A stretch of 64,000 nucleotides of DNA, taken from Opitutia bacterium ISCC 52. Its GTDB lineage: Bacteria; Verrucomicrobiota; Verrucomicrobiia; Opitutales; UBA2995. The stretch covers positions 1,860,001-1,924,000 of the forward strand of contig CP076040.1 of the NCBI GenBank assembly GCA_014529675.2. The letters are read 5' to 3'. Position numbers and translations under genes: made by a program. Below are positions 1 to 64,000 of the stretch, piece by piece. How positions within the stretch are numbered: position 1 is the first letter of the stretch; each line of letters opens with the position of its first letter. Below the pieces are notes generated by a model. It worked only from the letters and a program-made list of their open reading frames with translations, searched no databases and had not been told where the DNA came from.

Positions 1-2
1 TT

Positions 3-191
3 GAGGAAGGCCGCTCTCGCTTTGCCCATAGCGCGCCCAAGCATTTCAAGGTCCAAGGTAAGCCCCTAAACCCAAAGCCTACTGAAGTGGATTACTTAGT
101 GAAGCGCGTGGAGGATGAAATTGCACGTCACTCGGGCGTATTGGAAGAAGACGCGATGGCCGAGTATCGGAAGGCATTGGAGTTTTATTAG
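3..191 (+). CDS. C-terminal end of an unidentified gene (possibly CehA/McbA-like metallohydrolase)
   Basis: Only the last 62 codons are present, open from the left edge to a TAG at 189-191. The tail is charged and probably helical, with the segments VDYLVKRVEDEIARHSG and EYRKALEFY. From memory this resembles the C-terminal tail of CehA/McbA-type PHP metallohydrolases, where a similar helix and a final AL-x-x-Y occur, but the catalytic part lies outside the window, so the family is a guess. The gene converges on the lipid operon at 420-3656. The gap between them holds two REP-like palindromes that could serve as a shared 3' end. Confidence 0.45.
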   Translation, partial: EEGRSRFAHSAPKHFKVQGKPLNPKPTEVDYLVKRVEDEIARHSGVLEEDAMAEYRKALEFY

Positions 192-222
192 GGGCTTTTG
201 CCCAAATAGCTCCAGGCAAAAA

Positions 223-250
223 GTAGCCGCGGTGGATACACCGTGGATGG
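223..250 (+). repeat. REP-like palindrome, forward
   Basis: Starts with GTAG and is followed by an imperfect 8-bp stem: CCGCGGTG at 227-234 pairs with CACCGTGG at 239-246, one mismatch, 4-nt loop. The same stem sequence recurs in reverse at 3802-3825. It sits between convergent genes and may help end transcription. Confidence 0.7.
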
Positions 251-273
251 GTTGTCTGAGCCTCTTGAATATT

Positions 274-323
274 CGACGGTGTTGTTAGGCCTTTTCCCTT
301 TGGTTGTGAACCACCGTCGCTAC
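274..323 (-). repeat. REP-like palindrome, reverse
   Basis: On the minus strand the element opens with GTAG at 323-320, then a stem made of CGACGGTG (274-281) and CACCGTCG (312-319) around a 30-nt loop. With the forward copy at 223-250 it forms a head-to-head pair like the BIMEs of enterobacteria and pseudomonads. Confidence 0.55.
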
Positions 324-325
324 TT

Positions 326-393
326 GTGGGTTACCAACAAGCGCCGAATTGAATACGGTTTTAGAGGAAGAGGAAGAGGAAGAGGAAGAGGAA
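326..393 (+). repeat. Dispersed tail element ending in a GAGGAA hexanucleotide run
   Basis: Bases 329-370 match 3873-3914 closely: both contain ACCAACAAGCGC, then TTGAATACG and TTTTAGAGGAAGAG. Here the end has expanded into five exact GAGGAA copies (364-393). In both places the element follows a REP pair and lies at the 3' end of a minus-strand gene. The run also creates a spurious poly-Glu reading frame. Confidence 0.6.
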
Positions 394-419
394 GGTATGC
401 GAATCAGCTATTGGACTGA

Positions 420-1313
420 TTACTCGTCCCTCCACCTCCGGTGTGCCCACAGGTATTGTTCGGGAGCCTGGCGTATACTGTTCTCTAGCTCTTTATTCAG
501 GCGATTAAGAATGGCCATGACATCTTCCTGTTTGTTCCCGCTAAGTGCTTGCTGAATCAAGGTGGAGGTTTTGATTTCAAATTGCATGGGGCCGGTTCGA
601 ATGCAATGGGCGTAGACTACGGGGGTCTTCGTTACCAGGTGCATCATGGCAATGGTCTTGTGGGTAGAAGCGGGGTGACCAAAGAAGTCGACCATGACTC
701 CTTGTTTCCCGGCATGTTGGTCAAATAGAAGTGCCAGAATTTCCTTATCGTCCAAGACTTCGATTAACCTGCCAGGGTTGCTTTCCCGTTTAGGGATGGG
801 GCGAAAGCGGTAGCGTCCTTTTCGACTTTTGATGAGTTTCTCCATGAGTGGATTGTTCATGGGACGCGTAATTCCAGCTACCGGTTTGAATTGTGAGATC
901 AGGTGAGCTGCGATTTCCCAATTGCCGAAGTGGCCAGCCGCAAGGATCAGGCCTTGGTCTGGGTTTTTCAGAACCTCCATGACATCGGGTTCGATCTTTA
1001 GTGTGATGTAGTCGCGCCAGGTGTCGTCCTCGAGAATGTTTGATGACTTGAGTGATTCGAGTACGAGGATACTGAAAGTTTGTATGGAAGTCTTAGCGAT
1101 CTTCCTGGCCTTGGCCGGGTCGGTTTCGACTCCACTTCTTAGTATATTCTGGACGGCTACCTTTCTTCGTCTTGCATCCACCCACCACCAGAGCGTGGCA
1201 GCTCCTCTAGCCAATCCACGAGTGAAACTTATGGGTAGGTAGTCGAAGAAGAAGAGCAGGACTCGAGCGAGTCCGAATTCGATGCAATGCCGTATATGTT
1301 TGAGAAACGCCAA
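420..1313 (-). CDS. LpxL/HtrB-like lysophospholipid acyltransferase
   Basis: A 297-residue inner-membrane-associated acyltransferase of the LpxL/LpxM family, which moves an acyl chain from acyl-ACP to a lipid acceptor such as lipid A. The catalytic H-x4-E motif is visible as HFGNWE at residues 128-133. The N-terminus has a hydrophobic segment (about residues 17-45) and length matches the family (about 290-310). It is the last gene of a minus-strand run with ketoreductase, ketosynthase and a dedicated acyl carrier protein, 15 bp after the ACP gene. That context suggests it attaches the chain built by its neighbours, either to lipid A or to another outer-membrane lipid; the acceptor cannot be read from sequence. 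The start at 1313 gives a normal N-terminus. Confidence 0.85.
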   Translation of the reverse strand: MAFLKHIRHCIEFGLARVLLFFFDYLPISFTRGLARGAATLWWWVDARRRKVAVQNILRSGVETDPAKARKIAKTSIQTFSILVLESLKSSNILEDDTWRDYITLKIEPDVMEVLKNPDQGLILAAGHFGNWEIAAHLISQFKPVAGITRPMNNPLMEKLIKSRKGRYRFRPIPKRESNPGRLIEVLDDKEILALLFDQHAGKQGVMVDFFGHPASTHKTIAMMHLVTKTPVVYAHCIRTGPMQFEIKTSTLIQQALSGNKQEDVMAILNRLNKELENSIRQAPEQYLWAHRRWRDE

Positions 1314-1328
1314 AAGTATCAGGCCGGA

Positions 1329-1586
1329 TCAAGCGCCTTTCTCGACGAGCAGGTCAGTTATCTCACCGATGTTGGTGACGGTGACCACATCTTTGGCTGC
1401 TAGTTCGATTCCGGTCTCTTGCTCGATATCGTAGAGCAGGTCCAAAATGGTGAGTGAGTCAAGGCCCAGGGATTCGATAGTAGTACTTCGACCGAAGTCA
1501 GTCAGATCACGCTCTTCCGTCGCCGTGTCTTCCATGATGCCTTTTAGTTTACCAATGATGGTAGCTTCTTTTTCTGAATCGCTCAT
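1329..1586 (-). CDS. Acyl carrier protein
   Basis: An 85-residue acidic protein with the phosphopantetheine site GLDSL at residues 41-45 (Ser44 is the attachment residue), then the helix of an ACP fold. It is cytoplasmic and carries growing acyl chains as thioesters. It lies 8 bp downstream of the ketosynthase and 15 bp upstream of the LpxL-like gene, so it is probably a dedicated carrier for this operon and not the primary AcpP; the extended N-terminal part (EKEATIIGKLKGIMED) and the setting away from fabD/fabH support that. Symbol withheld because of this. Confidence 0.9.
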   Translation of the reverse strand: MSDSEKEATIIGKLKGIMEDTATEERDLTDFGRSTTIESLGLDSLTILDLLYDIEQETGIELAAKDVVTVTNIGEITDLLVEKGA

Positions 1587-1594
1587 ATAAATAC

Positions 1595-2851
1595 TTAATT
1601 TTTGGGGCCGATTATAAGGACTCCGTTGCCTCCGCCAAATCCAAAACTGTTTTTCATGGCAGGTCCTTTAGAGATGCTGGTCGGAGTAGGACCGGCCAGG
1701 TTGACCGAACATTCCGGGTCCGTTTTATCGAGATTTAAATTGGGTGGAATGGTTTCTTGTTCCAGTGCCATCAGCGTAACGATGGTTTCAAGTGCACCTG
1801 ATGCGCCCAGGGTATGCCCGAAAAAGCTTTTGTTGGCTACCACTGGCACTCGGTCTGTTGAATCGCCCAAAACCATGCCAATAGACTTGCTCTCGCAGGC
1901 ATCGTTGCTGTTAGTGGCTGTTCCGTGGGCATTGATATGGCTGAGTTCCGACGGATTAACTCCAGCTTCATTGAGTGCCATACGCATGGCTTTGGCCTGA
2001 CCCTCCGCATTGGGGCTCGTCAAGTGAGTGGCATCTGAAGATTCCCCGTAGCCTAAGATCTCTCCACGGATACTTGCGCCTCGCTCCAGGGCAAGATCCC
2101 GTGCTTCTAGAACCAAGGCTCCAGCGCCTTCACCTAAAACGGTGCCCGCCCGGTCTTCTGCAAAGGGGCGGCAAGCCTGCTTCGGATCTTCAATGCGTGA
2201 AAGGGCTGGAATGTTGTTCCAGACTCCAAAGAAGAAAGGGTCAAAGAATCCATCGGATCCGCCACAAAGCACACGGTCGGCATAGCCATCCCGAATCATA
2301 CGAAAGGCTGTTCCAATCGCATTGGTTGCTGAGGTGCAGGCGGAGACCACCATGTAATTGGTTCCGGTCAGTTTGAATTGCAGAGAAATCCCCGCCGATA
2401 CTGCGTTATACATGCAGCGTGGAACGGTCGTGGGGCGTAATCCTCGTGGGCCTTTTTCAAAAAAGGCGCTGAAGGCTGTGTGGTGACTTTGAGCGCTTCC
2501 TTCTCCGGTCCCAAAAATGACAGATACTTCCTGTTGGTTTTCGTAAGGGCCTTCTTCTTCAAGGAGACCGGCTTGAATCAAAGCGGTGTGTGAAGCCACG
2601 ATTCCCAAATCCAAGGTCCGATCAATCGGACGTCGTTTGAGGCCTTTGAGTTTATCTTCAACCAGTCCTTCTGGAACTTCTGCACCTATACCCACTTTGT
2701 AATCGGTGGTATCGATTGCTCTGAGAGGACCGATACCGGTATTCCCTTTTAGCAGATTGTCCCAGACAGTTGATTCGTCGATTCCCAACGAGGAAGCGAT
2801 GCCCATGCCAGACACAACGACGCGTCGGCGATTGTTGTTTTCTTCAGCCAT
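1595..2851 (-). CDS. Beta-ketoacyl-ACP synthase (FabF-like)
   Basis: A condensing enzyme that extends acyl-ACP with malonyl-ACP. With the start used here it has 418 residues, the usual KAS II size. The Cys-His-His triad is visible: Cys172 in VVSACTSA, His309 in NAHGTATN and His346 in KSFFGHTLGASGA. I chose the ATG at 2851 because it overlaps the end of the upstream ketoreductase by 8 bases, a coupling arrangement; an in-frame ATG at 2875 would add eight residues (MWMAANLC) and lies deeper in the neighbour. Operon with ketoreductase, ACP and acyltransferase points to a specialised chain, not to bulk fatty-acid synthesis, because malonyl transferase, dehydratase and enoyl reductase genes are missing here. 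Confidence 0.9.
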   Translation of the reverse strand: MAEENNNRRRVVVSGMGIASSLGIDESTVWDNLLKGNTGIGPLRAIDTTDYKVGIGAEVPEGLVEDKLKGLKRRPIDRTLDLGIVASHTALIQAGLLEEEGPYENQQEVSVIFGTGEGSAQSHHTAFSAFFEKGPRGLRPTTVPRCMYNAVSAGISLQFKLTGTNYMVVSACTSATNAIGTAFRMIRDGYADRVLCGGSDGFFDPFFFGVWNNIPALSRIEDPKQACRPFAEDRAGTVLGEGAGALVLEARDLALERGASIRGEILGYGESSDATHLTSPNAEGQAKAMRMALNEAGVNPSELSHINAHGTATNSNDACESKSIGMVLGDSTDRVPVVANKSFFGHTLGASGALETIVTLMALEQETIPPNLNLDKTDPECSVNLAGPTPTSISKGPAMKNSFGFGGGNGVLIIGPKN

Positions 2852-3656
2852 ACATAAATTGGCCGCCATCCACATGGATGACTTGGCCGGTTAAATAAGA
2901 TGCGTCGTCTGATAAGAGAAAGGCGGTGACTTTAGCTACATCATTCGGAGTAGCCAGGCGATTGAGCGGAATGCCGAGCTTGGCCACGTTCTCGGCTGTT
3001 AGACCTTCAGACATTTCGGTTTCAACAATCCCGGGAGATACGGCATTGCAGCGAATTCCAAAACGGGCGGCTTCCAGAGCAAAACTGCGAGTCAAACTAA
3101 CGATGCCGGCCTTGGAGGCTGCGTAGTCTGCGCCCATCATACGCCCCGGACCGTGCGCGGCGAGAGAGCCCATATTGACGATGCTGCCAGAACAGGCCTT
3201 CCGCATGACCTTGTAGGCTTCCTGGCAGGCGACAAAGGCAGATTCTAAATTCAATTGCTGAGTGGCACGCCAATCCTCGAGCTTGATGCCTCGGAAGGCG
3301 ACAGCGCGTCCTGCCCCTGCATTATTGACCAGGCCATCCAATTTGTCTGCAGCCGATACGACGGCTTGTATCAGCTCTCCTGCCTGTTCTGGTTGAGAAA
3401 GGTCGGCAGCGAAGGGGAGCGCACGATCGGGATTGAGCTCAGAACACAACTGCGTGACTTGATCCAGATCTCGGCCATGAAGCGCGACGGTGGCTCCTCG
3501 TTCCAGAAGGAGTTCGGCAATGCCACGGCCGATGCCGCGTGTAGAGCCGGTTACGATAATGACCTGATCTTGGAAACTAGAGGACACGAAGTTGGGTAAA
3601 TAGTTGGATTGAATAGTATTAAATGCGAGTGAAGGCTTATCCCATTCAAAGCTCAA
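2844..3656 (-). CDS. Short-chain dehydrogenase, 3-oxoacyl-ACP reductase (FabG-like)
   Basis: A 270-residue SDR that would reduce 3-oxoacyl-ACP with NADPH. Visible are the cofactor motif TGSTRGIG (residues 36-43), NNAG (111-114), and the catalytic Ser164, Tyr178 and Lys182 in YAASK. The N-terminus carries about 30 residues before the Rossmann core, longer than typical FabG, with no internal ATG to shorten it. It is the first gene of the minus-strand lipid operon and overlaps the ketosynthase start by 8 bases. A role as ketoreductase partner of that synthase is inferred from the coupling; many SDRs use other substrates, so the exact reaction remains open. Confidence 0.85.
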   Translation of the reverse strand: MSFEWDKPSLAFNTIQSNYLPNFVSSSFQDQVIIVTGSTRGIGRGIAELLLERGATVALHGRDLDQVTQLCSELNPDRALPFAADLSQPEQAGELIQAVVSAADKLDGLVNNAGAGRAVAFRGIKLEDWRATQQLNLESAFVACQEAYKVMRKACSGSIVNMGSLAAHGPGRMMGADYAASKAGIVSLTRSFALEAARFGIRCNAVSPGIVETEMSEGLTAENVAKLGIPLNRLATPNDVAKVTAFLLSDDASYLTGQVIHVDGGQFMYG

Positions 3657-3801
3657 GGTGAATTCTGTACTTTCCTCCGTGTTTTCACCGCAGCTGCCAA
3701 TACAGTAGAATAGGCTTCCAGCCTGTTTTTTTGAAACTGAGAGAATTCTCGTGCAGATTTGGTTGGAGTTACTGTTGAAATGCGAACTTACCGAACTCCA
3801 T

Positions 3802-3825
3802 CCACGGTGTCTCCACCGTGGCTAC
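3802..3825 (-). repeat. REP-like palindrome, reverse
   Basis: Minus-strand GTAG at 3825-3822 followed by a perfect 8-bp stem: CCACGGTG (3802-3809) and CACCGTGG (3814-3821), loop TCTC. Near-identical stem to the copy at 223-250. Confidence 0.75.
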
Positions 3826-3840
3826 TGATATCTGAGAATA

Positions 3841-3866
3841 GTAGGGCGCTATCGCCGTTTCGAGCG
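3841..3866 (+). repeat. REP-like palindrome, forward
   Basis: GTAG at 3841 followed by the short stem GGCG (3845-3848) / CGCC (3853-3856). It forms a divergent pair with the reverse copy 15 bp upstream and is followed by the same tail sequence as the pair near 223-323. Confidence 0.55.
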
Positions 3867-3908
3867 TATCGACACCAACAAGCGCTGTGTTGAATACGCT
3901 TTTAGAGG

Positions 3909-4004
3909 AAGAGTTCCGAGCGAAGCGACTACCGAACGTAGTGACACATATACAAGCGAAGCGATGAAAAAAAGACCAGGCTTCGAAGCAGAACCGGAAC
4001 AAGA
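3909..4004 (+). repeat. Copy A of a ~100-130-nt dispersed element
   Basis: Begins AAGAGTTCCGAG and ends ACCGGAACAAGA. Collinear blocks (GACTACC, ACATxTACxAGCGxAGCG, AGACCxGG) are shared with the minus-strand copy at 33922-34048, with variable spacers between them. Both copies follow a REP palindrome. Function unknown. Confidence 0.6.
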
Positions 4005-4037
4005 GGAAGATCCAATAGGTCGACGATCGATTTCGAA

Positions 4038-4772
4038 TCACTTTCTGGCGAATTGCATCAAGTAATCGTAGTAAGGCTGGCAGCGTTCAAGCAGAGGACC
4101 CAGCCTTTCTGGGAAAGGTTCCTTCTTAGGTTTATAGGGCTTAAATGAGGAAGATCGATGAATGTTATCATACCAATGAGGTGCCCAAACGCCTTCAAAT
4201 GCTTTGGGGCCGACCTCCCAGGACAGCATTTGGGAGTCGAAGTCGATCCCGATGAACTCGCAAAGCAGCGATAGCTCCTTTTCTGGATCTTCCAGTAGAA
4301 TACAGGAATCAATCACGAAAGGTTCCTTTCCGTTCTCAAGGAGTTTTTCGCAAACTTCTTTTAACTGAGGATAGCCGGTGTCTTTGATGTCGAAATCTTC
4401 AATTGTTCTTGAGTAGGAGTGCAACATGTCCCGCGGATCCCGGATGAGTAGTACGTTGGAAAGGTGTTTCAAGAAATCCCAATCGAGCTTCACCAAATGG
4501 TGGGCCATGTTTTTAAAAAAAACGACGGGAGATTCTGATTCACCCAGGAGCAAATTATGGACGACCTTAGTGCCGTCATTCTCCTGAGCTTGAAGAATAT
4601 CTGTAGCTCCCGGATGAAAGCTATCCGCATCGGTTTTGGAAAGGTAGTGAGCGTAAAGAGGTTCATCGAATACCTGTGTGTCATTGCGTTGAGCAAAGGC
4701 ATACATGAGCGCGGTGGATACATTGCGCGGTCCGGACCAGAGTGAAATGCGTATGGGAGTCGTTGTGGTCAT
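4038..4772 (-). CDS. Sulfotransferase-like P-loop protein
   Basis: About 244 residues, cytoplasmic. The N-terminal LWSGPRNVSTALM (residues 11-23) is the phosphosulfate-binding type P-loop that starts sulfotransferase-like domains in this family; a second conserved patch VLLIRDPRDMLHSYSRT matches the 3'-phosphate-binding region (RDPR). I chose the ATG at 4772 because it overlaps the aminotransferase stop as ATGA; an upstream in-frame ATG at 4805 would lie inside that gene. Tight coupling to a class IV aminotransferase suggests a joint role in amino-acid-like metabolite chemistry. Real sulfotransferase activity is uncertain: proteins of this type are named by homology, and the acceptor is unknown. 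Confidence 0.75.
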   Translation of the reverse strand: MTTTTPIRISLWSGPRNVSTALMYAFAQRNDTQVFDEPLYAHYLSKTDADSFHPGATDILQAQENDGTKVVHNLLLGESESPVVFFKNMAHHLVKLDWDFLKHLSNVLLIRDPRDMLHSYSRTIEDFDIKDTGYPQLKEVCEKLLENGKEPFVIDSCILLEDPEKELSLLCEFIGIDFDSQMLSWEVGPKAFEGVWAPHWYDNIHRSSSFKPYKPKKEPFPERLGPLLERCQPYYDYLMQFARK

Positions 4773-5695
4773 CCTTTTACAGATTGTACGTAATTCTGAA
4801 TACACTCTTTATACAGCAGAGAAAGCGTTTGGGTCATTGGGCCGGGAGTCGATTCGGATTCTATGGTTTGACCATCCACATCCGTGACTGGAGTGAGACC
4901 GCCGAAGGTACCTGTGACAAAGACTTCCTCGGCACTGTAGACATCGTGTAGGGAAAAATCTCTTTCCTTTATGGGTATGCCTTTTTCTTTGCAGACCTGA
5001 ATGACTTTGCTCCGTGTAATTCCATTCATGCAATAGTTGCCGGTTGAGGTCCATACCTCGTTATTTCGCACGATGAAAAAATTCGTGGCGTTGCAGGTGG
5101 AAACGAATCCATTGATGTCGAGCATCAGAGCTTCGTCTGCGCCTGCTTTGAGAGCCTGGCTCAAGGCAATGACTTCGTGAAGCTTGCTGTGGCAATTCAA
5201 TCGCGGATCAAGGTAGTCGGGGGAACCGCGACGTATCGCTGAAGTGAATAGCCGAACGCCTTGTTTGCTTACTTCGGGATTCGCCGTCTTGTGCTCTGGA
5301 ATGATAACGATGTTTGGAGGTGAAACCGTGAGCCTTGGATCCTGTGATGGCGTTATCTTATTTCCTCGTGTGATCATCAGGCGCACATGAATGCCGTCAT
5401 CCATCTTATTGGCCTCTATGACTTCGTGGAGCAAATGGGTGAGTTCCTCTTTCGTTTTGCCGATATCGAGAAAACACATCTTGGCTCCTGCAAAGAGCCT
5501 GTTTAAATGCTCCTCAAGAAATACAAATACTCCTTCGTGCAGTCGGAGGCCTTCCCAGACGCCATCACCCACCAGGTAGCCACTATCGAAGACAGAGATT
5601 TTAGCTTCATCCCTTGGGAAAAGCTCCCCATTGACGCTGATTAAAATTTCGTCGTTCCTGCTGTCTGCCAGACTATCGTGAGTTCCGCGATTCAT
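4769..5695 (-). CDS. Class IV aminotransferase (branched-chain/D-amino-acid type)
   Basis: A 308-residue fold-type IV PLP enzyme that would transfer an amino group between an amino acid and a 2-oxo acid. The N-terminal ISVNGELFPRDEAKISVFD is typical; the PLP lysine is most likely Lys171 in LNCHSKLHEV, and the glutamate-bearing segment DEALMLDINGFVSTCNATN follows. Branched-chain, D-alanine and aminodeoxychorismate lyase members cannot be separated with confidence from sequence alone; the general look is closest to IlvE/D-amino-acid types. It is the first gene of a two-gene minus-strand unit whose second gene starts in the ATGA overlap at 4769-4772. The upstream region carries a GTCCTC inverted repeat. 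Confidence 0.85.
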   Translation of the reverse strand: MNRGTHDSLADSRNDEILISVNGELFPRDEAKISVFDSGYLVGDGVWEGLRLHEGVFVFLEEHLNRLFAGAKMCFLDIGKTKEELTHLLHEVIEANKMDDGIHVRLMITRGNKITPSQDPRLTVSPPNIVIIPEHKTANPEVSKQGVRLFTSAIRRGSPDYLDPRLNCHSKLHEVIALSQALKAGADEALMLDINGFVSTCNATNFFIVRNNEVWTSTGNYCMNGITRSKVIQVCKEKGIPIKERDFSLHDVYSAEEVFVTGTFGGLTPVTDVDGQTIESESTPGPMTQTLSLLYKECIQNYVQSVKG

Positions 5696-5752
5696 AGAGG
5701 GAGAGTAGGCTCAATAAATGAAAAGTTAAAAGAGTAAAGTACACCTCACGAA

Positions 5753-5837
5753 ATCGTCCTCGTCCTCCTCCTCGTCCTTTAAAACGTGTGGCGTATTCAC
5801 CCATCTCTAGTAAAGTAAGTAAGAGGACGAGGACGAT
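5753..5837. repeat. GTCCTC-rich inverted repeat between divergent genes
   Basis: A perfect 15-bp inverted repeat: ATCGTCCTCGTCCTC (5753-5767) and its complement at 5823-5837, separated by 55 bp. The left arm runs on into more CCTC/GTCC units to about 5778. It lies in the promoter region shared by the aminotransferase and the sulfatase at 5907. Related GTCCTC arms occur at 14029-14050, 33834-33921 and 39405-39492. Confidence 0.65.
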
Positions 5838-5906
5838 TCCTTATGCTTTTTGGAACTTGTATCAGAATGAAGGCTCCATTGGACTATAGATTCTACCCTA
5901 ATTACT

Positions 5907-7793
5907 ATGAAACAGCTACTTACCCTTTCTCTGGTTTTTCTTTCACTGTCGTCGCTGCTGAGCGCGGCGGATCGCCCCAATATTATTTGGATCAGTGCGG
6001 AGGACATTAATGCTCACTTTGGTTGTTACGGAGACCCGCATGCCATTACGCCCCGAATCGACAAGCTAGCAACTGAAGGTATGCGCTATACGCATGTATT
6101 TACGACAGCTGGTGTTTGTGCTCCCTGTCGCAGTGGAATCATTACGGGGATGTACCAGACCTCGATTGGTACGCAGCATATGCGGTCACCTTCGATGATG
6201 CCGGACGATATCGTTCCTTTTCCTACCTATCTGCGTCAGGCTGGTTATTACACTACCAACAACTCCAAACAAGACTACCAGTTTGATACCCCAAAAGATG
6301 CCTGGGATGAATCGAATAGCCGTGCGCACTGGCGTAACCGGAAAGACAAAGACCAGCCCTTTTTCGCGGTCTTCAATTTTACGGGCTGCCACGAGAGTGG
6401 TATTGCTGGAGAAGCTAAATACAAGGAAGTCACCAAGGATCTCACTCCTGATCAACGTCAGGACGCTTACGAACTGACTACATTTCCTCCCTATTATCCT
6501 GAAACCCCCGCAGCACGTGAGGATTGGAAACGCAACTATGAGCTCATTACCGCGATGGATGCCTGGGCTGGTGACCTCATGGATCAGCTTAAGGAAGATG
6601 GTCTCTACGAAGACACCATCATCATGTATTGGACGGATCATGGAGTCGGGCTCCCACGAGCTAAGCGTTGGCTTTACGACTCGGGTACCCATATCCCGCT
6701 CATCGTTCGTATTCCGGAAAAATATCGCGTTGGAGGGCAGGGGACTCCATCGACAGTGATCGATCGCTTAGTGAGTTCCATTGACTTTGGACCCACGGTT
6801 TTGAACCTGGCCGGCGTAGCGGTTCCAGATGTGATGCAGGGAAAACCATTTTTAGGAAATAATCCAACGAAGCCCAGAGATTATGTCTATGGTGCCCGTG
6901 ATCGTATGGATGAGCGTTATGACATCATTCGCATGGCTCGGGATCACAACTTCAAATACATCCGAAACTACGAGCCATTAAAGACTTTCTATCAGTATAT
7001 GAATACGCCGGAGAAAGGGGCTACGATGGCCGATCTTCGCAAGGGACATGAAGCGGGAACGCTCCCCCTAGCTGCCGAGTATTTCTTTTCGCCTACCAAA
7101 CCGGTAGAGGAACTCTACGATACTCGGGTTGATCCGCATGAAATGGAAAATCTGGCCGATGATCCTCGCTACGAGTCGGTATTGACCCGTATGCGTAAAG
7201 CCCATCTGAAGTGGGTGAAGGACACTAAGGATACCGGCTTGCTTGCTGAGCCGATCCTGGTCGAACGGGAAAAGGAATACGGCAGTCGCTACGCGATTTT
7301 GCGTGAAACCAAGGATACGACTTTGTCCAATCGTGTCGCTGATGCGGCCGCGGCTGCATCCAGCGGCGAGCAGGCGCTACCAGATTTGGTTGAAGCCATG
7401 AAGGATAAAGATGCTGCGGTGCGTTATTGGGGAGCTGTAGGTATTGGCAACATTGGCAAACCCGCATCCTCAAAAGCTTCTTTAATGAAAAAGGCGCTGA
7501 AAGATGATTCTTCGGTGGTACGCATTGCAGCTGCCCGTGCGCTAGGAAGGATGGGGCAGGAAAAGAGCGCTCTACCTGTGCTCGCAAAGGAATTAAAGAA
7601 CGGTGAGCAATGGGAGCGTCTGCATGCTGCTATCGTGCTCGACGAAATGGATGATCAGGCTCGTCCAGCGCTGGCGGCTATGCACGCAGCCTTAGAGCCT
7701 CGAGAAGAGCTCTATGCGAAGGGAAAATACGTGGTCCGAGTGATTACCCGGGCTTTGAACCAGTTAGAGGGCACTAATCGCAAGGCTCCTTGA
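5907..7793 (+). CDS. Secreted sulfatase with C-terminal HEAT repeats
   Basis: A 628-residue family S1-type sulfatase that would hydrolyse sulfate esters of glycans outside the cytoplasm. A Sec signal peptide covers residues 1-20. The formylglycine motif is CAPCR at 71-75 (Cys71 converted), and NIIWISAEDIN carries the first metal-binding acidic residues; TDHGVGLPRAKRWLYD holds the later metal site. The catalytic domain resembles heparan N-sulfatase-like members. After about residue 474 the protein continues into three to four HEAT-like helical repeats (ALPDLVEAMKDKDAAVR, VVRIAAARALGRMG, WERLHAAIVLDEM), an uncommon fusion that probably mediates protein contact. It is a single gene, bordered by a GTCCTC inverted repeat upstream. 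The substrate is unknown. Confidence 0.9.
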   Translation: MKQLLTLSLVFLSLSSLLSAADRPNIIWISAEDINAHFGCYGDPHAITPRIDKLATEGMRYTHVFTTAGVCAPCRSGIITGMYQTSIGTQHMRSPSMMPDDIVPFPTYLRQAGYYTTNNSKQDYQFDTPKDAWDESNSRAHWRNRKDKDQPFFAVFNFTGCHESGIAGEAKYKEVTKDLTPDQRQDAYELTTFPPYYPETPAAREDWKRNYELITAMDAWAGDLMDQLKEDGLYEDTIIMYWTDHGVGLPRAKRWLYDSGTHIPLIVRIPEKYRVGGQGTPSTVIDRLVSSIDFGPTVLNLAGVAVPDVMQGKPFLGNNPTKPRDYVYGARDRMDERYDIIRMARDHNFKYIRNYEPLKTFYQYMNTPEKGATMADLRKGHEAGTLPLAAEYFFSPTKPVEELYDTRVDPHEMENLADDPRYESVLTRMRKAHLKWVKDTKDTGLLAEPILVEREKEYGSRYAILRETKDTTLSNRVADAAAAASSGEQALPDLVEAMKDKDAAVRYWGAVGIGNIGKPASSKASLMKKALKDDSSVVRIAAARALGRMGQEKSALPVLAKELKNGEQWERLHAAIVLDEMDDQARPALAAMHAALEPREELYAKGKYVVRVITRALNQLEGTNRKAP

Positions 7794-7906
7794 TTCAAAT
7801 CAAAGACCCCATGGGTTTTATCCGTAAACTTGAAAGCGTTCCTAAAAGCACAATTCGGCTTGAAGGAAATGCCTAACGCCTTTGATTTATCCAGTTTTTA
7901 TACCTC

Positions 7907-9130
7907 ATGCGCCTACTTGTTGTTCTAGTTCTATTGATGCAGTCCGTGCTCTTTGCGGGACCAATCTACGAATCGCAGCCGATTAATTACTATGACGCGC
8001 CTCTTGTGGATGAGGTGGCCAAGTTTTTTGAGAGCGGAGCAGAAGGCTGGCAATACAAAGGCCAATCCGGATTTCTGGAAGACTTTCTTAAGACCTTCGA
8101 TATACCAGCTGAGTCGCAGGTGCTGGTTTATTCAAAGACGAGTTTTCAAACTGGCAAAATTCGGCCGGAAAACCCACGGGCTATTTATTTCAACAAAGAT
8201 ATCTATGTAGGTTGGGTGCCCGGAGGTGATTTTCTGGAAGTCAGTGCCTCCAGTCCGACCACAGGGAATAATTTCTACTCCATCTCTGGTGCAGGCACTA
8301 AGCCTGAGCTGCTTCATGAGACGCATCGTTGTTTGCGCTGTCATGGGGGCTCCTTTACTCGCGATATTCCAGCGCCATTAGTGCGCTCGGTTTTCCCCGA
8401 CAGCGAAGGGCAACCCATCTTCAAGGCCGGAACTACCGTGGTAGATCATACGACCCCTTTGGAAGATCGACATGGCGGATGGTTTATAACCGGAACCAAA
8501 GATACCAATCGCGGCAATCTCATCTTCAATGAAACCGATCGCGGTGCGGACGAAGGGCGTGTATTCGATCTGTCAGATATTCGCGATATTGATTATCCGG
8601 GCGAGGGGAGCGATCTGGTGCCTATGCTCATTCTCGAGCATCAATCAGAGCTTCATCGTCTTTTGGCTCACTTGTCACTGCAAACTCAGACCGCTCTCTA
8701 TAGTCAGCGTAAGTTTGATGAATTACTGGGGCGGACCGAACGTCTGTCTGACTCCACTAAACGGCAAATTAAATCCGTGGGTGACAAGTTGCTACGCTAT
8801 ATGTTTTTTAAAGACGAAGCCGAGCTACCACGTATCTCGATTAAGAATTCTCCCTATGCACGATACTTCGATGGGAATGGACCTAAAGATAGTAAAGGGC
8901 GTTCGCTCTACGATCTTCGTTTGGCGGGACGTTTGTTTGAGATCCCTTTCAGTTACATGGTCTACTCGGATGCCTTTCAACAGCTGCCTGCTGAAGCGCT
9001 CGAATACCTTGCTTCTGAATTAAGGAATATCCTGGATCCAGATTCTGAATACGAAGGCTACGAGCACATTACCAAGCAAGAAAAAGTAGCGATCAGGCAG
9101 ATCTTGGAAGAGACGACGGAGCTTCTGTAA
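7907..9130 (+). CDS. Secreted protein of unknown function with one haem c motif
   Basis: A 407-residue protein not recognised as a known enzyme. Residues 1-18 form a Sec signal peptide (MRLLVVLVLLMQSVLFAG). A single CLRCH haem-attachment motif sits at residues 142-146, followed by an R-x-x-x-P-A-P-L-V-R-S segment and by HTTPLEDRHGGWFITG. The C-terminal half is helical and charged, without further cysteines of CxxCH type. Cytochrome-like proteins with one central haem in a long protein are known in Verrucomicrobia and Proteobacteria, but I cannot assign a redox partner. It stands alone between the sulfatase and a convergent VOC gene. Confidence 0.8.
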   Translation: MRLLVVLVLLMQSVLFAGPIYESQPINYYDAPLVDEVAKFFESGAEGWQYKGQSGFLEDFLKTFDIPAESQVLVYSKTSFQTGKIRPENPRAIYFNKDIYVGWVPGGDFLEVSASSPTTGNNFYSISGAGTKPELLHETHRCLRCHGGSFTRDIPAPLVRSVFPDSEGQPIFKAGTTVVDHTTPLEDRHGGWFITGTKDTNRGNLIFNETDRGADEGRVFDLSDIRDIDYPGEGSDLVPMLILEHQSELHRLLAHLSLQTQTALYSQRKFDELLGRTERLSDSTKRQIKSVGDKLLRYMFFKDEAELPRISIKNSPYARYFDGNGPKDSKGRSLYDLRLAGRLFEIPFSYMVYSDAFQQLPAEALEYLASELRNILDPDSEYEGYEHITKQEKVAIRQILEETTELL

Positions 9131-9149
9131 TGGGAGCACGTCTAGTTCG

Positions 9150-9530
9150 CTACATCGTGTCGTAAGTCTTTATCTCCAAACGATGTCCATCCGGATCATT
9201 AAAATAGATGGAATGAGAGATATCGTGATCCTGGAAATCGAAAGCAATGTCGCGATCCCTGAGTTCTTTTTGAGCCGTCTTAAAATCACTTTGACTCTCT
9301 GCGCGCAGTGCAAAGTGACTGATGCCCTTGGCGGTGTTGGGCTGGAGTCGTGACGTGTGCGATTCTGGGAAAAGCGCTATGGCTGTAGAACCGAGTTTGA
9401 GGAAAATGGGAACGCCGTTCCATTCACCTTGATAAATGTGTTCAAATCCTAACACCTGCGTGTACCAGTCTTTCGATCGTTCAGGATCCTGACAGCTAAT
9501 CGCTAGATGATCGATTTGTTCTAAATTCAT
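9150..9530 (-). CDS. VOC family protein (glyoxalase/extradiol dioxygenase fold)
   Basis: A 126-residue cytoplasmic protein of the vicinal oxygen chelate superfamily, with two beta-alpha-beta-beta-beta modules. Candidate metal ligands are His8 in IDHLAIS, a His in GISHFALRA and the Glu of DPDGHRLEI near the C-terminus. Members include lactoylglutathione lyases, fosfomycin resistance enzymes and dioxygenases; sequence does not decide among them. Its 3' end faces the haem protein gene with only 19 bp between stops. Confidence 0.8.
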   Translation of the reverse strand: MNLEQIDHLAISCQDPERSKDWYTQVLGFEHIYQGEWNGVPIFLKLGSTAIALFPESHTSRLQPNTAKGISHFALRAESQSDFKTAQKELRDRDIAFDFQDHDISHSIYFNDPDGHRLEIKTYDTM

Positions 9531-9565
9531 TTCTTGCAGTAGGACTTCATTCTTCAGCTATCTCC

Positions 9566-11500
9566 TCACTCAAAGCTAAACCACTTGAAGGGGATCGGCT
9601 TTTTCTCACTCCCATTGACGGAATAGTGCAGTTCCAAAGCATACTCTCGCGCGTGTTGGAAGTAATGGATTTCGATAGCGTGCTTTCCCTTGTCGAACCA
9701 CCCGGGCTCGCTCGAGGAGACTCGAACAGGGTGTTTCACTTCATCGGTAACAACCGCTTCGTTATCTATGAATAATATGATGCCGTCGTCAGATACGGTG
9801 GTGAAAGTGTAGTTGCCAGATTCGGGCAGTTTGATTTGTCCCCGATAAACCAAGCCAAATACCTCTTTCTTGTCGGCGGCCTTTAATGGATGAAGATCGT
9901 GTATGACCTTGGTTGTCAGGGGAGTCATGGAGCTGTAGTCCGGGACCACATTCCATCGGCCTTTTGATTCGTCGTATTCGTAGACATCGCAGAGCAATCC
10001 TTTACCAGGTTTGATCTTTTTGAATACAGCCGAGTCAATCTGGCTTTTGAAACCTTCGGGTGTAAACAGCTGCGCGTTTACCGTGGTCGACTTCTTTAAC
10101 TGAATGGGAGTTTTATAGATAGGGGATTTCGAGGATGGCTTGGAACCATCTGTAGTGTATCGAATAACTGTATTCGGCGGTGGTTCTTGAAAAGTGACCT
10201 TCTGTTGGTTTGAGAATACGGCCTGCTTGATTTGGGTGGCATTGAATACGCTATTCTCGATTTTAAAGCCGATAGTCTTTGAGATCTCCAGCTCAGGGAA
10301 TTTTTCAAGGTCGTAGCGAAAGGTGCTATCCATTTCCAGGACTACGCCATCGGATACCGAAAATGGGTGCGAAGCTTCGAGTGCGATTTCGATGGTTGTT
10401 TCGGAACCTGGAGCCAGGACTCGAGAAATGGTTTCCGGTTTTACATTAACCAGATGATTGTGGAAGAAGCGACCATCGACTTTTAATTCATGCTCTGAGG
10501 GGTTTTTGATTCGCAGGTAAGCAATTCCCTGCTTTACCGGATTATTGCCTTTAAGAAATACGCTGCTCTCAACCAACGAGCTTTGCACCAATTGGCTACC
10601 CCAAGTAGCGGAGGCGGTATTGGACACATCGTGTGGCAAGATACCATCGAGTCGTAGGTTGGCTAAAACAGGACCTTCGTCCGTCATCGTGACCCAGGTT
10701 ACATGATCAAATTGACCAAAGCTGTTTCCCAGTAAAGGGCTCCCGCCGCCGGTAGTAGCCAAGGTGTAATAGTTTGTGTTTTTGCGCTCGAAGTGACGGT
10801 AGAAATGTTGATGGCCAGCAAAGATAGTGTGCTTTCGGTTTTCGAGGATGTTTTCCACCTTTTCAAAGTTCGTCTTATGGGGATAAGTCCAAAGCGGGTG
10901 ATGGATAAAAACCATGGTCCAACGCACGTCTTGATGCTCTTCGAGCACTTGCTTGAAGAATTCGATTTGTTCCAGGTCGATATGCTGTTCCAATCCATCA
11001 TTGGAAAATATGGCGAGGAATAGCACATCCTTGTAGACATAGTAATAATAGGTGGGCCCTAGGCGCTTGTTCCACTGGCTGGTCATTTCTTCGGAGGTAG
11101 CGGCGTTGTCCTTATGCTTGGCTCGGATGTCATGATTTCCAGCCAGGTAGAAGAACGGCATTTTAAGTGGCTCGACCATTTCATCGAATTCGACCCACTC
11201 TTGTTCGATCTCTGCTTCGTTCGCTCCACCACCACGAATCAGGTCTCCAACCGACATGACAAACTCAGGCATTAGCCAGTTCAATTTCATGACGGCATCT
11301 TCGAATATCCCGGCTCTCGGGCTTCCAGTGCGGTCAGTTACGATGGCAAACTGAAAGTTGTCTGGATCGTTTTGGAACTCCAAGTTCGTCCAGGGTGTGG
11401 GACCGGAAGTTACCGAGGACTCGAAGGCCTCTTCTTCGTGCCCAGAAAGCAACGAAGCAAAAGACACAACTAAGAGAAGATAAAATTTCCAGGGTTTCAC
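9566..11500 (-). CDS. Secreted metallophosphoesterase with chitobiase-C-like and PA14 modules
   Basis: A 644-residue exported calcineurin-like phosphoesterase. After a signal peptide (residues 1-20) the metal-binding motifs follow in order: Asp56 in IVTDRTGS, GD at 85-86, GNHD at 121-124, a HH pair in FIHHPLW, and GHQHFYRH. Then comes a chitobiase/beta-hexosaminidase C-terminal-like module (TDGSKPSSKSPIYKTPI) and, at the end, a PA14-like domain (YTFTTVSDDGIILFIDNEAV) that often binds carbohydrate. This suggests action on phosphorylated or glycan-linked substrates at the cell surface, but that is inference. Single gene on the minus strand, transcribed towards the VOC gene 35 bp away. Confidence 0.85.
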   Translation of the reverse strand: MKPWKFYLLLVVSFASLLSGHEEEAFESSVTSGPTPWTNLEFQNDPDNFQFAIVTDRTGSPRAGIFEDAVMKLNWLMPEFVMSVGDLIRGGGANEAEIEQEWVEFDEMVEPLKMPFFYLAGNHDIRAKHKDNAATSEEMTSQWNKRLGPTYYYYVYKDVLFLAIFSNDGLEQHIDLEQIEFFKQVLEEHQDVRWTMVFIHHPLWTYPHKTNFEKVENILENRKHTIFAGHQHFYRHFERKNTNYYTLATTGGGSPLLGNSFGQFDHVTWVTMTDEGPVLANLRLDGILPHDVSNTASATWGSQLVQSSLVESSVFLKGNNPVKQGIAYLRIKNPSEHELKVDGRFFHNHLVNVKPETISRVLAPGSETTIEIALEASHPFSVSDGVVLEMDSTFRYDLEKFPELEISKTIGFKIENSVFNATQIKQAVFSNQQKVTFQEPPPNTVIRYTTDGSKPSSKSPIYKTPIQLKKSTTVNAQLFTPEGFKSQIDSAVFKKIKPGKGLLCDVYEYDESKGRWNVVPDYSSMTPLTTKVIHDLHPLKAADKKEVFGLVYRGQIKLPESGNYTFTTVSDDGIILFIDNEAVVTDEVKHPVRVSSSEPGWFDKGKHAIEIHYFQHAREYALELHYSVNGSEKKPIPFKWFSFE

Positions 11501-11605
11501 GGGATAGGGTTATAGATTAGCTACCCCGAACCTGGCAAATCTCCTGATCGAAAAATTGCGTAACTGTTACAAGGCGCATTACGCCCTGGTCATGCTATTC
11601 TAATC

Positions 11606-12811
11606 TTAAGCGGATGCTTCTTCCTCGGAAGCCTTTGGCTCCTTGAACACCAATGCGAAGAAGATCATTACGACTAAGGCCATCACTGCTGGGATGAACC
11701 AGAATTTTTTCCAGTCGATTCCGCCGATTTCGAGCGTGCTGGATTGCAAGGCTGCACCCATCACATAGGAGCCTATGAACATACCTACTCCATAGGTTAC
11801 AAAGCTTATGAAGCCCTGTGCGGAAGCTCGTATTTCCTCGGGAGCGCACTTGTCGACATAGATTTGACCCGATACGAAAAAGAAATCGAAGCAAATGCCG
11901 TGAAGAATGATACCGGCGTATAGCATCCATACCATCGATCCTGCGTCCGCATAGGCGAAGAGAACATATCGAATCGTCCACGCTAGCATTCCGATGAGTA
12001 GCATCTTTTTGATGCCCAAGCGGACAAAAAAGAAGGGCATGACGAGCAGGAAGAAAATTTCAGACATTTGGCCAAATGTCATTTTAGTACCCGTGTTTTT
12101 GATCGCCAGTTCCTCCATGAAAGCAGAGGTTTGCCCATAGTAAAATGTGAGTGGGATGCAGATCAGGAGGGAACTTACGATGAAGACGGCGTAGGAGCGG
12201 TCCTTCAGTAAAACAAGGGAGTCGAGTCCCAACACGTCGCGAATGGATACTGATTTTCCTTTCGCCTGCGGTGGAGTATTGGGAAGAAATAGAGAGTAGA
12301 TGGCCAAGGCAATTGAAACTACAGCAGCAATTTTGAAGATATTGGCGGAGACTTCCATATCGAGCGTTCCGATAAGAATTCCAGCGGCAATCCAGCCAAT
12401 CGTTCCTAGAACGCGAATACCTGGAAACTCTTTCCCTGTATCAGTCATTTGGTGGAACGAGATCGTATTAACCAAGGCAAGGGTAGGCATGAAGCAAATC
12501 GTGTGAGCGAGGAGAATCCAATAGAACGTTGTAGGATCCGTAACGCCTGCGACGATCCAGAGGAGAATACCACCCACTAAATGAAGGACCGCCAGCACCC
12601 GTTGGGCTGAGAAAAACCGGTCCGCGATCATACCAATAAAAAATGGCGAAATGATGCCACCTAGAGCGACTGTTGAAAAGACGGCACCCTGTTGACCCGG
12701 GGTGAAACCAATAGCACTGATGTAGGCTCCGATGAATGCATACCAGCATCCCCAGATGAAAAATTGGACGAACATCAAGGCTGAGAGCTGCGATCTGGTA
12801 GTTAGAGTCAT
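11606..12811 (-). CDS. MFS transporter, nucleoside:H+ symporter-like
   Basis: A 401-residue integral membrane protein with about twelve hydrophobic segments. The opening (RSQLSALMFVQFFIWGCWYA), the first long helix pair and the ADRFF loop after helix 2 match the NupG/XapB-type nucleoside:H+ symporter branch of the major facilitator superfamily, which is often expanded and of unproven substrate in Verrucomicrobia and Bacteroidota. The C-terminus is short and acidic (KEPKASEEEASA). It is monocistronic; no catabolic partner is adjacent, so nucleoside specificity is only a family-level guess, and sugars are possible. Confidence 0.85.
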   Translation of the reverse strand: MTLTTRSQLSALMFVQFFIWGCWYAFIGAYISAIGFTPGQQGAVFSTVALGGIISPFFIGMIADRFFSAQRVLAVLHLVGGILLWIVAGVTDPTTFYWILLAHTICFMPTLALVNTISFHQMTDTGKEFPGIRVLGTIGWIAAGILIGTLDMEVSANIFKIAAVVSIALAIYSLFLPNTPPQAKGKSVSIRDVLGLDSLVLLKDRSYAVFIVSSLLICIPLTFYYGQTSAFMEELAIKNTGTKMTFGQMSEIFFLLVMPFFFVRLGIKKMLLIGMLAWTIRYVLFAYADAGSMVWMLYAGIILHGICFDFFFVSGQIYVDKCAPEEIRASAQGFISFVTYGVGMFIGSYVMGAALQSSTLEIGGIDWKKFWFIPAVMALVVMIFFALVFKEPKASEEEASA

Positions 12812-13049
12812 TTGATTGAGTCGATTAGGTTGGTAATTAGGTAAAACTACGGTGCCTTGGGGTAATAAGACAAAGCGTTTTATGAACCGCGATAGTAGAA
12901 AGAAGACTAATTCCAGATGATAAGATCAGAAAATTTCCCCAGGGAAAAGACCTTAGTTTTAATCATACACCAAATTGTAACAGAATAACCATGACAAAGA
13001 GTTGTCAGGGCCTTCGACTAGGGTTTCGCTGTTACTTTCCCCAATTTAC

Positions 13050-13994
13050 ATGAAAAACGAAAGAACAGGACCTGGTTTTACCATACGTGCTATGCAGCCC
13101 GAGGAAGCTGATAAGGTGGCCGAGCTCATATACGAATCCACCAATCATTGGTATGAGACCCATGGGCATAATCGAATTTTTCGAGGAAAGTGGAAAGACT
13201 GCCGCATTTTTACAGATGTCTATGGGGATATTGATCCTGGCTGTTGCCTGGTCGCACTCACGGGCGATGAAACCATCCTGGGGTCCTGTTTCTACCATCC
13301 CAGGAAAACCCACGTCTCGCTGGGTATCATGAATACGCACCCAGCTATTGGTCGGAAGGGTGTGGCGAAGGCATTGCTGATCGCCATAATGGATATTGCC
13401 AAAGATCGGGATCTACCGGTTCGTTTAGTTTCCAGTGCATTCAATTTAGACTCTTATTCTTTGTACACGCGCCAGGGAATGGCTCCATTTGCTATTTATC
13501 AGGATGTGATGATCAAGGTACCTGAATCAGGGGTGGAAGTGGATTCCGTTCCAGGAATCTCAATTCGCGAGGCAAGAGCAGGGGATGAATCTACAATTAA
13601 TACCCTGGAAGGTGAAATCTGGCAAACTTCCAGGCAGGGTGACTGGGCTTATTTTATCGAAAACAAACGAGGTATCTGGCACTCAACGGTGGCCGAGGAT
13701 GCATCTGGCACGGTGGTAGGAGCTTTGGTCTCGGTTGCCCATCCAGGGAGTAATATGCTTGGACCAGGCCTGGCTCAATCTCCTCAGATCGCCACAGCGC
13801 TCATTCAAACTGAGTTGAACAACCATAAGGGAAAAAGCCCTGTATTTCTTCTCCCGGCTAACAATCGTGAATTAGTCGGTGCCATGTATGCACTTGGAGC
13901 TAGAAATTGTGAAATGCATGTGGGGCAAGTATTGGGCGAGGCTCCTGAGATCAAAGGCATTGTAATGCCGACCTTCATGCCGGAGACGGCGTAG
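13050..13994 (+). CDS. Tandem-domain GNAT acetyltransferase-like protein
   Basis: About 314 residues. The N-terminal half is a GNAT domain (FTIRAMQPEEADKVAELI, then the acetyl-CoA loop IGRKGVAKALL), with the helix-strand end SYSLYTRQGM. The second half starts again as a GNAT-like unit (ISIREARAGDESTINTL) but lacks a clear acetyl-CoA loop, so only the first copy may be active. I used the ATG at 13050; an upstream in-frame TTG at 13002 would add sixteen residues of no conserved character. Substrate unknown. It converges with the gamma-glutamyltransferase gene across a short GTCCTC-rich spacer. Confidence 0.8.
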   Translation: MKNERTGPGFTIRAMQPEEADKVAELIYESTNHWYETHGHNRIFRGKWKDCRIFTDVYGDIDPGCCLVALTGDETILGSCFYHPRKTHVSLGIMNTHPAIGRKGVAKALLIAIMDIAKDRDLPVRLVSSAFNLDSYSLYTRQGMAPFAIYQDVMIKVPESGVEVDSVPGISIREARAGDESTINTLEGEIWQTSRQGDWAYFIENKRGIWHSTVAEDASGTVVGALVSVAHPGSNMLGPGLAQSPQIATALIQTELNNHKGKSPVFLLPANNRELVGAMYALGARNCEMHVGQVLGEAPEIKGIVMPTFMPETA

Positions 13995-14007
13995 TTTGGG
14001 GCTGATA

Positions 14008-14073
14008 GAGGAAGAATGAAACTTAAAGGTCCTCCTCATCCTCGTTCTCGAAACAAATAAAGTAAGAGGAAGA
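14008..14073. repeat. GTCCTC-type repeat between convergent genes
   Basis: Contains GAGGAAGA at 14009 and again near 14066, flanking GGTCCTCCTCATCCTCG at 14029-14045. It resembles the GTCCTC arms at 5753, 33834 and 39405 but lacks a strong internal hairpin. It may be a decayed copy. Confidence 0.4.
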
Positions 14074-14074
14074 T

Positions 14075-15664
14075 TTATACTATTCCCGCGTACCCATCCT
14101 TTCGGTGGTCGCTGCTGCCACAATAGCCGGATGAAAGTTTGAAGACACCTTGGTGTCCTCCGTAGAGGGTTGGATCATCACTGCTGGTTACTCGGTGACC
14201 CCGGTGTTTGAGCTCCTCAATGATCTGAGGATCGAACCCTTCTTCGAAGACGATCTCAAAATCGGGGGTAACTATCCAGCGCGGAGCATTTGAGGAAGCT
14301 TGTGGATTCCATTCGTTATCCAGGATACGGCTCAGGACCTGGACATGACCTTGAGGTTGCATGTGTCCACCCATTACGCCGAAGGAAAAAAGTGGATCCT
14401 TGCCTTTAGTGACCATGGCGGGAATGATGGTGTGGAAGGGGCGTTTTCCTGGAGCCAGCTCGTTAGGATGACCAGGGGTAAGTGAAAATCCACCGCCGCG
14501 GTTCTGAAGGGAAATTCCTGTACCCGGTACCACAATACCAGAACCGAAACCCATGTAGTTGGACTGGATGAGTGAGATCATTGTCCCGTCTTTATCAGCC
14601 GCCGACAGGTAAACCGTACCATGGTCCTGGAAATGAGTAGGTTCCGGACTGCTCGCAAATTTCATGGATATGGATTGGGCACGGTTCTTGAGGTAGTCTG
14701 AATCAAGCACCTGGAAGGCATTGGGGTTCCACGATTCCGGATCGCAGATATGTTGGAAGCCTTCGGCGAAGCCTACCTTTATTGCTTCGATTTGTACATG
14801 GATCGAATCGGATGAATTGGGATCCCATTTTCCTAGAGGAAATTCCTGGAGTATACCAAAGGCGATTAGGGCAACCAATCCTTGTCCGTTCGGTGGGATT
14901 TCGTGGATGCGGAATCCTCGGTAATCAATCGATATCGGGTCAGTCCAGAATGCTTCATGGGACTCAAGGTCATCTTCGCTGAGCCAACCACCGGTGGCAC
15001 TTGCATGAGCGGAGATTTTTTTTGCTAAGGAGCCGCGATAGAATGATTCACCGTATGTATCAGCGATTTCTTGGAGCGTATCTGCTTGTGCGGGGTTTTT
15101 GAATACGGATCCAGCTTGCGGCTCAAATCCTTCAGGAAGAAATGTGCTTTGGAATTCAGGGAACACGGCAAAGGTTTTACGAGCTGCACAAAATCTTATG
15201 GCAACTTTAGCGCCCAAAGGAAATCCATTTCGAGCATGCTCGATAGCCGATTCAAATAATCCCTGGAAAGAGCCACTGCCAAAACGTTTGTGAAGTTCTA
15301 CCCACTGACTTACTGCTCCGGGTGTGGTCACGGTATCCCAGCCATGCTTAGGCATCGAGTCGAATTGTTTGAAATAGTCACGATCCCAACTCTTGGGAGA
15401 CTTCCCTGAAGCATTGAGGCCATGAAGCTTTCCATCTTTGGCGATGATTGAGAATCCATCGCTTCCAATTCCATTGGAACAAGGTTCAGTTACCGTGAGC
15501 GTAATGGCTGCGGCCAGCGCAGCGTCTATTGCATTTCCGCCTTTGCGAAATACCTCTAAGCCTGCTTGCGTTGCATGCGGCTCAGAAGTGGCGATGACAT
15601 TGTCACCATAGACAAGTTCTGGGTGTGGGTCGGCTGGATTTTGCCAATCAGAAAATTGGGGCAT
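14075..15664 (-). CDS. Gamma-glutamyltransferase family protein
   Basis: A 529-residue Ntn-hydrolase that would cleave gamma-glutamyl bonds (for example glutathione). The autoprocessing nucleophile is Thr350 in DHGTVYLSAAD, and the downstream GGHMQPQGHVQ belongs to the conserved small-subunit region. The N-terminal part has the usual AATSEPHATQAGLEVFRKGGN-like opening, written here as IATSEPHATQAG. No signal peptide is visible, so unlike E. coli Ggt this one is probably cytoplasmic. It is monocistronic on the minus strand. Specificity (glutathione, cephalosporin acylase-like or other) cannot be read. Confidence 0.9.
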   Translation of the reverse strand: MPQFSDWQNPADPHPELVYGDNVIATSEPHATQAGLEVFRKGGNAIDAALAAAITLTVTEPCSNGIGSDGFSIIAKDGKLHGLNASGKSPKSWDRDYFKQFDSMPKHGWDTVTTPGAVSQWVELHKRFGSGSFQGLFESAIEHARNGFPLGAKVAIRFCAARKTFAVFPEFQSTFLPEGFEPQAGSVFKNPAQADTLQEIADTYGESFYRGSLAKKISAHASATGGWLSEDDLESHEAFWTDPISIDYRGFRIHEIPPNGQGLVALIAFGILQEFPLGKWDPNSSDSIHVQIEAIKVGFAEGFQHICDPESWNPNAFQVLDSDYLKNRAQSISMKFASSPEPTHFQDHGTVYLSAADKDGTMISLIQSNYMGFGSGIVVPGTGISLQNRGGGFSLTPGHPNELAPGKRPFHTIIPAMVTKGKDPLFSFGVMGGHMQPQGHVQVLSRILDNEWNPQASSNAPRWIVTPDFEIVFEEGFDPQIIEELKHRGHRVTSSDDPTLYGGHQGVFKLSSGYCGSSDHRKDGYAGIV

Positions 15665-15784
15665 TTTGGCAACGTGCTAAATACGAGCACGGCTGACAAT
15701 CCTTAGGAATTTTTATGTTGCTCGAACTGATTCTTGTCAGCGGCCTTCATGTAGGCTTCATGGCCGTGGCTCCTTGGGGATTTT

Positions 15785-16261
15785 CTATAATTCTGCGATG
15801 GCCTGCAGTACCTCAGCTGCGTGTGCTTCTGGCTTCACTTTTGGCCAGATTTTGCGAATTACGCCTGATCCATCGATGAGGAAGGTTACGCGATGAGTGC
15901 CCATATACTCACGCCCCATGAATTTCTTCTCTCCCCACACACCGTAGGCTTCGACGATCTTTTTCTCACCATCTGACAAAAGAGTGAATGGCAACTCGTA
16001 TTTTTTGATAAATTTATCGTGCTTTTGTACTGAATCGACGCTGACGCCGAATATTTCTGCTCCGCTTGCCTGGAAGTCTTTCCAAGCATCTCGAATCCCA
16101 CAGGCCTGTTTAGTGCAGCCTGGAGTGTCATCCTTCGGATAAAAGTAAAGGACGACCGGTTTGCCCGCTAGATTATTTAATGAAATGGAGCCACCGCCAC
16201 TGGTTGCTGTTTTGAAGCTAGGAGCTTTATCTCCTTCTTTGAGTTTTAATTCGAGTGCCAT
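15785..16261 (-). CDS. bcp: Thioredoxin-dependent thiol peroxidase (Bcp/PrxQ)
   Basis: A 158-residue peroxiredoxin that reduces hydroperoxides with thioredoxin. The peroxidatic Cys49 lies in YPKDDTPGCTKQAC and the resolving Cys54 is five residues later, the pattern of Bcp/PrxQ. Length and the C-terminal THRVTFLIDGSG segment agree. The gene lies 15 bp downstream of the DUF1552 gene on the same strand, so it may be cotranscribed with the DUF1592/DUF1552 pair, although a functional link is not evident. Confidence 0.93.
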   Translation of the reverse strand: MALELKLKEGDKAPSFKTATSGGGSISLNNLAGKPVVLYFYPKDDTPGCTKQACGIRDAWKDFQASGAEIFGVSVDSVQKHDKFIKKYELPFTLLSDGEKKIVEAYGVWGEKKFMGREYMGTHRVTFLIDGSGVIRKIWPKVKPEAHAAEVLQAIAEL

Positions 16262-16276
16262 GGTGGCAAAAAATCG

Positions 16277-17653
16277 CTAGATGTTGCTTAGGCGTCCAGT
16301 CGAATCTCCGAAGGAAGGCAAATTTTGAACACCCATTTTATCTGCCATTCCCAGAAACATATTGGTTGCGGGAACGGACCCGTTCTTCACATAGCGCCCT
16401 GGGGTCAATTCACCTCCACCTTGTCCGGCTAGTATGATGGGAAGATTGTGGTGCGTGTGCCTATTGCCATCCGCATTTCCACTTCCGTACAAAATCATTG
16501 AGTTGTGAAGGATGGAATTACCGTCGACGTCGTTGGCTTCGTTCAGGCGGCTCAGGAAATTTGCGAATTGCTCCACATACCAATGGTCAATCTTGGCTAC
16601 CTTATCGATTCGGTCTTGTTTGTTTCTGTGGTGAGTCAGTTCGTGGTGCCCCTCGGTAATTCCGATTTCCTCGTGGGATCGATTGTCGCCATCGTGTGCC
16701 AGGATTAAGGTAGCGATGCGGGTAGAGTCTGTTTGGAAGGCCAGGAGCATCATTTCATACATGATATTGATGTGCTCACCGTGGCTGTATGGGACGCCTT
16801 CAGGAGTGGCTACCCCTGGGTCAATATTGGGCCCCAGGCGCTCCATTTGCTCAATGCGTTGTTCTACTTCTCGAACTCCGGTCAGGTATTGGTCGAGTTT
16901 ATCCTGATCGTGGTGGCCGAGGCGCTTTTGCATGCGTCTGGCATCGTCCATGACAAAGTCGAGGATAGACCGGCGATTGATCATACGCCGCTGTGCGTTG
17001 GCAGCACGTTCTCCGTGGGAGCCTTCTCCGAAAAGTCGTTCAAATACCTTTCTTGGATTTGATTCTGGAGCCATTGGAGTCGTTGGGGTTTTCCAGGAAA
17101 CGTTGTACTGATAGGCGCAAGAGTAGCCGGAATCACAGCTACCTGAAGCTCGAGCTTTATCGCAGGATAGCTCCATGGAGGGAAAACGCGTTTCGCCTCC
17201 GACTTCATTGGCAATAGCCTGATCGATGGATACGCCCGCCCTTATATCGGTAGAACTCTTTTTCAATCGAACGCCGGTCAGGAAAACACTATTTCCACGA
17301 GCATGATCTCCTGCGCCATCTTTGGCTCCGGTAGCGTGCTGGTGGTCGAGACCCTGAATGACCTGCAAGGAATTTTTCTGGGACTCTAAAGGTGAAAGAG
17401 TAGAACTCAGTTGAAAATCATTCTCAGAGTCTTCTGGCCACCATGAGGCTGGAATGGCTCCATTCGGGAAGGTAACAAAGGCTGTTCGCAGAGGTGCGCC
17501 TGTCGCGGTGGTGGCCATGGGGTGTGCTGTTTTGCTGGCCAGCAAATTGCCGGGTAGGGCCGATTGAAAAGTGGGAAGAGCGATGGCAGCGCCTAGGCCT
17601 TTAAGAAAGTGCCGGCGACTAAGGTTGTAGGATTGTGAAGATGAGCGTGGCAT
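16277..17653 (-). CDS. DUF1552 protein with Tat-like signal
   Basis: A 458-residue protein of the DUF1552 family. The N-terminus SRRHFLKGLGAAIALP is a twin-arginine-type export signal, so the protein probably folds before crossing the membrane. Family signatures include GDHARGNSVFLTG, the paired HHQDKLDQYLTGVREVEQRIEQ helix and HYNLPIILAGQGGG-like end (here HHNLPIILAGQGGG). No enzymatic activity is established for the family, although it is structurally reminiscent of DUF1501/sulfatase-type proteins. It begins 3 bp after the DUF1592 gene ends, so the two are one transcription unit; the same two families are linked again at 35480-39398. Confidence 0.88.
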   Translation of the reverse strand: MPRSSSQSYNLSRRHFLKGLGAAIALPTFQSALPGNLLASKTAHPMATTATGAPLRTAFVTFPNGAIPASWWPEDSENDFQLSSTLSPLESQKNSLQVIQGLDHQHATGAKDGAGDHARGNSVFLTGVRLKKSSTDIRAGVSIDQAIANEVGGETRFPSMELSCDKARASGSCDSGYSCAYQYNVSWKTPTTPMAPESNPRKVFERLFGEGSHGERAANAQRRMINRRSILDFVMDDARRMQKRLGHHDQDKLDQYLTGVREVEQRIEQMERLGPNIDPGVATPEGVPYSHGEHINIMYEMMLLAFQTDSTRIATLILAHDGDNRSHEEIGITEGHHELTHHRNKQDRIDKVAKIDHWYVEQFANFLSRLNEANDVDGNSILHNSMILYGSGNADGNRHTHHNLPIILAGQGGGELTPGRYVKNGSVPATNMFLGMADKMGVQNLPSFGDSTGRLSNI

Positions 17654-17656
17654 AAC

Positions 17657-20164
17657 TTACTCGGGTTTGAAATTAGGGTGTCTTCTTTTTTGAAAGGGAA
17701 CAGATTTGACGATCGCCATCAACAGGGCAGAAGGGCGGCCGTCATTTTTTTCTAATTCGTTTACTAAATGATCCAGAGTTTCGGTGTCATAATATTCTGT
17801 GCTACGACCTAATGCATATGTCAGCAGCTTTTCACTTATGCAGTAATAAAAATCACGTTTTCGCTCCGTGGCAAGGATGTGTTTTAGTTCTTGAATGGTG
17901 GAAAATGACTCTCCTGTGATGAGGATTCCTTCGCTATCAATGGGCATTGCCAGCTCCTGATCGCGCCACATGCCCATCGCATTGAAGTTCTCCAAAGCTA
18001 ATCCAAGTGGGTCCATACGGTTGTGGCAGGAACTACAGAGCGGTTCTTCCCGGTGGATGGCGAGGATATTTCTAAGCGTCTTTTCTGAGCCTTCTCCTTC
18101 GTTTTCCGCATCTTCTAAAGCAGGCACGTCGGGTGGAGGAGGTGCGGGCGGTGTGCCGAGAATGTTCTCCAGAATAAATACTCCGCGCTTAACGGGCGAT
18201 GTCCGAGTTGGATTGGAAGTAAATGCAAGAATAGTCCCTTGGGTGAGTACCCCTCCACGGGGACTGTCTGGAGGTAATTGAACTTTTCTGGTTTTTGAGC
18301 CTTCTACGCCTTCGATACCATAGTGTTTTGCGAGTAGCTCGTTGACGAAGGTGTAGTCGCTGTCGAGAAGCTCCAGAACGCTGCGATCCTCTTTAATGAT
18401 GTATTCGAAAAACTGTTCTGTCTCCGCTTGCATCGCCCGTTTTAGACCGCCACTCCAATCGGGGCGCTCTTCATCGTTGCTGGCGACGATAATGGCCCGA
18501 GTGCGGTCATAGCTAGCTTGCTCTTCAGCTGTTCGTCTGGCTTCTGGCACATTTCGAACGATTTGATACTCGGCTCGTGCTGCCCTGAGTTCAGGATCGT
18601 TTTTCTCCCTTAACCATACGTCATAATCGCTGATGTTGACTCCCATGATGTCTCGAGAGTGCAACCACTGACCTCCAAAGTTTTCTATGAATTGGTTTAA
18701 TCTTTCGTCGGCCATCATTCGCTCAACCTGTGCCTCCAGGTTTTTCCGGAGTTCCTTTTTTTCGGCCAGCTCGAATAACTCCTCGTCTGGCATGGTGGAC
18801 CAGAGGAAATAGGAGAGGCGAGATGCCAGGGCGTATTCATCAATGAGTGGGTGGGTTTCTCCACGGCGCTTTCGGAGCGTGCCTTCTTCTCTAAAAATGA
18901 AACTCGGGGCCGCCATAATGGCCACCATGGCTTGGGCTATTCCGTCTTCGTAACTTTTACCTTCTTGAGAAGAAACCGACTCAGCTAGTTTCGCCAGGCG
19001 ACTGACTGTGCTGCTATCTACTTTCTTTCTGAAGGCTCTCGTCGCAAAATCACTCAGAATATCTCGCGTATAGCTTTTGCGTTTCCAACTGCTCTCGGGC
19101 ACGCCTTCTGCGAAAAACTTATCGTAGTTGGGAGGCTTTACCTGGTATTTCGGGTCACTCGGGCCACGCAGAATAATTTCCTCAATTTCCATTTTGAGGG
19201 ATTTAACTTTTTCTAGATCCGTGAGTGGTTCTACCGAAGTGCTGAAAGTGTGTGTACCTGGATCGAAGGTACTATCGAAAGCAAACTCGTGGATCTTGCC
19301 CGAAGTATAAACGTAATTCTCCTCGAAGATTGCTTCCTCGTCGACTGAGAAAGTAAAGTGACATTCATTGTAATCGAACCCTCGGAATGAGGAGAAACTC
19401 TTGGGCTTGATTCGTATGATCAATTGATAATCGCCGGCGTTTTCTATCTCAAAGTTCGCTGTCCTGGTGGAGGGTGAATAGAATGATAGTTGAAGGTTAT
19501 CTTCGTCTTCATCTTCGGGAAGACCTGGCGAGAATAGCTTAACCAGTGATTCTTCGGACCAGGATTGCTCAGGTGTTATGGTAGATTGGGTCGGGACTGT
19601 TTCGGTAATGATGTTGTTAGCGGCGTCCAGGTATTTTTCCAGGAGCATCGGAGAAATGGTTAAGACATCACCAATGTTGTCGAAGCCTTCTCCTGAATCA
19701 TCAGTAGGGAAAATGTCCAGTGTGTTGTAGTCTATGTTCAGGAGGTCGTTGACTGTATTCTGGTATTCAATACGGTTGAGCCGTTGGACCGTCATTTGTC
19801 CGGGGTCCTGGTTTTGCGGATCGATATTGAATGGTTTTGCTTTGATCCAATCGGCTAGCTTTTGCCTTTCCTCTTGGGTCGGTTGCGCTTCCTCTAACGG
19901 CGGCATGACATGGGCTCGTGTATTTTTCAGGACACGAAGCCAGAGATCGTGGTCTCTTATGCTATCGGCGGTGAATTCATCCAGAACTACATTGCCTTCA
20001 CTGATCCCGAATCCATGGCAGTCATAACAATAGTTGTCGAGCAAGGGCGCTATATCATTATTAAATGACTGCAGGATCGCTTTATTGGCGCAAAGCGAAG
20101 CTATAGGGACGGTCAAAATAACCGCGGCTAGAAGTCTCAATTTTCTTAGGGAGTGAGAGATCAC
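17657..20164 (-). CDS. DUF1592/DUF1588/DUF1585 cytochrome-like protein
   Basis: An 835-residue exported protein typical of Planctomycetes and Verrucomicrobia. Signal peptide about residues 1-26; an N-terminal PSCyt1-type haem site CYDCH at 46-50; then DUF1587 (QRLNRIEYQNTVNDLL), DUF1595, DUF1592 (LASRLSYFLWSTMPDEEL), DUF1588 (PRGGVLTQGTILAFTSNPTRTSPVKRG) and, after CSSCHNRMDPLG, DUF1585 at the end. The two CxxCH motifs suggest a dihaem periplasmic oxidoreductase; the substrate is unknown. It is first in an operon with DUF1552. The paralogue at 36891 has the same length but the opposite gene order with its partner. Confidence 0.9.
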   Translation of the reverse strand: MISHSLRKLRLLAAVILTVPIASLCANKAILQSFNNDIAPLLDNYCYDCHGFGISEGNVVLDEFTADSIRDHDLWLRVLKNTRAHVMPPLEEAQPTQEERQKLADWIKAKPFNIDPQNQDPGQMTVQRLNRIEYQNTVNDLLNIDYNTLDIFPTDDSGEGFDNIGDVLTISPMLLEKYLDAANNIITETVPTQSTITPEQSWSEESLVKLFSPGLPEDEDEDNLQLSFYSPSTRTANFEIENAGDYQLIIRIKPKSFSSFRGFDYNECHFTFSVDEEAIFEENYVYTSGKIHEFAFDSTFDPGTHTFSTSVEPLTDLEKVKSLKMEIEEIILRGPSDPKYQVKPPNYDKFFAEGVPESSWKRKSYTRDILSDFATRAFRKKVDSSTVSRLAKLAESVSSQEGKSYEDGIAQAMVAIMAAPSFIFREEGTLRKRRGETHPLIDEYALASRLSYFLWSTMPDEELFELAEKKELRKNLEAQVERMMADERLNQFIENFGGQWLHSRDIMGVNISDYDVWLREKNDPELRAARAEYQIVRNVPEARRTAEEQASYDRTRAIIVASNDEERPDWSGGLKRAMQAETEQFFEYIIKEDRSVLELLDSDYTFVNELLAKHYGIEGVEGSKTRKVQLPPDSPRGGVLTQGTILAFTSNPTRTSPVKRGVFILENILGTPPAPPPPDVPALEDAENEGEGSEKTLRNILAIHREEPLCSSCHNRMDPLGLALENFNAMGMWRDQELAMPIDSEGILITGESFSTIQELKHILATERKRDFYYCISEKLLTYALGRSTEYYDTETLDHLVNELEKNDGRPSALLMAIVKSVPFQKRRHPNFKPE

Positions 20165-20231
20165 GGGATACGTTAGGAAAGGCTTTTGGGGTGTATAGCT
20201 GTAAATAAGGGAATCTTTCCGAGCGCAGCAA

Positions 20232-21491
20232 TCAAAATTGGCTACTTGTTTCGCCGATAGCCGATCCTGCTAGATATCCGGTAGTCCAGGCATTCTGGAA
20301 ATTGAATCCACCGGTGATGCCATCAATGTTGAGGACTTCCCCTGCAAAATAGAGGCCAGGAATCCGGCGGCTTTCCATCGTCCTCAGGCTGACTTCATTG
20401 AGTTCCACTCCACCGCAGGTAACGAACTCTTCCTTGTTCATGCTTTTGCCAGAAACATTGAAGGCGCAATGGGTCAGGGTTTCATGCAGTCGTGTTAGTT
20501 GGTTTTTGGATATCTGTGACCAGGTAGATGTGCCGTCTATCTCTCCTCGCTCAATCAGTTTCTCCCATAAACGCTTGGGTAATTCGGGGAAGGGGGATCG
20601 AGACAGTAGTGATCGTTTTCCGGCAGAGGTGCGAAGTTTAGCAAAGGAAGCCTCAAGATCTTCATTCGGTAGCCAATTTACAAAAACCGTAAAGGTATAA
20701 TCGACTGAGTGAAGTTTGCGTGCGCCCCAGGCAGACAGTTTGAGAATGGCTGGCCCGCTTAACCCCCAATGAGTGATGAGCAGAGGGCCATGACTGTTTA
20801 GCTTAACCGAGGGAATGGTAACACTTGCATGCTTTACAGAAATCCCTGCCAGTTCGCTCAAGCTATTCTTTGGGATGTTAAAGGTGAAAAGGGATGGAAC
20901 CGCCGGGTGGATGGTATGACCAGAAAACTTGAGGAGTGACTCAGAAGCCGCAGATCGGGTTCCTCCTGTTGCAATCAGTAAGTTCTTTGACCGAATGGAC
21001 GTACCTTCTGCGCAGCGTATGCTGAATGAGTAGGGGGCATCTGCCTGATAGGAAATCTCCGCAACATTCGTTCTAGTCCTGGTTTCAATGCCAAGCTGTT
21101 CGGCAGTTTCGCACAGACAATCTATAATGGTTTGAGAGTTATCGCTTGTTGGAAACATGCGCCCGTCCTTTTCTGTCTTGGTATGAACTCCGTGGTCCTC
21201 AAACCAATCGATCGTTTTCTGGGCATCCCATCGATGGAGTGGCCCGATGAGTGCTTTTTCTCCCCGAGGATAGTGGGTAGCGAAAGTCCGAGGGTCAAAA
21301 CAGGCTTGTGTAACGTTGCAACGGCCACCACCAGAAATACGAACTTTGCCCAATACCTGGGGTGCCTTTTCCAGAATGAGCACAGGCTCAGACGGATCAC
21401 ATAATTCCGCTGCTCTTATCGCGGCAAAATATCCAGCGGCACCCCCGCCAATGACTACCAGATGATAATCGCTTTTTTCTATACCGCCCAA
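20232..21491 (-). CDS. BaiN/HI0933-type NAD(P)/FAD-dependent oxidoreductase
   Basis: About 419 residues. The FAD-binding motif VVIGGGAAGYFAAIRA opens the protein, and GRCNVTQ, ATGGTRSAASES and the C-terminal TGGFNFQNAWTTGYLAG are family hallmarks of HI0933-like flavoproteins. The reading frame extends upstream to an ATG at 21662, but that part lies inside the methyltransferase gene and looks unlike protein; I chose the TTG at 21491, which gives SLGGIEKSDYHLVVIGG and lies two bases after the upstream stop. This TTG start and the coupling are inferred. Reaction not known for most members. Second gene of a two-gene unit. Confidence 0.85.
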   Translation of the reverse strand: MGGIEKSDYHLVVIGGGAAGYFAAIRAAELCDPSEPVLILEKAPQVLGKVRISGGGRCNVTQACFDPRTFATHYPRGEKALIGPLHRWDAQKTIDWFEDHGVHTKTEKDGRMFPTSDNSQTIIDCLCETAEQLGIETRTRTNVAEISYQADAPYSFSIRCAEGTSIRSKNLLIATGGTRSAASESLLKFSGHTIHPAVPSLFTFNIPKNSLSELAGISVKHASVTIPSVKLNSHGPLLITHWGLSGPAILKLSAWGARKLHSVDYTFTVFVNWLPNEDLEASFAKLRTSAGKRSLLSRSPFPELPKRLWEKLIERGEIDGTSTWSQISKNQLTRLHETLTHCAFNVSGKSMNKEEFVTCGGVELNEVSLRTMESRRIPGLYFAGEVLNIDGITGGFNFQNAWTTGYLAGSAIGETSSQF

Positions 21492-21492
21492 G

Positions 21493-22185
21493 CTAATCGA
21501 TCTTTTCGAAGATGACCATGTAGTTGTCCTCGAGGAAATCCGTGACTTCTTCGGATTTCTTAAAACCCGCAGAAATAATTTCTTCTTCAAAGACTTCTTG
21601 GCCCGCTCGCATGTGTCCGAGTATCCATTCAGAGCTCTCTCCGGGAATGCGCTTAAAATCAATGAGTACTAAACGGCCTCCTTTGCGAAGTGCCTTGTGG
21701 GTGGAGGTAATCGAATCGAGTGGATATTCAAAGTGGTGGTAGACGTTGCAGATGAAGGCTACATCCACCGAGTTTTTCGGGAGTTTGATCGAGCGTTCGC
21801 CGCACAGGACAGATTCTACATTCTTCCAGTTGTTCTGTTCAGCCTGTTCATTAATGTGGTCGAGAAATTTTTGGACGATATCTACAGCAAAGACTTTCCC
21901 GTTTTTGCCAACCGCTTTGGAGAAGTAAGGGAGGTGGGCTCCGGTGCCGGCGCCGATGTCGACAATGTCCATGCCTGGTTTGAGGTTGAGACGTTTGACG
22001 ATTGCTTCTCGGTTGTCGAATACCTCGCGACCTTCCGCTTGCAGGCGTTCTACCCATTCTTCAACAACCAGGTCCTTTTTAAGGTAAGATGTATTAATCC
22101 CCGAGTTGACGCTTTCTTTTTGTGCGAATCCGCTAAGGGCGAAAGAGAAAATGAGGACGCTCTTAAACAGTTGTTTTGTAGTCAT
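21493..22185 (-). CDS. Exported class I SAM-dependent methyltransferase-like protein
   Basis: A 230-residue protein with the SAM-binding motif VDIGAGTGAHLPYF (motif I) and a downstream VAFICNVYHHFEYP patch. Odd feature: residues 1-21 (MTTKQLFKSVLIFSFALSGFA) form a clear Sec signal peptide, although SAM is not normally found outside the cytoplasm. Such exported methyltransferase-like proteins occur in Bacteroidota and Verrucomicrobia; whether they bind SAM in the periplasm is unclear. It is the first gene of a unit with the BaiN-type flavoprotein. Confidence 0.8.
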   Translation of the reverse strand: MTTKQLFKSVLIFSFALSGFAQKESVNSGINTSYLKKDLVVEEWVERLQAEGREVFDNREAIVKRLNLKPGMDIVDIGAGTGAHLPYFSKAVGKNGKVFAVDIVQKFLDHINEQAEQNNWKNVESVLCGERSIKLPKNSVDVAFICNVYHHFEYPLDSITSTHKALRKGGRLVLIDFKRIPGESSEWILGHMRAGQEVFEEEIISAGFKKSEEVTDFLEDNYMVIFEKID

Positions 22186-22768
22186 GATGGTAAACAGTTA
22201 TCATCCTTATGACTGCTGTTAAGCTTAAACCGTTTGTGTGTGGGAAATATTATGAATGCTAATTCGAAGGCCTGAACGGATCGGAGAATTTAGGATCCGT
22301 CAGAAAAAGATCATTGATTAAGGTCAATAGGAATTGAATTAAGCCCGCCTTTTCTCCGTTGTTGAAATTGGGTCGTATAGGGCATTATTGTTTTCCAACC
22401 TTCTATGAGCTTCATGGGATAGGATTGATGACAAAACCGTCATGGAACAAAACTTGAAGATAATTGGTTCATGACTCTTACTGGGGCGAATGAAAGTCCT
22501 ATTGGTAGAAGACGAAGTCAAAATCCGCAGCTTTATAGAAAAGGGGCTCCGGGCGGAGGGGTTCGTCGTAGATTCTCTGGATAACCAACTGGCAGGTCAG
22601 ATGCCGACTAGAAGCACGTAGCTTGAAAGCTGTACAGAACGGCGCGTTGAGCGTAGAACTGAGAGGATCATTGTAAAAGTTAAAAGGAAACAGCTACCAT
22701 GGGAAATCATCCCCTTGTGGCCAGTCTTTTGTTCTAGGTATTAAACCCTAATTCTTTTGTGCAGAATT
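22186..22768. other. Gene-poor stretch with a response-regulator stump
   Basis: 583 bp between the methyltransferase start and the ankyrin gene end. Apart from the truncated response-regulator reading frame at 22490-22621 I see no gene. The part next to 22186 should hold the methyltransferase promoter. Confidence 0.6.
22490..22621 (+). pseudogene. N-terminal remnant of an OmpR-type response regulator
   Basis: A 43-codon reading frame, ATG at 22490 and TAG at 22619-22621, begins MKVLLVEDEVKIRSFIEKGL, the first strand and helix of a receiver domain, including the acidic pair. It is closest in look to CusR/CopR-like regulators. After about 35 residues the similarity stops; the phospho-acceptor Asp, the rest of the receiver domain and the DNA-binding domain are absent, and no sensor kinase follows. 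A relic of a deleted two-component system is the simplest reading. Confidence 0.7.
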
Positions 22769-23413
22769 TTAAGGATTTTCAGATCTTGCCTTTAGTAATT
22801 CCGCGACTTCCAGGTGCCCATTATCGCGGGCAAATGATTCTGCAGTCGATCCGTCTATATCTTGCAGGGAAAGGTCGGCTTCGTGTTGGAGTAACAATTC
22901 AACCACCTCCTTGTGTCCTTCAGCTGCTGCAAACATGAGAGCGGACCAATGTTCCTCGGAATCTACTTCGTTTACTTTGGCCTTGTGATTCAATAATAGT
23001 TGAACGGTCGGAACATTAAGACCAGTAGAGGCAAACATGAGTGCTGTTCGTCCGGCTGAATCCTGCGTGTCGATCTTGGATCCTTGATCTATTAAATATT
23101 GGGCAATGGGTGTATGGCCGTTGAAGGCTGCGAGCATGAGTAAATTGCGACCAGTCTCGTCTACTTGATTGGGATCGGTTCCTGTTTCCAAAGCTTGTTG
23201 AACGGTTTCCACGTGTCCTTCGAGAGCTGCCTGAATAGCGATTTCAAAGGGAATCGCCATTTTTCCAGTATCAGCACTTTTTGCTGGGGCCGTTACAGGT
23301 TGAGTCGTTGAAGCAGGTACTTCAGCTGCTTCAGTCGTGGTTTCTTTGGAACCACCGCAGCCGACCTCGAGTAATAGGATGGAGCCAATGAAAAGAGCTG
23401 AAGCCGTCTTCAT
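22769..23413 (-). CDS. Ankyrin-repeat lipoprotein-like protein
   Basis: About 214 residues. The ATG at 23413 gives MKTASALFIGSILLLEVGCGG, a signal with a plausible lipidation cysteine, followed by a Thr/Ala/Pro linker. Then four ankyrin repeats follow (for example DETGRNLLMLAAFNGHTPIAQYL and DIDGSTAESFARDNGHLEVAELL, each about 33 residues). Ankyrin repeats bind proteins; location would be the periplasm or outer membrane. Longer in-frame starts at 23443 and 23518 are possible but hide the signal. The gene is divergent from dinB, with starts about 85 bp apart. Confidence 0.8.
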   Translation of the reverse strand: MKTASALFIGSILLLEVGCGGSKETTTEAAEVPASTTQPVTAPAKSADTGKMAIPFEIAIQAALEGHVETVQQALETGTDPNQVDETGRNLLMLAAFNGHTPIAQYLIDQGSKIDTQDSAGRTALMFASTGLNVPTVQLLLNHKAKVNEVDSEEHWSALMFAAAEGHKEVVELLLQHEADLSLQDIDGSTAESFARDNGHLEVAELLKARSENP

Positions 23414-23497
23414 GGGTGCCGATAAATTTAGGAATGGATTCATGTCGAATGGATGATTCGGAATTTCTTGTGCAGAGTTGGATGGCTGACAGGCTTG

Positions 23498-24589
23498 ATG
23501 GAAAAGAGCAAGAACCACTTGAATCAGGAATCTTCAGAGTCGAATCGCAAAATAATCCATATCGATATGGATTGTTTCTATGCGGCTGTAGAGTGCCGCG
23601 ATAATCCTTCGGTGGCCGATAAACCAGTCGGAGTAGGAGGTAGTGGGGGAAGAAGTGTTCTGACGACCTGTAACTATGAAGCACGAAAGTTCGGGTGCCG
23701 TTCTGCGATGCCTGTCTATAAGGCCCTGAAGCTTTGTCCGCATTTAGTGATTAAACCAATCCGGTTTTCCGTCTATCGTGAGGAGTCGGCCAAAATTCGG
23801 GATATTTTCAGGGAATACACGGAACTTATTGAACCCCTGTCACTTGATGAGGCCTATCTAGATGTGAGTCATCGCACAGAATATGCTTGGACACTTGCGA
23901 AGGAGATTCGAAAAAAGATTTACGAAACCACTCAACTGACTGCGAGCGCGGGTATCTCCTGCAATAAGATGTTGGCCAAGATTGCCAGTGATTGGAAAAA
24001 ACCAAACGGTCAATTTGCCGTATTGCCGGAAGAAATTGAGGGGTTCATGAAATCGTTGCCGGTGAGCAAGATTTACGGCGTGGGCCCAAAGTCGGCTAAA
24101 CGATTGAAGGCCTTGGGTTTTGAAACGTGTGGAGAGTTACAGGAAGTTGATCTTGGAGAACTGCACAGGCATTTTGGGCCGACTTGGGGCACGGAATTGT
24201 ATCGATTATGCCGGGGAGAGGATCATCGACCGGTTGAAGCATCGAGGATCCGCAAGTCTATGAGTACGGAGACCACCTTTGCGGAGGATCTGACTACGAA
24301 GGAAGCTTGTATTGATGAATTGGCGGGTCTTCTTGACGAACTGGAAAGTGACCTGCAAAAAATGTCCGGGAAGGAACGCATCGCCAAAGCGTTTGTGAAG
24401 CTTAAGTTCTCCGACTTCAAAACGACTACCAAGGAATGTTCTGCCAGGGCGGTGTCTCGAGACATTATGGTTCCGATGATTGAAGAGGCCTTTGATCGAA
24501 ATCCGGAATCCGTTCGCTTAATGGGAGTGGGGGTTCGTTTCGAGGAGCCAGGAAAAATGGATGAGCGTCAGCTTGAGTTATTTGCCTGA
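23498..24589 (+). CDS. dinB: DNA polymerase IV (Y-family)
   Basis: About 363 residues. Error-prone translesion polymerase. Catalytic acidic residues are visible in IIHIDMDCFYAAVE (Asp23 with the chosen start) and PLSLDEAYLDVS. The helix-hairpin-helix region VSKIYGVGPKSAKRLKALG and the little-finger domain with METTFAED-like STETTFAEDL follow. The end lacks a clear beta-clamp QL-x-L-F peptide, although the last residues RQLELFA fit the QLxLF-type motif closely. I took the ATG at 23498; the frame can extend to 23453. The 3' end overlaps the convergent GNAT gene by 12 bases. No SOS box was recognised upstream. Confidence 0.93.
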   Translation: MEKSKNHLNQESSESNRKIIHIDMDCFYAAVECRDNPSVADKPVGVGGSGGRSVLTTCNYEARKFGCRSAMPVYKALKLCPHLVIKPIRFSVYREESAKIRDIFREYTELIEPLSLDEAYLDVSHRTEYAWTLAKEIRKKIYETTQLTASAGISCNKMLAKIASDWKKPNGQFAVLPEEIEGFMKSLPVSKIYGVGPKSAKRLKALGFETCGELQEVDLGELHRHFGPTWGTELYRLCRGEDHRPVEASRIRKSMSTETTFAEDLTTKEACIDELAGLLDELESDLQKMSGKERIAKAFVKLKFSDFKTTTKECSARAVSRDIMVPMIEEAFDRNPESVRLMGVGVRFEEPGKMDERQLELFA

Positions 24590-25066
24590 AGGTAGATCGA
24601 GAAAAAACTGATACTCTGAATAAGGGTCTGGGGCATCTTCCAAGTGCTGAATGGCACCCGTTTTCGCAAAACCATATTTTTTAAAGAAGTTGTGGGCACG
24701 GTTATAGCGTGTGTCAGACCAGAATTCAACCCGTTTGAATTGGGTTTCGATGGCCCAATCCATTGCCCACTTGAACAGGGTGTGGCTTGCTTCTGTTCCG
24801 TGGTATTCGGGCTTTAGATACAATCGACGAAAGGTTAGCAGACCCTCTGGCAGATTGATCGGTTGAGTCGCATGGGTGCCAATGATTGTGCCATCCTTTT
24901 CCAGGACGACAAAATGTCCTCCATTATTAAAATAGTTATCTTCAATATCCAAAAGGTCGCTATCGTAACCTTCCAACCAGATTTTGTCTCCATGCTTCCG
25001 GTACGTTTCATCAATGAGACTGATAATTATATCCGCGTCTTCGTTGTTGGCTTGTCTCAATTTCAT
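24578..25066 (-). CDS. GNAT family N-acetyltransferase
   Basis: About 162 residues with start at 25066: MKLRQANNEDADIIISLI opens the fold. The acetyl-CoA binding stretch is LYLKPEYHGTEASHTLFKWA, with the C-terminal FWSDTRYNRAHNFFKKYGF typical of these enzymes. An in-frame ATG at 25183 would add 39 residues lacking domain features. Substrate unknown. The gene ends inside the last 12 bases of dinB on the opposite strand. Confidence 0.82.
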   Translation of the reverse strand: MKLRQANNEDADIIISLIDETYRKHGDKIWLEGYDSDLLDIEDNYFNNGGHFVVLEKDGTIIGTHATQPINLPEGLLTFRRLYLKPEYHGTEASHTLFKWAMDWAIETQFKRVEFWSDTRYNRAHNFFKKYGFAKTGAIQHLEDAPDPYSEYQFFLDLPSGK

Positions 25067-25368
25067 GACTTCTAGTTGGTAAGGAATCCGGATTTCTGCT
25101 TCAGTATTTGGGTCTACTGGACTGTGGCTTTCTGGCAAGACTTCAAAGTAATCAAGGCAATGGGAAGACATAAGATAAGGCAACGCAGAGATGCGGGCTG
25201 TTTTTCCCGACTGACGATTCTTGGCATTTTAGGCTAATTACTAGTGTTTTCTGGATACGGATATTCCGTAAAATGCTCATTCCTATCAACTTAATCATCC
25301 GCCTTTGCTTTTATGCTACGCGCAACTTTCAGGCGCGTTAGCAGAGGTTGTCATGTGGAGACACTCAC
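25067..25368. other. Divergent promoter region
   Basis: About 300 bp between the GNAT and desaturase starts. I see no gene or repeat in it; both promoters should lie here, but no consensus boxes stand out. Confidence 0.4.
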
Positions 25369-26319
25369 ATGTATAAACAATTTCGTGCTGATAAATACTT
25401 CTTTTTGAAGTATTATGTGATCAACCTGATCTTTTACTCGGTCGCCTGTACGGCTCTGGCTTTCTATACAGGCCTATTCTCTGGATCCTATGCCTGGCTT
25501 TGGTTTCTGGCAATTGTTCCGGTCATTTTGCCCGACTTTAAAGTGATCGCTTTGGGAGGAGCTATTTGCACCGGGTTATTCTTCTTTTTTATGCCCTTCC
25601 ATTGGTGGTATCTGCTGGGAATACCGTTGGGTGCTTACTTGGGAGTTCAATCTGGTGCGTGGATGCACAACGCCTGTCATGGTAATCTCAAGCCCAAGTG
25701 GTTGAACAGATTCGTAGGGGAATTGTGCGGGCTGCAACAGTTGCCAGGAGTAGCAGGTTGGTGGGTGACACACATTATTCATCATCAGTATCCGGATGAT
25801 CCTGATTTGGATCCGCATCCGTCTCACGGTGTAACTTATTGTGGCTTTATTCGTAATATGAAGGTGACGATGCGCAAAGCTATGACCCATAATTTCTTCA
25901 ATCTTTGGGGAAAAACCAAAGAGACCAAACGTATCTGGGCGATGGTGGATCTTACGCTTCCGATTAATCGCTATTTGCGGGCCTTGTTTATGTTACTGCT
26001 ATTTTCCCCACCCGTCTTTTTCTTCGTTTGGATTCCATCCTATCTGACAAACATTACATTCTACGCGCATTTGAATTATGCGACTCACCGTCCCAACGAA
26101 AAGGGGGATTTTGAAATCCTGGATGTAAATCGAAGTTGGTACTACAGATTCATGAATTGGATGGCTCAAGGGTGTTACTTTTATAAGACGCATCATTGGA
26201 GACCTCACTCCATTAACCCCATGAAAATGGATCCAACGAAGGAAGATGCCTATGTGTTCTTCGTCCTGGAGGGGAACCGGGAGGCTGCGGAAAAGCCAAG
26301 AGTAGAGAAGGCTTCCTGA
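25369..26319 (+). CDS. Membrane fatty acid desaturase
   Basis: About 316 residues with four or more hydrophobic helices. The di-iron histidine boxes are visible: H-x3-H at 100-104 (HNACH), H-x2-HH at 135-139 (HIIHH) and a third group near the end (KTHHWRPHS). It inserts a double bond in a fatty acyl chain and needs an electron donor not encoded here. The ATG at 25369 is used; a TTG seven codons upstream is possible. It is followed 42 bp later by a 5'-nucleotidase gene. Confidence 0.88.
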   Translation: MYKQFRADKYFFLKYYVINLIFYSVACTALAFYTGLFSGSYAWLWFLAIVPVILPDFKVIALGGAICTGLFFFFMPFHWWYLLGIPLGAYLGVQSGAWMHNACHGNLKPKWLNRFVGELCGLQQLPGVAGWWVTHIIHHQYPDDPDLDPHPSHGVTYCGFIRNMKVTMRKAMTHNFFNLWGKTKETKRIWAMVDLTLPINRYLRALFMLLLFSPPVFFFVWIPSYLTNITFYAHLNYATHRPNEKGDFEILDVNRSWYYRFMNWMAQGCYFYKTHHWRPHSINPMKMDPTKEDAYVFFVLEGNREAAEKPRVEKAS

Positions 26320-26361
26320 TAAGGGTTGAGCTTTTGTAAGGCACCCTAATAGAAGTGGGCT

Positions 26362-27918
26362 ATGAATTCTCGCCTACTAAAGGTTTTTCTACTCGGGTAT
26401 TTGGTTTGTTTTGGCGCTACGTTGTTAGCTGAAAAACGAGAAGTAACCTTACTGTTCACCAATGACTTTGAAAGTGCGTTCGATCCAATACCAGCCTATT
26501 GGCGTGATGATATCGAACTGATTGGTGGTGCTCCTCAAATTGCAACCTTGGTAAATAATATCCGGGAAGAAGAGGAATTAGTATTCCTGTTTGATTCAGG
26601 AGACATTTTTACCGGGATTCTCTCAAAATTGACGGAGGGAGCGGTGCCTATGGAAATGATGATCACCATGGGCTACGATGCCATGGCGATTGGCAATCAC
26701 GAGTTTGAGTATGGATGGGAGAGTTTTGCAGAGCAGAAGAACCGACTTCCTTTCCCTGTGCTGGGGGCCAATATGTTTTATGCCGATACGGGGCGAAGGT
26801 ATGCCCAGCCCTACACGATTGTGGAACGGGACGGGTTTCGTATCGGTGTAGTGGGAATTATGGGACAGGATGCGGGGACGGCGATCATTCCTTCTCATGT
26901 AGCTGGGGTGGATGTTCGTGATCCGATTCCCGTCGTGCAAGCTTGGGTGGATGAATTGCGCCCTCAAGTTGACATCGTGTTAGCTCTTACTCACCAGGGG
27001 AAGACCGCGCCTATGCAAACGGATGATGAAGCGCACCCAGAAATTCACCGAGGGATCGAGGCCGATTATCGGATGGCAGGTGCTGTGAAGGGAATCGATG
27101 TTCTCTTTGGTGGCCATGCTGATGCGGGAACCGAAGAAGCTGTAGTCCATAAGAAGACGGGAACGCTCATTATGCAGACCTATGGGCAGGGAACCAGGCT
27201 AGGACAGCTTAAACTGTCATTTGATACCGAATTTAAAGAGATTGTTTCGCACGAAGGCAGACTGATTCCGGTAGTGAGTAACGAACTTGAGCCGCATCCT
27301 GTGATTGTTGAAAAGCTAGCTCACTACAGAGCTCAGTTTCCGGAGCTTGAGGAAACCGTATTTTATGCTCAGGAGCGATTATCTAGGGCTTACAACGAAG
27401 AGTCCGATCTTGGAAATCTCTACGCCGATATTCTGCGAGATGAATTGGAGGCTGAGATAGGTTTTATCAATGCTGGTGCGCTTAGGAAAGATTTGCCTCA
27501 GGGAGATGTGCCTTTGGCGGACTTGATGGATTCCTTTCCTTTTCAGGATGAGGTGGTGGTCTTGGAAATGACCGGAGCACAGATCATGGATGTACTGGAA
27601 CAATCGCTGACTTTGGAGCGTGGGTTACTTCAGTTGTCAGGCCCTAAAGTTCGTTATCATAAACAGCGTTCCACAGCAAATCGTGTTTATACGGTTGAGA
27701 TGGAAAAGTATTCTCTGAAGCTCTCCCAGACTTACAAGGTAGCGACGATCGAAATCTTAGCCCAGGGTGGAGATCTGTTTTCGGCTTTTACCGAAGCCAA
27801 ACGACTGACCCCAAAAGGTAGCCAGATTACCTTTGCCGATATGCTCAAGGAAAACCTCAGTCGCCGACAAGTGGTTGGATTGCCAGTTCGTGGAAGGATG
27901 ATACCGGTTTTGGATTAA
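26362..27918 (+). CDS. Secreted 5'-nucleotidase/bifunctional metallophosphatase
   Basis: A 518-residue exported enzyme of the 5'-nucleotidase family. Signal peptide residues 1-23. Metallophosphatase motifs: Asp35 (TNDFES), DSGD at 78-81, GNHEFEYG from 111, LTHQG and GGHADAG. The C-terminal domain (5'-nucleotidase C) carries the substrate-binding region ESDLGNLYADIL and FPFQDEVVVLEMTG. It would dephosphorylate nucleotides or sugar phosphates in the periplasm. The active-site opening departs slightly from TND-x-H (here TND-F-E), so substrate range may differ. Confidence 0.87.
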   Translation: MNSRLLKVFLLGYLVCFGATLLAEKREVTLLFTNDFESAFDPIPAYWRDDIELIGGAPQIATLVNNIREEEELVFLFDSGDIFTGILSKLTEGAVPMEMMITMGYDAMAIGNHEFEYGWESFAEQKNRLPFPVLGANMFYADTGRRYAQPYTIVERDGFRIGVVGIMGQDAGTAIIPSHVAGVDVRDPIPVVQAWVDELRPQVDIVLALTHQGKTAPMQTDDEAHPEIHRGIEADYRMAGAVKGIDVLFGGHADAGTEEAVVHKKTGTLIMQTYGQGTRLGQLKLSFDTEFKEIVSHEGRLIPVVSNELEPHPVIVEKLAHYRAQFPELEETVFYAQERLSRAYNEESDLGNLYADILRDELEAEIGFINAGALRKDLPQGDVPLADLMDSFPFQDEVVVLEMTGAQIMDVLEQSLTLERGLLQLSGPKVRYHKQRSTANRVYTVEMEKYSLKLSQTYKVATIEILAQGGDLFSAFTEAKRLTPKGSQITFADMLKENLSRRQVVGLPVRGRMIPVLD

Positions 27919-28054
27919 ACCTGATGTAGTCGGGTTATAAGTACAGTAAACAAGCGGCTTAGAGTGGATTATGACTCCTTGAAAAGCAGTGCATTTTAAC
28001 CGGATTGATTTTCTGAGTTGAGCTTTCTGAGTATTTTTCCTCAATTGGAGGGCT

Positions 28055-29413
28055 ATGCTATTATCTCGTTACCTTAGAATTGTTGTTGTGCTCTGTATAT
28101 TTTCCTCCGCGATGTCTGTCTTTGCGCAGGATGGAGGATTGGAGTTTGATGGCCAAACCTATGAGCTTGAAGCTTTCGTGATCTACGAAACGCCGATTGA
28201 TGTAATTGATGGTTTTACAGGCGAAAAGTACATTGGAAACAATCCCGTGGTGTTGGATTTTGCCGATACGTTTAATGATCTGTTACTGGGTTACCATAAG
28301 AAGTTGCTGATTCATGAGATACAGCATTTGCAATTCCGCCTTGAAGATGGATTAGCCTTTGAGAAGGAGTTGGATGAACTCTCAAAATCTTTTGGTATTA
28401 AGAAATTCGACGTCGATCACACGCGGTGGATGGTGAAAGAGAAATCGATTCTTCACCGTTTGCATACAGAACCCTTTTATAAAATCGATGCGATGATCGT
28501 GTGGGATGTTGACGAATTGAATCGCATGCTGCCTGACAAGCCCCAGAATAAATATGCGAAGGATATTCATTTCAATGAAGAGAAAGGCATTTGGGAGCGC
28601 CGTGTAACCACCCATTGGAAAGTCTCTTATATGAGAGCTCCTACAGGGAATAGGACTATCGGAAATCCCGTAAATATAGAAAAGTTTCAAGGCCTCAATC
28701 TGGATACGAATAGAGGTTATCATTTTTCCGAAGGTTTGAGTAATGATGTCCCTTCTAGAGCCTTTAAGGATGTGAATTTGACCTATCCGGTTTTGATTCG
28801 TTCCGATGAGCCTCGGGAGGAGCAAGTGCTACGTCTTAATCAGACCTTCGTTAAAAACCTGGTCCATATCTATGATCCCTTCAGTTGGGTTGCACGTCGT
28901 GACACACGTTTTCGTGGTGGGTTCTACCGCGAGATGCACGAGGCAGTTATAAAGAATCGATTCAGAGTAAAAGACCGTGAGTGGTTTGACCAAGTGCTTG
29001 CTCGCTTTCTTTCCGATGTTATTACGACCAAGCGGCATGGAACGAAGGAAATTTACTCTTTGTATGTGCTTCAGCGATTCAATCTTACTAGAAATGTGCT
29101 GGGTGAAGATCTGGACCTTCTTAATTGGAACAAGGGTGAAAAACGAGAAGGAGAGGCTAAAAGAAAGGATGCCCGGGTTTGGATCAACTATAAGAGCCCG
29201 GGCGGCGCACGCTTTATCATGCTCGATGCCTACATGCGTTACACGGATAAGTTTTTGAATGCGCTCAGAACCAACGTCGCCAATGCGAGCAAAAGTGAAA
29301 CGGGACAAGAGCTCTTTAAGCGCACGATCGAAGAAGTTTCTGGAGTTCCGTTCGATCGATATGAAAAAGCTGCCGTCAAAGCGCAGAAGCAAATGATCGA
29401 GAAATATCGCTGA
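28055..29413 (+). CDS. Secreted orphan protein with HExxH motif
   Basis: A 452-residue protein I do not recognise. Residues 1-25 are a Sec signal (ending SVFAQ). The next stretch YELEAFVIYETPIDVIDGFTG is conserved-looking. LLIHEIQHLQF places HEIQH, a zincin-like HExxH, at residues 87-91. A Glu or His third ligand cannot be fixed. The C-terminal half is rich in basic and aromatic residues (FSWVARRDTRFRGGFYREMHE). It is 79 bp upstream of the DUF1549/DUF1553 gene and may share its transcript. Peptidase function is a motif-level suggestion only; chance occurrence of HExxH is possible. Confidence 0.7.
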   Translation: MLLSRYLRIVVVLCIFSSAMSVFAQDGGLEFDGQTYELEAFVIYETPIDVIDGFTGEKYIGNNPVVLDFADTFNDLLLGYHKKLLIHEIQHLQFRLEDGLAFEKELDELSKSFGIKKFDVDHTRWMVKEKSILHRLHTEPFYKIDAMIVWDVDELNRMLPDKPQNKYAKDIHFNEEKGIWERRVTTHWKVSYMRAPTGNRTIGNPVNIEKFQGLNLDTNRGYHFSEGLSNDVPSRAFKDVNLTYPVLIRSDEPREEQVLRLNQTFVKNLVHIYDPFSWVARRDTRFRGGFYREMHEAVIKNRFRVKDREWFDQVLARFLSDVITTKRHGTKEIYSLYVLQRFNLTRNVLGEDLDLLNWNKGEKREGEAKRKDARVWINYKSPGGARFIMLDAYMRYTDKFLNALRTNVANASKSETGQELFKRTIEEVSGVPFDRYEKAAVKAQKQMIEKYR

Positions 29414-29492
29414 GTTTAAGCTCTTGCAGAATTGACCTTGTAGAAAGGGAATTTAAGGCGTTACCTATTGGGGACTAGAGACGTATCTCTTT

Positions 29493-32381
29493 ATGCCTTC
29501 GTTTAACCCCAATCGATTCTCCGTTTTCGCTACATTGGTAGTAGTGTTGTCTGCTGGGCTATCCAGTCTAAATGGCGTTGATTTTGAGAAGGATGTTGTC
29601 CCCGTTCTGGAAGCCAAATGCCTCGGTTGTCATAATCCCAATATTCTAAAGGGGGATTTTTCCATGACGACCAAAGAGGATATCCTGGCAGTTGGGGATG
29701 ATATACTGATTCCAGGGGATGCTGAAGGAAGTATGCTTTATTGGATTACAGTTCCCTTTGAAGGGGATCCGCCGGAGATGCCTGAGGATGGAGAAGCACT
29801 GACCGAAGCTGAGGCAAGTCTTTTGGCTGAGTGGATTAATGAAGGTGCAGAATGGCCCGAAGGTCTGGTTCTTAAAGAAGCTTCCAAAGCAGATAAGTCC
29901 TGGTGGGCTTATCAGCCATTAAAGGAATCCTCTAAGTATTCTATTGATGAATACATTGAAGCTGGGCTGAAGGAAAATGGGTTGGTGATGAATGCAGAGG
30001 CCGACCGAAGGACTTTAATTCGAAGAGCGACGTACGATTTGATAGGATTGCCGCCAATGCCCGAAGAGGTGAATCGTTTTGTCAACGACTCCGATCCTGA
30101 AGCTTACGAAAAACTCATCGATCGATTGTTGGCATCCAAGCATTACGGAGAACGTTGGGGAAGGCATTGGTTGGATATTGTTCGATTTGGAGAAAGTGTT
30201 GGGTATGAACAGAATTGGATCATCGACGACCTGTGGCCTTTCCGTGATTATGTGATTCGGTCGCTGAATGAGGATAAACCGTTCGATCTGTTGATCCGTG
30301 AACATATAGCGGGAGATATTATTGGGAAAGGAGATCCGGACATAGAAATCGGAAGTGCCTTTCTGGTAGCCGGTCCTTACGACAGTGTAAACAATCAGGA
30401 TGCTGCGCAGGCGGCCCAGATTCGCGCCAACACCTTGGACGAAATTATCAATGCCACAGGGGAAGCTTTTCTGGGTATGACTCTAACCTGTGCTCGCTGC
30501 CACGATCACAAGTTTGATCCCATCTCTCAGGCAGACTACTATCAGCTCTATGCTACATTCGCCGGCGTTCGTCATGGCGTTGTGCCCTGGGCCAGCCAGG
30601 AAGCCAAGCAGGAGCGAGCACAAACTCTAAAACCGTTGAATCAGGCGAAAGATGCGGTAGAGGATGAACTCTCCTCTTTAAATCAAACGATATTTCAGCG
30701 TTCTTTAAAAAACTTGGCCGCTTTTGAAAGCCAATGGTCAAGGCCTCATGCAAATCGAACAGGCACAGAAGAACGATTCTCGCCTATCGAAGCCAAGTTC
30801 ATTCGACTCATTTGTGAAGCACAGGATATGGATCCAGATTCGAATGTTAACTGGCGTATTGATGAGTTTGAAGTTTGGTCCTCTGAAGATAAGCCTCTCA
30901 ATGTGGCACTCGCTAGCAGTGGAGGAGTGGCACATGGAAAGGGGCGAGAAATTGAAGACTTTCCCAATGCTTATGGACCCCAGCATACCAATGATGGAAA
31001 ATTTGATCAGCGCTTTATATCGATGGATGACAGATTTACCATCGAGCTGGCCGAGCCCACTTTGATTGATCGCATAACTTTTTCCAGTGCTCGGATAGAA
31101 GATGATCCAACCATTTTCAAATTCGCCTTTGTCGCGGATTACAGGATTGAAACTTCCGTTGACGGAGAATTCTGGACGGAAGTGGCAAATGGACGTGACC
31201 GGAGACCTGTTCCTAAAATGCCGTCCAATCCTTCTTCTTTTATTCAGCGAGTTTTCCGAGATCATATGGAGGTTCGGCTGATAGATCTGGGAAAGTCAGA
31301 AGTAGAGTCAGCCCGAATAGCGGGATTAAATTCTGAAATATCACGGCTAAATCGTGAAATTAAGAACGTGCCTGCGCTTCCGAAGGCCTGGATGGGAACA
31401 CGTAACAAAAAAGACTCAGCGGGTCCATTTCATGTGTTTATCGGGGGTAGTCCTCAGAAACAGGGTGTCACTGTTCAACCAGCAAGTATCTCTACGCTAA
31501 GCGAAGTGACGCCTGGTTTTAAGCTGGAAACGGAGACAGATGAAGCGAACCGTCGAGTCGCTTTGGCAGAATGGATTACAAGCTCGGATAATCCCCTGAC
31601 GCCACGCGTTCTGGTTAATCGCCTGTGGCACTATCATTTTGGTACCGGAATCGTAGATACACCTAATGATTTCGGGTATATGGGAGGAAGGCCGACTCAT
31701 CCAGAGTTACTCGACTATTTGGCGAACACGTTAAAAGAGAACAATTGGCAACTCAAGGAGCTACATAAGGAGATTATGACTTCTAAAGTCTATAGGCAGA
31801 CTTCGGATTGGCGCGAAGATGGCGCCGCATTGGATGCTGATAGCCGGCTTTTGTGGCGCTTTCCACCACGCCGACTTTCTGCGGAGGAGATTCGTGATAC
31901 GATTCTCGCAGTGTCGGGGAATCTGGATACATCTATGGGAGGAGAAGGATTTCGTCTCTACTACTATATGCGTGACAACGTATCCACTTACGAGCCGTTG
32001 GACCAACATTCGGATGAAACCTATCGCCGGGCCGTTTATCATCAAAATGCTCGAGCATCCGTTGTCGACTTGATGACTGATTTTGATCAGGCAGATTGCA
32101 CGCTATCTACTCCGCGTCGTGTGCTGACAACTACACCTTTACAGGCCCTGACCATGATGAATCATTCCTTCACGATGGATATGGCGGTTGATCTAGCCGA
32201 CCGAGCTTCGTCGATGGGGCAAACTCCGGAAGCGCAAATTGAAGGGCTGTATGAAATCGTTTATCAGCGAGCTCCTCGATCGGAGGAAGTATCACAATTG
32301 AAGCAACTCGTGGCTGATCACGGTTTACGTTCCCTTTCGCGGGCCATTTTAAATTCGAGCGAACTTATTTATTTGGATTAA
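29493..32381 (+). CDS. DUF1549/DUF1553 (PSD1) cytochrome-like protein
   Basis: A 962-residue exported protein. After the signal (to about residue 29) comes a PSCyt1-type haem site CLGCH at 43-47, the DUF1549 block (RRATYDLIGLPPMPEE and RWGRHWLDIVRFGES), a second CARCHDHKFDPIS haem motif, an inserted discoidin-like beta-sandwich region around residues 420-600 (FSPIEAKFIRL and TIELAEPTLIDRITFSS) and the DUF1553 end (PRVLVNRLWHYHFGTGIV). Family function is unproven; dihaem redox work in the periplasm on carbohydrate is often proposed. It is followed after 9 bp by DUF1501, its usual partner. Confidence 0.9.
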   Translation: MPSFNPNRFSVFATLVVVLSAGLSSLNGVDFEKDVVPVLEAKCLGCHNPNILKGDFSMTTKEDILAVGDDILIPGDAEGSMLYWITVPFEGDPPEMPEDGEALTEAEASLLAEWINEGAEWPEGLVLKEASKADKSWWAYQPLKESSKYSIDEYIEAGLKENGLVMNAEADRRTLIRRATYDLIGLPPMPEEVNRFVNDSDPEAYEKLIDRLLASKHYGERWGRHWLDIVRFGESVGYEQNWIIDDLWPFRDYVIRSLNEDKPFDLLIREHIAGDIIGKGDPDIEIGSAFLVAGPYDSVNNQDAAQAAQIRANTLDEIINATGEAFLGMTLTCARCHDHKFDPISQADYYQLYATFAGVRHGVVPWASQEAKQERAQTLKPLNQAKDAVEDELSSLNQTIFQRSLKNLAAFESQWSRPHANRTGTEERFSPIEAKFIRLICEAQDMDPDSNVNWRIDEFEVWSSEDKPLNVALASSGGVAHGKGREIEDFPNAYGPQHTNDGKFDQRFISMDDRFTIELAEPTLIDRITFSSARIEDDPTIFKFAFVADYRIETSVDGEFWTEVANGRDRRPVPKMPSNPSSFIQRVFRDHMEVRLIDLGKSEVESARIAGLNSEISRLNREIKNVPALPKAWMGTRNKKDSAGPFHVFIGGSPQKQGVTVQPASISTLSEVTPGFKLETETDEANRRVALAEWITSSDNPLTPRVLVNRLWHYHFGTGIVDTPNDFGYMGGRPTHPELLDYLANTLKENNWQLKELHKEIMTSKVYRQTSDWREDGAALDADSRLLWRFPPRRLSAEEIRDTILAVSGNLDTSMGGEGFRLYYYMRDNVSTYEPLDQHSDETYRRAVYHQNARASVVDLMTDFDQADCTLSTPRRVLTTTPLQALTMMNHSFTMDMAVDLADRASSMGQTPEAQIEGLYEIVYQRAPRSEEVSQLKQLVADHGLRSLSRAILNSSELIYLD

Positions 32382-32390
32382 ACAATCACC

Positions 32391-33827
32391 ATGCATCAAC
32401 ACCTGAACGAATATTCTCGCCGGCGCTTTTTAGGAAACGTTACCACTGGGCTCATGGGCGTCGGCTTAAGTCATTTGTTGGGGGGTGAAAATTTACAGGC
32501 ACAATCGGATTGGAAACCTGGTGTGGGTATGACTCACATAAAACCACGAGCGAAACGAGTGCTCCAAATATTTTGTCCGGGTGCTGCTTCGCATATGGAT
32601 TTGTGGGAACACAAACCTGTGCTGGAGAAATACGATGGTAAGCCACTTCCCGGTGAAGAAAACATGGTTTCCTTTCAAGGTAAGAATGGTCCACTCATGA
32701 GAAGTCCATGGGATTTCAAACCTGCAGGCCAGAGTGGTAAAATGATTTCCACCATGTTGCCGCACATGGCCGAGCATGTGGACGACATTGCATTCTTTCA
32801 CGGAATGACTTCTAAGACCAATACGCACGGCCCTGGTTGTGTATTCGTAAATACCGGACATCCCACGGAGGGCTTTCCTAGTGCAGGGGCTTGGGTCAGT
32901 TACGCGCTGGGGAGTATGGCTGATGATTTGCCCACCTATGTGGCTATACCTGATATTCGGGGCGAACCACCCAATGGAAAGGCCAACTGGAGCAATGGTT
33001 TTTTACCCGCTAAACATCAGGCAATTACTATGGCTGCCCATCGGCCAATTCGTAATCTTCGGCAACCAGATCAGGTGAGCGATGCTGAAGAAAAGCAAAC
33101 ACGTGAGACACTCAAGTTTCTAAATGAGCAACACGCCAACTTGCGACCCGAAGAGAGTGATCTTCAGGCTCGAATGAATGCCTATGAGTTGGCTGCACGT
33201 ATGCAATTGTCCGCACCTGAGGTGAGTGATTTCAAAAGTGAGCCTCAACACATTCATCAATTGTATGGCACCGATTCACAAAACAGCCTGAAGGCCTCGT
33301 ATGCGCAAAATTGTTTGTTGGCCAGAAGGCTTTTAGAGCGCGGGGTTCGTTATGTGAACCTCTATTGCGCCTCCAGGGCCAGTGGTGTGGATGGACTTCT
33401 CAACTGGGATGCACACAAGACCCTCGAGGCAGATTATCAACGCCATATGCCGGTTTTTGATCAACCAACGGCAGCGTTGTTATCGGACCTCAAGCAACGT
33501 GGGATGATGGAAGATACCTTAGTGCTTTGGACAACCGAGTTTGGTCGTATGCCAACACGCCAGAATGGAACGCTTGGCCGTGATCACAATCCTGATGGCT
33601 TTACCCTTTGGATGATGGGGGGCGGTGTTAAAGGAGGAACCAGTTATGGTGCAACTGACGACTTTGGTCGTAGAGCTGAAATTAATCCGACTTCCATTTG
33701 GGAATACTATTCAACGGTCCTCCATATCCTTGGCCTCGATTACGAACAACTCAGCTGGTATTACAATGGACTTGATCGTCGTATAACAGACGTCCACGGC
33801 CATGTGATTAAGGACGTGCTGGTGTAG
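32391..33827 (+). CDS. DUF1501 protein with Tat-like signal
   Basis: A 478-residue protein of the DUF1501 family, distantly related to sulfatase/alkaline phosphatase folds. The N-terminus YSRRRFLGNVTTGLMGVGLS is a twin-arginine-type signal. Conserved blocks include PGAASHMDLWEHKP, LWTTEFGRMP and GRDHNPDGFTLWMMGGGVKGG. The formylglycine motif of true sulfatases is absent. It starts 9 bp after the DUF1549/DUF1553 gene and is probably translated from the same mRNA. Function unknown, but co-export with a haem partner suggests a periplasmic complex. Confidence 0.9.
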   Translation: MHQHLNEYSRRRFLGNVTTGLMGVGLSHLLGGENLQAQSDWKPGVGMTHIKPRAKRVLQIFCPGAASHMDLWEHKPVLEKYDGKPLPGEENMVSFQGKNGPLMRSPWDFKPAGQSGKMISTMLPHMAEHVDDIAFFHGMTSKTNTHGPGCVFVNTGHPTEGFPSAGAWVSYALGSMADDLPTYVAIPDIRGEPPNGKANWSNGFLPAKHQAITMAAHRPIRNLRQPDQVSDAEEKQTRETLKFLNEQHANLRPEESDLQARMNAYELAARMQLSAPEVSDFKSEPQHIHQLYGTDSQNSLKASYAQNCLLARRLLERGVRYVNLYCASRASGVDGLLNWDAHKTLEADYQRHMPVFDQPTAALLSDLKQRGMMEDTLVLWTTEFGRMPTRQNGTLGRDHNPDGFTLWMMGGGVKGGTSYGATDDFGRRAEINPTSIWEYYSTVLHILGLDYEQLSWYYNGLDRRITDVHGHVIKDVLV

Positions 33828-33833
33828 GAAATA

Positions 33834-33921
33834 ATCGTCCTCATCGTCCTACTTGTTCAGCTCTGCTGAACCTCCTACTTAATTATTTGGCTGTAGGTGA
33901 GGTTCTTACTCTTCGTCTTAG
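33834..33921 (+). repeat. GTCCTC element with internal hairpin
   Basis: ATCGTCCTCATCGTCCTACTTG is interrupted by a hairpin: GTTCAG (33855-33860), loop CTCTG, CTGAAC (33866-33871), then CTCCTACTT. The copy at 39405-39492 has the same flanks (TACTTG and CTCCTACTT) with a different hairpin. It abuts copy B of the longer element. Confidence 0.6.
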
Positions 33922-34048
33922 TCTTGTTCCGGTGTCAGGCCTTCTCGCAGGCTCGTGAACACTGCGTGCCCGGTCTGTTATTCAGCGCTGCGCTAGTAGA
34001 TGTGGCGGCATTGCCTTGGTAGTCATCACTGCGTTCCTCGGAACTCTT
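33922..34048 (-). repeat. Copy B of the dispersed ~100-130-nt element
   Basis: Read on the minus strand it begins AAGAGTTCCGAG at 34048 and ends ACCGGAACAAGA at 33922, with the same block order as copy A at 3909-4004. It supplies the last codons of the dead sulfatase frame, whose stop is at 33935-33937. Confidence 0.65.
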
Positions 34049-35374
34049 TCTCAAATCTAGATTCCTGCTCGCTCGGCGATCGAGCACTACCTTTTGGTCT
34101 CTGGCTGACTTGTGCTTGAATTCATCGACCGTGATAGCGGCTTGGGCGCGACGTTTGTTTGGGTTTTTCAAACAGGGAACCAGACTCAGACCGTCCAAGG
34201 TTTGATCGGGTGTGTTCAAGTTGCACAGCTCAATGAGCGTGGGAAAGAGGTCTACGGTGCTTGCTGGTTGCTTGCAAACCTGTCCGGCATCGCCTACTTG
34301 GGGCGCGGCTACAATCATAGGGATCCGAGTGCCCTCCTCCCACAGGGTTCTCTTGTGCCAGTGTTGTTTCTCTCCGAGATGCCAGCCATGATCCGACCAC
34401 AACACGATGATAGTGTTATTAGCGTGAGGACTTTCGTTCAATGCATCGAGTACTCTGCCTACTTGGGCATCGGCGAAACTGATGCTTGCCAGGTAATGTT
34501 GGATTGCGGTGGTCCATTGTCCTGCGTCACGGGTTTTTTTCATGTCTACTTACTTGCGTAGGGCCAGTTTCTTACCGGCCTCGGGAAGGTCGTCGAGATC
34601 TTCCGGAAGATCATCGGGTACGATGATCTCATCCAGGGGATACAGATCCAGGTATTCCTTCGGAAAATACCAAGGCATGTGTGGACGAAAAATACCACAG
34701 GCGAGAAAGAAGGGTTTCTCTTGTTTCTCTTTCAGAAAATCGACGCAGAATTGAGCTGCTCTGGCGTCATCGAATTCGGCTTCCGGCTTTTCCAAGGCTC
34801 CCCAATCCACTTCTTTGGAGTAGAGAGTTACGCCGGAGAAAGGAAACTCATCGGGTGTCTGAACTGCCTCTGCTAATCCGTATCGCTCCAGGTCTTCATA
34901 GGCGAAGGCATTGTCATGAAAGGCCAATGGTTGGAACTCATCCCAGTTCTCCGGAGGATTATTGCCGTAAGTGTGGTGAAATATTTTTCCTGCTCCGGCC
35001 GTGGTGTATCCGTGAGCCTTGAAATGTCCAGGTATGGTTACCAGATCTGGCGGATTGGGTTTCCACCATTGCTTGTTTCCATAGATGCCGCTGGTACTTG
35101 GTAGTTGACCACTCATCACTGCCGCCCGACTTGGACAACAAACCGGGGAAGCCGTGTGAGCATTGTGAAATGCGGTTCCTCGTACTGCCAGCCGATCGAA
35201 GTTGGGCGTATGTGCCTTTCCGGGGTAACCACCCATGTAGCCGACCCAGTCGTTTAGATCGTCCACAGCAATAAAGAGTACGTTAGGCTGTTCTCCTGCT
35301 TGGGCTCTTACTCCGAGCGGACAGACCCAAAGGCAGACGATTAGAGGAATATAATGAAGAATTCGAGGATACAT
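33935..35374 (-). pseudogene. Iduronate-2-sulfatase-like gene, disrupted
   Basis: Two abutting pieces in the same frame form one sulfatase. Piece one (35374-34550, 274 aa) has a signal peptide and the formylglycine motif CCPSR at 79-83. It ends GKKLALRK followed by TAA at 34552-34550; the frame then continues without shift into MKKTRDAGQWTTAIQHYLAS and WSDHGWHLGEKQHWHKRTLW (metal-site region). A single nonsense change therefore splits it. The C-terminal subdomain expected after SLVPCLKNPNK is also missing and is replaced by a translated REP (34090-34065) and copy B of a dispersed element. The intact relative at 59622-61058 shows what was lost. Almost surely non-functional. Confidence 0.85.
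34065..34090 (-). repeat. REP-like palindrome inside the sulfatase relic
   Basis: Minus-strand GTAG at 34090-34087, then a CTCGATCGCCGAGCGAGC stem-loop. It is in frame and reads VVLDRRASR in the relic; the copy at 50607-50631 reads VGLDRRASR in the same frame. Confidence 0.75.
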
Positions 35375-35479
35375 GTGGGGTAGAGGCGAAACTCTTCTTG
35401 AGGGTCACTTTAATTTATTCAGTTGTCGAACCGATTTTGAAGGCTATAGCTTTCTTGTCAGAATTTCAGTCTACCTGCT

Positions 35480-36778
35480 ATGAAATCCCCAAACGTTCCT
35501 GAGACTCAATTCAGTCGCCGTGCCTTTTTGCGAGGTTCGGGTGCACTGGTCGCACTGCCTTTTCTCGAGTCGCTGGCTAAACCTGGGGCTGTTTTTGCCG
35601 CTTCAGGAACCCCCGTAGAGCCCAAGCGCATGGTTTGCATCGGGCTGAACTATGGCATGCATCCTCAAGGGTTTTTTCCCGACGAAGTGGGGCGGAATTA
35701 CAAATTACCCTACCTGCTTAAACCGCTGGAGGGAGTAAGGAATGATTTTACCCTGTTCTCTCATCTGGATCATCCTGGTATTAAAGGTGGGCATGAAGCG
35801 ACCCACACCTTTTTGTCTGGAATTCGAGCAGACATGGCCAAGTCGATGCCCGAGGGGAATATTTCAATGGACCAGAAGGCGGCCGAGTTTGTCGGCTCGG
35901 CTACCCGCTACCCTTCAATGCAGCTCAAGGTAGGTGGAGGTGATAACGGACTCTCCTGGACACGGAATGGTGTCAGTATCCCATCGATGGAGGATCTTCA
36001 GCAAGTTTTCGACGCTCTCTTTCAGGAAACGAATGAAGCTCACAAACGCCGCCTTGCTCGTTCTTACAGACTCAATAGTAGTATTCTGGATGTAGTTCGC
36101 GACGACGCCAAAGACCTCCAAAAAAGATTGAGTGCAAATGACGTCGAAAAGCTCGATGAATATTTCACTTCGGTCCGGGATGTTGAGAAACGTTTGCAGA
36201 TGTCTGAGGCCTGGTTGAACAAACCCAAACCTCAGGTCGACTATCGTTTTCCGAATCCGATGCCGAATGATTTTTATGAAGAAGTTCCTCTCTACTATGA
36301 CCTGATGAAGCTCGCATTGATGACCGACTCCACTCGGGTGATAAGTTATTCGATCAATGGATGGAGTGGAGATTCGGGACTTCCTGGAGTTACTCAAGGG
36401 TACCACGCACTTACCCATCATGGTATGGATCCCACTCGCTTAAAGGAGCTGACCATTATTGAGACCTTCCACGCGAAACAGGTGGCCCGATTCATTTCAG
36501 ACTTAAAAAAGACTCAGGTGGAAGGGGAAGCATCACTTCTTGATAAAACCATGGTGCTTTTTGGAAGTGGAATGGGGAACGCAAGTTCTCACTCCAATCG
36601 TGACTTGCCACTCATTCTTGCCGGTGGAGGTTTCACTCATGGTGAGCACAAGGACTATCCCAAGGTAGGCGACAAACAAACTCCGGCCTGCAATCTTTAT
36701 GTTTCCATGCTGCAGAAGTTTGGTATGGAGCTGGACCAATTCGGAACCAGCACAGGTACCTTGGATGGGTTGAGTTGA
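35480..36778 (+). CDS. DUF1552 protein with Tat-like signal
   Basis: A 432-residue second DUF1552 protein. Signal: SRRAFLRGSGALVALPFLES. Family blocks include GGHEATHTFLSG, SMDQKAAEFVG, the coiled KLDEYFTSVRDVEKRL helix and LFGSGMGNASSHSNRDLPLILAGGG. It precedes the DUF1592 gene by 112 bp, and the spacer contains a REP palindrome (36841-36864), so cotranscription is less certain than in the 16-20 kb pair, where the order is reversed. Function unknown. Confidence 0.88.
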   Translation: MKSPNVPETQFSRRAFLRGSGALVALPFLESLAKPGAVFAASGTPVEPKRMVCIGLNYGMHPQGFFPDEVGRNYKLPYLLKPLEGVRNDFTLFSHLDHPGIKGGHEATHTFLSGIRADMAKSMPEGNISMDQKAAEFVGSATRYPSMQLKVGGGDNGLSWTRNGVSIPSMEDLQQVFDALFQETNEAHKRRLARSYRLNSSILDVVRDDAKDLQKRLSANDVEKLDEYFTSVRDVEKRLQMSEAWLNKPKPQVDYRFPNPMPNDFYEEVPLYYDLMKLALMTDSTRVISYSINGWSGDSGLPGVTQGYHALTHHGMDPTRLKELTIIETFHAKQVARFISDLKKTQVEGEASLLDKTMVLFGSGMGNASSHSNRDLPLILAGGGFTHGEHKDYPKVGDKQTPACNLYVSMLQKFGMELDQFGTSTGTLDGLS

Positions 36779-36840
36779 TTTTAAAAGAAAGTAGGAATTA
36801 ATCACGAATGAACACGAATCTACACGAATTTATAGTTAAG

Positions 36841-36864
36841 GTAGGGCTCCATCGCCGAGGGAGC
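36841..36864 (+). repeat. REP-like palindrome
   Basis: GTAG at 36841, then the stem GGCTCC (36845-36850) / GGAGCC (36859-36864) around ATCGCCGA. It lies in the leader of the DUF1592 gene, 27 bp before its ATG, and may affect translation or mRNA stability between the two genes. Confidence 0.75.
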
Positions 36865-36890
36865 CGTATTGCTGTAGGTCACACCAGATA

Positions 36891-39398
36891 ATGTCTCTTA
36901 CTCTCCGCTCTCTGCTCTTAGCTCTTAGCTCCTTCCTCTTCGCTCAGAGCTCCTCCGCTCTCGAACCACTCCACTTCATCCAGGAACACTGTGTCTCCTG
37001 TCATGGTGAAAAGAAACAGAAGGGCGATCGTCGCTTCGACGCGCTGGGTCTCGATTTTGAAGACCGTGACACGGTTTGGAGCTGGGAAGAGGTGCTCGAT
37101 ATGCTCAATCTTGGCGAGATGCCACCCGAGGAGCAGCCGCAGCCCGATTCTCAGCATGTAAAAGAAATGGTGAGCTGGATCACCGAAAGGCTCGAGCAAT
37201 CTATTGTATTAAAGGAGGCCCAGGAAGTCACCGGGCTTCGTCGCATGAATCGTCACGAGTATCTGAATACGATTAGAGATTTGATGAATGTGAACGTAGA
37301 ATCCTTTGATCCGACTGAAACATTCCCAGTTGATGAGAGGGAAGACGGATTTGAGAATCTGGGTGGAACCTTGGTTCTTTCAGATTACTTGTTAGAGCGG
37401 TACTTGGATGCTGCCGCCAAGACGGTAGAAAAGGCCGTTAACTTTGGGAAGTCTGCTGAGATGGATCCTGTGTACCTCGTGCCAGATGATTTTACAGCCC
37501 GAACCTATCACTTCCGTCCTCAAATCTGGTTCATGGTCAATGTGGATGGTGAGTATATCGACTTTGGTCATGGGGATGCTAAATCAGACCGGCTTTATGC
37601 TTCCAGGTTTAAAGGTGTGCCTGCTGATGGCTTTTACACCATTCGTATTACCGCTGAGGGGGTTAATCGGATCAATGGCTATGACTCGACTATGATGAAT
37701 TATGATCCGGAGGAGCCTATTAAGATGCAGTTGCTCGCTACGGATCCGAGGGTCGCGTATCCCGGGCGTAAGTACAATAGCTCAGATCGTATTTTGGCGA
37801 CCGTGCTATTGAAGGATCACGAGGTGGAAACGTGCGAATTCCGTGTGTGGATGGATAAAGGGTTTGTCCCAATCATTCGCTACCCAAACGGACCGCAGCC
37901 TTTTAAGCGGATTCTTTCGCACCTCACGGAAAAGCATCATTTGGATGTTGTGCCTTCCAATTGGCGGGATGGGGTAGCTGCTCAGCCGAGTGAGAATCAG
38001 GAGATTTATTTGTCCGATGTTTATGAAGGGCCGAGGATTCGTTTCTATGGAATGGAGATCCATGGTCCGGAGACCGAGGTTTGGCCACCTCGTAGTCATC
38101 AAACTATTTTTGGAAAACAGTCTATATCTCCCAAGCGAGTTGATCCGGAGGAAGTAGTCAGGCGTTTTGGGTCACGAGCATTTAGAAGACCGCTTTTGGC
38201 CAGGGAGCGTGAGCGTTATGTCTCCTTTCATAATCAGCAGCTTGAAGCAGGGAAGTCGCCAGAAGAGGCACTGAAAGCAATGCTTACGGCGATCCTCGCA
38301 TCGCCGAATTTTGTTTATATCCAGGCACCCGTGGGAGAAGGGGTGGAGTTCGCAGAGCAGGATCTGGCGCAAAAGATGGATCCGTTCTCTTTGGCCTCAC
38401 GTTTGTCTTATTTTTTATGGAGCTCCATGCCAGACCAAGCTTTGTTTGCGGCGGCTGCAAAAGGGGTATTGAGCGACCCGGATGAGTTGAGAAACCAGGT
38501 TGCTCGCATGCTGAAAGATCCAAAGGCTCGAGCCATGGCTGATCAGTTTACCGATAGTTGGCTGCACTTAAATAAGCTTGGTGAAATGCCTCCAGATACC
38601 GGAAAGTTTAAGGTTTATCACGAGCGCTACCTTGAACCTTTGATGAAGGAAGAAACACGCCTCTATTTTCATCACGTTCTGTCCAATAATCGGCCGATTG
38701 AAGAATTCCTCGATTCTGACTATGGCTTCGTGAATCGCTATATTGCGGAGCTCTATGGGTTTCAGGACGTTCAGGGAGATCATTTTCGAAAAGTCCGATT
38801 TGATGACCGAAACATGAGAGGCGGCATTCTGGGTCATGCCAGTATTCTAACTGCAACTTCCAATGGGGTTGAAACATCACCTGTGATTCGAGGTATTTGG
38901 ATACTGGAGAACATTTTAGGAACCCCTCCATCACCACCGCCACCAGATGTGGATCCCCTTGAGCCGGATATCCGGGGAGCAACTACCATTCGTGAACAAC
39001 TCCAAAAACATCGCAAAGTGGAGACCTGTTATGAGTGTCATCGCAAAATTGATCCTTTGGGTTTTGCTATGGAGAACTATGATCCGATTGGACGCTACCG
39101 TACGGTGTATCATGACAACAGCGGTCGTCGCACGAAGAAGATCGAATCCTCTGGTGAACTTCCATCGGGCGAACAATTTACAAATATGGCTGAGCTTAAG
39201 GACATCCTTCTGGATCGAACGGATCAGTTCGCCCATTGTTTAACTGAGAAACTACTCACGTATGCACTGGGGCGCAAACTTCACTTTGGTGACCGCGCAA
39301 CCGTTAATCAGATTTGCGAGGAGCTGAAAGATCGAGGTAACGGCCTGCAAGATCTTGTAGAGTTGGTTGTGCTCAGTGATGCATTTCGTGATGTTTAA
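36891..39398 (+). CDS. DUF1592/DUF1588/DUF1585 cytochrome-like protein
   Basis: An 835-residue paralogue of the protein at 17657-20164. Signal peptide residues 1-23, encoded by an unusually CT-rich stretch (36899-36962). Haem motifs CVSCH (near residue 35) and CYECHRKIDPLGFAMENYDP near the C-terminus. DUF1587 (LRRMNRHEYLNTIRDLM), DUF1592 (LASRLSYFLWSSMPDQAL), DUF1588 (MRGGILGHASILTATSNGVETSPVIRG) and DUF1585 segments follow in order. Probably a periplasmic dihaem protein acting with the DUF1552 protein upstream. Substrate unknown. Confidence 0.9.
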   Translation: MSLTLRSLLLALSSFLFAQSSSALEPLHFIQEHCVSCHGEKKQKGDRRFDALGLDFEDRDTVWSWEEVLDMLNLGEMPPEEQPQPDSQHVKEMVSWITERLEQSIVLKEAQEVTGLRRMNRHEYLNTIRDLMNVNVESFDPTETFPVDEREDGFENLGGTLVLSDYLLERYLDAAAKTVEKAVNFGKSAEMDPVYLVPDDFTARTYHFRPQIWFMVNVDGEYIDFGHGDAKSDRLYASRFKGVPADGFYTIRITAEGVNRINGYDSTMMNYDPEEPIKMQLLATDPRVAYPGRKYNSSDRILATVLLKDHEVETCEFRVWMDKGFVPIIRYPNGPQPFKRILSHLTEKHHLDVVPSNWRDGVAAQPSENQEIYLSDVYEGPRIRFYGMEIHGPETEVWPPRSHQTIFGKQSISPKRVDPEEVVRRFGSRAFRRPLLARERERYVSFHNQQLEAGKSPEEALKAMLTAILASPNFVYIQAPVGEGVEFAEQDLAQKMDPFSLASRLSYFLWSSMPDQALFAAAAKGVLSDPDELRNQVARMLKDPKARAMADQFTDSWLHLNKLGEMPPDTGKFKVYHERYLEPLMKEETRLYFHHVLSNNRPIEEFLDSDYGFVNRYIAELYGFQDVQGDHFRKVRFDDRNMRGGILGHASILTATSNGVETSPVIRGIWILENILGTPPSPPPPDVDPLEPDIRGATTIREQLQKHRKVETCYECHRKIDPLGFAMENYDPIGRYRTVYHDNSGRRTKKIESSGELPSGEQFTNMAELKDILLDRTDQFAHCLTEKLLTYALGRKLHFGDRATVNQICEELKDRGNGLQDLVELVVLSDAFRDV

Positions 39399-39404
39399 TA
39401 AGAA

Positions 39405-39492
39405 TTCCTCCTCGTCCTCTTACTTGTCGCTTTGCGATCTCCTACTTTCATCTATGGAAATTAAGGACGAGGAAGAGTAGGAGGACGACAAT
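39405..39492. repeat. GTCCTC element with internal hairpin
   Basis: The left arm CCTCGTCCT pairs with AGGACGAGG (39464-39472). Inside, TACTTG and CTCCTACTT flank a small hairpin TCGC-TTT-GCGA (39427-39437). The same flanks enclose a different hairpin at 33850-33880. It lies between two same-strand genes. Confidence 0.6.
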
Positions 39493-39502
39493 GATTTAAA
39501 TA

Positions 39503-41332
39503 ATGAAAAGACTACAAATTCTCCGCTCCTTTTTCTTCTTTTTCAGCACTCTCAGCTCTCTGCTCTTCGCTCTCAGCTCCTTCGCACTCGAACCAGCTCT
39601 GGCTCGGAAAGGTTCTCTTCTCTTTGCGGACGATTTCAGCTCCGGATCTGCCAAGCCAGAATGGGCCGCCTTACATGGCACTCAGTGGGAAGTAGAGGAT
39701 GGTTATTATAAAGGAATGTCCTCGACGCCTGAGTTTCAAGCTAGCCGGGAACATCACAAAGGCACAACCCCGAGTATGCGCCTGAATGTACCGGCACGAG
39801 ATTGTATACTTCAAATCGATTTCAAAATCACTGGCGGTCTAACAGCCGCTCACATCGGGTTTAACAACAGTACGACCGCGGAAGGAACCGGACACATAGT
39901 TCGCCTGATTCCTTCTACGAATAAGGGGACCCTTTTACAAAAAGACCGACACTCGCAGATCGAAGGCGACAAAGATGAGACTTTGGATCATTCGGAATGG
40001 GAAATCGAAAAAGATCAGTGGTATACGGTATTGATAGAAGCAATCGGCGATCGCGTGGTGGCGCGCATGGATGGACTGCCCCCGCTCGTGGCTAAACACT
40101 GGCGTTTCGATGTGACCAAGACGTCGGTCAATCTGAAAGCGAGAGGACAAACGGGTGCGATTTATTATGACAACGTTAAGTTGTGGGAAGCGATACCTGG
40201 AGACCGTTCGCATACTGAATCAGGGTATACTTGGAAGAAACACACCATCGTGGATCAAGTGAAAAGTAAGCAAACCGACTCTGTGGTAGCGCACGACTTT
40301 GATGGCGACGGTCAGATGGATGTTATTGGTACCTTTGACGGGAAGGTTGTGTTGATGAAGGGCCCAGATTGGACGCAGCAGGTAATTCATCCGTTTGAGG
40401 AAGGGCTCGCTGCACGTAAGCCTCGCGCTCAATGCATTCACTCCTGCTTGCTCGATGTAGATGGAGATGGGGACGAGGATTTTGTAGGATCGAACAATAC
40501 GACCTTCTGGTTGGAGTGTCCAGACGATCCCTTCTCGGGAAAGCCCTGGAAATACCATACGATAGATGACGAAATTCTTGGCACTCACTGTTTGATCACG
40601 GGTGACGTAAACCAGGACGGGTTTTTGGATTTGATCGCTAACTCTTTTCAGAAGGAAGGCGCCACGCCGATCCACGATTCTATCTGCTGGTTTGAAGCGC
40701 CAGCTGAATCCGGAGAGTGGGTACGTCACGTGTTTGCCGATAAAGATGCACCAGGAGGAAATCATTACATGGGTTTCGGTGACGTGAACGGTGATGCCCG
40801 ACCCGATATTATGGCGGGCGCCAAGGGTGGTGAAGGTTTTGCTGGCGGTGAATGGTTTGCCTGGTGGGAGCAACCGGCCTATGGCAGCGTTCCCTGGAAG
40901 AAGCATCTCTTGTCTGACGTCGAGCCAGGCGCCAGTAACATCCTACCGGCGGATGTGAACAAGGACGGTGTGATGGACTTGGTGGCATCGAGAGGGCATG
41001 GTTATGGCGTGCTATTATTTATGGGACCGGATTTTAAGAAGGTCGAAGTCGATACCGAACACTACGGACCGCACAGCCTGTTTGTCGAAGACCTGGATCA
41101 AGATGGTGATATCGACATTGGCACCTGTGGACGTCATGAAGAAAGTACCGCTGTTTGGTACGAAAACGACGGACGCGGCTTCTTTGTGAAACACCTCATC
41201 GAAGCCAACCAAGGTTCTTATGACACGCGTGCCGTCGATATGGATGGCGATGGCGACCTCGACATGCTCATTGCTGGTCACTGGTCGCGAAATATTCTTT
41301 GGTACGAAAATACGATGGCGGGAAAGCGCTAG
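39503..41332 (+). CDS. Secreted FG-GAP/VCBS repeat protein
   Basis: A 609-residue exported protein. The signal peptide (about residues 1-28) is encoded by a CT-rich repeat-like stretch. Residues 30-240 form a concanavalin/DUF1080-like jelly-roll domain (FADDFSSGSAKPEWAALHG). The rest carries seven FG-GAP-type blades with calcium-binding loops such as DFDGDGQMDV, DVDGDGDEDF, DVNQDGFLDL, DVNKDGVMDL and DMDGDGDLDM, giving a beta-propeller. Such proteins usually bind or process glycans; no catalytic residue can be named. It is 18 bp upstream of the epoxide-hydrolase-like gene. Confidence 0.87.
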   Translation: MKRLQILRSFFFFFSTLSSLLFALSSFALEPALARKGSLLFADDFSSGSAKPEWAALHGTQWEVEDGYYKGMSSTPEFQASREHHKGTTPSMRLNVPARDCILQIDFKITGGLTAAHIGFNNSTTAEGTGHIVRLIPSTNKGTLLQKDRHSQIEGDKDETLDHSEWEIEKDQWYTVLIEAIGDRVVARMDGLPPLVAKHWRFDVTKTSVNLKARGQTGAIYYDNVKLWEAIPGDRSHTESGYTWKKHTIVDQVKSKQTDSVVAHDFDGDGQMDVIGTFDGKVVLMKGPDWTQQVIHPFEEGLAARKPRAQCIHSCLLDVDGDGDEDFVGSNNTTFWLECPDDPFSGKPWKYHTIDDEILGTHCLITGDVNQDGFLDLIANSFQKEGATPIHDSICWFEAPAESGEWVRHVFADKDAPGGNHYMGFGDVNGDARPDIMAGAKGGEGFAGGEWFAWWEQPAYGSVPWKKHLLSDVEPGASNILPADVNKDGVMDLVASRGHGYGVLLFMGPDFKKVEVDTEHYGPHSLFVEDLDQDGDIDIGTCGRHEESTAVWYENDGRGFFVKHLIEANQGSYDTRAVDMDGDGDLDMLIAGHWSRNILWYENTMAGKR

Positions 41333-41350
41333 AATCTTGTATAAGAAATC

Positions 41351-42610
41351 ATGCCCGAAAAGATCACACGTAGAAAAGCGATGTTGAGTATGGCATCCTT
41401 GCCCTCAGTTGTTACGATTGGAGCTGCTTTGAAATCGACCTCTAAAGCAGAAGCGCAAACGTCACCCTCTACTCCTGATGATATAGGGCCCTACGAATCC
41501 GGGCTTCTTCCAGATGGAATTCGATCTCGCTTTGTTGAGGATATCAATGGTCTGCGAATGCATGTTTTAGAAGCTGGCTATGAGGGAGAGAATAGGCCGG
41601 GCATTCTACTGCTTCATGGCTTTCCTGAACTGGCCTGCAGTTGGAGAAAAATCATGGTGCCTCTGGCTGAAGCCGGTTACCACGTATTTGCTCCTGATCA
41701 GCGAGGATACGGTCGAACGACCGGTTGGGATAGGAACTATGATGGGGATCTTTATTCTTTTCGTCGCCTCAATGTAGTGCGAGATGCACTGGGCTTGGTC
41801 TATGCCATGGGGCATAGACAAGTGACAGTCGTTGGCCACGATTTTGGATCTCCTATCGCTGCCTGGTGCGCGGTGACCCGACCCGACGTATTTACCAAGG
41901 TTGCCTTGATGAGTGCACCGTTCAGCGGAACGGGTTCAATTCCTTTTAATACTGCGAATGCTCCGAAGGAGAAAGAACCAGGCTATGATCTCTTTGAGGA
42001 GCTGGCCAAGCTTCCCAGACCACGAAAGCATTACCAGGCTTATTATCGCACACGTGAAGCCAACGAAAACATGTGGCAGGCTCCGCAGGGGCTCCATGCT
42101 TTTATGCGTGCCTATTACCACCACAAGAGTGCCGATTGGAAAGAAAACAAACCATACCGCCTGAAATCGCGCACGGCTCCCGAAATGGCTAAGATGCCTA
42201 CTTATTATATTATGGACCTTGAAGAGGGTATGGCTGAAACGGTGGCCAAGTATAGCCCGTCACAACAAGAAATAGTATCCAATCAGTGGTTACCTGATGA
42301 GGCACTACAAGTCTACACCGATGAGTATCAGCGCAATGGATTTCAAGGAGGGCTCAATTGGTACCGATCTGGAAGTTTAGGGGCTCCAGAGATGCAGCTC
42401 TATGCCGGACGAAAAATTGAACAACCTTCCATCTTTATTTCCGGTGCCAGTGATTGGGGGACTTATCAAAACCCTGGTGCGCTTGAGCAGATGCAGGAGG
42501 ATGCTTGTACGGATATGCGGGGCGTTCACCTGATTCCTGGAGCTGGTCACTGGGTTCAGCAGGAGCAACCCGAAAAGACGGTTCAGTTACTAGTGGAATT
42601 TTTACAGTAA
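41351..42610 (+). CDS. Alpha/beta hydrolase, epoxide hydrolase-like, exported
   Basis: A 419-residue alpha/beta hydrolase with a twin-arginine-like N-terminus (TRRKAMLSMASLPS, then a hydrophobic stretch ending SKAEAQ). The nucleophile elbow VVGHDFGSP places Asp164 as catalytic residue, as in epoxide hydrolases and haloalkane dehalogenases; the oxyanion HGFPE is at 89-93, and the catalytic His is in GAGHWVQQEQPE. Substrate unknown; the setting among glycan genes does not define it. It probably shares a transcript with the FG-GAP gene. Confidence 0.87.
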   Translation: MPEKITRRKAMLSMASLPSVVTIGAALKSTSKAEAQTSPSTPDDIGPYESGLLPDGIRSRFVEDINGLRMHVLEAGYEGENRPGILLLHGFPELACSWRKIMVPLAEAGYHVFAPDQRGYGRTTGWDRNYDGDLYSFRRLNVVRDALGLVYAMGHRQVTVVGHDFGSPIAAWCAVTRPDVFTKVALMSAPFSGTGSIPFNTANAPKEKEPGYDLFEELAKLPRPRKHYQAYYRTREANENMWQAPQGLHAFMRAYYHHKSADWKENKPYRLKSRTAPEMAKMPTYYIMDLEEGMAETVAKYSPSQQEIVSNQWLPDEALQVYTDEYQRNGFQGGLNWYRSGSLGAPEMQLYAGRKIEQPSIFISGASDWGTYQNPGALEQMQEDACTDMRGVHLIPGAGHWVQQEQPEKTVQLLVEFLQ

Positions 42611-42634
42611 GGTGGGCGCTTTTAACTATTTTCA

Positions 42635-42784
42635 ATGAATCGAATGGAAGGGGCCGCTGGAAAAGCGATTCGGAATCTTAATATGTCTAAAGGGGGTCAT
42701 AGCTTTGAGGAGCCAAATGAGATCCTTGCCGAGGCATTTCGCGATCCAGTGGAACAGTTGAAATATGGAGAAATCACCAGCTAA
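42635..42784 (+). CDS. Short unassigned reading frame
   Basis: A 49-codon frame from ATG 42635 to TAA 42782-42784, with HSFEEPNEILAEAFRDPVEQ. Composition is protein-like, but I know no family and see no Shine-Dalgarno site. It could be a small gene or the tail of a decayed one. Confidence 0.3.
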   Translation: MNRMEGAAGKAIRNLNMSKGGHSFEEPNEILAEAFRDPVEQLKYGEITS

Positions 42785-42899
42785 TCAGAGTTTGGAGCCT
42801 AACAAAAATTCACGTAATTGCTTCTTGAGGTTTGTGAGATACCTGATGAACATAGGTCAGAATTTTAACTAACAGTAATACAATAACAGAAAGTATAAG

Positions 42900-43097
42900 A
42901 TGCCTACGGGAAAAATTAAGTGGTTTAATGATGAAAAAGGATTTGGGTTTATTGAGCCTGATGAAGGGGGTAAGGATTTATTCGTTCACCACTCCGAAAC
43001 CGAAGGTTATACTCTTGATGAAGGCGATGCCGTAGAGTATGAAGTTGGCGAAGGCCGAAAAGGCCCTTGTGCCGTTAAGGTTAAGACGGTCAATTAA
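42900..43097 (+). CDS. Cold-shock domain protein
   Basis: A 65-residue OB-fold nucleic-acid chaperone. RNP1 is KGFGFI (about residues 14-19) and RNP2 is LFVHHSE (27-33), both intact, after the standard [11 protein letters not shown] opening. It binds single-stranded RNA and DNA and melts structure, often at low temperature or in general growth. The roughly 100-nt leader before the ATG is AT-rich. A hairpin follows directly after the stop. Confidence 0.95.
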
Positions 43098-43099
43098 TT

Positions 43100-43123
43100 A
43101 TTGTTGGGCCCCTGGTCCACAAT
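43100..43123 (+). terminator. Hairpin downstream of the cold-shock gene
   Basis: ATTGT and GGGCC pair with GGTCC and ACAAT, with one bulged T, around CCT. A T-tract is missing after the stem, so intrinsic termination is uncertain. Confidence 0.4.
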
Positions 43124-43727
43124 GATTCCTGCATATCCGCCCTCTCTGTCGAGTCGGCGGTCCATCAGATCTTAGAAGCTTACGGTTTCGTTTAGAAGCG
43201 AAGCTGCCTTAAGCTTCCTAGAATCTGATCCTTTATCTAGTTTAACGGCGATCTTGCGTACGGATTGGTCGTGCCTGGATACGGTTTTCCCGTGTTAAAA
43301 CGTCGTTTGAATAGTAGGCGAAGCTTCTATTGCGTAAGGGTTTCCGTTACTATCACACCCAAGGAGATGAGTGATTCTCTGGGATTGTACGATTCTGCAG
43401 ATATTGTTTATTGACTCTATGTTCAAATAGGCACCCGGGATGATACTTGCCTGATGGGTGGTCAATTTTTTGGAACGCCAGACCCATTGACTAAGAAGTC
43501 TCATGAGCTGTTTCAGGGGTGGCGGCTGGGTTAGCATTTTCAATGGGTGATTTTAGCCAGATCGGCTTCTCTGGATTTACTTGAGTTTATCTTCTATCTA
43601 AGTTGAAGATAGGTCTGTGTTTTAGTTTTACTGTGTGATGGCCAAGATCTAATAAAAATAGGCCAGAGCCACCAATATAAAACTAGCGCTAGCTGCTAGG
43701 CTAAAAGTCACACAATTACCCACTATC
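43124..43727. other. 600-bp stretch with only decayed coding-like pieces
   Basis: No convincing gene. On the minus strand, short frames (for example 43543-43295, and a VKLDKGSDSRKLKAAS-like piece near 43240-43160) have protein-like composition but no recognised family, so this may be a degraded gene. A 7-bp hairpin TATCTTC/GAAGATA lies at 43588-43611. The last 100 bp should contain the promoter of the large operon. Confidence 0.4.
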
Positions 43728-46700
43728 ATGAAAACACTCTGTGCTCTTCTTCTGGTTATTTCGTTTACTTCGGTTTTTGCGGCTCCGCTTAAGCTGGTTA
43801 AAGATGAGGAGGCTGAGACCATCTCGGTGTTTCGGCCCAACGGAGAGGAGGCAATCCTTGTTCAGAACGCTCGGTCCGACCACCGGCCGTATTTACATCC
43901 GATTGTTGCTCCGGATGGCAATGGTATCATGACGGAATACAGTCCGGGGCACCACCCCCACCAAACCGGGGTTTATTGGGGAATGACCCGTGTGAATGGC
44001 CGCGACTTTTTTCACAATCCGACCAATGGCTATTGGAAGTTGTTGGAGGCCAATGTAATTGTGGCTGAAGGGGACGTCGTTCAGTGGGAAACGATTTACC
44101 ATATGTTAGACGAAGAGGGCACCGCGCTGATGGAGGAGACACAGGTCTGGTCCATGCGAGATCTGGGTGACCAATATTTCGTAGATCTTATTTGGTCTGG
44201 GAAGGCTCATACCGACATTACGATTTCAGAATACAACTATGGAGGATTATTCCTGCGGATGCCGTTCAAGCGAGGTGTCACCGAGGGAGAGGCCACTAAC
44301 AGTGCCCGTCAGGTCAATGAACGTGCAGAGGGACAACGAGCGTCGTGGGTCAATGTCGGCATGCAAATTGAAGGTCGAGATCCAGATGACTGGGGTCACA
44401 TTGCAGTTTTAGATCATGTGGAGAACGATGCTTATCCCACACCCTGGAGAGTGGATCGTCAGTTGGGGATAGGTCCAGCACGTGCCCGTATGGGCGACTG
44501 GCATATCAAAGCGGGTGAGGTCGCTACCTACAAACATCAGTTGATTGTTTATACGGGTAGATTGAATGACATTCATATGCATGAGGATTGGAAGGCCTAC
44601 ACCGGCCAAAACAACACCTATGCGGAGTGGATCCAGGCTCGTGAGGAAGCCAAGCAGGCAGAGTTCTTAACAGGCGAGGAAGCCATCGCGAAGATGACTG
44701 TTCCTGATGGCCTGGAAGTAACACTGGTAACTTCCGAACCGCAAATCACGCAACCCCTGGCATTCTGCTACGATGATCGTGGGCGCTTATGGATTGCCGA
44801 AAACCGGGACTATGAAACTCGAAGATCCGGTTTCTCGAACGATGGGGAAAGCCGTATTCTTATTTTAGAAGATGAGGATGGTGATGGGAAAATGGATACG
44901 AAGAAAGTATTCATGGAAGGTCTTCCATTTCCCTCGGCCATCGCGGTGGGCTTTGACGGGCTTTGGTTGGGAGCACCGCCCAATCTGATGTTTGTTCCCG
45001 ATCGAGACGGAGACGACAAGGCTGATGACGAAATCGAAGTACGCCTTACGGGGTGGGGTATCCGCGATCGGCATGAAGTATTAAACAGTTTTATTTGGGG
45101 GCCGGATGGGTGGCTCTATGGTTGTCAGGGATTTGCTACACCTTCAACGGTGGGCAAACCAGTCGATGGAGGACGCATTTTCAAGAAAGGGGAACCTTTC
45201 CCCATAAGCCAGGAAGTGGTAGATGGTCAGTTTATTGATGGAGGCATCTTCCGCTACCATCCGATCAAAGAACGTTTTGAGGTGGTTGCTCATGGATTCA
45301 GCAATCCCTGGGGGTTGGACTTCGACGATACCGGACAAGCCTTCATTTCGGCCTGTGTGATTCCTCATGCCTGGCACATAGTGCAAGGTGGGTTCTTCCA
45401 TCGCCAGGGAGGAAAACACATTCACCCCTATGTATATGACGATATCAAAACTATCGGGGATCACCGTCACCGTTCTGCTCACGGGGGTGCCCGGGTTTAT
45501 TTGGCTGATACCTTGCCGGAAGAGTATCATGGCCGACTTTTCATGGCCAACATCCATGAGCATGCGCTCCTCTCGGAAACGCTGGTGCGGAATGGGTCCG
45601 GGTTTATTGCCAAGCACGGTGACGATACGGTCCTGGCAAATGATCCCCAATGGATTGGCTTCAGTCTGGAGATTGGTCCCGATGGTGCCGTCTACATGCT
45701 GGACTGGCACGACGCAGATATCTGCGGAAATGACGTCCACGACAAGGATACCGGTCGGGTTTACCGACTAGCTCCAGAAGGCACGCCGTATCCCACGAAC
45801 TTTGATCTGAAAAAACTCAGCGACCGTGAGCTAGTTGAAATGCAGTTGGATAAAAATGACTGGTACGTTCGGCGTGCTCGCGTCATTCTTCACGAGCGGG
45901 CCGAGGAAAGAGGTCTATCCCAGCAAGAGCATATGCGCCTTTGGGAAATGTTTAAGAATCAAACCGACACAGGTAGAAAGCTAAGAGCCCTCTGGGCACT
46001 GCATGTGACTGGCGGGGTTTCTCAAAAACACCTGACCGGCATGCTGAACAATGATGATGAGTACATCCGTGCCTGGGCTATTCAACTGCTGTGTGAAGAC
46101 ATGGATCCCGGAGAAGCTGCTCTAGCTGAATTTAAAGAGCTGGCGAAGTCCGATCCATCACCGGTTGTTCGACTCTATTTGGCGTCTGCCTTACAACGGA
46201 TTCCTGAGGCTAGTGTTTGGGATCTTGCATCGGGATTGTTGGGGCACGCTGACGATATAGACGATCACAACATCCCCAAGATGATCTGGTTCGGTATTCA
46301 GCCGCACGTAGCTGAAAATCCGGTACTGGCTATGGAGGTTGCTTCCAAGAGTAAGATTCCCATGGTCTCCCAGTTCATTGCTCGACGCGCTACTTCCGGT
46401 AAATTGCTCGAAGCAGTGGTCGAAAGTTTAGCATCCGCCAGCTCTTCCGGTGTTCGCAAGGTGTTGCTGGAAGGGATGCGCGATGGACTGCTCGGTCAAC
46501 GGGATCTGACAGCTCCAGCTAAATGGTCTAACCTGGAGCGTGACTTGTTGAACGATGCCGAATTGAAAAACGTGACACTTCAGGTCGGGCAGCTTTTTGG
46601 TAGCGCGGAAGCTGGCAAGATTCAGCTTGTTGAACTCAATGATTCCTCCACGCCCATTGAGCGCCGTCAGGAAATTATCCGTGGCTTTGCTCAGGATAAA

Positions 46701-47495
46701 TTTCCACCCGCATTCGATTCTATTCTAGGATTCGTGAAGCATCCGGATCTTAGGTTGGATGCCATGAGGACACTGGCATCCTATGAGGATGATGCGATTT
46801 CCAATACGATTCTTTCCCATTACTCTGACTTCACAGCGGATGAAAAGACCGTGGCATTACAAACGCTTTCTACGAGGCGGGACACGGCTCGAACATTGAT
46901 GCGTGCACTCATCAGTAGACGAGTGCCCCGCACTGATGTTTCAGCGGTAGCTGCTCGACAGCTGCGACGCGTGCTAGGCCCCAGCTTCGTAGATTGGTGG
47001 GGCCCGATGGAAACCATGGAGAAAGATAAGGAATTGGCCATTAACCGCTATAAGTTCCTGCTCACCGATGAGTACATGTCGCATGCTGATGTCGTAAACG
47101 GTAAATCGATTTATACCTCCACCTGTGGAGCCTGTCACAAAATGTATGGTGAAGGGGGAGCGATTGGTCCTGACATTACGGGATCCAATCGAGCCGATCT
47201 GGATTATATTCTGACGAACATGATCGATCCGAATGGTGAAGTGGCTGAGTCTTATAAACTGGTGACCATTAGTACTCAGGATGGAAGGACCTACGCCGGT
47301 AATGTTGTAAATGAAGATGATCAACGCGTGACCTTAGCTATGATCGGGCAGGAAGTGATTATTCCAAAATCCGATATCCTTTCTCGTCAAACGTCACCGC
47401 TGTCCATGATGCCGGAAGGCCAACTGAATACGATGGCCGATAGCCAGGTTCGAGACTTGATTGCTTTTCTGAGAACTACTCACCCGATTCAGTAA
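43728..47495 (+). CDS. PmoA-like/PVC-type dehydrogenase/HEAT/cytochrome c fusion protein
   Basis: A 1255-residue exported multidomain protein. Signal residues 1-18. Residues about 20-300 match DUF6807 ('PmoA-like') with PGHHPHQTGVYWG; from about 325 (VPDGLEVTLVTSEPQITQPLAFC) a six-bladed dehydrogenase-like propeller of the PVC 'membrane-bound dehydrogenase' type (DRGRLWIAENRDYE, NPWGLDFDDTG); then HEAT-like helices to about 1080; last a PVC-type cytochrome c domain with CGACH at 1133-1137 and IGPDITGSNR. A soluble periplasmic sugar oxidoreductase passing electrons to its own haem is plausible. First gene of the operon; its stop overlaps the next ATG by one base (TAATG). Confidence 0.9.
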   Translation: MKTLCALLLVISFTSVFAAPLKLVKDEEAETISVFRPNGEEAILVQNARSDHRPYLHPIVAPDGNGIMTEYSPGHHPHQTGVYWGMTRVNGRDFFHNPTNGYWKLLEANVIVAEGDVVQWETIYHMLDEEGTALMEETQVWSMRDLGDQYFVDLIWSGKAHTDITISEYNYGGLFLRMPFKRGVTEGEATNSARQVNERAEGQRASWVNVGMQIEGRDPDDWGHIAVLDHVENDAYPTPWRVDRQLGIGPARARMGDWHIKAGEVATYKHQLIVYTGRLNDIHMHEDWKAYTGQNNTYAEWIQAREEAKQAEFLTGEEAIAKMTVPDGLEVTLVTSEPQITQPLAFCYDDRGRLWIAENRDYETRRSGFSNDGESRILILEDEDGDGKMDTKKVFMEGLPFPSAIAVGFDGLWLGAPPNLMFVPDRDGDDKADDEIEVRLTGWGIRDRHEVLNSFIWGPDGWLYGCQGFATPSTVGKPVDGGRIFKKGEPFPISQEVVDGQFIDGGIFRYHPIKERFEVVAHGFSNPWGLDFDDTGQAFISACVIPHAWHIVQGGFFHRQGGKHIHPYVYDDIKTIGDHRHRSAHGGARVYLADTLPEEYHGRLFMANIHEHALLSETLVRNGSGFIAKHGDDTVLANDPQWIGFSLEIGPDGAVYMLDWHDADICGNDVHDKDTGRVYRLAPEGTPYPTNFDLKKLSDRELVEMQLDKNDWYVRRARVILHERAEERGLSQQEHMRLWEMFKNQTDTGRKLRALWALHVTGGVSQKHLTGMLNNDDEYIRAWAIQLLCEDMDPGEAALAEFKELAKSDPSPVVRLYLASALQRIPEASVWDLASGLLGHADDIDDHNIPKMIWFGIQPHVAENPVLAMEVASKSKIPMVSQFIARRATSGKLLEAVVESLASASSSGVRKVLLEGMRDGLLGQRDLTAPAKWSNLERDLLNDAELKNVTLQVGQLFGSAEAGKIQLVELNDSSTPIERRQEIIRGFAQDKFPPAFDSILGFVKHPDLRLDAMRTLASYEDDAISNTILSHYSDFTADEKTVALQTLSTRRDTARTLMRALISRRVPRTDVSAVAARQLRRVLGPSFVDWWGPMETMEKDKELAINRYKFLLTDEYMSHADVVNGKSIYTSTCGACHKMYGEGGAIGPDITGSNRADLDYILTNMIDPNGEVAESYKLVTISTQDGRTYAGNVVNEDDQRVTLAMIGQEVIIPKSDILSRQTSPLSMMPEGQLNTMADSQVRDLIAFLRTTHPIQ

Positions 47496-48991
47496 TGAAG
47501 CGTTTCTGTGTTACTGTTGTCTTACTGATTTGGATACAAAACCTGGGCTTTTCGGAGCGACCCAATATTCTCTTTTGCATATCGGATGATCAGTCCTGGG
47601 CGCACACCGGGGCCAATGGAGATCCGGTAATCAAAACACCGGCATTTGATCGGGTGGCAAATGAAGGTCTTCGATTTACCAATTCGTTTTGCGATGCACC
47701 GACCTGTGGTCCTTCTCGCAGTGCGATTTTAACGGGGCAGGCGATCTGGCGTCTGGAAGAAGCAGGTAACATTCACAGCACCTTACCGGCTAAGTTCGCC
47801 ACCTACACTGAGGAGCTACAAAAGGTCGGTTACAAAACCGGCTTCACGGGTAAGGGCTGGAGTCCAGGTCGTTTAGAGGCCGGTGGCCGTACTGAGAATC
47901 CAGCAGGCAAGGAGTATACAGCGCGGACATTGGAGGCGCCTTTTCGGTTCATGCGGAACAACGATTATGCTGCGAATTTCGAAGATTTTCTGGGTGAGGT
48001 AGAAGAGGGTGAGGCCTTTTGTTTCTGGCTGGGCACCAGTGAGCCTCATCGTGGCTTTGAGAACGGTGCCGGGATTAAGACCGGTAAGGATCCTTCCAAG
48101 GTCAGGGTGCCTGCGATATTTCCGGATAACGATATCGTGCGCAGTGACATCCTCGATTATTTGGTTGAGATTGAACATTTCGACTCGATGGTCGAGCGAG
48201 CGATCGCTTCTCTTGAGAGACGCGGGCTTCTGGATAACACCATCGTTGTCGTTACCAGCGATCATGGCATGCCCTTTCCACGAGCTAAAGCCAGTCTTTA
48301 CGATTGGGGCTCCAAGGTGCCTTTGGCGATTCGTTGGCCAGAAGGAATTGAAGTAAATGGTCGCGTGGTTGATTCCTTTGTGAATTTGAGCGATCTCGCA
48401 CCGACCTTTCTCGAGGCCGTGGGTGTAGAGGTTCCTGGTATGATGTCTGCAAACAGTTTGATGGATGTATTCGCAAACCGGGAGGTTCACAACCGGGACG
48501 CTGCTTACATCGCGATGGAACGCCACGATGGATGTCGAGCAGGGGGTAAAGGTTATCCCTGTCGTGCGGTTCGAACTAAAGACTTTATGTATATTCACAA
48601 CTTCGAGCCCACTCGTTGGCCGTCGGGTTCGCCGGATGCATCGGTCTGTGCCAGGGCTCTTCCGTATGGTGAAATTGATTCATCACCTACCAAAACATAT
48701 ATGATGGACAATCGGAGCACGCATGGAGTAGCTCACTTGGCTGAGCTTTCTTTTGGAATGCGTCCAGCCGAGGAACTCTACGATTTGAAAAATGATCCGG
48801 AGCAACTGGTCAATCTGGCTGGCAACCAGGAATACAATGCAGTTCAAAACGAACTGCGCAGGAAGCTGTTTAATCACCTTTCAGTCACTCAAGATCCTCG
48901 TGTCGTGGGCGGGAAAGTGGATTGGGATTACTATCCTTATTATGGAGCAATGAGGAATAAAAACTGGAAAGTAGCGGAGAGACCGGAATGA
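47495..48991 (+). CDS. Secreted sulfatase (first of a tandem pair)
   Basis: A 498-residue S1-type sulfatase. Signal residues 1-20. The formylglycine motif CGPSR starts at Cys71; metal-binding SDDQS and TSDHGMPFPRAKASLYD are present. It is closest to heparan N-sulfatase-like members, as is its neighbour downstream, with which it shares long stretches (CISDDQSWAH, RLEEAGNI versus RLEEAANI, WLGTSEPHR), so the two come from a tandem duplication. Translation is coupled on both sides: TAATG with the dehydrogenase and ATGA with the next sulfatase. Substrate unknown. Confidence 0.93.
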   Translation: MKRFCVTVVLLIWIQNLGFSERPNILFCISDDQSWAHTGANGDPVIKTPAFDRVANEGLRFTNSFCDAPTCGPSRSAILTGQAIWRLEEAGNIHSTLPAKFATYTEELQKVGYKTGFTGKGWSPGRLEAGGRTENPAGKEYTARTLEAPFRFMRNNDYAANFEDFLGEVEEGEAFCFWLGTSEPHRGFENGAGIKTGKDPSKVRVPAIFPDNDIVRSDILDYLVEIEHFDSMVERAIASLERRGLLDNTIVVVTSDHGMPFPRAKASLYDWGSKVPLAIRWPEGIEVNGRVVDSFVNLSDLAPTFLEAVGVEVPGMMSANSLMDVFANREVHNRDAAYIAMERHDGCRAGGKGYPCRAVRTKDFMYIHNFEPTRWPSGSPDASVCARALPYGEIDSSPTKTYMMDNRSTHGVAHLAELSFGMRPAEELYDLKNDPEQLVNLAGNQEYNAVQNELRRKLFNHLSVTQDPRVVGGKVDWDYYPYYGAMRNKNWKVAERPE

Positions 48992-50592
48992 AAATTCCCA
49001 GAGCTTTAAATCTCAATAATGACGGCATCGCGAGGACGCGATTGCCCTACCTTTTAATTGCTAGCCTGGTAGGGCTACTGCGTCCTCGCAGTGCCATATT
49101 AAGCTGTTTTATCCTCTTGTCTCTCGCCTCTAGCCTCTCGCCTCTGACGGCTGAAAGCCGCCCCAACATCCTCTTCTGTATCTCCGACGATCAATCCTGG
49201 GCTCATATGGGAGCCAATGGTGATCCTATTGTCCAGACTCCTGCTTTCGATCGCGTATCCGATGAAGGATTACGTTTTATAAATTCCTACTGTGATGCTC
49301 CGACCTGTGGGCCGTCCAGAAGCGCTATTGTGACAGGGCAACACATTTGGCGTTTGGAAGAAGCGGCCAATATCTGGAGTACGCTTCAAGCCAAGTTCGC
49401 GACTTATACAGAGGAGCTGCAGAAGGCAGGTTATAAAGTGGGTTCCACGGGTAAAGCTTGGGCCCCTGGGCGTTTAGAGCCAGGAGGAAGAACCGAAAAC
49501 CCTGCGGGCAAGCCCTACAACACCAGAACTCTAAAGGCACCCTATGGGGCGATGAGGAACACGGACTACGCCGGAAATTTTGAAGGCTTTTTGTCGGAAG
49601 TAGGGCAGAGCCAACCGTTTTGCTTTTGGCTGGGCACCAGCGAACCGCATCGTCCCTATGAAAATGGTGCTGGTATCAAGTCCGGGAAGGATCCTTCCCA
49701 GGTAATCGTGCCAGCGATCTTTCCGGACAATGACATCGTCCGCAGTGACATTTTGGACTACTATGTAGAAATTGAGCACTTTGATTCCATGGTTGCGCGC
49801 GCTATCGCTACGCTTGATGAACGAGGTCAGTTGGACAACACGATCGTAGTGATCACCAGTGACCACGGCATGCCATTTCCCAGAGGCAAAGCGACCTTGT
49901 ATGATGACGGATCACGTGTGCCGTTGGCCATCCGGTGGGCAGATGGAATTAAGAACGCTGGGCGAGTGATAGATTCTCCGGTCAACCTCAGTGACTTGGC
50001 GCCCACCTTCCTGGAAGCAGCAGGAGTAAACGTTCCGGATATGATGACCGGGCGAAGTATGATGGATCTGTTTGATGATAACCCCACGATCGATCGAGCC
50101 GCAGCCTTCATTGCATTTGAACGCCATAGTGGAGCTCGTGCCGGTGGCAAAGGTTACCCCAGTCGTGCGATCCGTACGAAGGATTACATGTATATCTATA
50201 ATTTCGAACCGGATCGTTGGCCATCCGGCTCTCCCGATCCGGAGATGTGCAACCGTCTGATTCCATTTGGGGAATACGATAATTCCCCAACAAAGACCTT
50301 TATGGTGGAAAATCGTTACAAGCATGGCGTTGCACATTTGGCAGAGCTGGCGTTTGGGAAGCATCCGGCGGAAGAGTTCTACATCATCAAGGACGACCCA
50401 CACCAAATGAACAATCTGGCTGGAAATCTGAAACACCTGGCCACTCAAAACTCTTTGCGACGGCAATTATTTGATTACTTGGAAAAGACAGAAGACCCTC
50501 GAGTAGTGGGAGGGACGGTCGATTGGGACTACTACCCGCACTACGGAAATCGTGCTAACAAAAACTGGAAAGTAGACGAGAAACCAAAATGA
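48988..50592 (+). CDS. Secreted sulfatase (second of the pair) with REP-encoded N-terminus
   Basis: A 534-residue S1-type sulfatase with CGPSR at Cys107 and TSDHGMPFPRGKATLYD. It is a paralogue of the gene before it. The start ATG overlaps the previous stop (ATGA). The N-terminus is odd: after about eleven residues, the frame passes through an inverted REP pair (49023-49095) and reads VGLLRPRSAIL directly before the hydrophobic core SCFILLSLASSLS. The signal therefore has an n-region near 40 residues. A TTG at codon 19 could shorten it. The paralogue lacks this insertion and has a normal 20-residue signal, so the REPs are a later addition. Confidence 0.9.
   Translation: MKIPRALNLNNDGIARTRLPYLLIASLVGLLRPRSAILSCFILLSLASSLSPLTAESRPNILFCISDDQSWAHMGANGDPIVQTPAFDRVSDEGLRFINSYCDAPTCGPSRSAIVTGQHIWRLEEAANIWSTLQAKFATYTEELQKAGYKVGSTGKAWAPGRLEPGGRTENPAGKPYNTRTLKAPYGAMRNTDYAGNFEGFLSEVGQSQPFCFWLGTSEPHRPYENGAGIKSGKDPSQVIVPAIFPDNDIVRSDILDYYVEIEHFDSMVARAIATLDERGQLDNTIVVITSDHGMPFPRGKATLYDDGSRVPLAIRWADGIKNAGRVIDSPVNLSDLAPTFLEAAGVNVPDMMTGRSMMDLFDDNPTIDRAAAFIAFERHSGARAGGKGYPSRAIRTKDYMYIYNFEPDRWPSGSPDPEMCNRLIPFGEYDNSPTKTFMVENRYKHGVAHLAELAFGKHPAEEFYIIKDDPHQMNNLAGNLKHLATQNSLRRQLFDYLEKTEDPRVVGGTVDWDYYPHYGNRANKNWKVDEKPK
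49023..49095. repeat. Inverted REP pair inside a coding sequence
   Basis: Reverse copy: GTAG at 49049-49046 with GCAATCGCG / CGCGATGCC-type stem back to 49023. Forward copy: GTAG at 49069 with stem GGCTACTGCG / CGCAGTGCC to 49095. Both lie in frame inside the sulfatase N-terminus. Confidence 0.75.
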
Positions 50593-50606
50593 AATTGCTG
50601 AAAAAG

Positions 50607-50764
50607 GTAGGGCTCGATCGCCGAGCGAGCCGTTGTGTTAGGAATGGGTCGCGAACAAGTTTGCTCCTACATTCAAAAAAAGAGGCAATGGTGGTGACAC
50701 CATGGATCAAGGGAGAAATCGCGTTATCGGGGAATCGATTCCATGGTCTTACGACCATGGCTAC
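50607..50764. repeat. Three REP-like palindromes at the start of a sulfatase frame
   Basis: Forward copy 50607-50631 (GTAG, then GGCTCG / CGAGCC arms). Reverse copy 50648-50670 ending in CTAC, with GAACAAG/CTTGTTC-type arms. Reverse copy 50741-50764: perfect 8-bp stem CCATGGTC / GACCATGG followed by GGCTAC overlap, so minus-strand GTAG starts at 50764. The last stem contains the ATG at 50757. Confidence 0.75.
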
Positions 50765-52256
50765 ATTTCTAGTCCTCCTGTCGCTAGTCTTTGGCCTCTC
50801 CTCTCTTTGCGCGAATGATCGTCCAAACATCCTGTTCATATTTTCGGATGATCACACTTGGCAGACGATCTCAGCCTATGGGCATCCCTTATCCAAGGTC
50901 GTACCGACGCCGAATATCGATCGGATTGCTGATGAGGGTATTCGCTTCGACCGATGCCTGGTCACGAATTCAATTTGTGCTCCCTCGCGTGCGGTCGTGC
51001 TCACTGGAAAATATTCCCATCTGAATGGGCAGATCAATAATTACAATACCTTTGACGGAAGTCAGGTAACCTTTCCCCAGTTGCTGCAGAAATCCGGTTA
51101 CCAGACGGCTATCGTTGGCAAGTGGCATTTGAAATCGGTACCCACGGGATTCGACTACCATGAAGTAATGCGTGGGCAAGGTCGTTATTACAATCCAACC
51201 CTCTACACCGATGGAAAACCTACGGAGTATGAAGGCTACAATACAGACGTGGTCGTGGACCGATCATTGAATTGGCTAAAGAGTCGGGACTCGGATCAGC
51301 CATTCATGCTGATGGCTCAATTCAAAGCCACTCACGGCCCCTTTCAACCAGCCTTGCGCCATCTGGGTGAGCTGGATGATGTCAGCGTTCCCATGCCGGA
51401 CAATTTTTTCGACGACTACAGTGGCCGCAGTCGCGCTCCTGGTAATCACAATACCAGCATCGCAGAGGTAATGCCCCTTAGTAATCTAAGCCTCGAATAT
51501 AGGAATATTCAGGGAGAGCAGCTCGCTGAATATCAGAGCCACTTCGCTGCGGCCAATGAGGCCTTTGAAAAGGCCAATCTACAAGGTGACGAACGGGCAA
51601 AGTGGCGTTACCAGCGCTTTATAAAAAACTTCCTTCTGACGAGCAAAGCTATCGATGAAAATGTAGGTCGTTTACTGAACTACCTTGACGAGAGTGGATT
51701 GGCGGAAAACACCATCGTGATCTACGCGGCAGACCAGGGCTTTTTTCTGGGGGAGCATGGTTGGTATGACAAGCGCTGGATGTATGAGGAGTGTTTGAAA
51801 ACACCGCTCGTGGTTCGCTGGCCAGGGGTAACTCAAGCAGGTCAGGTCAATAATGATCTCGTTTCGAACCTGGATTTCGCTCCCATGTTTCTCGAACTGG
51901 CAGGAGCGTCGATTCCGAGCGCCATTCAAGGTCGCAGTTTGGTTCCTTTGTTGAAAGGCAATGCTCCTCAAAACTGGAGAAAGAGCTTCTATTACAAATA
52001 CTACGGTGAGAGATTTGGGGGCAGTGTGAGTGAAGGCTACTATAATCATGGTGTGCCACCACATGAGGGTGTGGCCACCAGTCGCTACAAGCTCATCCAT
52101 TTTAAGCACGACGAGGTGGATGAATGGGAGTTTTTTGATCACGAGCGTGATCCCAGTGAAATGAACAGCGAGTATGGGAACCCTGAATACGGACCGAAGA
52201 TAGCTGAATTGAAAACAGAGATTGTCCGATTGAAAAATCATTACGGTGTCGATTAA
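50757..52256 (+). CDS. Secreted sulfatase (third in the operon)
   Basis: With the ATG at 50757 the protein has 499 residues and a clean signal (MATFLVLLSLVFGLSSLCA). The formylglycine motif is CAPSR at Cys74; the later GWYDKRWMYEECLKTPLVVRWPG and DLDFAPMFLELAG-like blocks resemble DUF4976-ended S1 sulfatases, a different subfamily from the two before. The frame is open back to an ATG at 50589 that forms ATGA with the previous stop; that version would add 56 residues made largely of three REPs and bury the signal, so I prefer 50757, but the start codon then lies inside a REP stem. No strong Shine-Dalgarno site was seen for either. Confidence 0.87.
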   Translation: MATFLVLLSLVFGLSSLCANDRPNILFIFSDDHTWQTISAYGHPLSKVVPTPNIDRIADEGIRFDRCLVTNSICAPSRAVVLTGKYSHLNGQINNYNTFDGSQVTFPQLLQKSGYQTAIVGKWHLKSVPTGFDYHEVMRGQGRYYNPTLYTDGKPTEYEGYNTDVVVDRSLNWLKSRDSDQPFMLMAQFKATHGPFQPALRHLGELDDVSVPMPDNFFDDYSGRSRAPGNHNTSIAEVMPLSNLSLEYRNIQGEQLAEYQSHFAAANEAFEKANLQGDERAKWRYQRFIKNFLLTSKAIDENVGRLLNYLDESGLAENTIVIYAADQGFFLGEHGWYDKRWMYEECLKTPLVVRWPGVTQAGQVNNDLVSNLDFAPMFLELAGASIPSAIQGRSLVPLLKGNAPQNWRKSFYYKYYGERFGGSVSEGYYNHGVPPHEGVATSRYKLIHFKHDEVDEWEFFDHERDPSEMNSEYGNPEYGPKIAELKTEIVRLKNHYGVD

Positions 52257-52285
52257 TGCGCCACACTAATTTTTAGAAAGGCACC

Positions 52286-53170
52286 ATGAATAGGATTGTT
52301 TATCGTGCTCTGGTTTTATGGTTGGTTCTTCTTAGCACCTACGCTTCGGCGCAGAACAGATCCGCAGGAAATCAGAGCCGGTCTGTCATGTCTGATGAAG
52401 AGCTACTCGCCATAGCTCCCGAGGGCGTGACCGTGTTTCCCGACTTGGTTTATCGTGAAGGGCATGATGCCTGGAAACTTGATTTGGCGATGCCAACTGA
52501 GAAGTCTGACACTCCGCTTCCTGTGATTGTGTATCTGCATGGAGGGGGTTGGACTCAAGGCGACAAACGTGGACAAGGAATCGGAACGGTCCTCGGTTAT
52601 GCGACTCAAGGCTTCGTTGGAATCTCGGTTAACTATCGGCTGGATGTGGATAAGATGGCCTGTATTGAAGATGCCAAATGCGCCATTCGCTGGCTACGTG
52701 CTCATGCTGAGCAGTATAATGTGGATCCAAATCGTATCGGTGTAGCCGGAAATTCAGCCGGTGCTCATCTGGCGTTGATGCTAGCGCTCTACCATCCTTC
52801 CGCTGGTCTCGAAGGCGACGGTCCTTATCAGGAGTTTTCCAGTGCTGTACAAGCCGCGCATTGCAGCTCAACACCCATCATGCCACGCTTCGGACGTGGC
52901 AAAGCTGCAGGTAGGGATGTTAAGCAGATTCAGCCCATGACTTATGTGCGAGCCGATGCTCCACCGCTTTATTTTATACACGGTGCTCAGGACCTTAGAA
53001 AGGCTCCTATTCAATACATGGATGCATTTGTGGAAGCCATGCGGGAGTTGGGGGTGAAAGATATGACTTATAAGCGCCACGAAGACGCTGGTCACGGCGT
53101 CTACGTGCAATACCTCCAAACCGCGCGTCCCGCTCGCACCGCTTTTTTTGAGAGGACGCTGAAGGAATAA
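52286..53170 (+). CDS. Secreted alpha/beta hydrolase (carbohydrate-esterase-like)
   Basis: A 294-residue esterase. Signal residues 1-22 (ending ASAQ). Oxyanion motif HGGGW at 85-89; nucleophile Ser157 in VAGNSAGAHLAL; Asp in HGAQDLRKAP and His in DAGHGVYVQ complete the triad. The BD-FAE/CE10-like architecture fits removal of acetyl or similar esters from glycans, agreeing with its place 29 bp after three sulfatases in the same operon; the exact ester is inferred only. Confidence 0.9.
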   Translation: MNRIVYRALVLWLVLLSTYASAQNRSAGNQSRSVMSDEELLAIAPEGVTVFPDLVYREGHDAWKLDLAMPTEKSDTPLPVIVYLHGGGWTQGDKRGQGIGTVLGYATQGFVGISVNYRLDVDKMACIEDAKCAIRWLRAHAEQYNVDPNRIGVAGNSAGAHLALMLALYHPSAGLEGDGPYQEFSSAVQAAHCSSTPIMPRFGRGKAAGRDVKQIQPMTYVRADAPPLYFIHGAQDLRKAPIQYMDAFVEAMRELGVKDMTYKRHEDAGHGVYVQYLQTARPARTAFFERTLKE

Positions 53171-53184
53171 CTCGTATGAGTTTT
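53169..53184. terminator. Short hairpin between convergent genes
   Basis: AACTC (53169-53173) and GAGTT (53178-53182), loop GTAT, followed by TT. It overlaps the esterase stop codon and lies 17 bp from the convergent acyltransferase end. Weak; it may act in both directions. Confidence 0.35.
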
Positions 53185-53200
53185 AAAGTTGCAGATTGGT

Positions 53201-53740
53201 TCAGGTAATTTTGGAAAATTCCTTAGCAGGTTCTCCTGATACTAGGCTCTTAGGGGCTACATCTTTATTGACGACAGCATTGCCAGCGACGACGGAGTTT
53301 TCTCCAATTTCGACGCCCATGGTAATTAAGGCACCTGCTTTTATGCCTGATCCTTTTCTTATAATGACTTCTTTCGTTCCACACATGAAGGACAGTTTTT
53401 CTTCCAGGAATTTATTATAGTTAAATTGGTTGTGAGTCATTATGGTGACGCCTGGCCCTAAACTAACTCCTTTTTCCAAGGTTATCTTTTCTGTCAGATC
53501 CAAAAAGTTGTTACCGTTCAACATACATCCATCGGCTATAGAAAGATGTTTATACCCATCAATGGCATTATGAATAACAAGGGGAGCTTGGATTCGAACT
53601 TTTGTGTTTCCAATCTTGGCCCCAAAGTGTCTGAGGATTTTGGTGTTCAAGCGGCTGTTGAAATTCAGAATCCTTGGTGGTCCAGTGAGCTTGTAAAAAA
53701 GAATTAGGAAAGAATCCCGTAACCTTGATAAAATATTCAT
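53201..53740 (-). CDS. Hexapeptide-repeat acyltransferase
   Basis: A 179-residue left-handed beta-helix acyltransferase. Imperfect hexapeptide turns run through IADGCMLNGNNFLDL, ITLEKGVSLGPGVTI and IGENSVVAGNAVVNKDVAPKSLVSGEPAK. The catalytic His candidate is in MTHNQF. The N-terminus is a short amphipathic stretch. Such enzymes O-acetylate sugars in capsule or exopolysaccharide synthesis. It stands alone and faces the sulfatase operon. Confidence 0.87.
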   Translation of the reverse strand: MNILSRLRDSFLILFYKLTGPPRILNFNSRLNTKILRHFGAKIGNTKVRIQAPLVIHNAIDGYKHLSIADGCMLNGNNFLDLTEKITLEKGVSLGPGVTIMTHNQFNYNKFLEEKLSFMCGTKEVIIRKGSGIKAGALITMGVEIGENSVVAGNAVVNKDVAPKSLVSGEPAKEFSKIT

Positions 53741-53948
53741 GACTAGAGTTAGGTGTTAGTTCTGGAAGTTTAGATTGGGATCAGGTGGCTAGTTTGCGAG
53801 ACCAACCGACATTTTGTGCTACATATATGGATTCAGGGCGAATTATAGTCTGTTGGTAAGAATCTTGAGTCGCCCTTCCTATTAAGGTGGAGTTGCGTCG
53901 GTTTAGATAATTATCCTTAGTGAAATTAAATCCGAATTATTCTTATTC

Positions 53949-55415
53949 ATGATACGCCGCATCCATATACTGATAATTTTCACCGTTTTTTTGGGTGCTA
54001 TCATTCACGCCAAAACCAACGTTCTTTTCATTATGACCGATGATTTGAACTGCAATATCGGGGCTTATGGTCATCCGCTCGTCAAGACGCCCCATATTGA
54101 TAAACTAGCTGATGAAGGTCGTCTGTTTGAAAACGCTTTTTGCAACTTTCCTTTGTGCGGGCCATCCCGTGCCAGTTTCATGACCGGGCTTTATCCGGAG
54201 CAAAATGGAGTGACGGTTCTACGCCGTCTGTTTCGTGACTATGTGCCGGACGCGGTCACGCTTTCCCAGCATTTTTCGGCTAATGGCTACACGTCCACCC
54301 GCGTTGGAAAAATCTATCATTACGACAATCCCAGGGGTATTGGAACCGATGGGCACGACGATCCAGCTTCCTGGGATCACAAAATAAATCCCCGTGGTCG
54401 CGACAAGGATGACGAGGACATCACCTTTTCTCTAAATCCCGGTTCATTTGGCGCTACCTTAAGCTGGTTGGCTGCGGATGGTGCAGACGAGGAGCAGACA
54501 GACGGCATGGTCGCCACCGAATCTATCAAGGTGCTCAAGCAGCACGCTAAGGATGAGACTCCATTCTTTCTGGCGGTGGGTTTCTATAAACCGCATACAC
54601 CGTATGTGGCTCCGAAGAAGTACTTCGATCTCTACGATTTAGATGACATCGTAGTGCCTCAGATTCCGGACGGTTATTTGGATACAATACCGGAATCAGC
54701 GGCGAAGAGCGTAACCGCCTTTAAAAATCAAATCGATCTTGATGACGATCTCGCTCGAAAGTCGATCCTCGCTTATTATGCGACGATATCCTTCGTCGAT
54801 GCCCAGATCGGCCGCGTGTTGAATGCCCTGGATGAGTTGGGCCTGCGTGAGAATACGGTAGTCGTTTTTAGTTCTGATCATGGTTACCATATGGGGGAAC
54901 ATGGTCACTATCAGAAGAACACTTTGTTTGAAGATGCCGATCGTGTGCCGCTTATTCTTCGAACACCAGGAATGAATCAACCTGGTGCTTCTACTGAATC
55001 ATTTGCTGAAATGATCGATTTTTACAAAACCCTCACCGAATTGGCCGGCTTGTCGCCAGTTCCTGAATACGTGCAGGGGAAAAGCCTCGTTCCTGTTCTT
55101 AATGATCCGTTTGTGAATGTGCGCCCAGATGCATTCACACAGCTTCACCATGATTATACGCTTCGTACGAAGCAATTTCGTTATAGCCGATGGAAGGAGG
55201 GAGCACCCAATAACATTGAACTTTACAACCGATTGAAGGATCCAGCCGAAATGGTGAATTTAGCGAAAGATCCTAATTACTCTTGGGTTATCGACCAGTT
55301 GGATAAACGCCTCAGTGAACGTATTCAGGAAGCAACCTCCCATCCAAATGGACTCTCTTTCACCGCTCCGTTGCCTAATGATCGGGGTGTTTCCAAGGTG
55401 GATCAGTATTATTAG
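53949..55415 (+). CDS. Secreted iduronate-2-sulfatase-like sulfatase
   Basis: A 488-residue S1-type sulfatase of the iduronate-2-sulfatase-like branch. Signal residues 1-21. CGPSR from Cys70; MTDDLNCNIGAYGHP holds the first metal site, and FSSDHGYHMGEHGHYQKNTLFE the later one. Length is normal. It is monocistronic or weakly linked to the redoxin gene 85 bp later. Substrate assumed to be a sulfated uronic acid or similar; not provable here. Confidence 0.92.
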   Translation: MIRRIHILIIFTVFLGAIIHAKTNVLFIMTDDLNCNIGAYGHPLVKTPHIDKLADEGRLFENAFCNFPLCGPSRASFMTGLYPEQNGVTVLRRLFRDYVPDAVTLSQHFSANGYTSTRVGKIYHYDNPRGIGTDGHDDPASWDHKINPRGRDKDDEDITFSLNPGSFGATLSWLAADGADEEQTDGMVATESIKVLKQHAKDETPFFLAVGFYKPHTPYVAPKKYFDLYDLDDIVVPQIPDGYLDTIPESAAKSVTAFKNQIDLDDDLARKSILAYYATISFVDAQIGRVLNALDELGLRENTVVVFSSDHGYHMGEHGHYQKNTLFEDADRVPLILRTPGMNQPGASTESFAEMIDFYKTLTELAGLSPVPEYVQGKSLVPVLNDPFVNVRPDAFTQLHHDYTLRTKQFRYSRWKEGAPNNIELYNRLKDPAEMVNLAKDPNYSWVIDQLDKRLSERIQEATSHPNGLSFTAPLPNDRGVSKVDQYY

Positions 55416-55500
55416 GAATAGGTTGAAGAGCTGTAATTGGGTTGGTGTTTTCATTTCCATGATGTAACCTTTTTTGATAATAATCCGTTTTGTATTATTG

Positions 55501-56145
55501 ATGCGACTAGTCATATTATCAGCGAAGAGAACTAAAGGCTTTGAGTGGCTACTCTTTGCGGTCTGTTTGTGCCTGATCCCCTTTTTAGGGGGATTGCATG
55601 CTGAGGAGGGGGCGGTTTCTTCTGTCACCGATCACATGCCCTTTTCGATAAAGGATATTGATGGGCAGCAAATACATCCATTTCAGGTGAATGACGCCAA
55701 GGGATCGGTTCTTATTTTTGTGACCCATGACTGTCCTATATCCAATGCCTATGCTCCTGAAATGAGTCGCCTAAGGAATGAATACGAGGAAAAAGGGTTT
55801 AAGATGATGCTCGTGTATGTGGATCCTGACGCGAGTGATGAAAATATCAAAACCCATATGAGAGATTTCAGTTTGAATGGCTACACAGCGATTGCTGATA
55901 AAACACATCGGCTGGTGAAAGTCGTTGGAGCTACTGTGACCCCTGAAGTGGCTTTGGTACTTCCTGATGGATCGCTGTCCTACCGTGGGCGTATCGACAA
56001 CATGTATCCAGCGCTTGGGCAACGCCGCAGAGTTATCACCGAGAAAGACCTGCGCAATGCTTTGAATGCCATTGTTGAAAACGAACCCGTAACCGTTTCA
56101 AGAACTCAGGCCATTGGGTGTTACATGCCCAACTTACAATTTTAA
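55501..56145 (+). CDS. Exported redoxin (AhpC/TSA-like) domain protein
   Basis: About 214 residues from the ATG at 55501 (an ATG nine codons upstream is possible). A single membrane-spanning or signal segment (WLLFAVCLCLIPFLGGLHA) is followed by a thioredoxin fold with FVTHDCPISNAY; the usual CxxC is CPIS, so a one-cysteine type. The cis-proline area is VTPEVALVLPDG, and the tail ends AIGCYMP. This type is often linked to cytochrome/monooxygenase proteins; indeed it lies 19 bp before such a gene. A role in maturing or serving its copper/haem partner is plausible. Confidence 0.82.
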   Translation: MRLVILSAKRTKGFEWLLFAVCLCLIPFLGGLHAEEGAVSSVTDHMPFSIKDIDGQQIHPFQVNDAKGSVLIFVTHDCPISNAYAPEMSRLRNEYEEKGFKMMLVYVDPDASDENIKTHMRDFSLNGYTAIADKTHRLVKVVGATVTPEVALVLPDGSLSYRGRIDNMYPALGQRRRVITEKDLRNALNAIVENEPVTVSRTQAIGCYMPNLQF

Positions 56146-56164
56146 TTCTTCTTCATCAGAAACT

Positions 56165-57613
56165 ATGAAAGCCTTCCATTACCTTCTAGTCGCACCCATT
56201 CTTTTAGCCGGGATAACGATCCAAGCGAAGGAAGAACGGGTCACATTCAGTGAACATATTGCGCCCATCGTTTTTAATAATTGTACTGCCTGCCATAGGC
56301 CCAATGAAGCCGCTCCTTTTTCGTTGATGAATTACCGGGATGTGCAAAAACGCGCGGAGCTCATACTGACCGTTGTCGAAGATCGCTATATGCCTCCCTG
56401 GCATGCCAACTCAAGAGATTTTGAGTTTCAGGATCATCGTCAGTTGGCTGATTCGGATATTCAAACAATCGAGACCTGGGTCGAAACCGGAATGGCGGAA
56501 GGTGATCCTGGTAAATTGCCAGCCATGCCAAAGTTCACCGATGGATGGCAACTTGGAGAACCTGACCTAGTGGTGAGCATGGCGGAAGGGTATACCTTAT
56601 ATGCTGAAGGGCCGGATATTTATCGCAACTTTGTGATCCCTCTCAACTTGACTGAGGATAAGTGGATTCAAGCGTTTGAGTTTCGACCAGGAGAACGATC
56701 CATCGTTCATCATTCTCTCTTTTACTATGATACGAGTGGAGAAGCCCGTGCACGAGATGCTGAGGATCCTATTCCTGGTTACAAACGGATGGGGCGCGAC
56801 CGCGAAGGTGGCGGCATCGGCGGTTGGGCTGTAGGAGGTATTCCTAAAAAACTGCCTGAGGGGCTGGCCTATCGTTTGCCCAAGGGATCTGACCTGATTC
56901 TTTCGACTCACTTTCACCCATCGGGTAAAGAGGAGACCGAAGTGTCGACAGTGGGACTTTATTTTTCAGATGAACCGCCTACTCAGAAATTTGCGGGAGT
57001 TCAATTGCCGCCTGTCTTTGGTGCGTTGGCAGGAGTAAATATACCTGCCGGGGATAGCAATTATACCAAACGCGACTCCTTCGTCCTTCCTGTAGATGTA
57101 AAAGCATTTGGCGTAAGTTCTCATGCCCATTATTTGGGGAAGAGCATGAATATGACGGCCACCTTACCAAACGGTGAGGAGCGGGAATTGTTGTCCATCA
57201 CTGATTGGGATTTCTCCTGGCAGGAACAGTATCGTTACAAGGACTACATTTTCTTACCCGCTGGGACAAAGCTAGATGCCGCGGTTACCTGGGATAATTC
57301 ATCCGATAACATCAATAATCCTAATGATCCTCCTATACCTGTAAAATGGGGACGGGAATCAAATGATGAAATGGGGAGTGTGACCTTGCAGATGTTTGCG
57401 GCTAATCCGCGTGAATTTCCAGAGCTTAGGCAGGCAATACAGCAGCATGTAGCGGAATCGGGTATGAAAGCGCGTGGTGGAAGATTGGCTCAAAACGCAA
57501 ACCGACCTCGTGGGGCACAGCTAAAGCGCTTAATCGAACAATTCGATAAAGACGGAGACGGTAAGTTGAGTCCTGCTGAACGCCAAGCCGCGCGCGAGGC
57601 TTTTGGGCGGTAA
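56165..57613 (+). CDS. Copper monooxygenase-like protein with haem c motif and EF-hand end
   Basis: About 482 residues with the ATG at 56165; upstream starts lie inside the redoxin gene. Signal to residue 21. CTACH at 40-44 begins a small cytochrome-like part (RYMPPWHANSRDFEF). The body resembles the two-domain PHM/DBH copper type II ascorbate-dependent monooxygenases: candidate copper ligands occur in VHHSLFYYD, STHFHPSG and SHAHYLGKSM. The tail FDKDGDGKLSPAE is an EF-hand. A haem domain feeding electrons to a copper oxygenase would be an attractive design, inferred from the domains. Substrate unknown. Partner of the redoxin gene. Confidence 0.82.
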   Translation: MKAFHYLLVAPILLAGITIQAKEERVTFSEHIAPIVFNNCTACHRPNEAAPFSLMNYRDVQKRAELILTVVEDRYMPPWHANSRDFEFQDHRQLADSDIQTIETWVETGMAEGDPGKLPAMPKFTDGWQLGEPDLVVSMAEGYTLYAEGPDIYRNFVIPLNLTEDKWIQAFEFRPGERSIVHHSLFYYDTSGEARARDAEDPIPGYKRMGRDREGGGIGGWAVGGIPKKLPEGLAYRLPKGSDLILSTHFHPSGKEETEVSTVGLYFSDEPPTQKFAGVQLPPVFGALAGVNIPAGDSNYTKRDSFVLPVDVKAFGVSSHAHYLGKSMNMTATLPNGEERELLSITDWDFSWQEQYRYKDYIFLPAGTKLDAAVTWDNSSDNINNPNDPPIPVKWGRESNDEMGSVTLQMFAANPREFPELRQAIQQHVAESGMKARGGRLAQNANRPRGAQLKRLIEQFDKDGDGKLSPAERQAAREAFGR

Positions 57614-57799
57614 ATTGTATAAGGATTTTTGCTTCTATTATTCTGTAGCCTGATTATTAAAGGCCAGGATCCAATAAATTGCGGCCATTCCATCCAATAT
57701 TTTGTGGGCGTTTAATGCTAGAATAGAGGACAAGTATTGCCAACCAGGTTGCCGATGATTGATCTTTCAAGAGTCGGCATTGAACCATAATATACTAAA

Positions 57800-59608
57800 A
57801 TGAAATTCTTCAAACTAGCGCTCTCACTCCTCGTTACTTCGACCACTTTGTTCGCAAAACCCAATGTGATTGTGGTTATGACTGACGACCAGGGATATCC
57901 TGAATTGTCAGTACACGGAAATCCCATACTGAAAACCCCTCACCTCGATCGCCTGCATAGTGAGAGCATACGTTTGGAGGATTACCACGTATCTCCCATG
58001 TGTGCGCCGACGCGCGGTCAGTTGATGACCGGCTTGGATGCCGCCCGGAATGGATGCATCAATGTGAGTAGTGGACGAGCGCTCTTGCGACCTGAGTTAC
58101 CGACCATAGCCAACTTCTTTGGTGATGCCGGGTATGCGACCGGTCTTTTCGGGAAATGGCATTTAGGGGCTAATTATCCGTTCAGGCCCGAAGACCGTGG
58201 ATTCGATGAAACCTGCTGGTTTCCGTCCTCTCATATCGGCTCCGTGCCAGATTATTGGGGCAATGACTATTTTGATGACACCTATGTAAACAATGGGAAG
58301 TGGAAGCAGTATAAAGGCTACTGCACGGATGTGTTTTTTGAAGAGGGCATGTCGTTTATGAAGCAGGCGGCCAAGGAAGGGAAACCGTTCATGGCGATCA
58401 TTATGCCCAATACACCCCATGGCCCCCTGGTTGCAAAGGATGAAGACGAAGCGAAGATCCTGAAAATCCTGGAACAACCGGAATTTGCCAATATGAACCG
58501 CGCGCTCAAGACTCGTCTGGCCGACTACCTCGGGATGATCATCAACATCGACGACAACATGGGCACCATGATGAAATTTCTCGAAGACGAGGGATTGAGA
58601 GACGACACCATTATCACATTTCAAACGGATAATGGCAGCACACACGGTCCTCTCTACTACAACGCCGGAATGCGTGGATCCAAAACGGAGCTATGGGAAG
58701 GTGGTCATCGCGTGCCCTTCCTCATCAGTTGGCCGAATGGTGGGCTGTTGAAATCGCAGGACATTCATGGACTGACTCAGGTTCAGGATATTTTACCGAC
58801 TTTGCTCGATCTCTGTGACATCCCCAGAGAAGCCAAGTTTGACGGCATGAGTCTCGCTTCCATTTTTAGGGGAAAGGCAGTGGTTCCAGAAGACCGCATG
58901 CTGGTCATTAACTACAGTCGTATGCCAGGCTTTGTGAATTATCCAACGCCATTTGCGCAGACGCTCATGCAGCGGAATTTGGGTGAAGTGCTTTGGAAAC
59001 GCTGGCGACTCCTTGAGGATCGAGAGCTTTATAATCTCGAGACCGATCCATTGCAGCAGAACAACGTCATCGATAAGCACCCGAAGGTGTTGGCGAAGAT
59101 GCGAAACAGACTGGATGATTGGTGGGCTGATGTGGGTCCGAATGCCAACGATGTGCAACGAGTCATAATTGGCAGTGAGCACGAGAATCCATCGCGCCTC
59201 ACCGGCTGTGAATGGTTGGATGTATTCATCGACCAACAACGTCAGATTCGTGTAGGGCAGGAGAAGAGTGGTTACTGGATGCTCGAGGTGGCGGAAGACG
59301 GTGAATACGACTTTGAGCTCCGTCGTTGGCCCATAGAAATAGACCGGCCCATCAACGCTCCGTCTGAGGGAGGTCAGGGAGCCATCAATGTGGATACGGC
59401 CAGCTTCTATTTAAGCGACTACCATCACCTGGATATTGGGGATAAAACACCCTACCGTTTCGAAGGCTTGAACAAGTCTATCGGACCCGATGATACAGGT
59501 ATTACTTTTACCGCTCAGCTCAAAAAGGGACCCATTGCACTTCACACCTGGTTTCGCGGCCCGACGACTACGATGAGCGCGTACTACGTCTATGTGACAA
59601 AGAAGTGA
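57800..59608 (+). CDS. Secreted sulfatase with C-terminal beta domain
   Basis: A 602-residue S1-type sulfatase. Signal residues 1-19; motif CAPTR at Cys68 (Thr replaces the usual Ser, tolerated in Cys-type sulfatases); FQTDNGSTHGPL and the KWHLG block are present. After about residue 470 an extra beta-rich domain (YWMLEVAEDGEYDFELRRWP to AYYVYVTKK) is appended; a homologous fragment recurs at 62997-63314. The next sulfatase starts 13 bp after its stop behind a good Shine-Dalgarno site, suggesting one transcript. Confidence 0.92.
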   Translation: MKFFKLALSLLVTSTTLFAKPNVIVVMTDDQGYPELSVHGNPILKTPHLDRLHSESIRLEDYHVSPMCAPTRGQLMTGLDAARNGCINVSSGRALLRPELPTIANFFGDAGYATGLFGKWHLGANYPFRPEDRGFDETCWFPSSHIGSVPDYWGNDYFDDTYVNNGKWKQYKGYCTDVFFEEGMSFMKQAAKEGKPFMAIIMPNTPHGPLVAKDEDEAKILKILEQPEFANMNRALKTRLADYLGMIINIDDNMGTMMKFLEDEGLRDDTIITFQTDNGSTHGPLYYNAGMRGSKTELWEGGHRVPFLISWPNGGLLKSQDIHGLTQVQDILPTLLDLCDIPREAKFDGMSLASIFRGKAVVPEDRMLVINYSRMPGFVNYPTPFAQTLMQRNLGEVLWKRWRLLEDRELYNLETDPLQQNNVIDKHPKVLAKMRNRLDDWWADVGPNANDVQRVIIGSEHENPSRLTGCEWLDVFIDQQRQIRVGQEKSGYWMLEVAEDGEYDFELRRWPIEIDRPINAPSEGGQGAINVDTASFYLSDYHHLDIGDKTPYRFEGLNKSIGPDDTGITFTAQLKKGPIALHTWFRGPTTTMSAYYVYVTKK

Positions 59609-59621
59609 TATGGAGGAGAAT

Positions 59622-61058
59622 ATGAATAGTCTATTGAATCGAAATGTAGGGCTACTGCGTCACCGCAGTGCCGTTCTCAGCATCTTTTTCTGCCTCTTTT
59701 CTCTAGCCTCTAGCCTCTCGTCTGTTTGGGCGGCAGGCCGCCCAAATATCCTCTTCATCGCCGTCGACGATTTGAACGATTGGGTGGGGCACTTAGGAGG
59801 ACACCCTCAGGCAAAGACGCCGAATATAGACCGATTGGCCGGGAAGGGAGTTTCCTTTACCAAGGCTTACTGCAATGCCCCGCTGTGTAATCCTTCACGT
59901 GTGAGTTTATTCTCAGGCATTCGTCCCTCGAATTCTGGAGTCTATGGGAATGGGGAAATGATGCGTGCTAAGATTCCGGATACGGTGACCTTGATGCAGC
60001 ACTTACGTGAGGCGGGTGATTATTCGGTTCAGGGTGGGGGTAAGACCTTTCATGGAAGTGGGCCCTACGATCAGGCATCCTGGGATTATTACAATACACC
60101 GCCACGTGCGAGACAGGTGGGAAAAAGAGATGAAGGTTTGGCAAAAGATGCCTGGGCACCCTGGGGACCCCTGGATGTGGAAGATTCTGAAATGTTTGAT
60201 GTAAAGAATGTGAATTGGGCGATTTCCGAGTTAGAAAAATCGCACGACAAACCCTTCTTTATCGCCTGCGGATTTACCAAGCCCCACATGCCTTGGTTTG
60301 TCCCCCAGAAATACTTCGATCTGCATCCGCGGGAAAGCATCATCTTGCCGGAAACTTTAGAAAATGATCGGGATGATCTTCCTTACTGGGGTAAGAAATT
60401 TGCTCAAGAGGTGCACGATGTTTCAGGCGCAAGAAACTTTGCGACTCATGGTGAAGATCATGACATGATTTTGAAACACAACCAATGGGAACGTGCGGTT
60501 CAAAGCTATCTGGCGACCATTAGTTTTGTAGATGCGCATATAGGGCGACTATTGGATACCTTGGAAGCAAGCGAGCACGCGGATAATACTATCATCGTTC
60601 TCTGGGGTGATCATGGTTGGCACTTGGGCGAAAAACAACATTGGCGTAAGCATGCGCTGTGGGATGTTACGACACGAACCACCCTTATTATGGCTGGACC
60701 TGAATCGATCCAGGTGGGTCAACTTTGTGACCGACCGGTGAGTCTTATTGATATCTATCCCACGATGCTGGAGTTGACCGGAGTTCCTCAACGCGATGGA
60801 CTCGATGGGCAAAGTATCGTTCCGCTACTCGAGAATCCGAAACGCCTCTGGGATCAGCCAGTTCTCATGACTTTTGGATACCAAAATCACGCAGTGCAAA
60901 CCGATCGTTGGCGTTACATTCAATACAATGATGGAGGCCAGGAACTATACGATCACTTGCAGGATCCAAACGAATGGACCAACCTCGCCAGTGATCCGAA
61001 GTATCGAACGGTGATTGGGAATCTGCAAAGATCGTTACCGTCTGAGAACGTCCACTAG
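59622..61058 (+). CDS. Secreted iduronate-2-sulfatase-like sulfatase with REP-encoded signal start
   Basis: About 478 residues. Start ATG at 59622 is preceded by GGAGGAG with a 5-nt spacer; an ATG at 59610 lies before that site. The N-terminus reads MNSLLNRN, then VGLLRHRSAV translated from a REP (59646-59672), then the hydrophobic core LSIFFCLFSLASSLSSVWAA. CNPSR at Cys89 is the formylglycine motif; WGDHGWHLGEKQHWRKHALW is the metal-site region. It is the closest intact relative of the disrupted gene at 33935-35374. Probably exports normally since the core is intact. Confidence 0.9.
   Translation: MNSLLNRNVGLLRHRSAVLSIFFCLFSLASSLSSVWAAGRPNILFIAVDDLNDWVGHLGGHPQAKTPNIDRLAGKGVSFTKAYCNAPLCNPSRVSLFSGIRPSNSGVYGNGEMMRAKIPDTVTLMQHLREAGDYSVQGGGKTFHGSGPYDQASWDYYNTPPRARQVGKRDEGLAKDAWAPWGPLDVEDSEMFDVKNVNWAISELEKSHDKPFFIACGFTKPHMPWFVPQKYFDLHPRESIILPETLENDRDDLPYWGKKFAQEVHDVSGARNFATHGEDHDMILKHNQWERAVQSYLATISFVDAHIGRLLDTLEASEHADNTIIVLWGDHGWHLGEKQHWRKHALWDVTTRTTLIMAGPESIQVGQLCDRPVSLIDIYPTMLELTGVPQRDGLDGQSIVPLLENPKRLWDQPVLMTFGYQNHAVQTDRWRYIQYNDGGQELYDHLQDPNEWTNLASDPKYRTVIGNLQRSLPSENVH
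59646..59672 (+). repeat. REP-like palindrome inside a sulfatase signal region
   Basis: GTAG at 59646, stem GGCTACTGCG / CGCAGTGCC to 59672. Same frame and nearly the same peptide (VGLLRHRSAV) as the copy at 49069-49095 (VGLLRPRSAI). Confidence 0.75.
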
Positions 61059-61083
61059 GGATTGGCTAGCCATATTAGAAATT

Positions 61084-61116
61084 GACACGAAAACAGTGTA
61101 ACACGAAAATAGTGTC
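61084..61116. promoter_or_regulatory. Probable toxin-antitoxin operator
   Basis: Two near-identical palindromic units, GACACGAAAACAGTGT (61084-61099) and ACACGAAAATAGTGT (61101-61115), 17 bp centre to centre, each with ACAC/GTGT arms. They end next to the antitoxin ATG at 61117. This is the expected place for the autoregulatory site of a ribbon-helix-helix antitoxin; it also covers the ribosome-binding zone. Confidence 0.6.
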
Positions 61117-61346
61117 ATGAAAAACGTAACGGTTACCTTGCCGGATGAGTTGGCTCAGAAGGCTAAAGTCTTTGCTGCAGAGCAGATACGAGTGTATCTC
61201 GCTTTGTCGGTGAGCTCCTCGTAGAGCGTCTGGAACAAGAGCAAGGGTATCGAGATGCAATGAATAAATGGCATGCGGCGAAGCCTTTGGTTATTAACGA
61301 ATCTGGAGCTCCTTATCCTACTCGAGACGATCTCCATGACAGATAG
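61117..61346 (+). pseudogene. VapB-like antitoxin with a one-base deletion
   Basis: The frame starts MKNVTVTLPDELAQKAKVFA, a ribbon-helix-helix DNA-binding opening. After codon 23 (about base 61186) reading continues in another frame as SVSRFVGELLVERLEQEQG and ends KPLVINESG-APYPTRDDLHDR with TAG at 61344-61346. The total of 230 bases is one short of 77 codons, so one base is missing; the actual frame stops early. The original stop overlapped the toxin start by 11 bases. If real, the antitoxin is dead or the toxin is weak. A base-calling error is the main alternative. Confidence 0.75.
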
Positions 61347-61755
61347 AGTATTTGTCGACACAAACATATTGGTTTACTCGAAAGATCTTGGGGCGGGCTC
61401 GAAACACGAAAAAGCAAACGAACTGGTACACAAATGCTGGGGAAACCGAAGCGGTGTAATCAGTATTCAGGTACTGAATGAGTACTTCGTTACGGTTACT
61501 CGAAAACTGAAACCAGGACTCGATCCGCAAGTGGCGTGGAGGGATATAAGCTTACTACGAACATGGCAGTTAATACAATTAGACTGGATGCTTTTGGACA
61601 GAGCTCATGATATTTTTTCAGACCACTCTGTATCTTGTTGGGATGCTCAAACAGTTGCCGCTGCGCAAGTTGCTGATTGCAAGTTTCTATATACAGAAGA
61701 TCTGAATCATGGGGAGAAGTTTGGGAAATTGGTTGTGCAAAATCCGTTTCATTAG
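61336..61755 (+). CDS. PIN-domain ribonuclease toxin (VapC-like)
   Basis: A 139-residue PIN nuclease. The acidic active-site set is intact: Asp8 (VFVDTNIL), Glu49 (VLNEYF), Asp103 (CWDAQ) and Asp122 (YTEDLN). VapC toxins cleave tRNA or rRNA and are held by the partner VapB. The ATG at 61336 overlaps the old antitoxin stop; an upstream in-frame start at 61273 exists but would extend through antitoxin sequence. With the antitoxin frameshifted, the toxin may be poorly translated or need another antitoxin. Confidence 0.87.
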   Translation: MTDRVFVDTNILVYSKDLGAGSKHEKANELVHKCWGNRSGVISIQVLNEYFVTVTRKLKPGLDPQVAWRDISLLRTWQLIQLDWMLLDRAHDIFSDHSVSCWDAQTVAAAQVADCKFLYTEDLNHGEKFGKLVVQNPFH

Positions 61756-61793
61756 AGTGAGACAGAGTCCGGGCTGATTGATGTTTGCGGATG

Positions 61794-62792
61794 TCAGACC
61801 TTCTGATTCAAGAGTTCGCTCTCTCCTCTCGAGAGGCGCCCTAGGTTTTCCAGGAGGATGTCGATCAGGTTGTCCTCGTATTTACTGGTTTCACCGCCGG
61901 TGTGAGGGGTGATGATCAAGTTTTCTAAATCCCAGAATGGAGAGCTCTCAGGAAGCGGTTCTTCTTTGAAATGATCGATGGCTGCCCCGGCGATAGTGCT
62001 TTTGGTGAGTGCGTCAAGAAGTGCGGATTCTTCTACACAACCACCTCGTGCAACATTGATGAGGCAGGCGGACGATTTCATTCTGTCTAGGGTGTCATCG
62101 TTGATCAGATCAGTCGTTTCGTTTGTAAGCGGACAGGTGAGTGCCACGAAGTCTGCCTGAGGCAACAAATCTGCGACCTTCTTGGAAGCATGAAGCTCGT
62201 CGACATCGTGATTCTCGACCGCTGTGTTTCGCTTGGTTGCAAGGACTCGCATGTCGAAGGCTTTTGCCAGTTTAGCGAGGCGTGAACCGATCGTACCAAG
62301 TCCGACTATCAATAGCGTTTTACCACCGAGCTCGTCTTCACGAATAGTCGAGTCAGATATCATGCCGCGCCAATGGTGTTTGGTTTGATTGTCCCGACCG
62401 CTGTGGATTTTTCGTGTGAGACCAAGGATCATCGCCATGGCGTGTTCGGAGACGGCATTTTTATTGACGCCGCTAGCAGAGGCCAGGCGGATGCCGCGCT
62501 CGCGAAGTGTATCCAGGGGGAACTGATCGTAGCCGGCACCGATCGATTGGATGAACTTAAGTTTGCCTGCGCCTTCCAGTAACGAGTCGTTCCAGTATCC
62601 GGATACGACCAGTACGTCAGCGTTAGAAATCTGCTCTGCTGTTTCGGCTGGGGTCCAGGTTTGGTAGTGCGGATAATCTGTTTTTCGGTCGGCGAATCGT
62701 GGGCCGATTTGGTAGGCACCGTGTGCGAACTGTACGGTGATCGAATTGGGTGGGGAGAATGGATTGGAGTTAGACACTGCTTTAGACTTCAA
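61794..62792 (-). CDS. D-2-hydroxyacid dehydrogenase
   Basis: A 332-residue NAD-dependent dehydrogenase of the D-isomer-specific family. The nucleotide motif GLGTIG is at 164-169; catalytic Arg249 (NVARGG), Glu in HFKEEPLP and His297 (TPHTGGE) are visible. It interconverts 2-oxo acids and D-2-hydroxy acids (glycerate, phosphoglycerate or similar). The start codon appears to be TTG at 62792, as the nearest ATG upstream is followed by a stop; a GTG at codon 6 is an alternative. It is divergent from the chimeric relic. Confidence 0.85.
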   Translation of the reverse strand: MKSKAVSNSNPFSPPNSITVQFAHGAYQIGPRFADRKTDYPHYQTWTPAETAEQISNADVLVVSGYWNDSLLEGAGKLKFIQSIGAGYDQFPLDTLRERGIRLASASGVNKNAVSEHAMAMILGLTRKIHSGRDNQTKHHWRGMISDSTIREDELGGKTLLIVGLGTIGSRLAKLAKAFDMRVLATKRNTAVENHDVDELHASKKVADLLPQADFVALTCPLTNETTDLINDDTLDRMKSSACLINVARGGCVEESALLDALTKSTIAGAAIDHFKEEPLPESSPFWDLENLIITPHTGGETSKYEDNLIDILLENLGRLSRGESELLNQKV

Positions 62793-62888
62793 TTCTCCAT
62801 TATCGGGTCAATGGGAATATGTGATGGCCACGTGCTGCCGAAATATTTACTCGAAGGATGTCCGAATTCTGGAAATAGTTACACCTTA

Positions 62889-63314
62889 ATGAAGCGTGTA
62901 CTTTGTTTTGGAGATTCTAATACCTGGGGATTTACTCCGGTTACGGGGGAGCGGATGGCTGCCGATGTTCGGTGGCCGGGCGTCATGCAACAAGAATTGG
63001 AAGTGGCTGAAACAGGTACTTATGAGTTCGAGCTTCGTCGTTGGCCACGTGAAGCTGATACGGCTATTGCGGCCGGTATGCCAGCAGTGGATGTTACCGC
63101 CGGTCGTTTAGAGGAGGGTGTCGCTTTGCCGATCAAATCTGCTCGCATTCAGGTCGGTCGTGAGTTTCAAAGCAAAGCTGTCGGCAAGAATGATAAATCA
63201 GTCACCTTTACCTTCGATCTCGAAGCTGGGCCGACACGTTTATACACTTGGTTTGAGAAGAGTCCACGGCAAGGCATTCTGGGTGCATATCACGTCTATG
63301 TGAATCGTCTTTGA
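62889..63314 (+). pseudogene. Chimeric relic: SGNH-hydrolase start joined to a sulfatase C-terminal domain
   Basis: A 141-codon frame. It begins MKRVLCFGDSNTWGFTPVTG, block I of an SGNH/GDSL hydrolase (GDSN), and runs to WPGVMQQEL. At about 62997 it switches to EVAETGTYEFELRRWP and ends AYHVYVNRL, which matches the C-terminal beta domain of the sulfatase at 57800-59608 (EVAEDGEYDFELRRWP, AYYVYVTKK). Blocks II, III and V of the hydrolase and the whole sulfatase catalytic domain are absent. An in-frame deletion between two neighbouring genes explains it. Activity is unlikely; a free beta domain could still bind something. Confidence 0.75.
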
Positions 63315-63337
63315 TAAACCTGTTGTCTACCCTTACC

Positions 63338-64000
63338 ATGATTTTGAAAGACAAATGGGTTTATTTGCTTTTGGGAATTGTACTCCTGTTCTCCGTTTGT
63401 TTACATAGCGCCGTCCTGGTGTCGAATGAAGGCAGTGAACGGGCTACGGTCGGCAACGGTAATAAGATCGTCAGCTATGACGGAAAGACCCACGTCGTTT
63501 GGCAGGATGTTTCCCGGGAAGGGTACTTAAATCAGGTAAAGTCCTACGATCATAAGTCCGGAGTTTGGTCTGAACCTTATACGCTAGGTACAGGCATTGA
63601 TAACCATGCCCGACCGATCCTGACTGTGGATCATGAGGGATATTTGCACGCGATTCAGAGTGGTCATAATTCTCCAGTGACTTGGAGACGATCTGTTAGG
63701 CCGAATGACAGTTCGGAGTGGACGACGCCTGAGAAAGTCGGAGAGGGGACTTATCCCGTGGTTCTTTGTGACAAAGACAATACGCTCTACCTTACTATGC
63801 GGGGAAATAACCATATCGGCGTTGATTTTTATGCGAAGCCAGAGGGGCAGTCGTGTCGGATGGTAACGCGCATAGTAAAGAACGCAAAAGAATACCGTGA
63901 CGCTTATGCAGCCTTTCACATGAACATGGCTTTAGGATCGGATGGGATGATTTATGCAGTCATCGATTTTTATGAAGGACAAGACCAGGTCGGCCGGGGG
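63338..64000 (+). CDS. BNR-4 repeat family protein, N-terminal part
   Basis: 221 codons to the right edge of the window. An N-terminal membrane or signal segment (WVYLLLGIVLLFSVCLHSA) is followed by beta-propeller blades: KIVSYDGKTHVVWQDV, GYLNQVKSYDHKSGVW and HEGYLHAIQSGH, the pattern of BNR_4 (sialidase-like) proteins, which in marine polysaccharide loci include ulvan lyase-type enzymes. Catalytic residues may lie beyond the edge. It follows the chimeric relic by 23 bp. Confidence 0.8.
   Translation, partial: MILKDKWVYLLLGIVLLFSVCLHSAVLVSNEGSERATVGNGNKIVSYDGKTHVVWQDVSREGYLNQVKSYDHKSGVWSEPYTLGTGIDNHARPILTVDHEGYLHAIQSGHNSPVTWRRSVRPNDSSEWTTPEKVGEGTYPVVLCDKDNTLYLTMRGNNHIGVDFYAKPEGQSCRMVTRIVKNAKEYRDAYAAFHMNMALGSDGMIYAVIDFYEGQDQVGRG

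Follow-up and report, generated by a model that had tools for sequence, protein, structure and literature searches.

Five open reading frames lie on the plus strand between positions 43728 and 53170 of the window, the stretch of 64,000 nucleotides of the Opitutia bacterium ISCC 52 genome that was analysed here. They are located where an earlier annotation made from the letters alone (the sequence-only reading) had placed them, and the junction letters that it described (TAATG, ATGA and ATGA) are present. The features of the locus are as follows.

43728-47495, plus strand: ORF1, the fusion protein, 1255 aa, with a signal peptide (by eye, residues about 1-19), DUF6807, propeller, HEAT and cytochrome c regions
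43869-44591, plus strand: DUF6807 (PF14100), residues 48-288, 153.3 bits against a cut-off of 27
44676-45779, plus strand: six-bladed propeller (TIGR02604/DUF7133), residues 317-684, 310.8 bits against 122.2
45384-45461, plus strand: loop of low pLDDT, residues 553-578, after the motif that aligns with the GSDH PQQ/calcium loop
45810-46997, plus strand: helical repeat region (HEAT), with HEAT_2 at residues 771-843 and helices in the AF2 model
47085-47477, plus strand: TIGR02603 cytochrome c, residues 1120-1250, 126.9 bits against 68.15
47495-48991, plus strand: sulfatase A (CGPSR), PF00884 profile
48988-50592, plus strand: sulfatase B (CGPSR), close paralog of A, PF00884 profile
49024-49095, no strand: palindromic dispersed repeat with 28-nt arms, in frame at the 5' end of sulfatase B
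50589-52256, plus strand: sulfatase C (CAPSR), PF00884 profile, probable true start at ATG 50757
52286-53170, plus strand: BD-FAE family alpha/beta hydrolase with a GNSAG motif, 133.3 bits against a cut-off of 26.8
57800-59608, plus strand: sulfatase D, beyond the range first described (43728-53170)
59610-61058, plus strand: sulfatase E, likewise beyond that range

The assignment of three sulfatases and an esterase agrees with the profiles. All three sulfatases match PF00884 and carry an intact C-x-P-S-R active-site motif when read in translation (CGPSR in A and B, CAPSR in C), and the esterase is a BD-FAE-type hydrolase. The best solved match of sulfatase A is called an S1_8A sulfatase, and the nearest solved relatives of sulfatase C include an N-acetylglucosamine-6-sulfatase and an exo-L-galactose-6-sulfatase. 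The single PF03781 match of the genome, for the formylglycine-generating enzyme, contains an in-frame TAG.

The putative operon is based on gene spacing and conservation. Promoter-like sites (9 versus 12.0 in shuffles) and terminator-like sites (14 versus 10.8 in shuffles, sd 3.5) were not clearly above the shuffled sequences at the locus. A 29-base gap (52257-52285) separates sulfatase C from the esterase, and the neighbourhood extends past 53170, as orthologs of sulfatases D and E accompany the fusion in two other genomes (G006 and G003). PSCyt/PSD-type genes are present upstream within the same window.

The overlapping junctions have the letters that were given, but the ATGA shared by sulfatases B and C probably holds no real start. 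This overlap is probably accidental, because the frame opening at 50589 resembles dispersed genomic repeats over much of its first 56 codons (47 matches including the query), and the G006 ortholog of sulfatase C begins at residue 57 of the window frame, which is ATG 50757. The repeat at 49024-49095 has 39 matches in the genome, including the query and with some places counted on both strands. In 20 genome stretches, which are part of these 39 matches, 22 copies were found, of which 3 fall within a longest-ORF call (the second copy of L160, L161 and L172) and 19 between genes. Since 19 of the 22 copies are intergenic, the repeats are mostly of the ordinary intergenic kind, and the idea that they are a habit of sulfatase signal peptides was dropped.

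Domains of the fusion protein

The sequence-only reading described a redox-type fusion of 1255 residues with its own haem, and curated profiles confirm the four domains. The protein scores above both the TIGR02604 and TIGR02603 curated cut-offs and is thus a PVC-type heme-binding CxxCH protein. It has the propeller, HEAT and haem regions in common with such proteins, but adds the N-terminal DUF6807. Six other TIGR02604 proteins inspected in this genome have different N-termini, for example ThuA-like or FG-GAP-like ones (by eye). AF2 models of residues 1-705 and 305-1255 reached a mean pLDDT of 83.7 and 83.4, respectively, and a PDB profile search with the first 705 residues gave no match.

The AF2 model predicts an all-beta fold for the DUF6807 domain. 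Particulate methane monooxygenase PmoA (PF02461) was rejected as its identity, as this family is absent from the profile matches up to E 0.01 and the model is all-beta. The earlier label 'PmoA-like' therefore points to a real family, PF14100, under an outdated database name: it was formerly called 'methane oxygenase PmoA' (PMC5342196, PMC10291797, in excerpts) and is now DUF6807. A PDB profile search with the domain gave just two matches, to an S-layer protein (E 4.7 and 5.1), which were taken as chance, and hhalign with a single sequence gave no signal against galactose mutarotase GalM (probability 0.2%). In the DUF6807 alignment A4, rows L009, L010 and L014 were apparently in the wrong frame, and A5 was rebuilt without them; several DUF6807 loci (e.g. 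L018, L024, L025, L027, L029, L030) are in neither alignment.

The haem motif CGACH is located at 47124-47138 and the distal Met1228 at 47409-47411. All 79 rows that have letters at these positions keep CxxCH and Met1228; 3 further rows are gapped there. In the alignment with Kustd1711 (7zs0), Met1228 falls on Met292, the distal haem ligand of that dihaem cytochrome c in excerpts of its report (PMC11791136). Kustd1711 resembles the C-terminal haem domain of the fusion with its distal Met, but has two haem domains and no propeller. Degenerate propeller and haem sites would have spoken against the sequence-only reading; the haem site is intact, and the propeller is highly conserved but without the known PQQ/calcium motifs.

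Propeller fold and candidate pocket residues

In VIA-align the propeller matched PQQ sugar dehydrogenases and AA12 enzymes best, with Z 29.8 and rmsd 2.9 over 297 residues for 3a9g, and Z 28.2 and rmsd 3.0 over 300 for 6i1t. Across the GSDH, ASD and AA12 structures Z ranged from 24.7 to 29.8, which places the propeller in this fold, and a second AF2 model gave the same structure entries on top. Fold alone is insufficient for assigning function, because the non-enzymatic HHIP shares the propeller fold at Z 23.8 and a Deinococcus Cu/Zn superoxide dismutase takes ranks 2-4 of the Foldseek list for the fusion model.

The soluble PQQ glucose/aldose sugar dehydrogenases (PF07995) and the AA12 enzymes of Coprinopsis and Trichoderma have this fold in common with the fusion, but carry motifs that hold the PQQ- and calcium-binding residues, whereas the fusion propeller is His-rich instead. 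The Arg of RNPxG is replaced by Ser in 77 of 77 rows of the propeller alignment, the HGPxxxDE loop of the PQQ enzymes is replaced by a C-V-I-P-H-x-W-H-type stretch, and the Arg in the stretch preceding the last GPDG is absent from the propeller of the fusion family. No match to PF07995, the PQQ sugar dehydrogenase profile, was listed for the fusion. An hhalign comparison of the propeller alignment with E. coli YliI was discarded (1.5% probability, no usable match), leaving MAFFT and the fold as the basis of the motif comparison. Alignment A1 comprised the window and 76 of 80 loci (L075, L080, L120 and L139 were omitted, their N-termini being cut or late), and alignment A2 the window, 79 of 80 loci (without L093) and 2 paralogs. 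PqqE searches gave two matches in this genome, none above the cut-off, and likewise none above it in 14 control genomes; for PqqC no match was obtained in any control genome. Judged from sequence, the putative pocket cofactor is probably something other than canonical PQQ/calcium.

Among residues 317-690, 13 of 17 His are invariant across the 77 rows, whereas overall 151 of the 374 residues are (hypergeometric p 0.002). The invariant His, Asp and Cys residues point to a metal or another cofactor that is bound there and missing from the model. In the loop 553-578, 13 of 26 positions are invariant versus 10.5 expected, about the propeller average. A cytochrome is attached to the Coprinopsis AA12 enzyme as well, one of the b type, whereas that of the fusion is a cytochrome c.

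Distribution and gene neighbours

The fusion is encoded in all of the best 80 of 362 related loci, in some of them shortened; some are cut by contig ends, and the frame of L139 begins late. These 80 loci belong to Verrucomicrobiota, Bacteroidota and Planctomycetota and are 51-89% identical. A sulfatase lies within 3 kb of the fusion in 18 of 31 Verrucomicrobiota loci but in none of the 46 Bacteroidota and neither of the 2 Planctomycetota loci, so the sulfatase partnership is lineage-specific. In the window, as in 6 of the 31 Verrucomicrobiota loci (gaps of -4, -4, 2, -1, 20 and -35), the fusion is followed directly by a sulfatase gene on the same strand. Within the window's clade of 13 rows, 11 have a next downstream gene, and in 7 of these, the window included, it encodes a sulfatase (binomial p 5e-6 at an assumed chance of 8%, with rows that share descent and L073 and L074 as near copies). 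Other genes next to the relatives encode Gfo/Idh proteins, a xylose-isomerase-like TIM barrel, ThuA, a second DUF7133-cytochrome and a BD-FAE esterase. In G006 (16 kb), the orthologs of sulfatases A and B are gone and remnants are left, with the fusion retained.

The proposed tie of the fusion to sulfated glycans is not supported in general, given the Bacteroidota loci and the at least 150 sulfatase matches in this genome, which make a sulfatase neighbour partly expected. The fusion is not special to the sulfatase operon, and the sulfated-glycan link belongs to one lineage.

Proposed function and alternatives

Published relatives bear on the function, as far as excerpts of the papers go. Lac161_ORF7 (AGW45552; TIGR02604, HEAT and TIGR02603) from a Chthoniobacter-like cosmid was purified and reported to hydrolyse lactose with a Km of 1.8 mM, and its putative operon also contains a PF14100 gene (PMC5342196). 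The system of Lac161_ORF7 with Lac161_ORF9 matches the fusion in its propeller-HEAT-haem layout, but has PF14100 on a separate gene and was reported as a beta-galactosidase; the likeness is one of layout. In Paludisphaera, 18 homologs were counted among putative glycoside hydrolases (PMC5352709). A carbohydrate role has also been suggested for the PSCyt/PSD cytochrome proteins of Verrucomicrobia, which adjoin sulfatases as here but differ from the fusion in their cytochrome and PSD domains (PMC5615132). Excerpts of the literature on PF14100, DUF6807 and DUF7133 gave no description of this fusion, and the word 'cytochrome' is absent from a paper on a Verrucomicrobiota bloom (PMC8857213). No redox activity of the fusion family is reported in the excerpts found, the sole purified relative being reported as a hydrolase.

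The periplasmic sugar oxidation put forward by the sequence-only reading is consistent with the signal-peptide-like start, the sugar-dehydrogenase fold, the invariant haem ligands and the tightly linked downstream sulfatase; the known PQQ/calcium motifs are lacking. We give about an even chance to the fusion being a periplasmic sugar-oxidising or oxidatively cleaving enzyme that feeds its own haem and is made together with the sulfatases in Opitutales. The protein would be secreted to the periplasm, and the top pocket of its propeller would bind a sugar or oligosaccharide, from which in this lineage the neighbouring enzymes would have removed sulfate and ester groups, and would oxidise or oxidatively cleave it. 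DUF6807 may act on the same substrate or on the product, and the electrons would pass through the fusion's own His/Met haem c to the respiratory chain.

A non-oxidative glycosidase, with hydrolysis of a glycosidic bond in the propeller and a haem that serves structure or redox sensing, stays a rival because a relative of the same layout, without DUF6807, was reported to cleave lactose (PMC5342196), and the classification of the Paludisphaera homologs points the same way (PMC5352709). Hydrolysis alone hardly accounts for invariant haem ligands and a dehydrogenase-type fold, the account of Lac161_ORF7 is silent, in the sections consulted, on haem or a cofactor in the assayed protein, and we consider this reading unlikely. 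An ordinary sugar dehydrogenase taking up PQQ from outside would fit the top fold matches and a genome that also encodes GSDH proteins above the cut-off, but the Ser in RNPxG, the replaced HGPxxxDE loop and the missing C-terminal Arg make it quite improbable. The HEAT repeats of the fusion, which are docking modules, and the fold match to HHIP would suit a non-catalytic carbohydrate-binding or docking protein; this has very little probability, as the polar residues that are invariant in both domains look like those of an enzyme and the haem site is intact.

The sulfatase linkage may also be incidental to a redox enzyme of wider use, which is compatible with any of the functional readings. The Bacteroidota and Planctomycetota loci, the abundance of sulfatase matches in the genome and G001, where the fusion has no homolog of the window sulfatases within 20 kb, argue for it; the junctions in the window, L073, L074, L075 and L076, where the fusion gene overlaps or almost overlaps an A/B-kind sulfatase gene, and the sulfatase directly upstream in 8 of 17 rows of a neighbouring Opitutae group, argue against it. 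We regard it as the less probable case, though with a sizeable chance.

As a tentative and rather unlikely extension of the sugar-oxidising enzyme, the propeller may hold a cofactor new to its fold, a His-bound metal centre wired to haem c, with DUF6807 as a second active site. Candidate ligands are some of His449, 547, 558, 564, 579, 581, 585, 610, 612 and 661, with Asp659/662/664 and Cys543/666 as partners.

The fusion subfamily is one long, strongly conserved chain. Its function is testable in isolates, because named Bacteroidota species, among them Dyadobacter fermentans and Runella zeae, carry the fusion as well, and the Opitutales loci hint at its partner enzymes. If the reading with a metal centre and a second active site is true, the fusion would represent a new class of periplasmic sugar oxidoreductase or oxidative glycosidase that is common to three phyla and was recruited to sulfated glycans in Opitutales.

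Gene content and junctions of the putative operon

The four-domain gene is real and conserved, and is no artefact. The ORF check of the window confirmed the gene set and the coordinates given by the sequence-only reading.

43728–47495 (+), fusion: DUF6807, six-bladed propeller, HEAT repeats, cytochrome c
47495–48991 (+), sulfatase A
48988–50592 (+), sulfatase B
50589–52256 (+), sulfatase C
52286–53170 (+), esterase
57800–59608 (+), sulfatase D
59610–61058 (+), sulfatase E

In the profile search, the fusion (1255 residues) scored above the curated cut-offs for DUF6807, DUF7133/TIGR02604, HEAT_2 and TIGR02603/cytochrome c. Three PF00884 sulfatases and one BD-FAE-type hydrolase follow it. Sulfatases D (57800) and E (59610) also belong to the neighbourhood, because their orthologs (78–88% identity) accompany the fusion in genomes G006 and G003.

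The claim that the junctions overlap holds only in part. Of the four junctions, the one between the fusion and sulfatase A (overlap TAATG) has the firmest basis: related loci repeatedly show the fusion nearly overlapping an A/B-type sulfatase (70–85% identity), at −4 in L073 and L074, at −1 in L076, and with a 2-base gap in L075. The overlap between sulfatases B and C is probably fortuitous: dispersed repeats match a large part of codons 1–56 of sulfatase C, and the ortholog in G006 begins only at what is residue 57 of ORF 50589. Two such repeats, further to the palindromic one described below, lie at 50601–50676 in the 5' part of ORF 50589, a stretch with 47 matches, the query among them. A gap of 29 bases separates the esterase from sulfatase C.

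The palindromic dispersed repeat at 49024–49095 (39 genome matches, query included) forms part of the reading frame of sulfatase B, at its 5' end. It recurs in part in sulfatase E (59646–59672), and the ortholog of sulfatase C in G005 (L034) likewise has it in its reading frame, also 5'. Elsewhere it is mostly intergenic (19 of 22 copies in 20 genome stretches). In G006, the region 3' of the fusion (L071, 13768–15010) retains remnants of the start and the tail of a sulfatase and of the start of a second fusion, a pattern that by eye suggests a decayed tandem duplication. In G001 (L032, 12143–13363) and G003 (L033, 5984–7204), a putative FAD-dependent L-2-hydroxyglutarate oxidase gene, assigned by eye, adjoins the fusion. 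Within the window, 29493–39398 upstream encodes PSCyt/PSD, DUF1501 and DUF1552 proteins of known planctomycete type, and a minus-strand sulfatase gene at 33935–35374 (genome 1894223–1895287) is interrupted by one in-frame TAA. At 55474–57613, a redoxin ORF overlaps a 499-aa ORF with CTACH near its N-terminus, which gave weak EF-hand matches and was otherwise Pfam-negative at E ≤0.01.

Propeller, haem and DUF6807 domains

Two AlphaFold2 models of the fusion (residues 1–705 and 305–1255; mean pLDDT 83.7 and 83.4, pTM 0.78 each) had PQQ sugar dehydrogenases and AA12 enzymes as the best structural matches of the propeller in VIA-align. With Foldseek, the first model gave a putative glucose dehydrogenase at rank 1 and Deinococcus Cu/Zn superoxide dismutase at ranks 2–4, and the second gave soluble PQQ glucose dehydrogenase at rank 1. 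In a mixed alignment of the fusion, same-genome GSDH proteins and E. coli YliI, the motifs RNxQG and EHGPxGGDE and an Arg preceding the last PDG are present in the two strongest GSDH rows as well as in YliI. At the corresponding motifs the fusion has SNPWG and ACVIPHxWH, and the Arg before the last PDG is absent. Its His449 is adjacent to the column of the catalytic His region but does not fall exactly in it.

Ser525, Cys543, His547 and Ser646 are present in 77/77 rows and His550 in 76/77. In the fusion propeller, 13 of 17 His are invariant versus 0 of 13 Lys. Among six other TIGR02604 proteins of the genome, L049 has 11 of these 13 His, L050 has 8, and the remaining four have 1 or 2. The poorly modelled loop 553–578 is about as conserved as the propeller average (13 of 26 positions invariant versus 10.5 expected). 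Separately, genome 2009770–2012192 holds a GSDH gene, then pieces of a second GSDH gene with an in-frame TAG.

In the haem domain, CxxCH and Met1228 are invariant across rows with letters. In Kustd1711 it is the C-terminal domain that aligns with this one, and the distal haem ligand there is reported as Met292 (PMC11791136). One ResB-type frame (two pieces, single frame) was found above the cut-off in the genome.

PF14100 was formerly named methane oxygenase PmoA (PMC5342196, PMC10291797) and is now named DUF6807. PmoA proper is absent from the Pfam matches of the fusion at E ≤0.01, and the predicted model is all-beta. One of four DUF6807 places in the genome lies within a long frame. A second DUF6807 gene (509-codon frame) is about 2.5 kb from an opposite-strand TIGR02604 gene (genome 2204630–2205508 and 2201175–2202176).

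Distribution of the fusion and its sulfatase neighbours

Relatives were encoded at 362 of 366 pattern matches in the scan of species genomes, and the best 80 of the 362 were analysed. All 80 carry the four-domain fusion in a single frame, some cut at contig ends; in L139 the frame begins at query residue 164. By record title, 32 are Verrucomicrobiota, 46 Bacteroidota and 2 Planctomycetota. In a quick-method tree of 81 rows, the window falls with full support within a 13-row group whose other 12 members are Verrucomicrobiota. A close DUF6807 match (E ≤1e-15), not always in a long frame, was found in 9 of 387 evenly drawn genomes of the phylum, and any match (E ≤0.001), mostly in frames under 550 codons, in 38 of 132 relatives; both counts include the window's own genome.

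Among loci of the best 80 with any neighbour, a sulfatase lies within 3 kb of the fusion in 18/31 Verrucomicrobiota, 0/46 Bacteroidota and 0/2 Planctomycetota. Sulfatase matches in the genome number at least 150 (all scored candidates matched; 312 candidates in total), so some fusion–sulfatase adjacency is expected. The sulfatase-neighbour label (19/80 scored rows, window counted) requires at least 9 changes on the tree, a count partly raised by early-ending contigs, and therefore the neighbour was gained or lost repeatedly. No sulfatase was among the neighbours listed for L103, L138 and L139, the Verrucomicrobiota rows outside a 30-row branch. In a 17-row Opitutae group, a sulfatase is directly upstream in 8 rows (L081, L082, L083, L088, L089, L092, L094, L097), a second DUF7133-cytochrome protein is the next downstream gene in 7, and a Gfo/Idh gene is downstream in 5. 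A xylose-isomerase-like TIM barrel occurs in 13/80 of the best loci and a redoxin in 9/80, plus the window; the TIM barrel and redoxin genes listed near the fusion are in Dyadobacter records. The sole PF03781 (FGE) match of the genome, at 3118363–3119178, contains an in-frame TAG despite the many sulfatase matches.

Published relatives and functional reading

Lac161_ORF7, which is described as hydrolysing lactose, has a layout like that of the fusion but without DUF6807, and its putative operon contains a PF14100 gene (PMC5342196). Two domains that are fused here are thus neighbours elsewhere, which argues that they work together. Paludisphaera is reported to have 18 Lac161_ORF7 homologs (PMC5352709), and sulfatases adjoining PSCyt genes have been described, with a carbohydrate role proposed (PMC5615132). 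The functional suggestion of the sequence-only reading is plausible, with both the redox chemistry and the sulfated-glycan specificity putative. The contribution here is the broad spread of the four-domain chain, its intact haem site and non-PQQ His-rich propeller, and its lineage-specific partnership with sulfatases.
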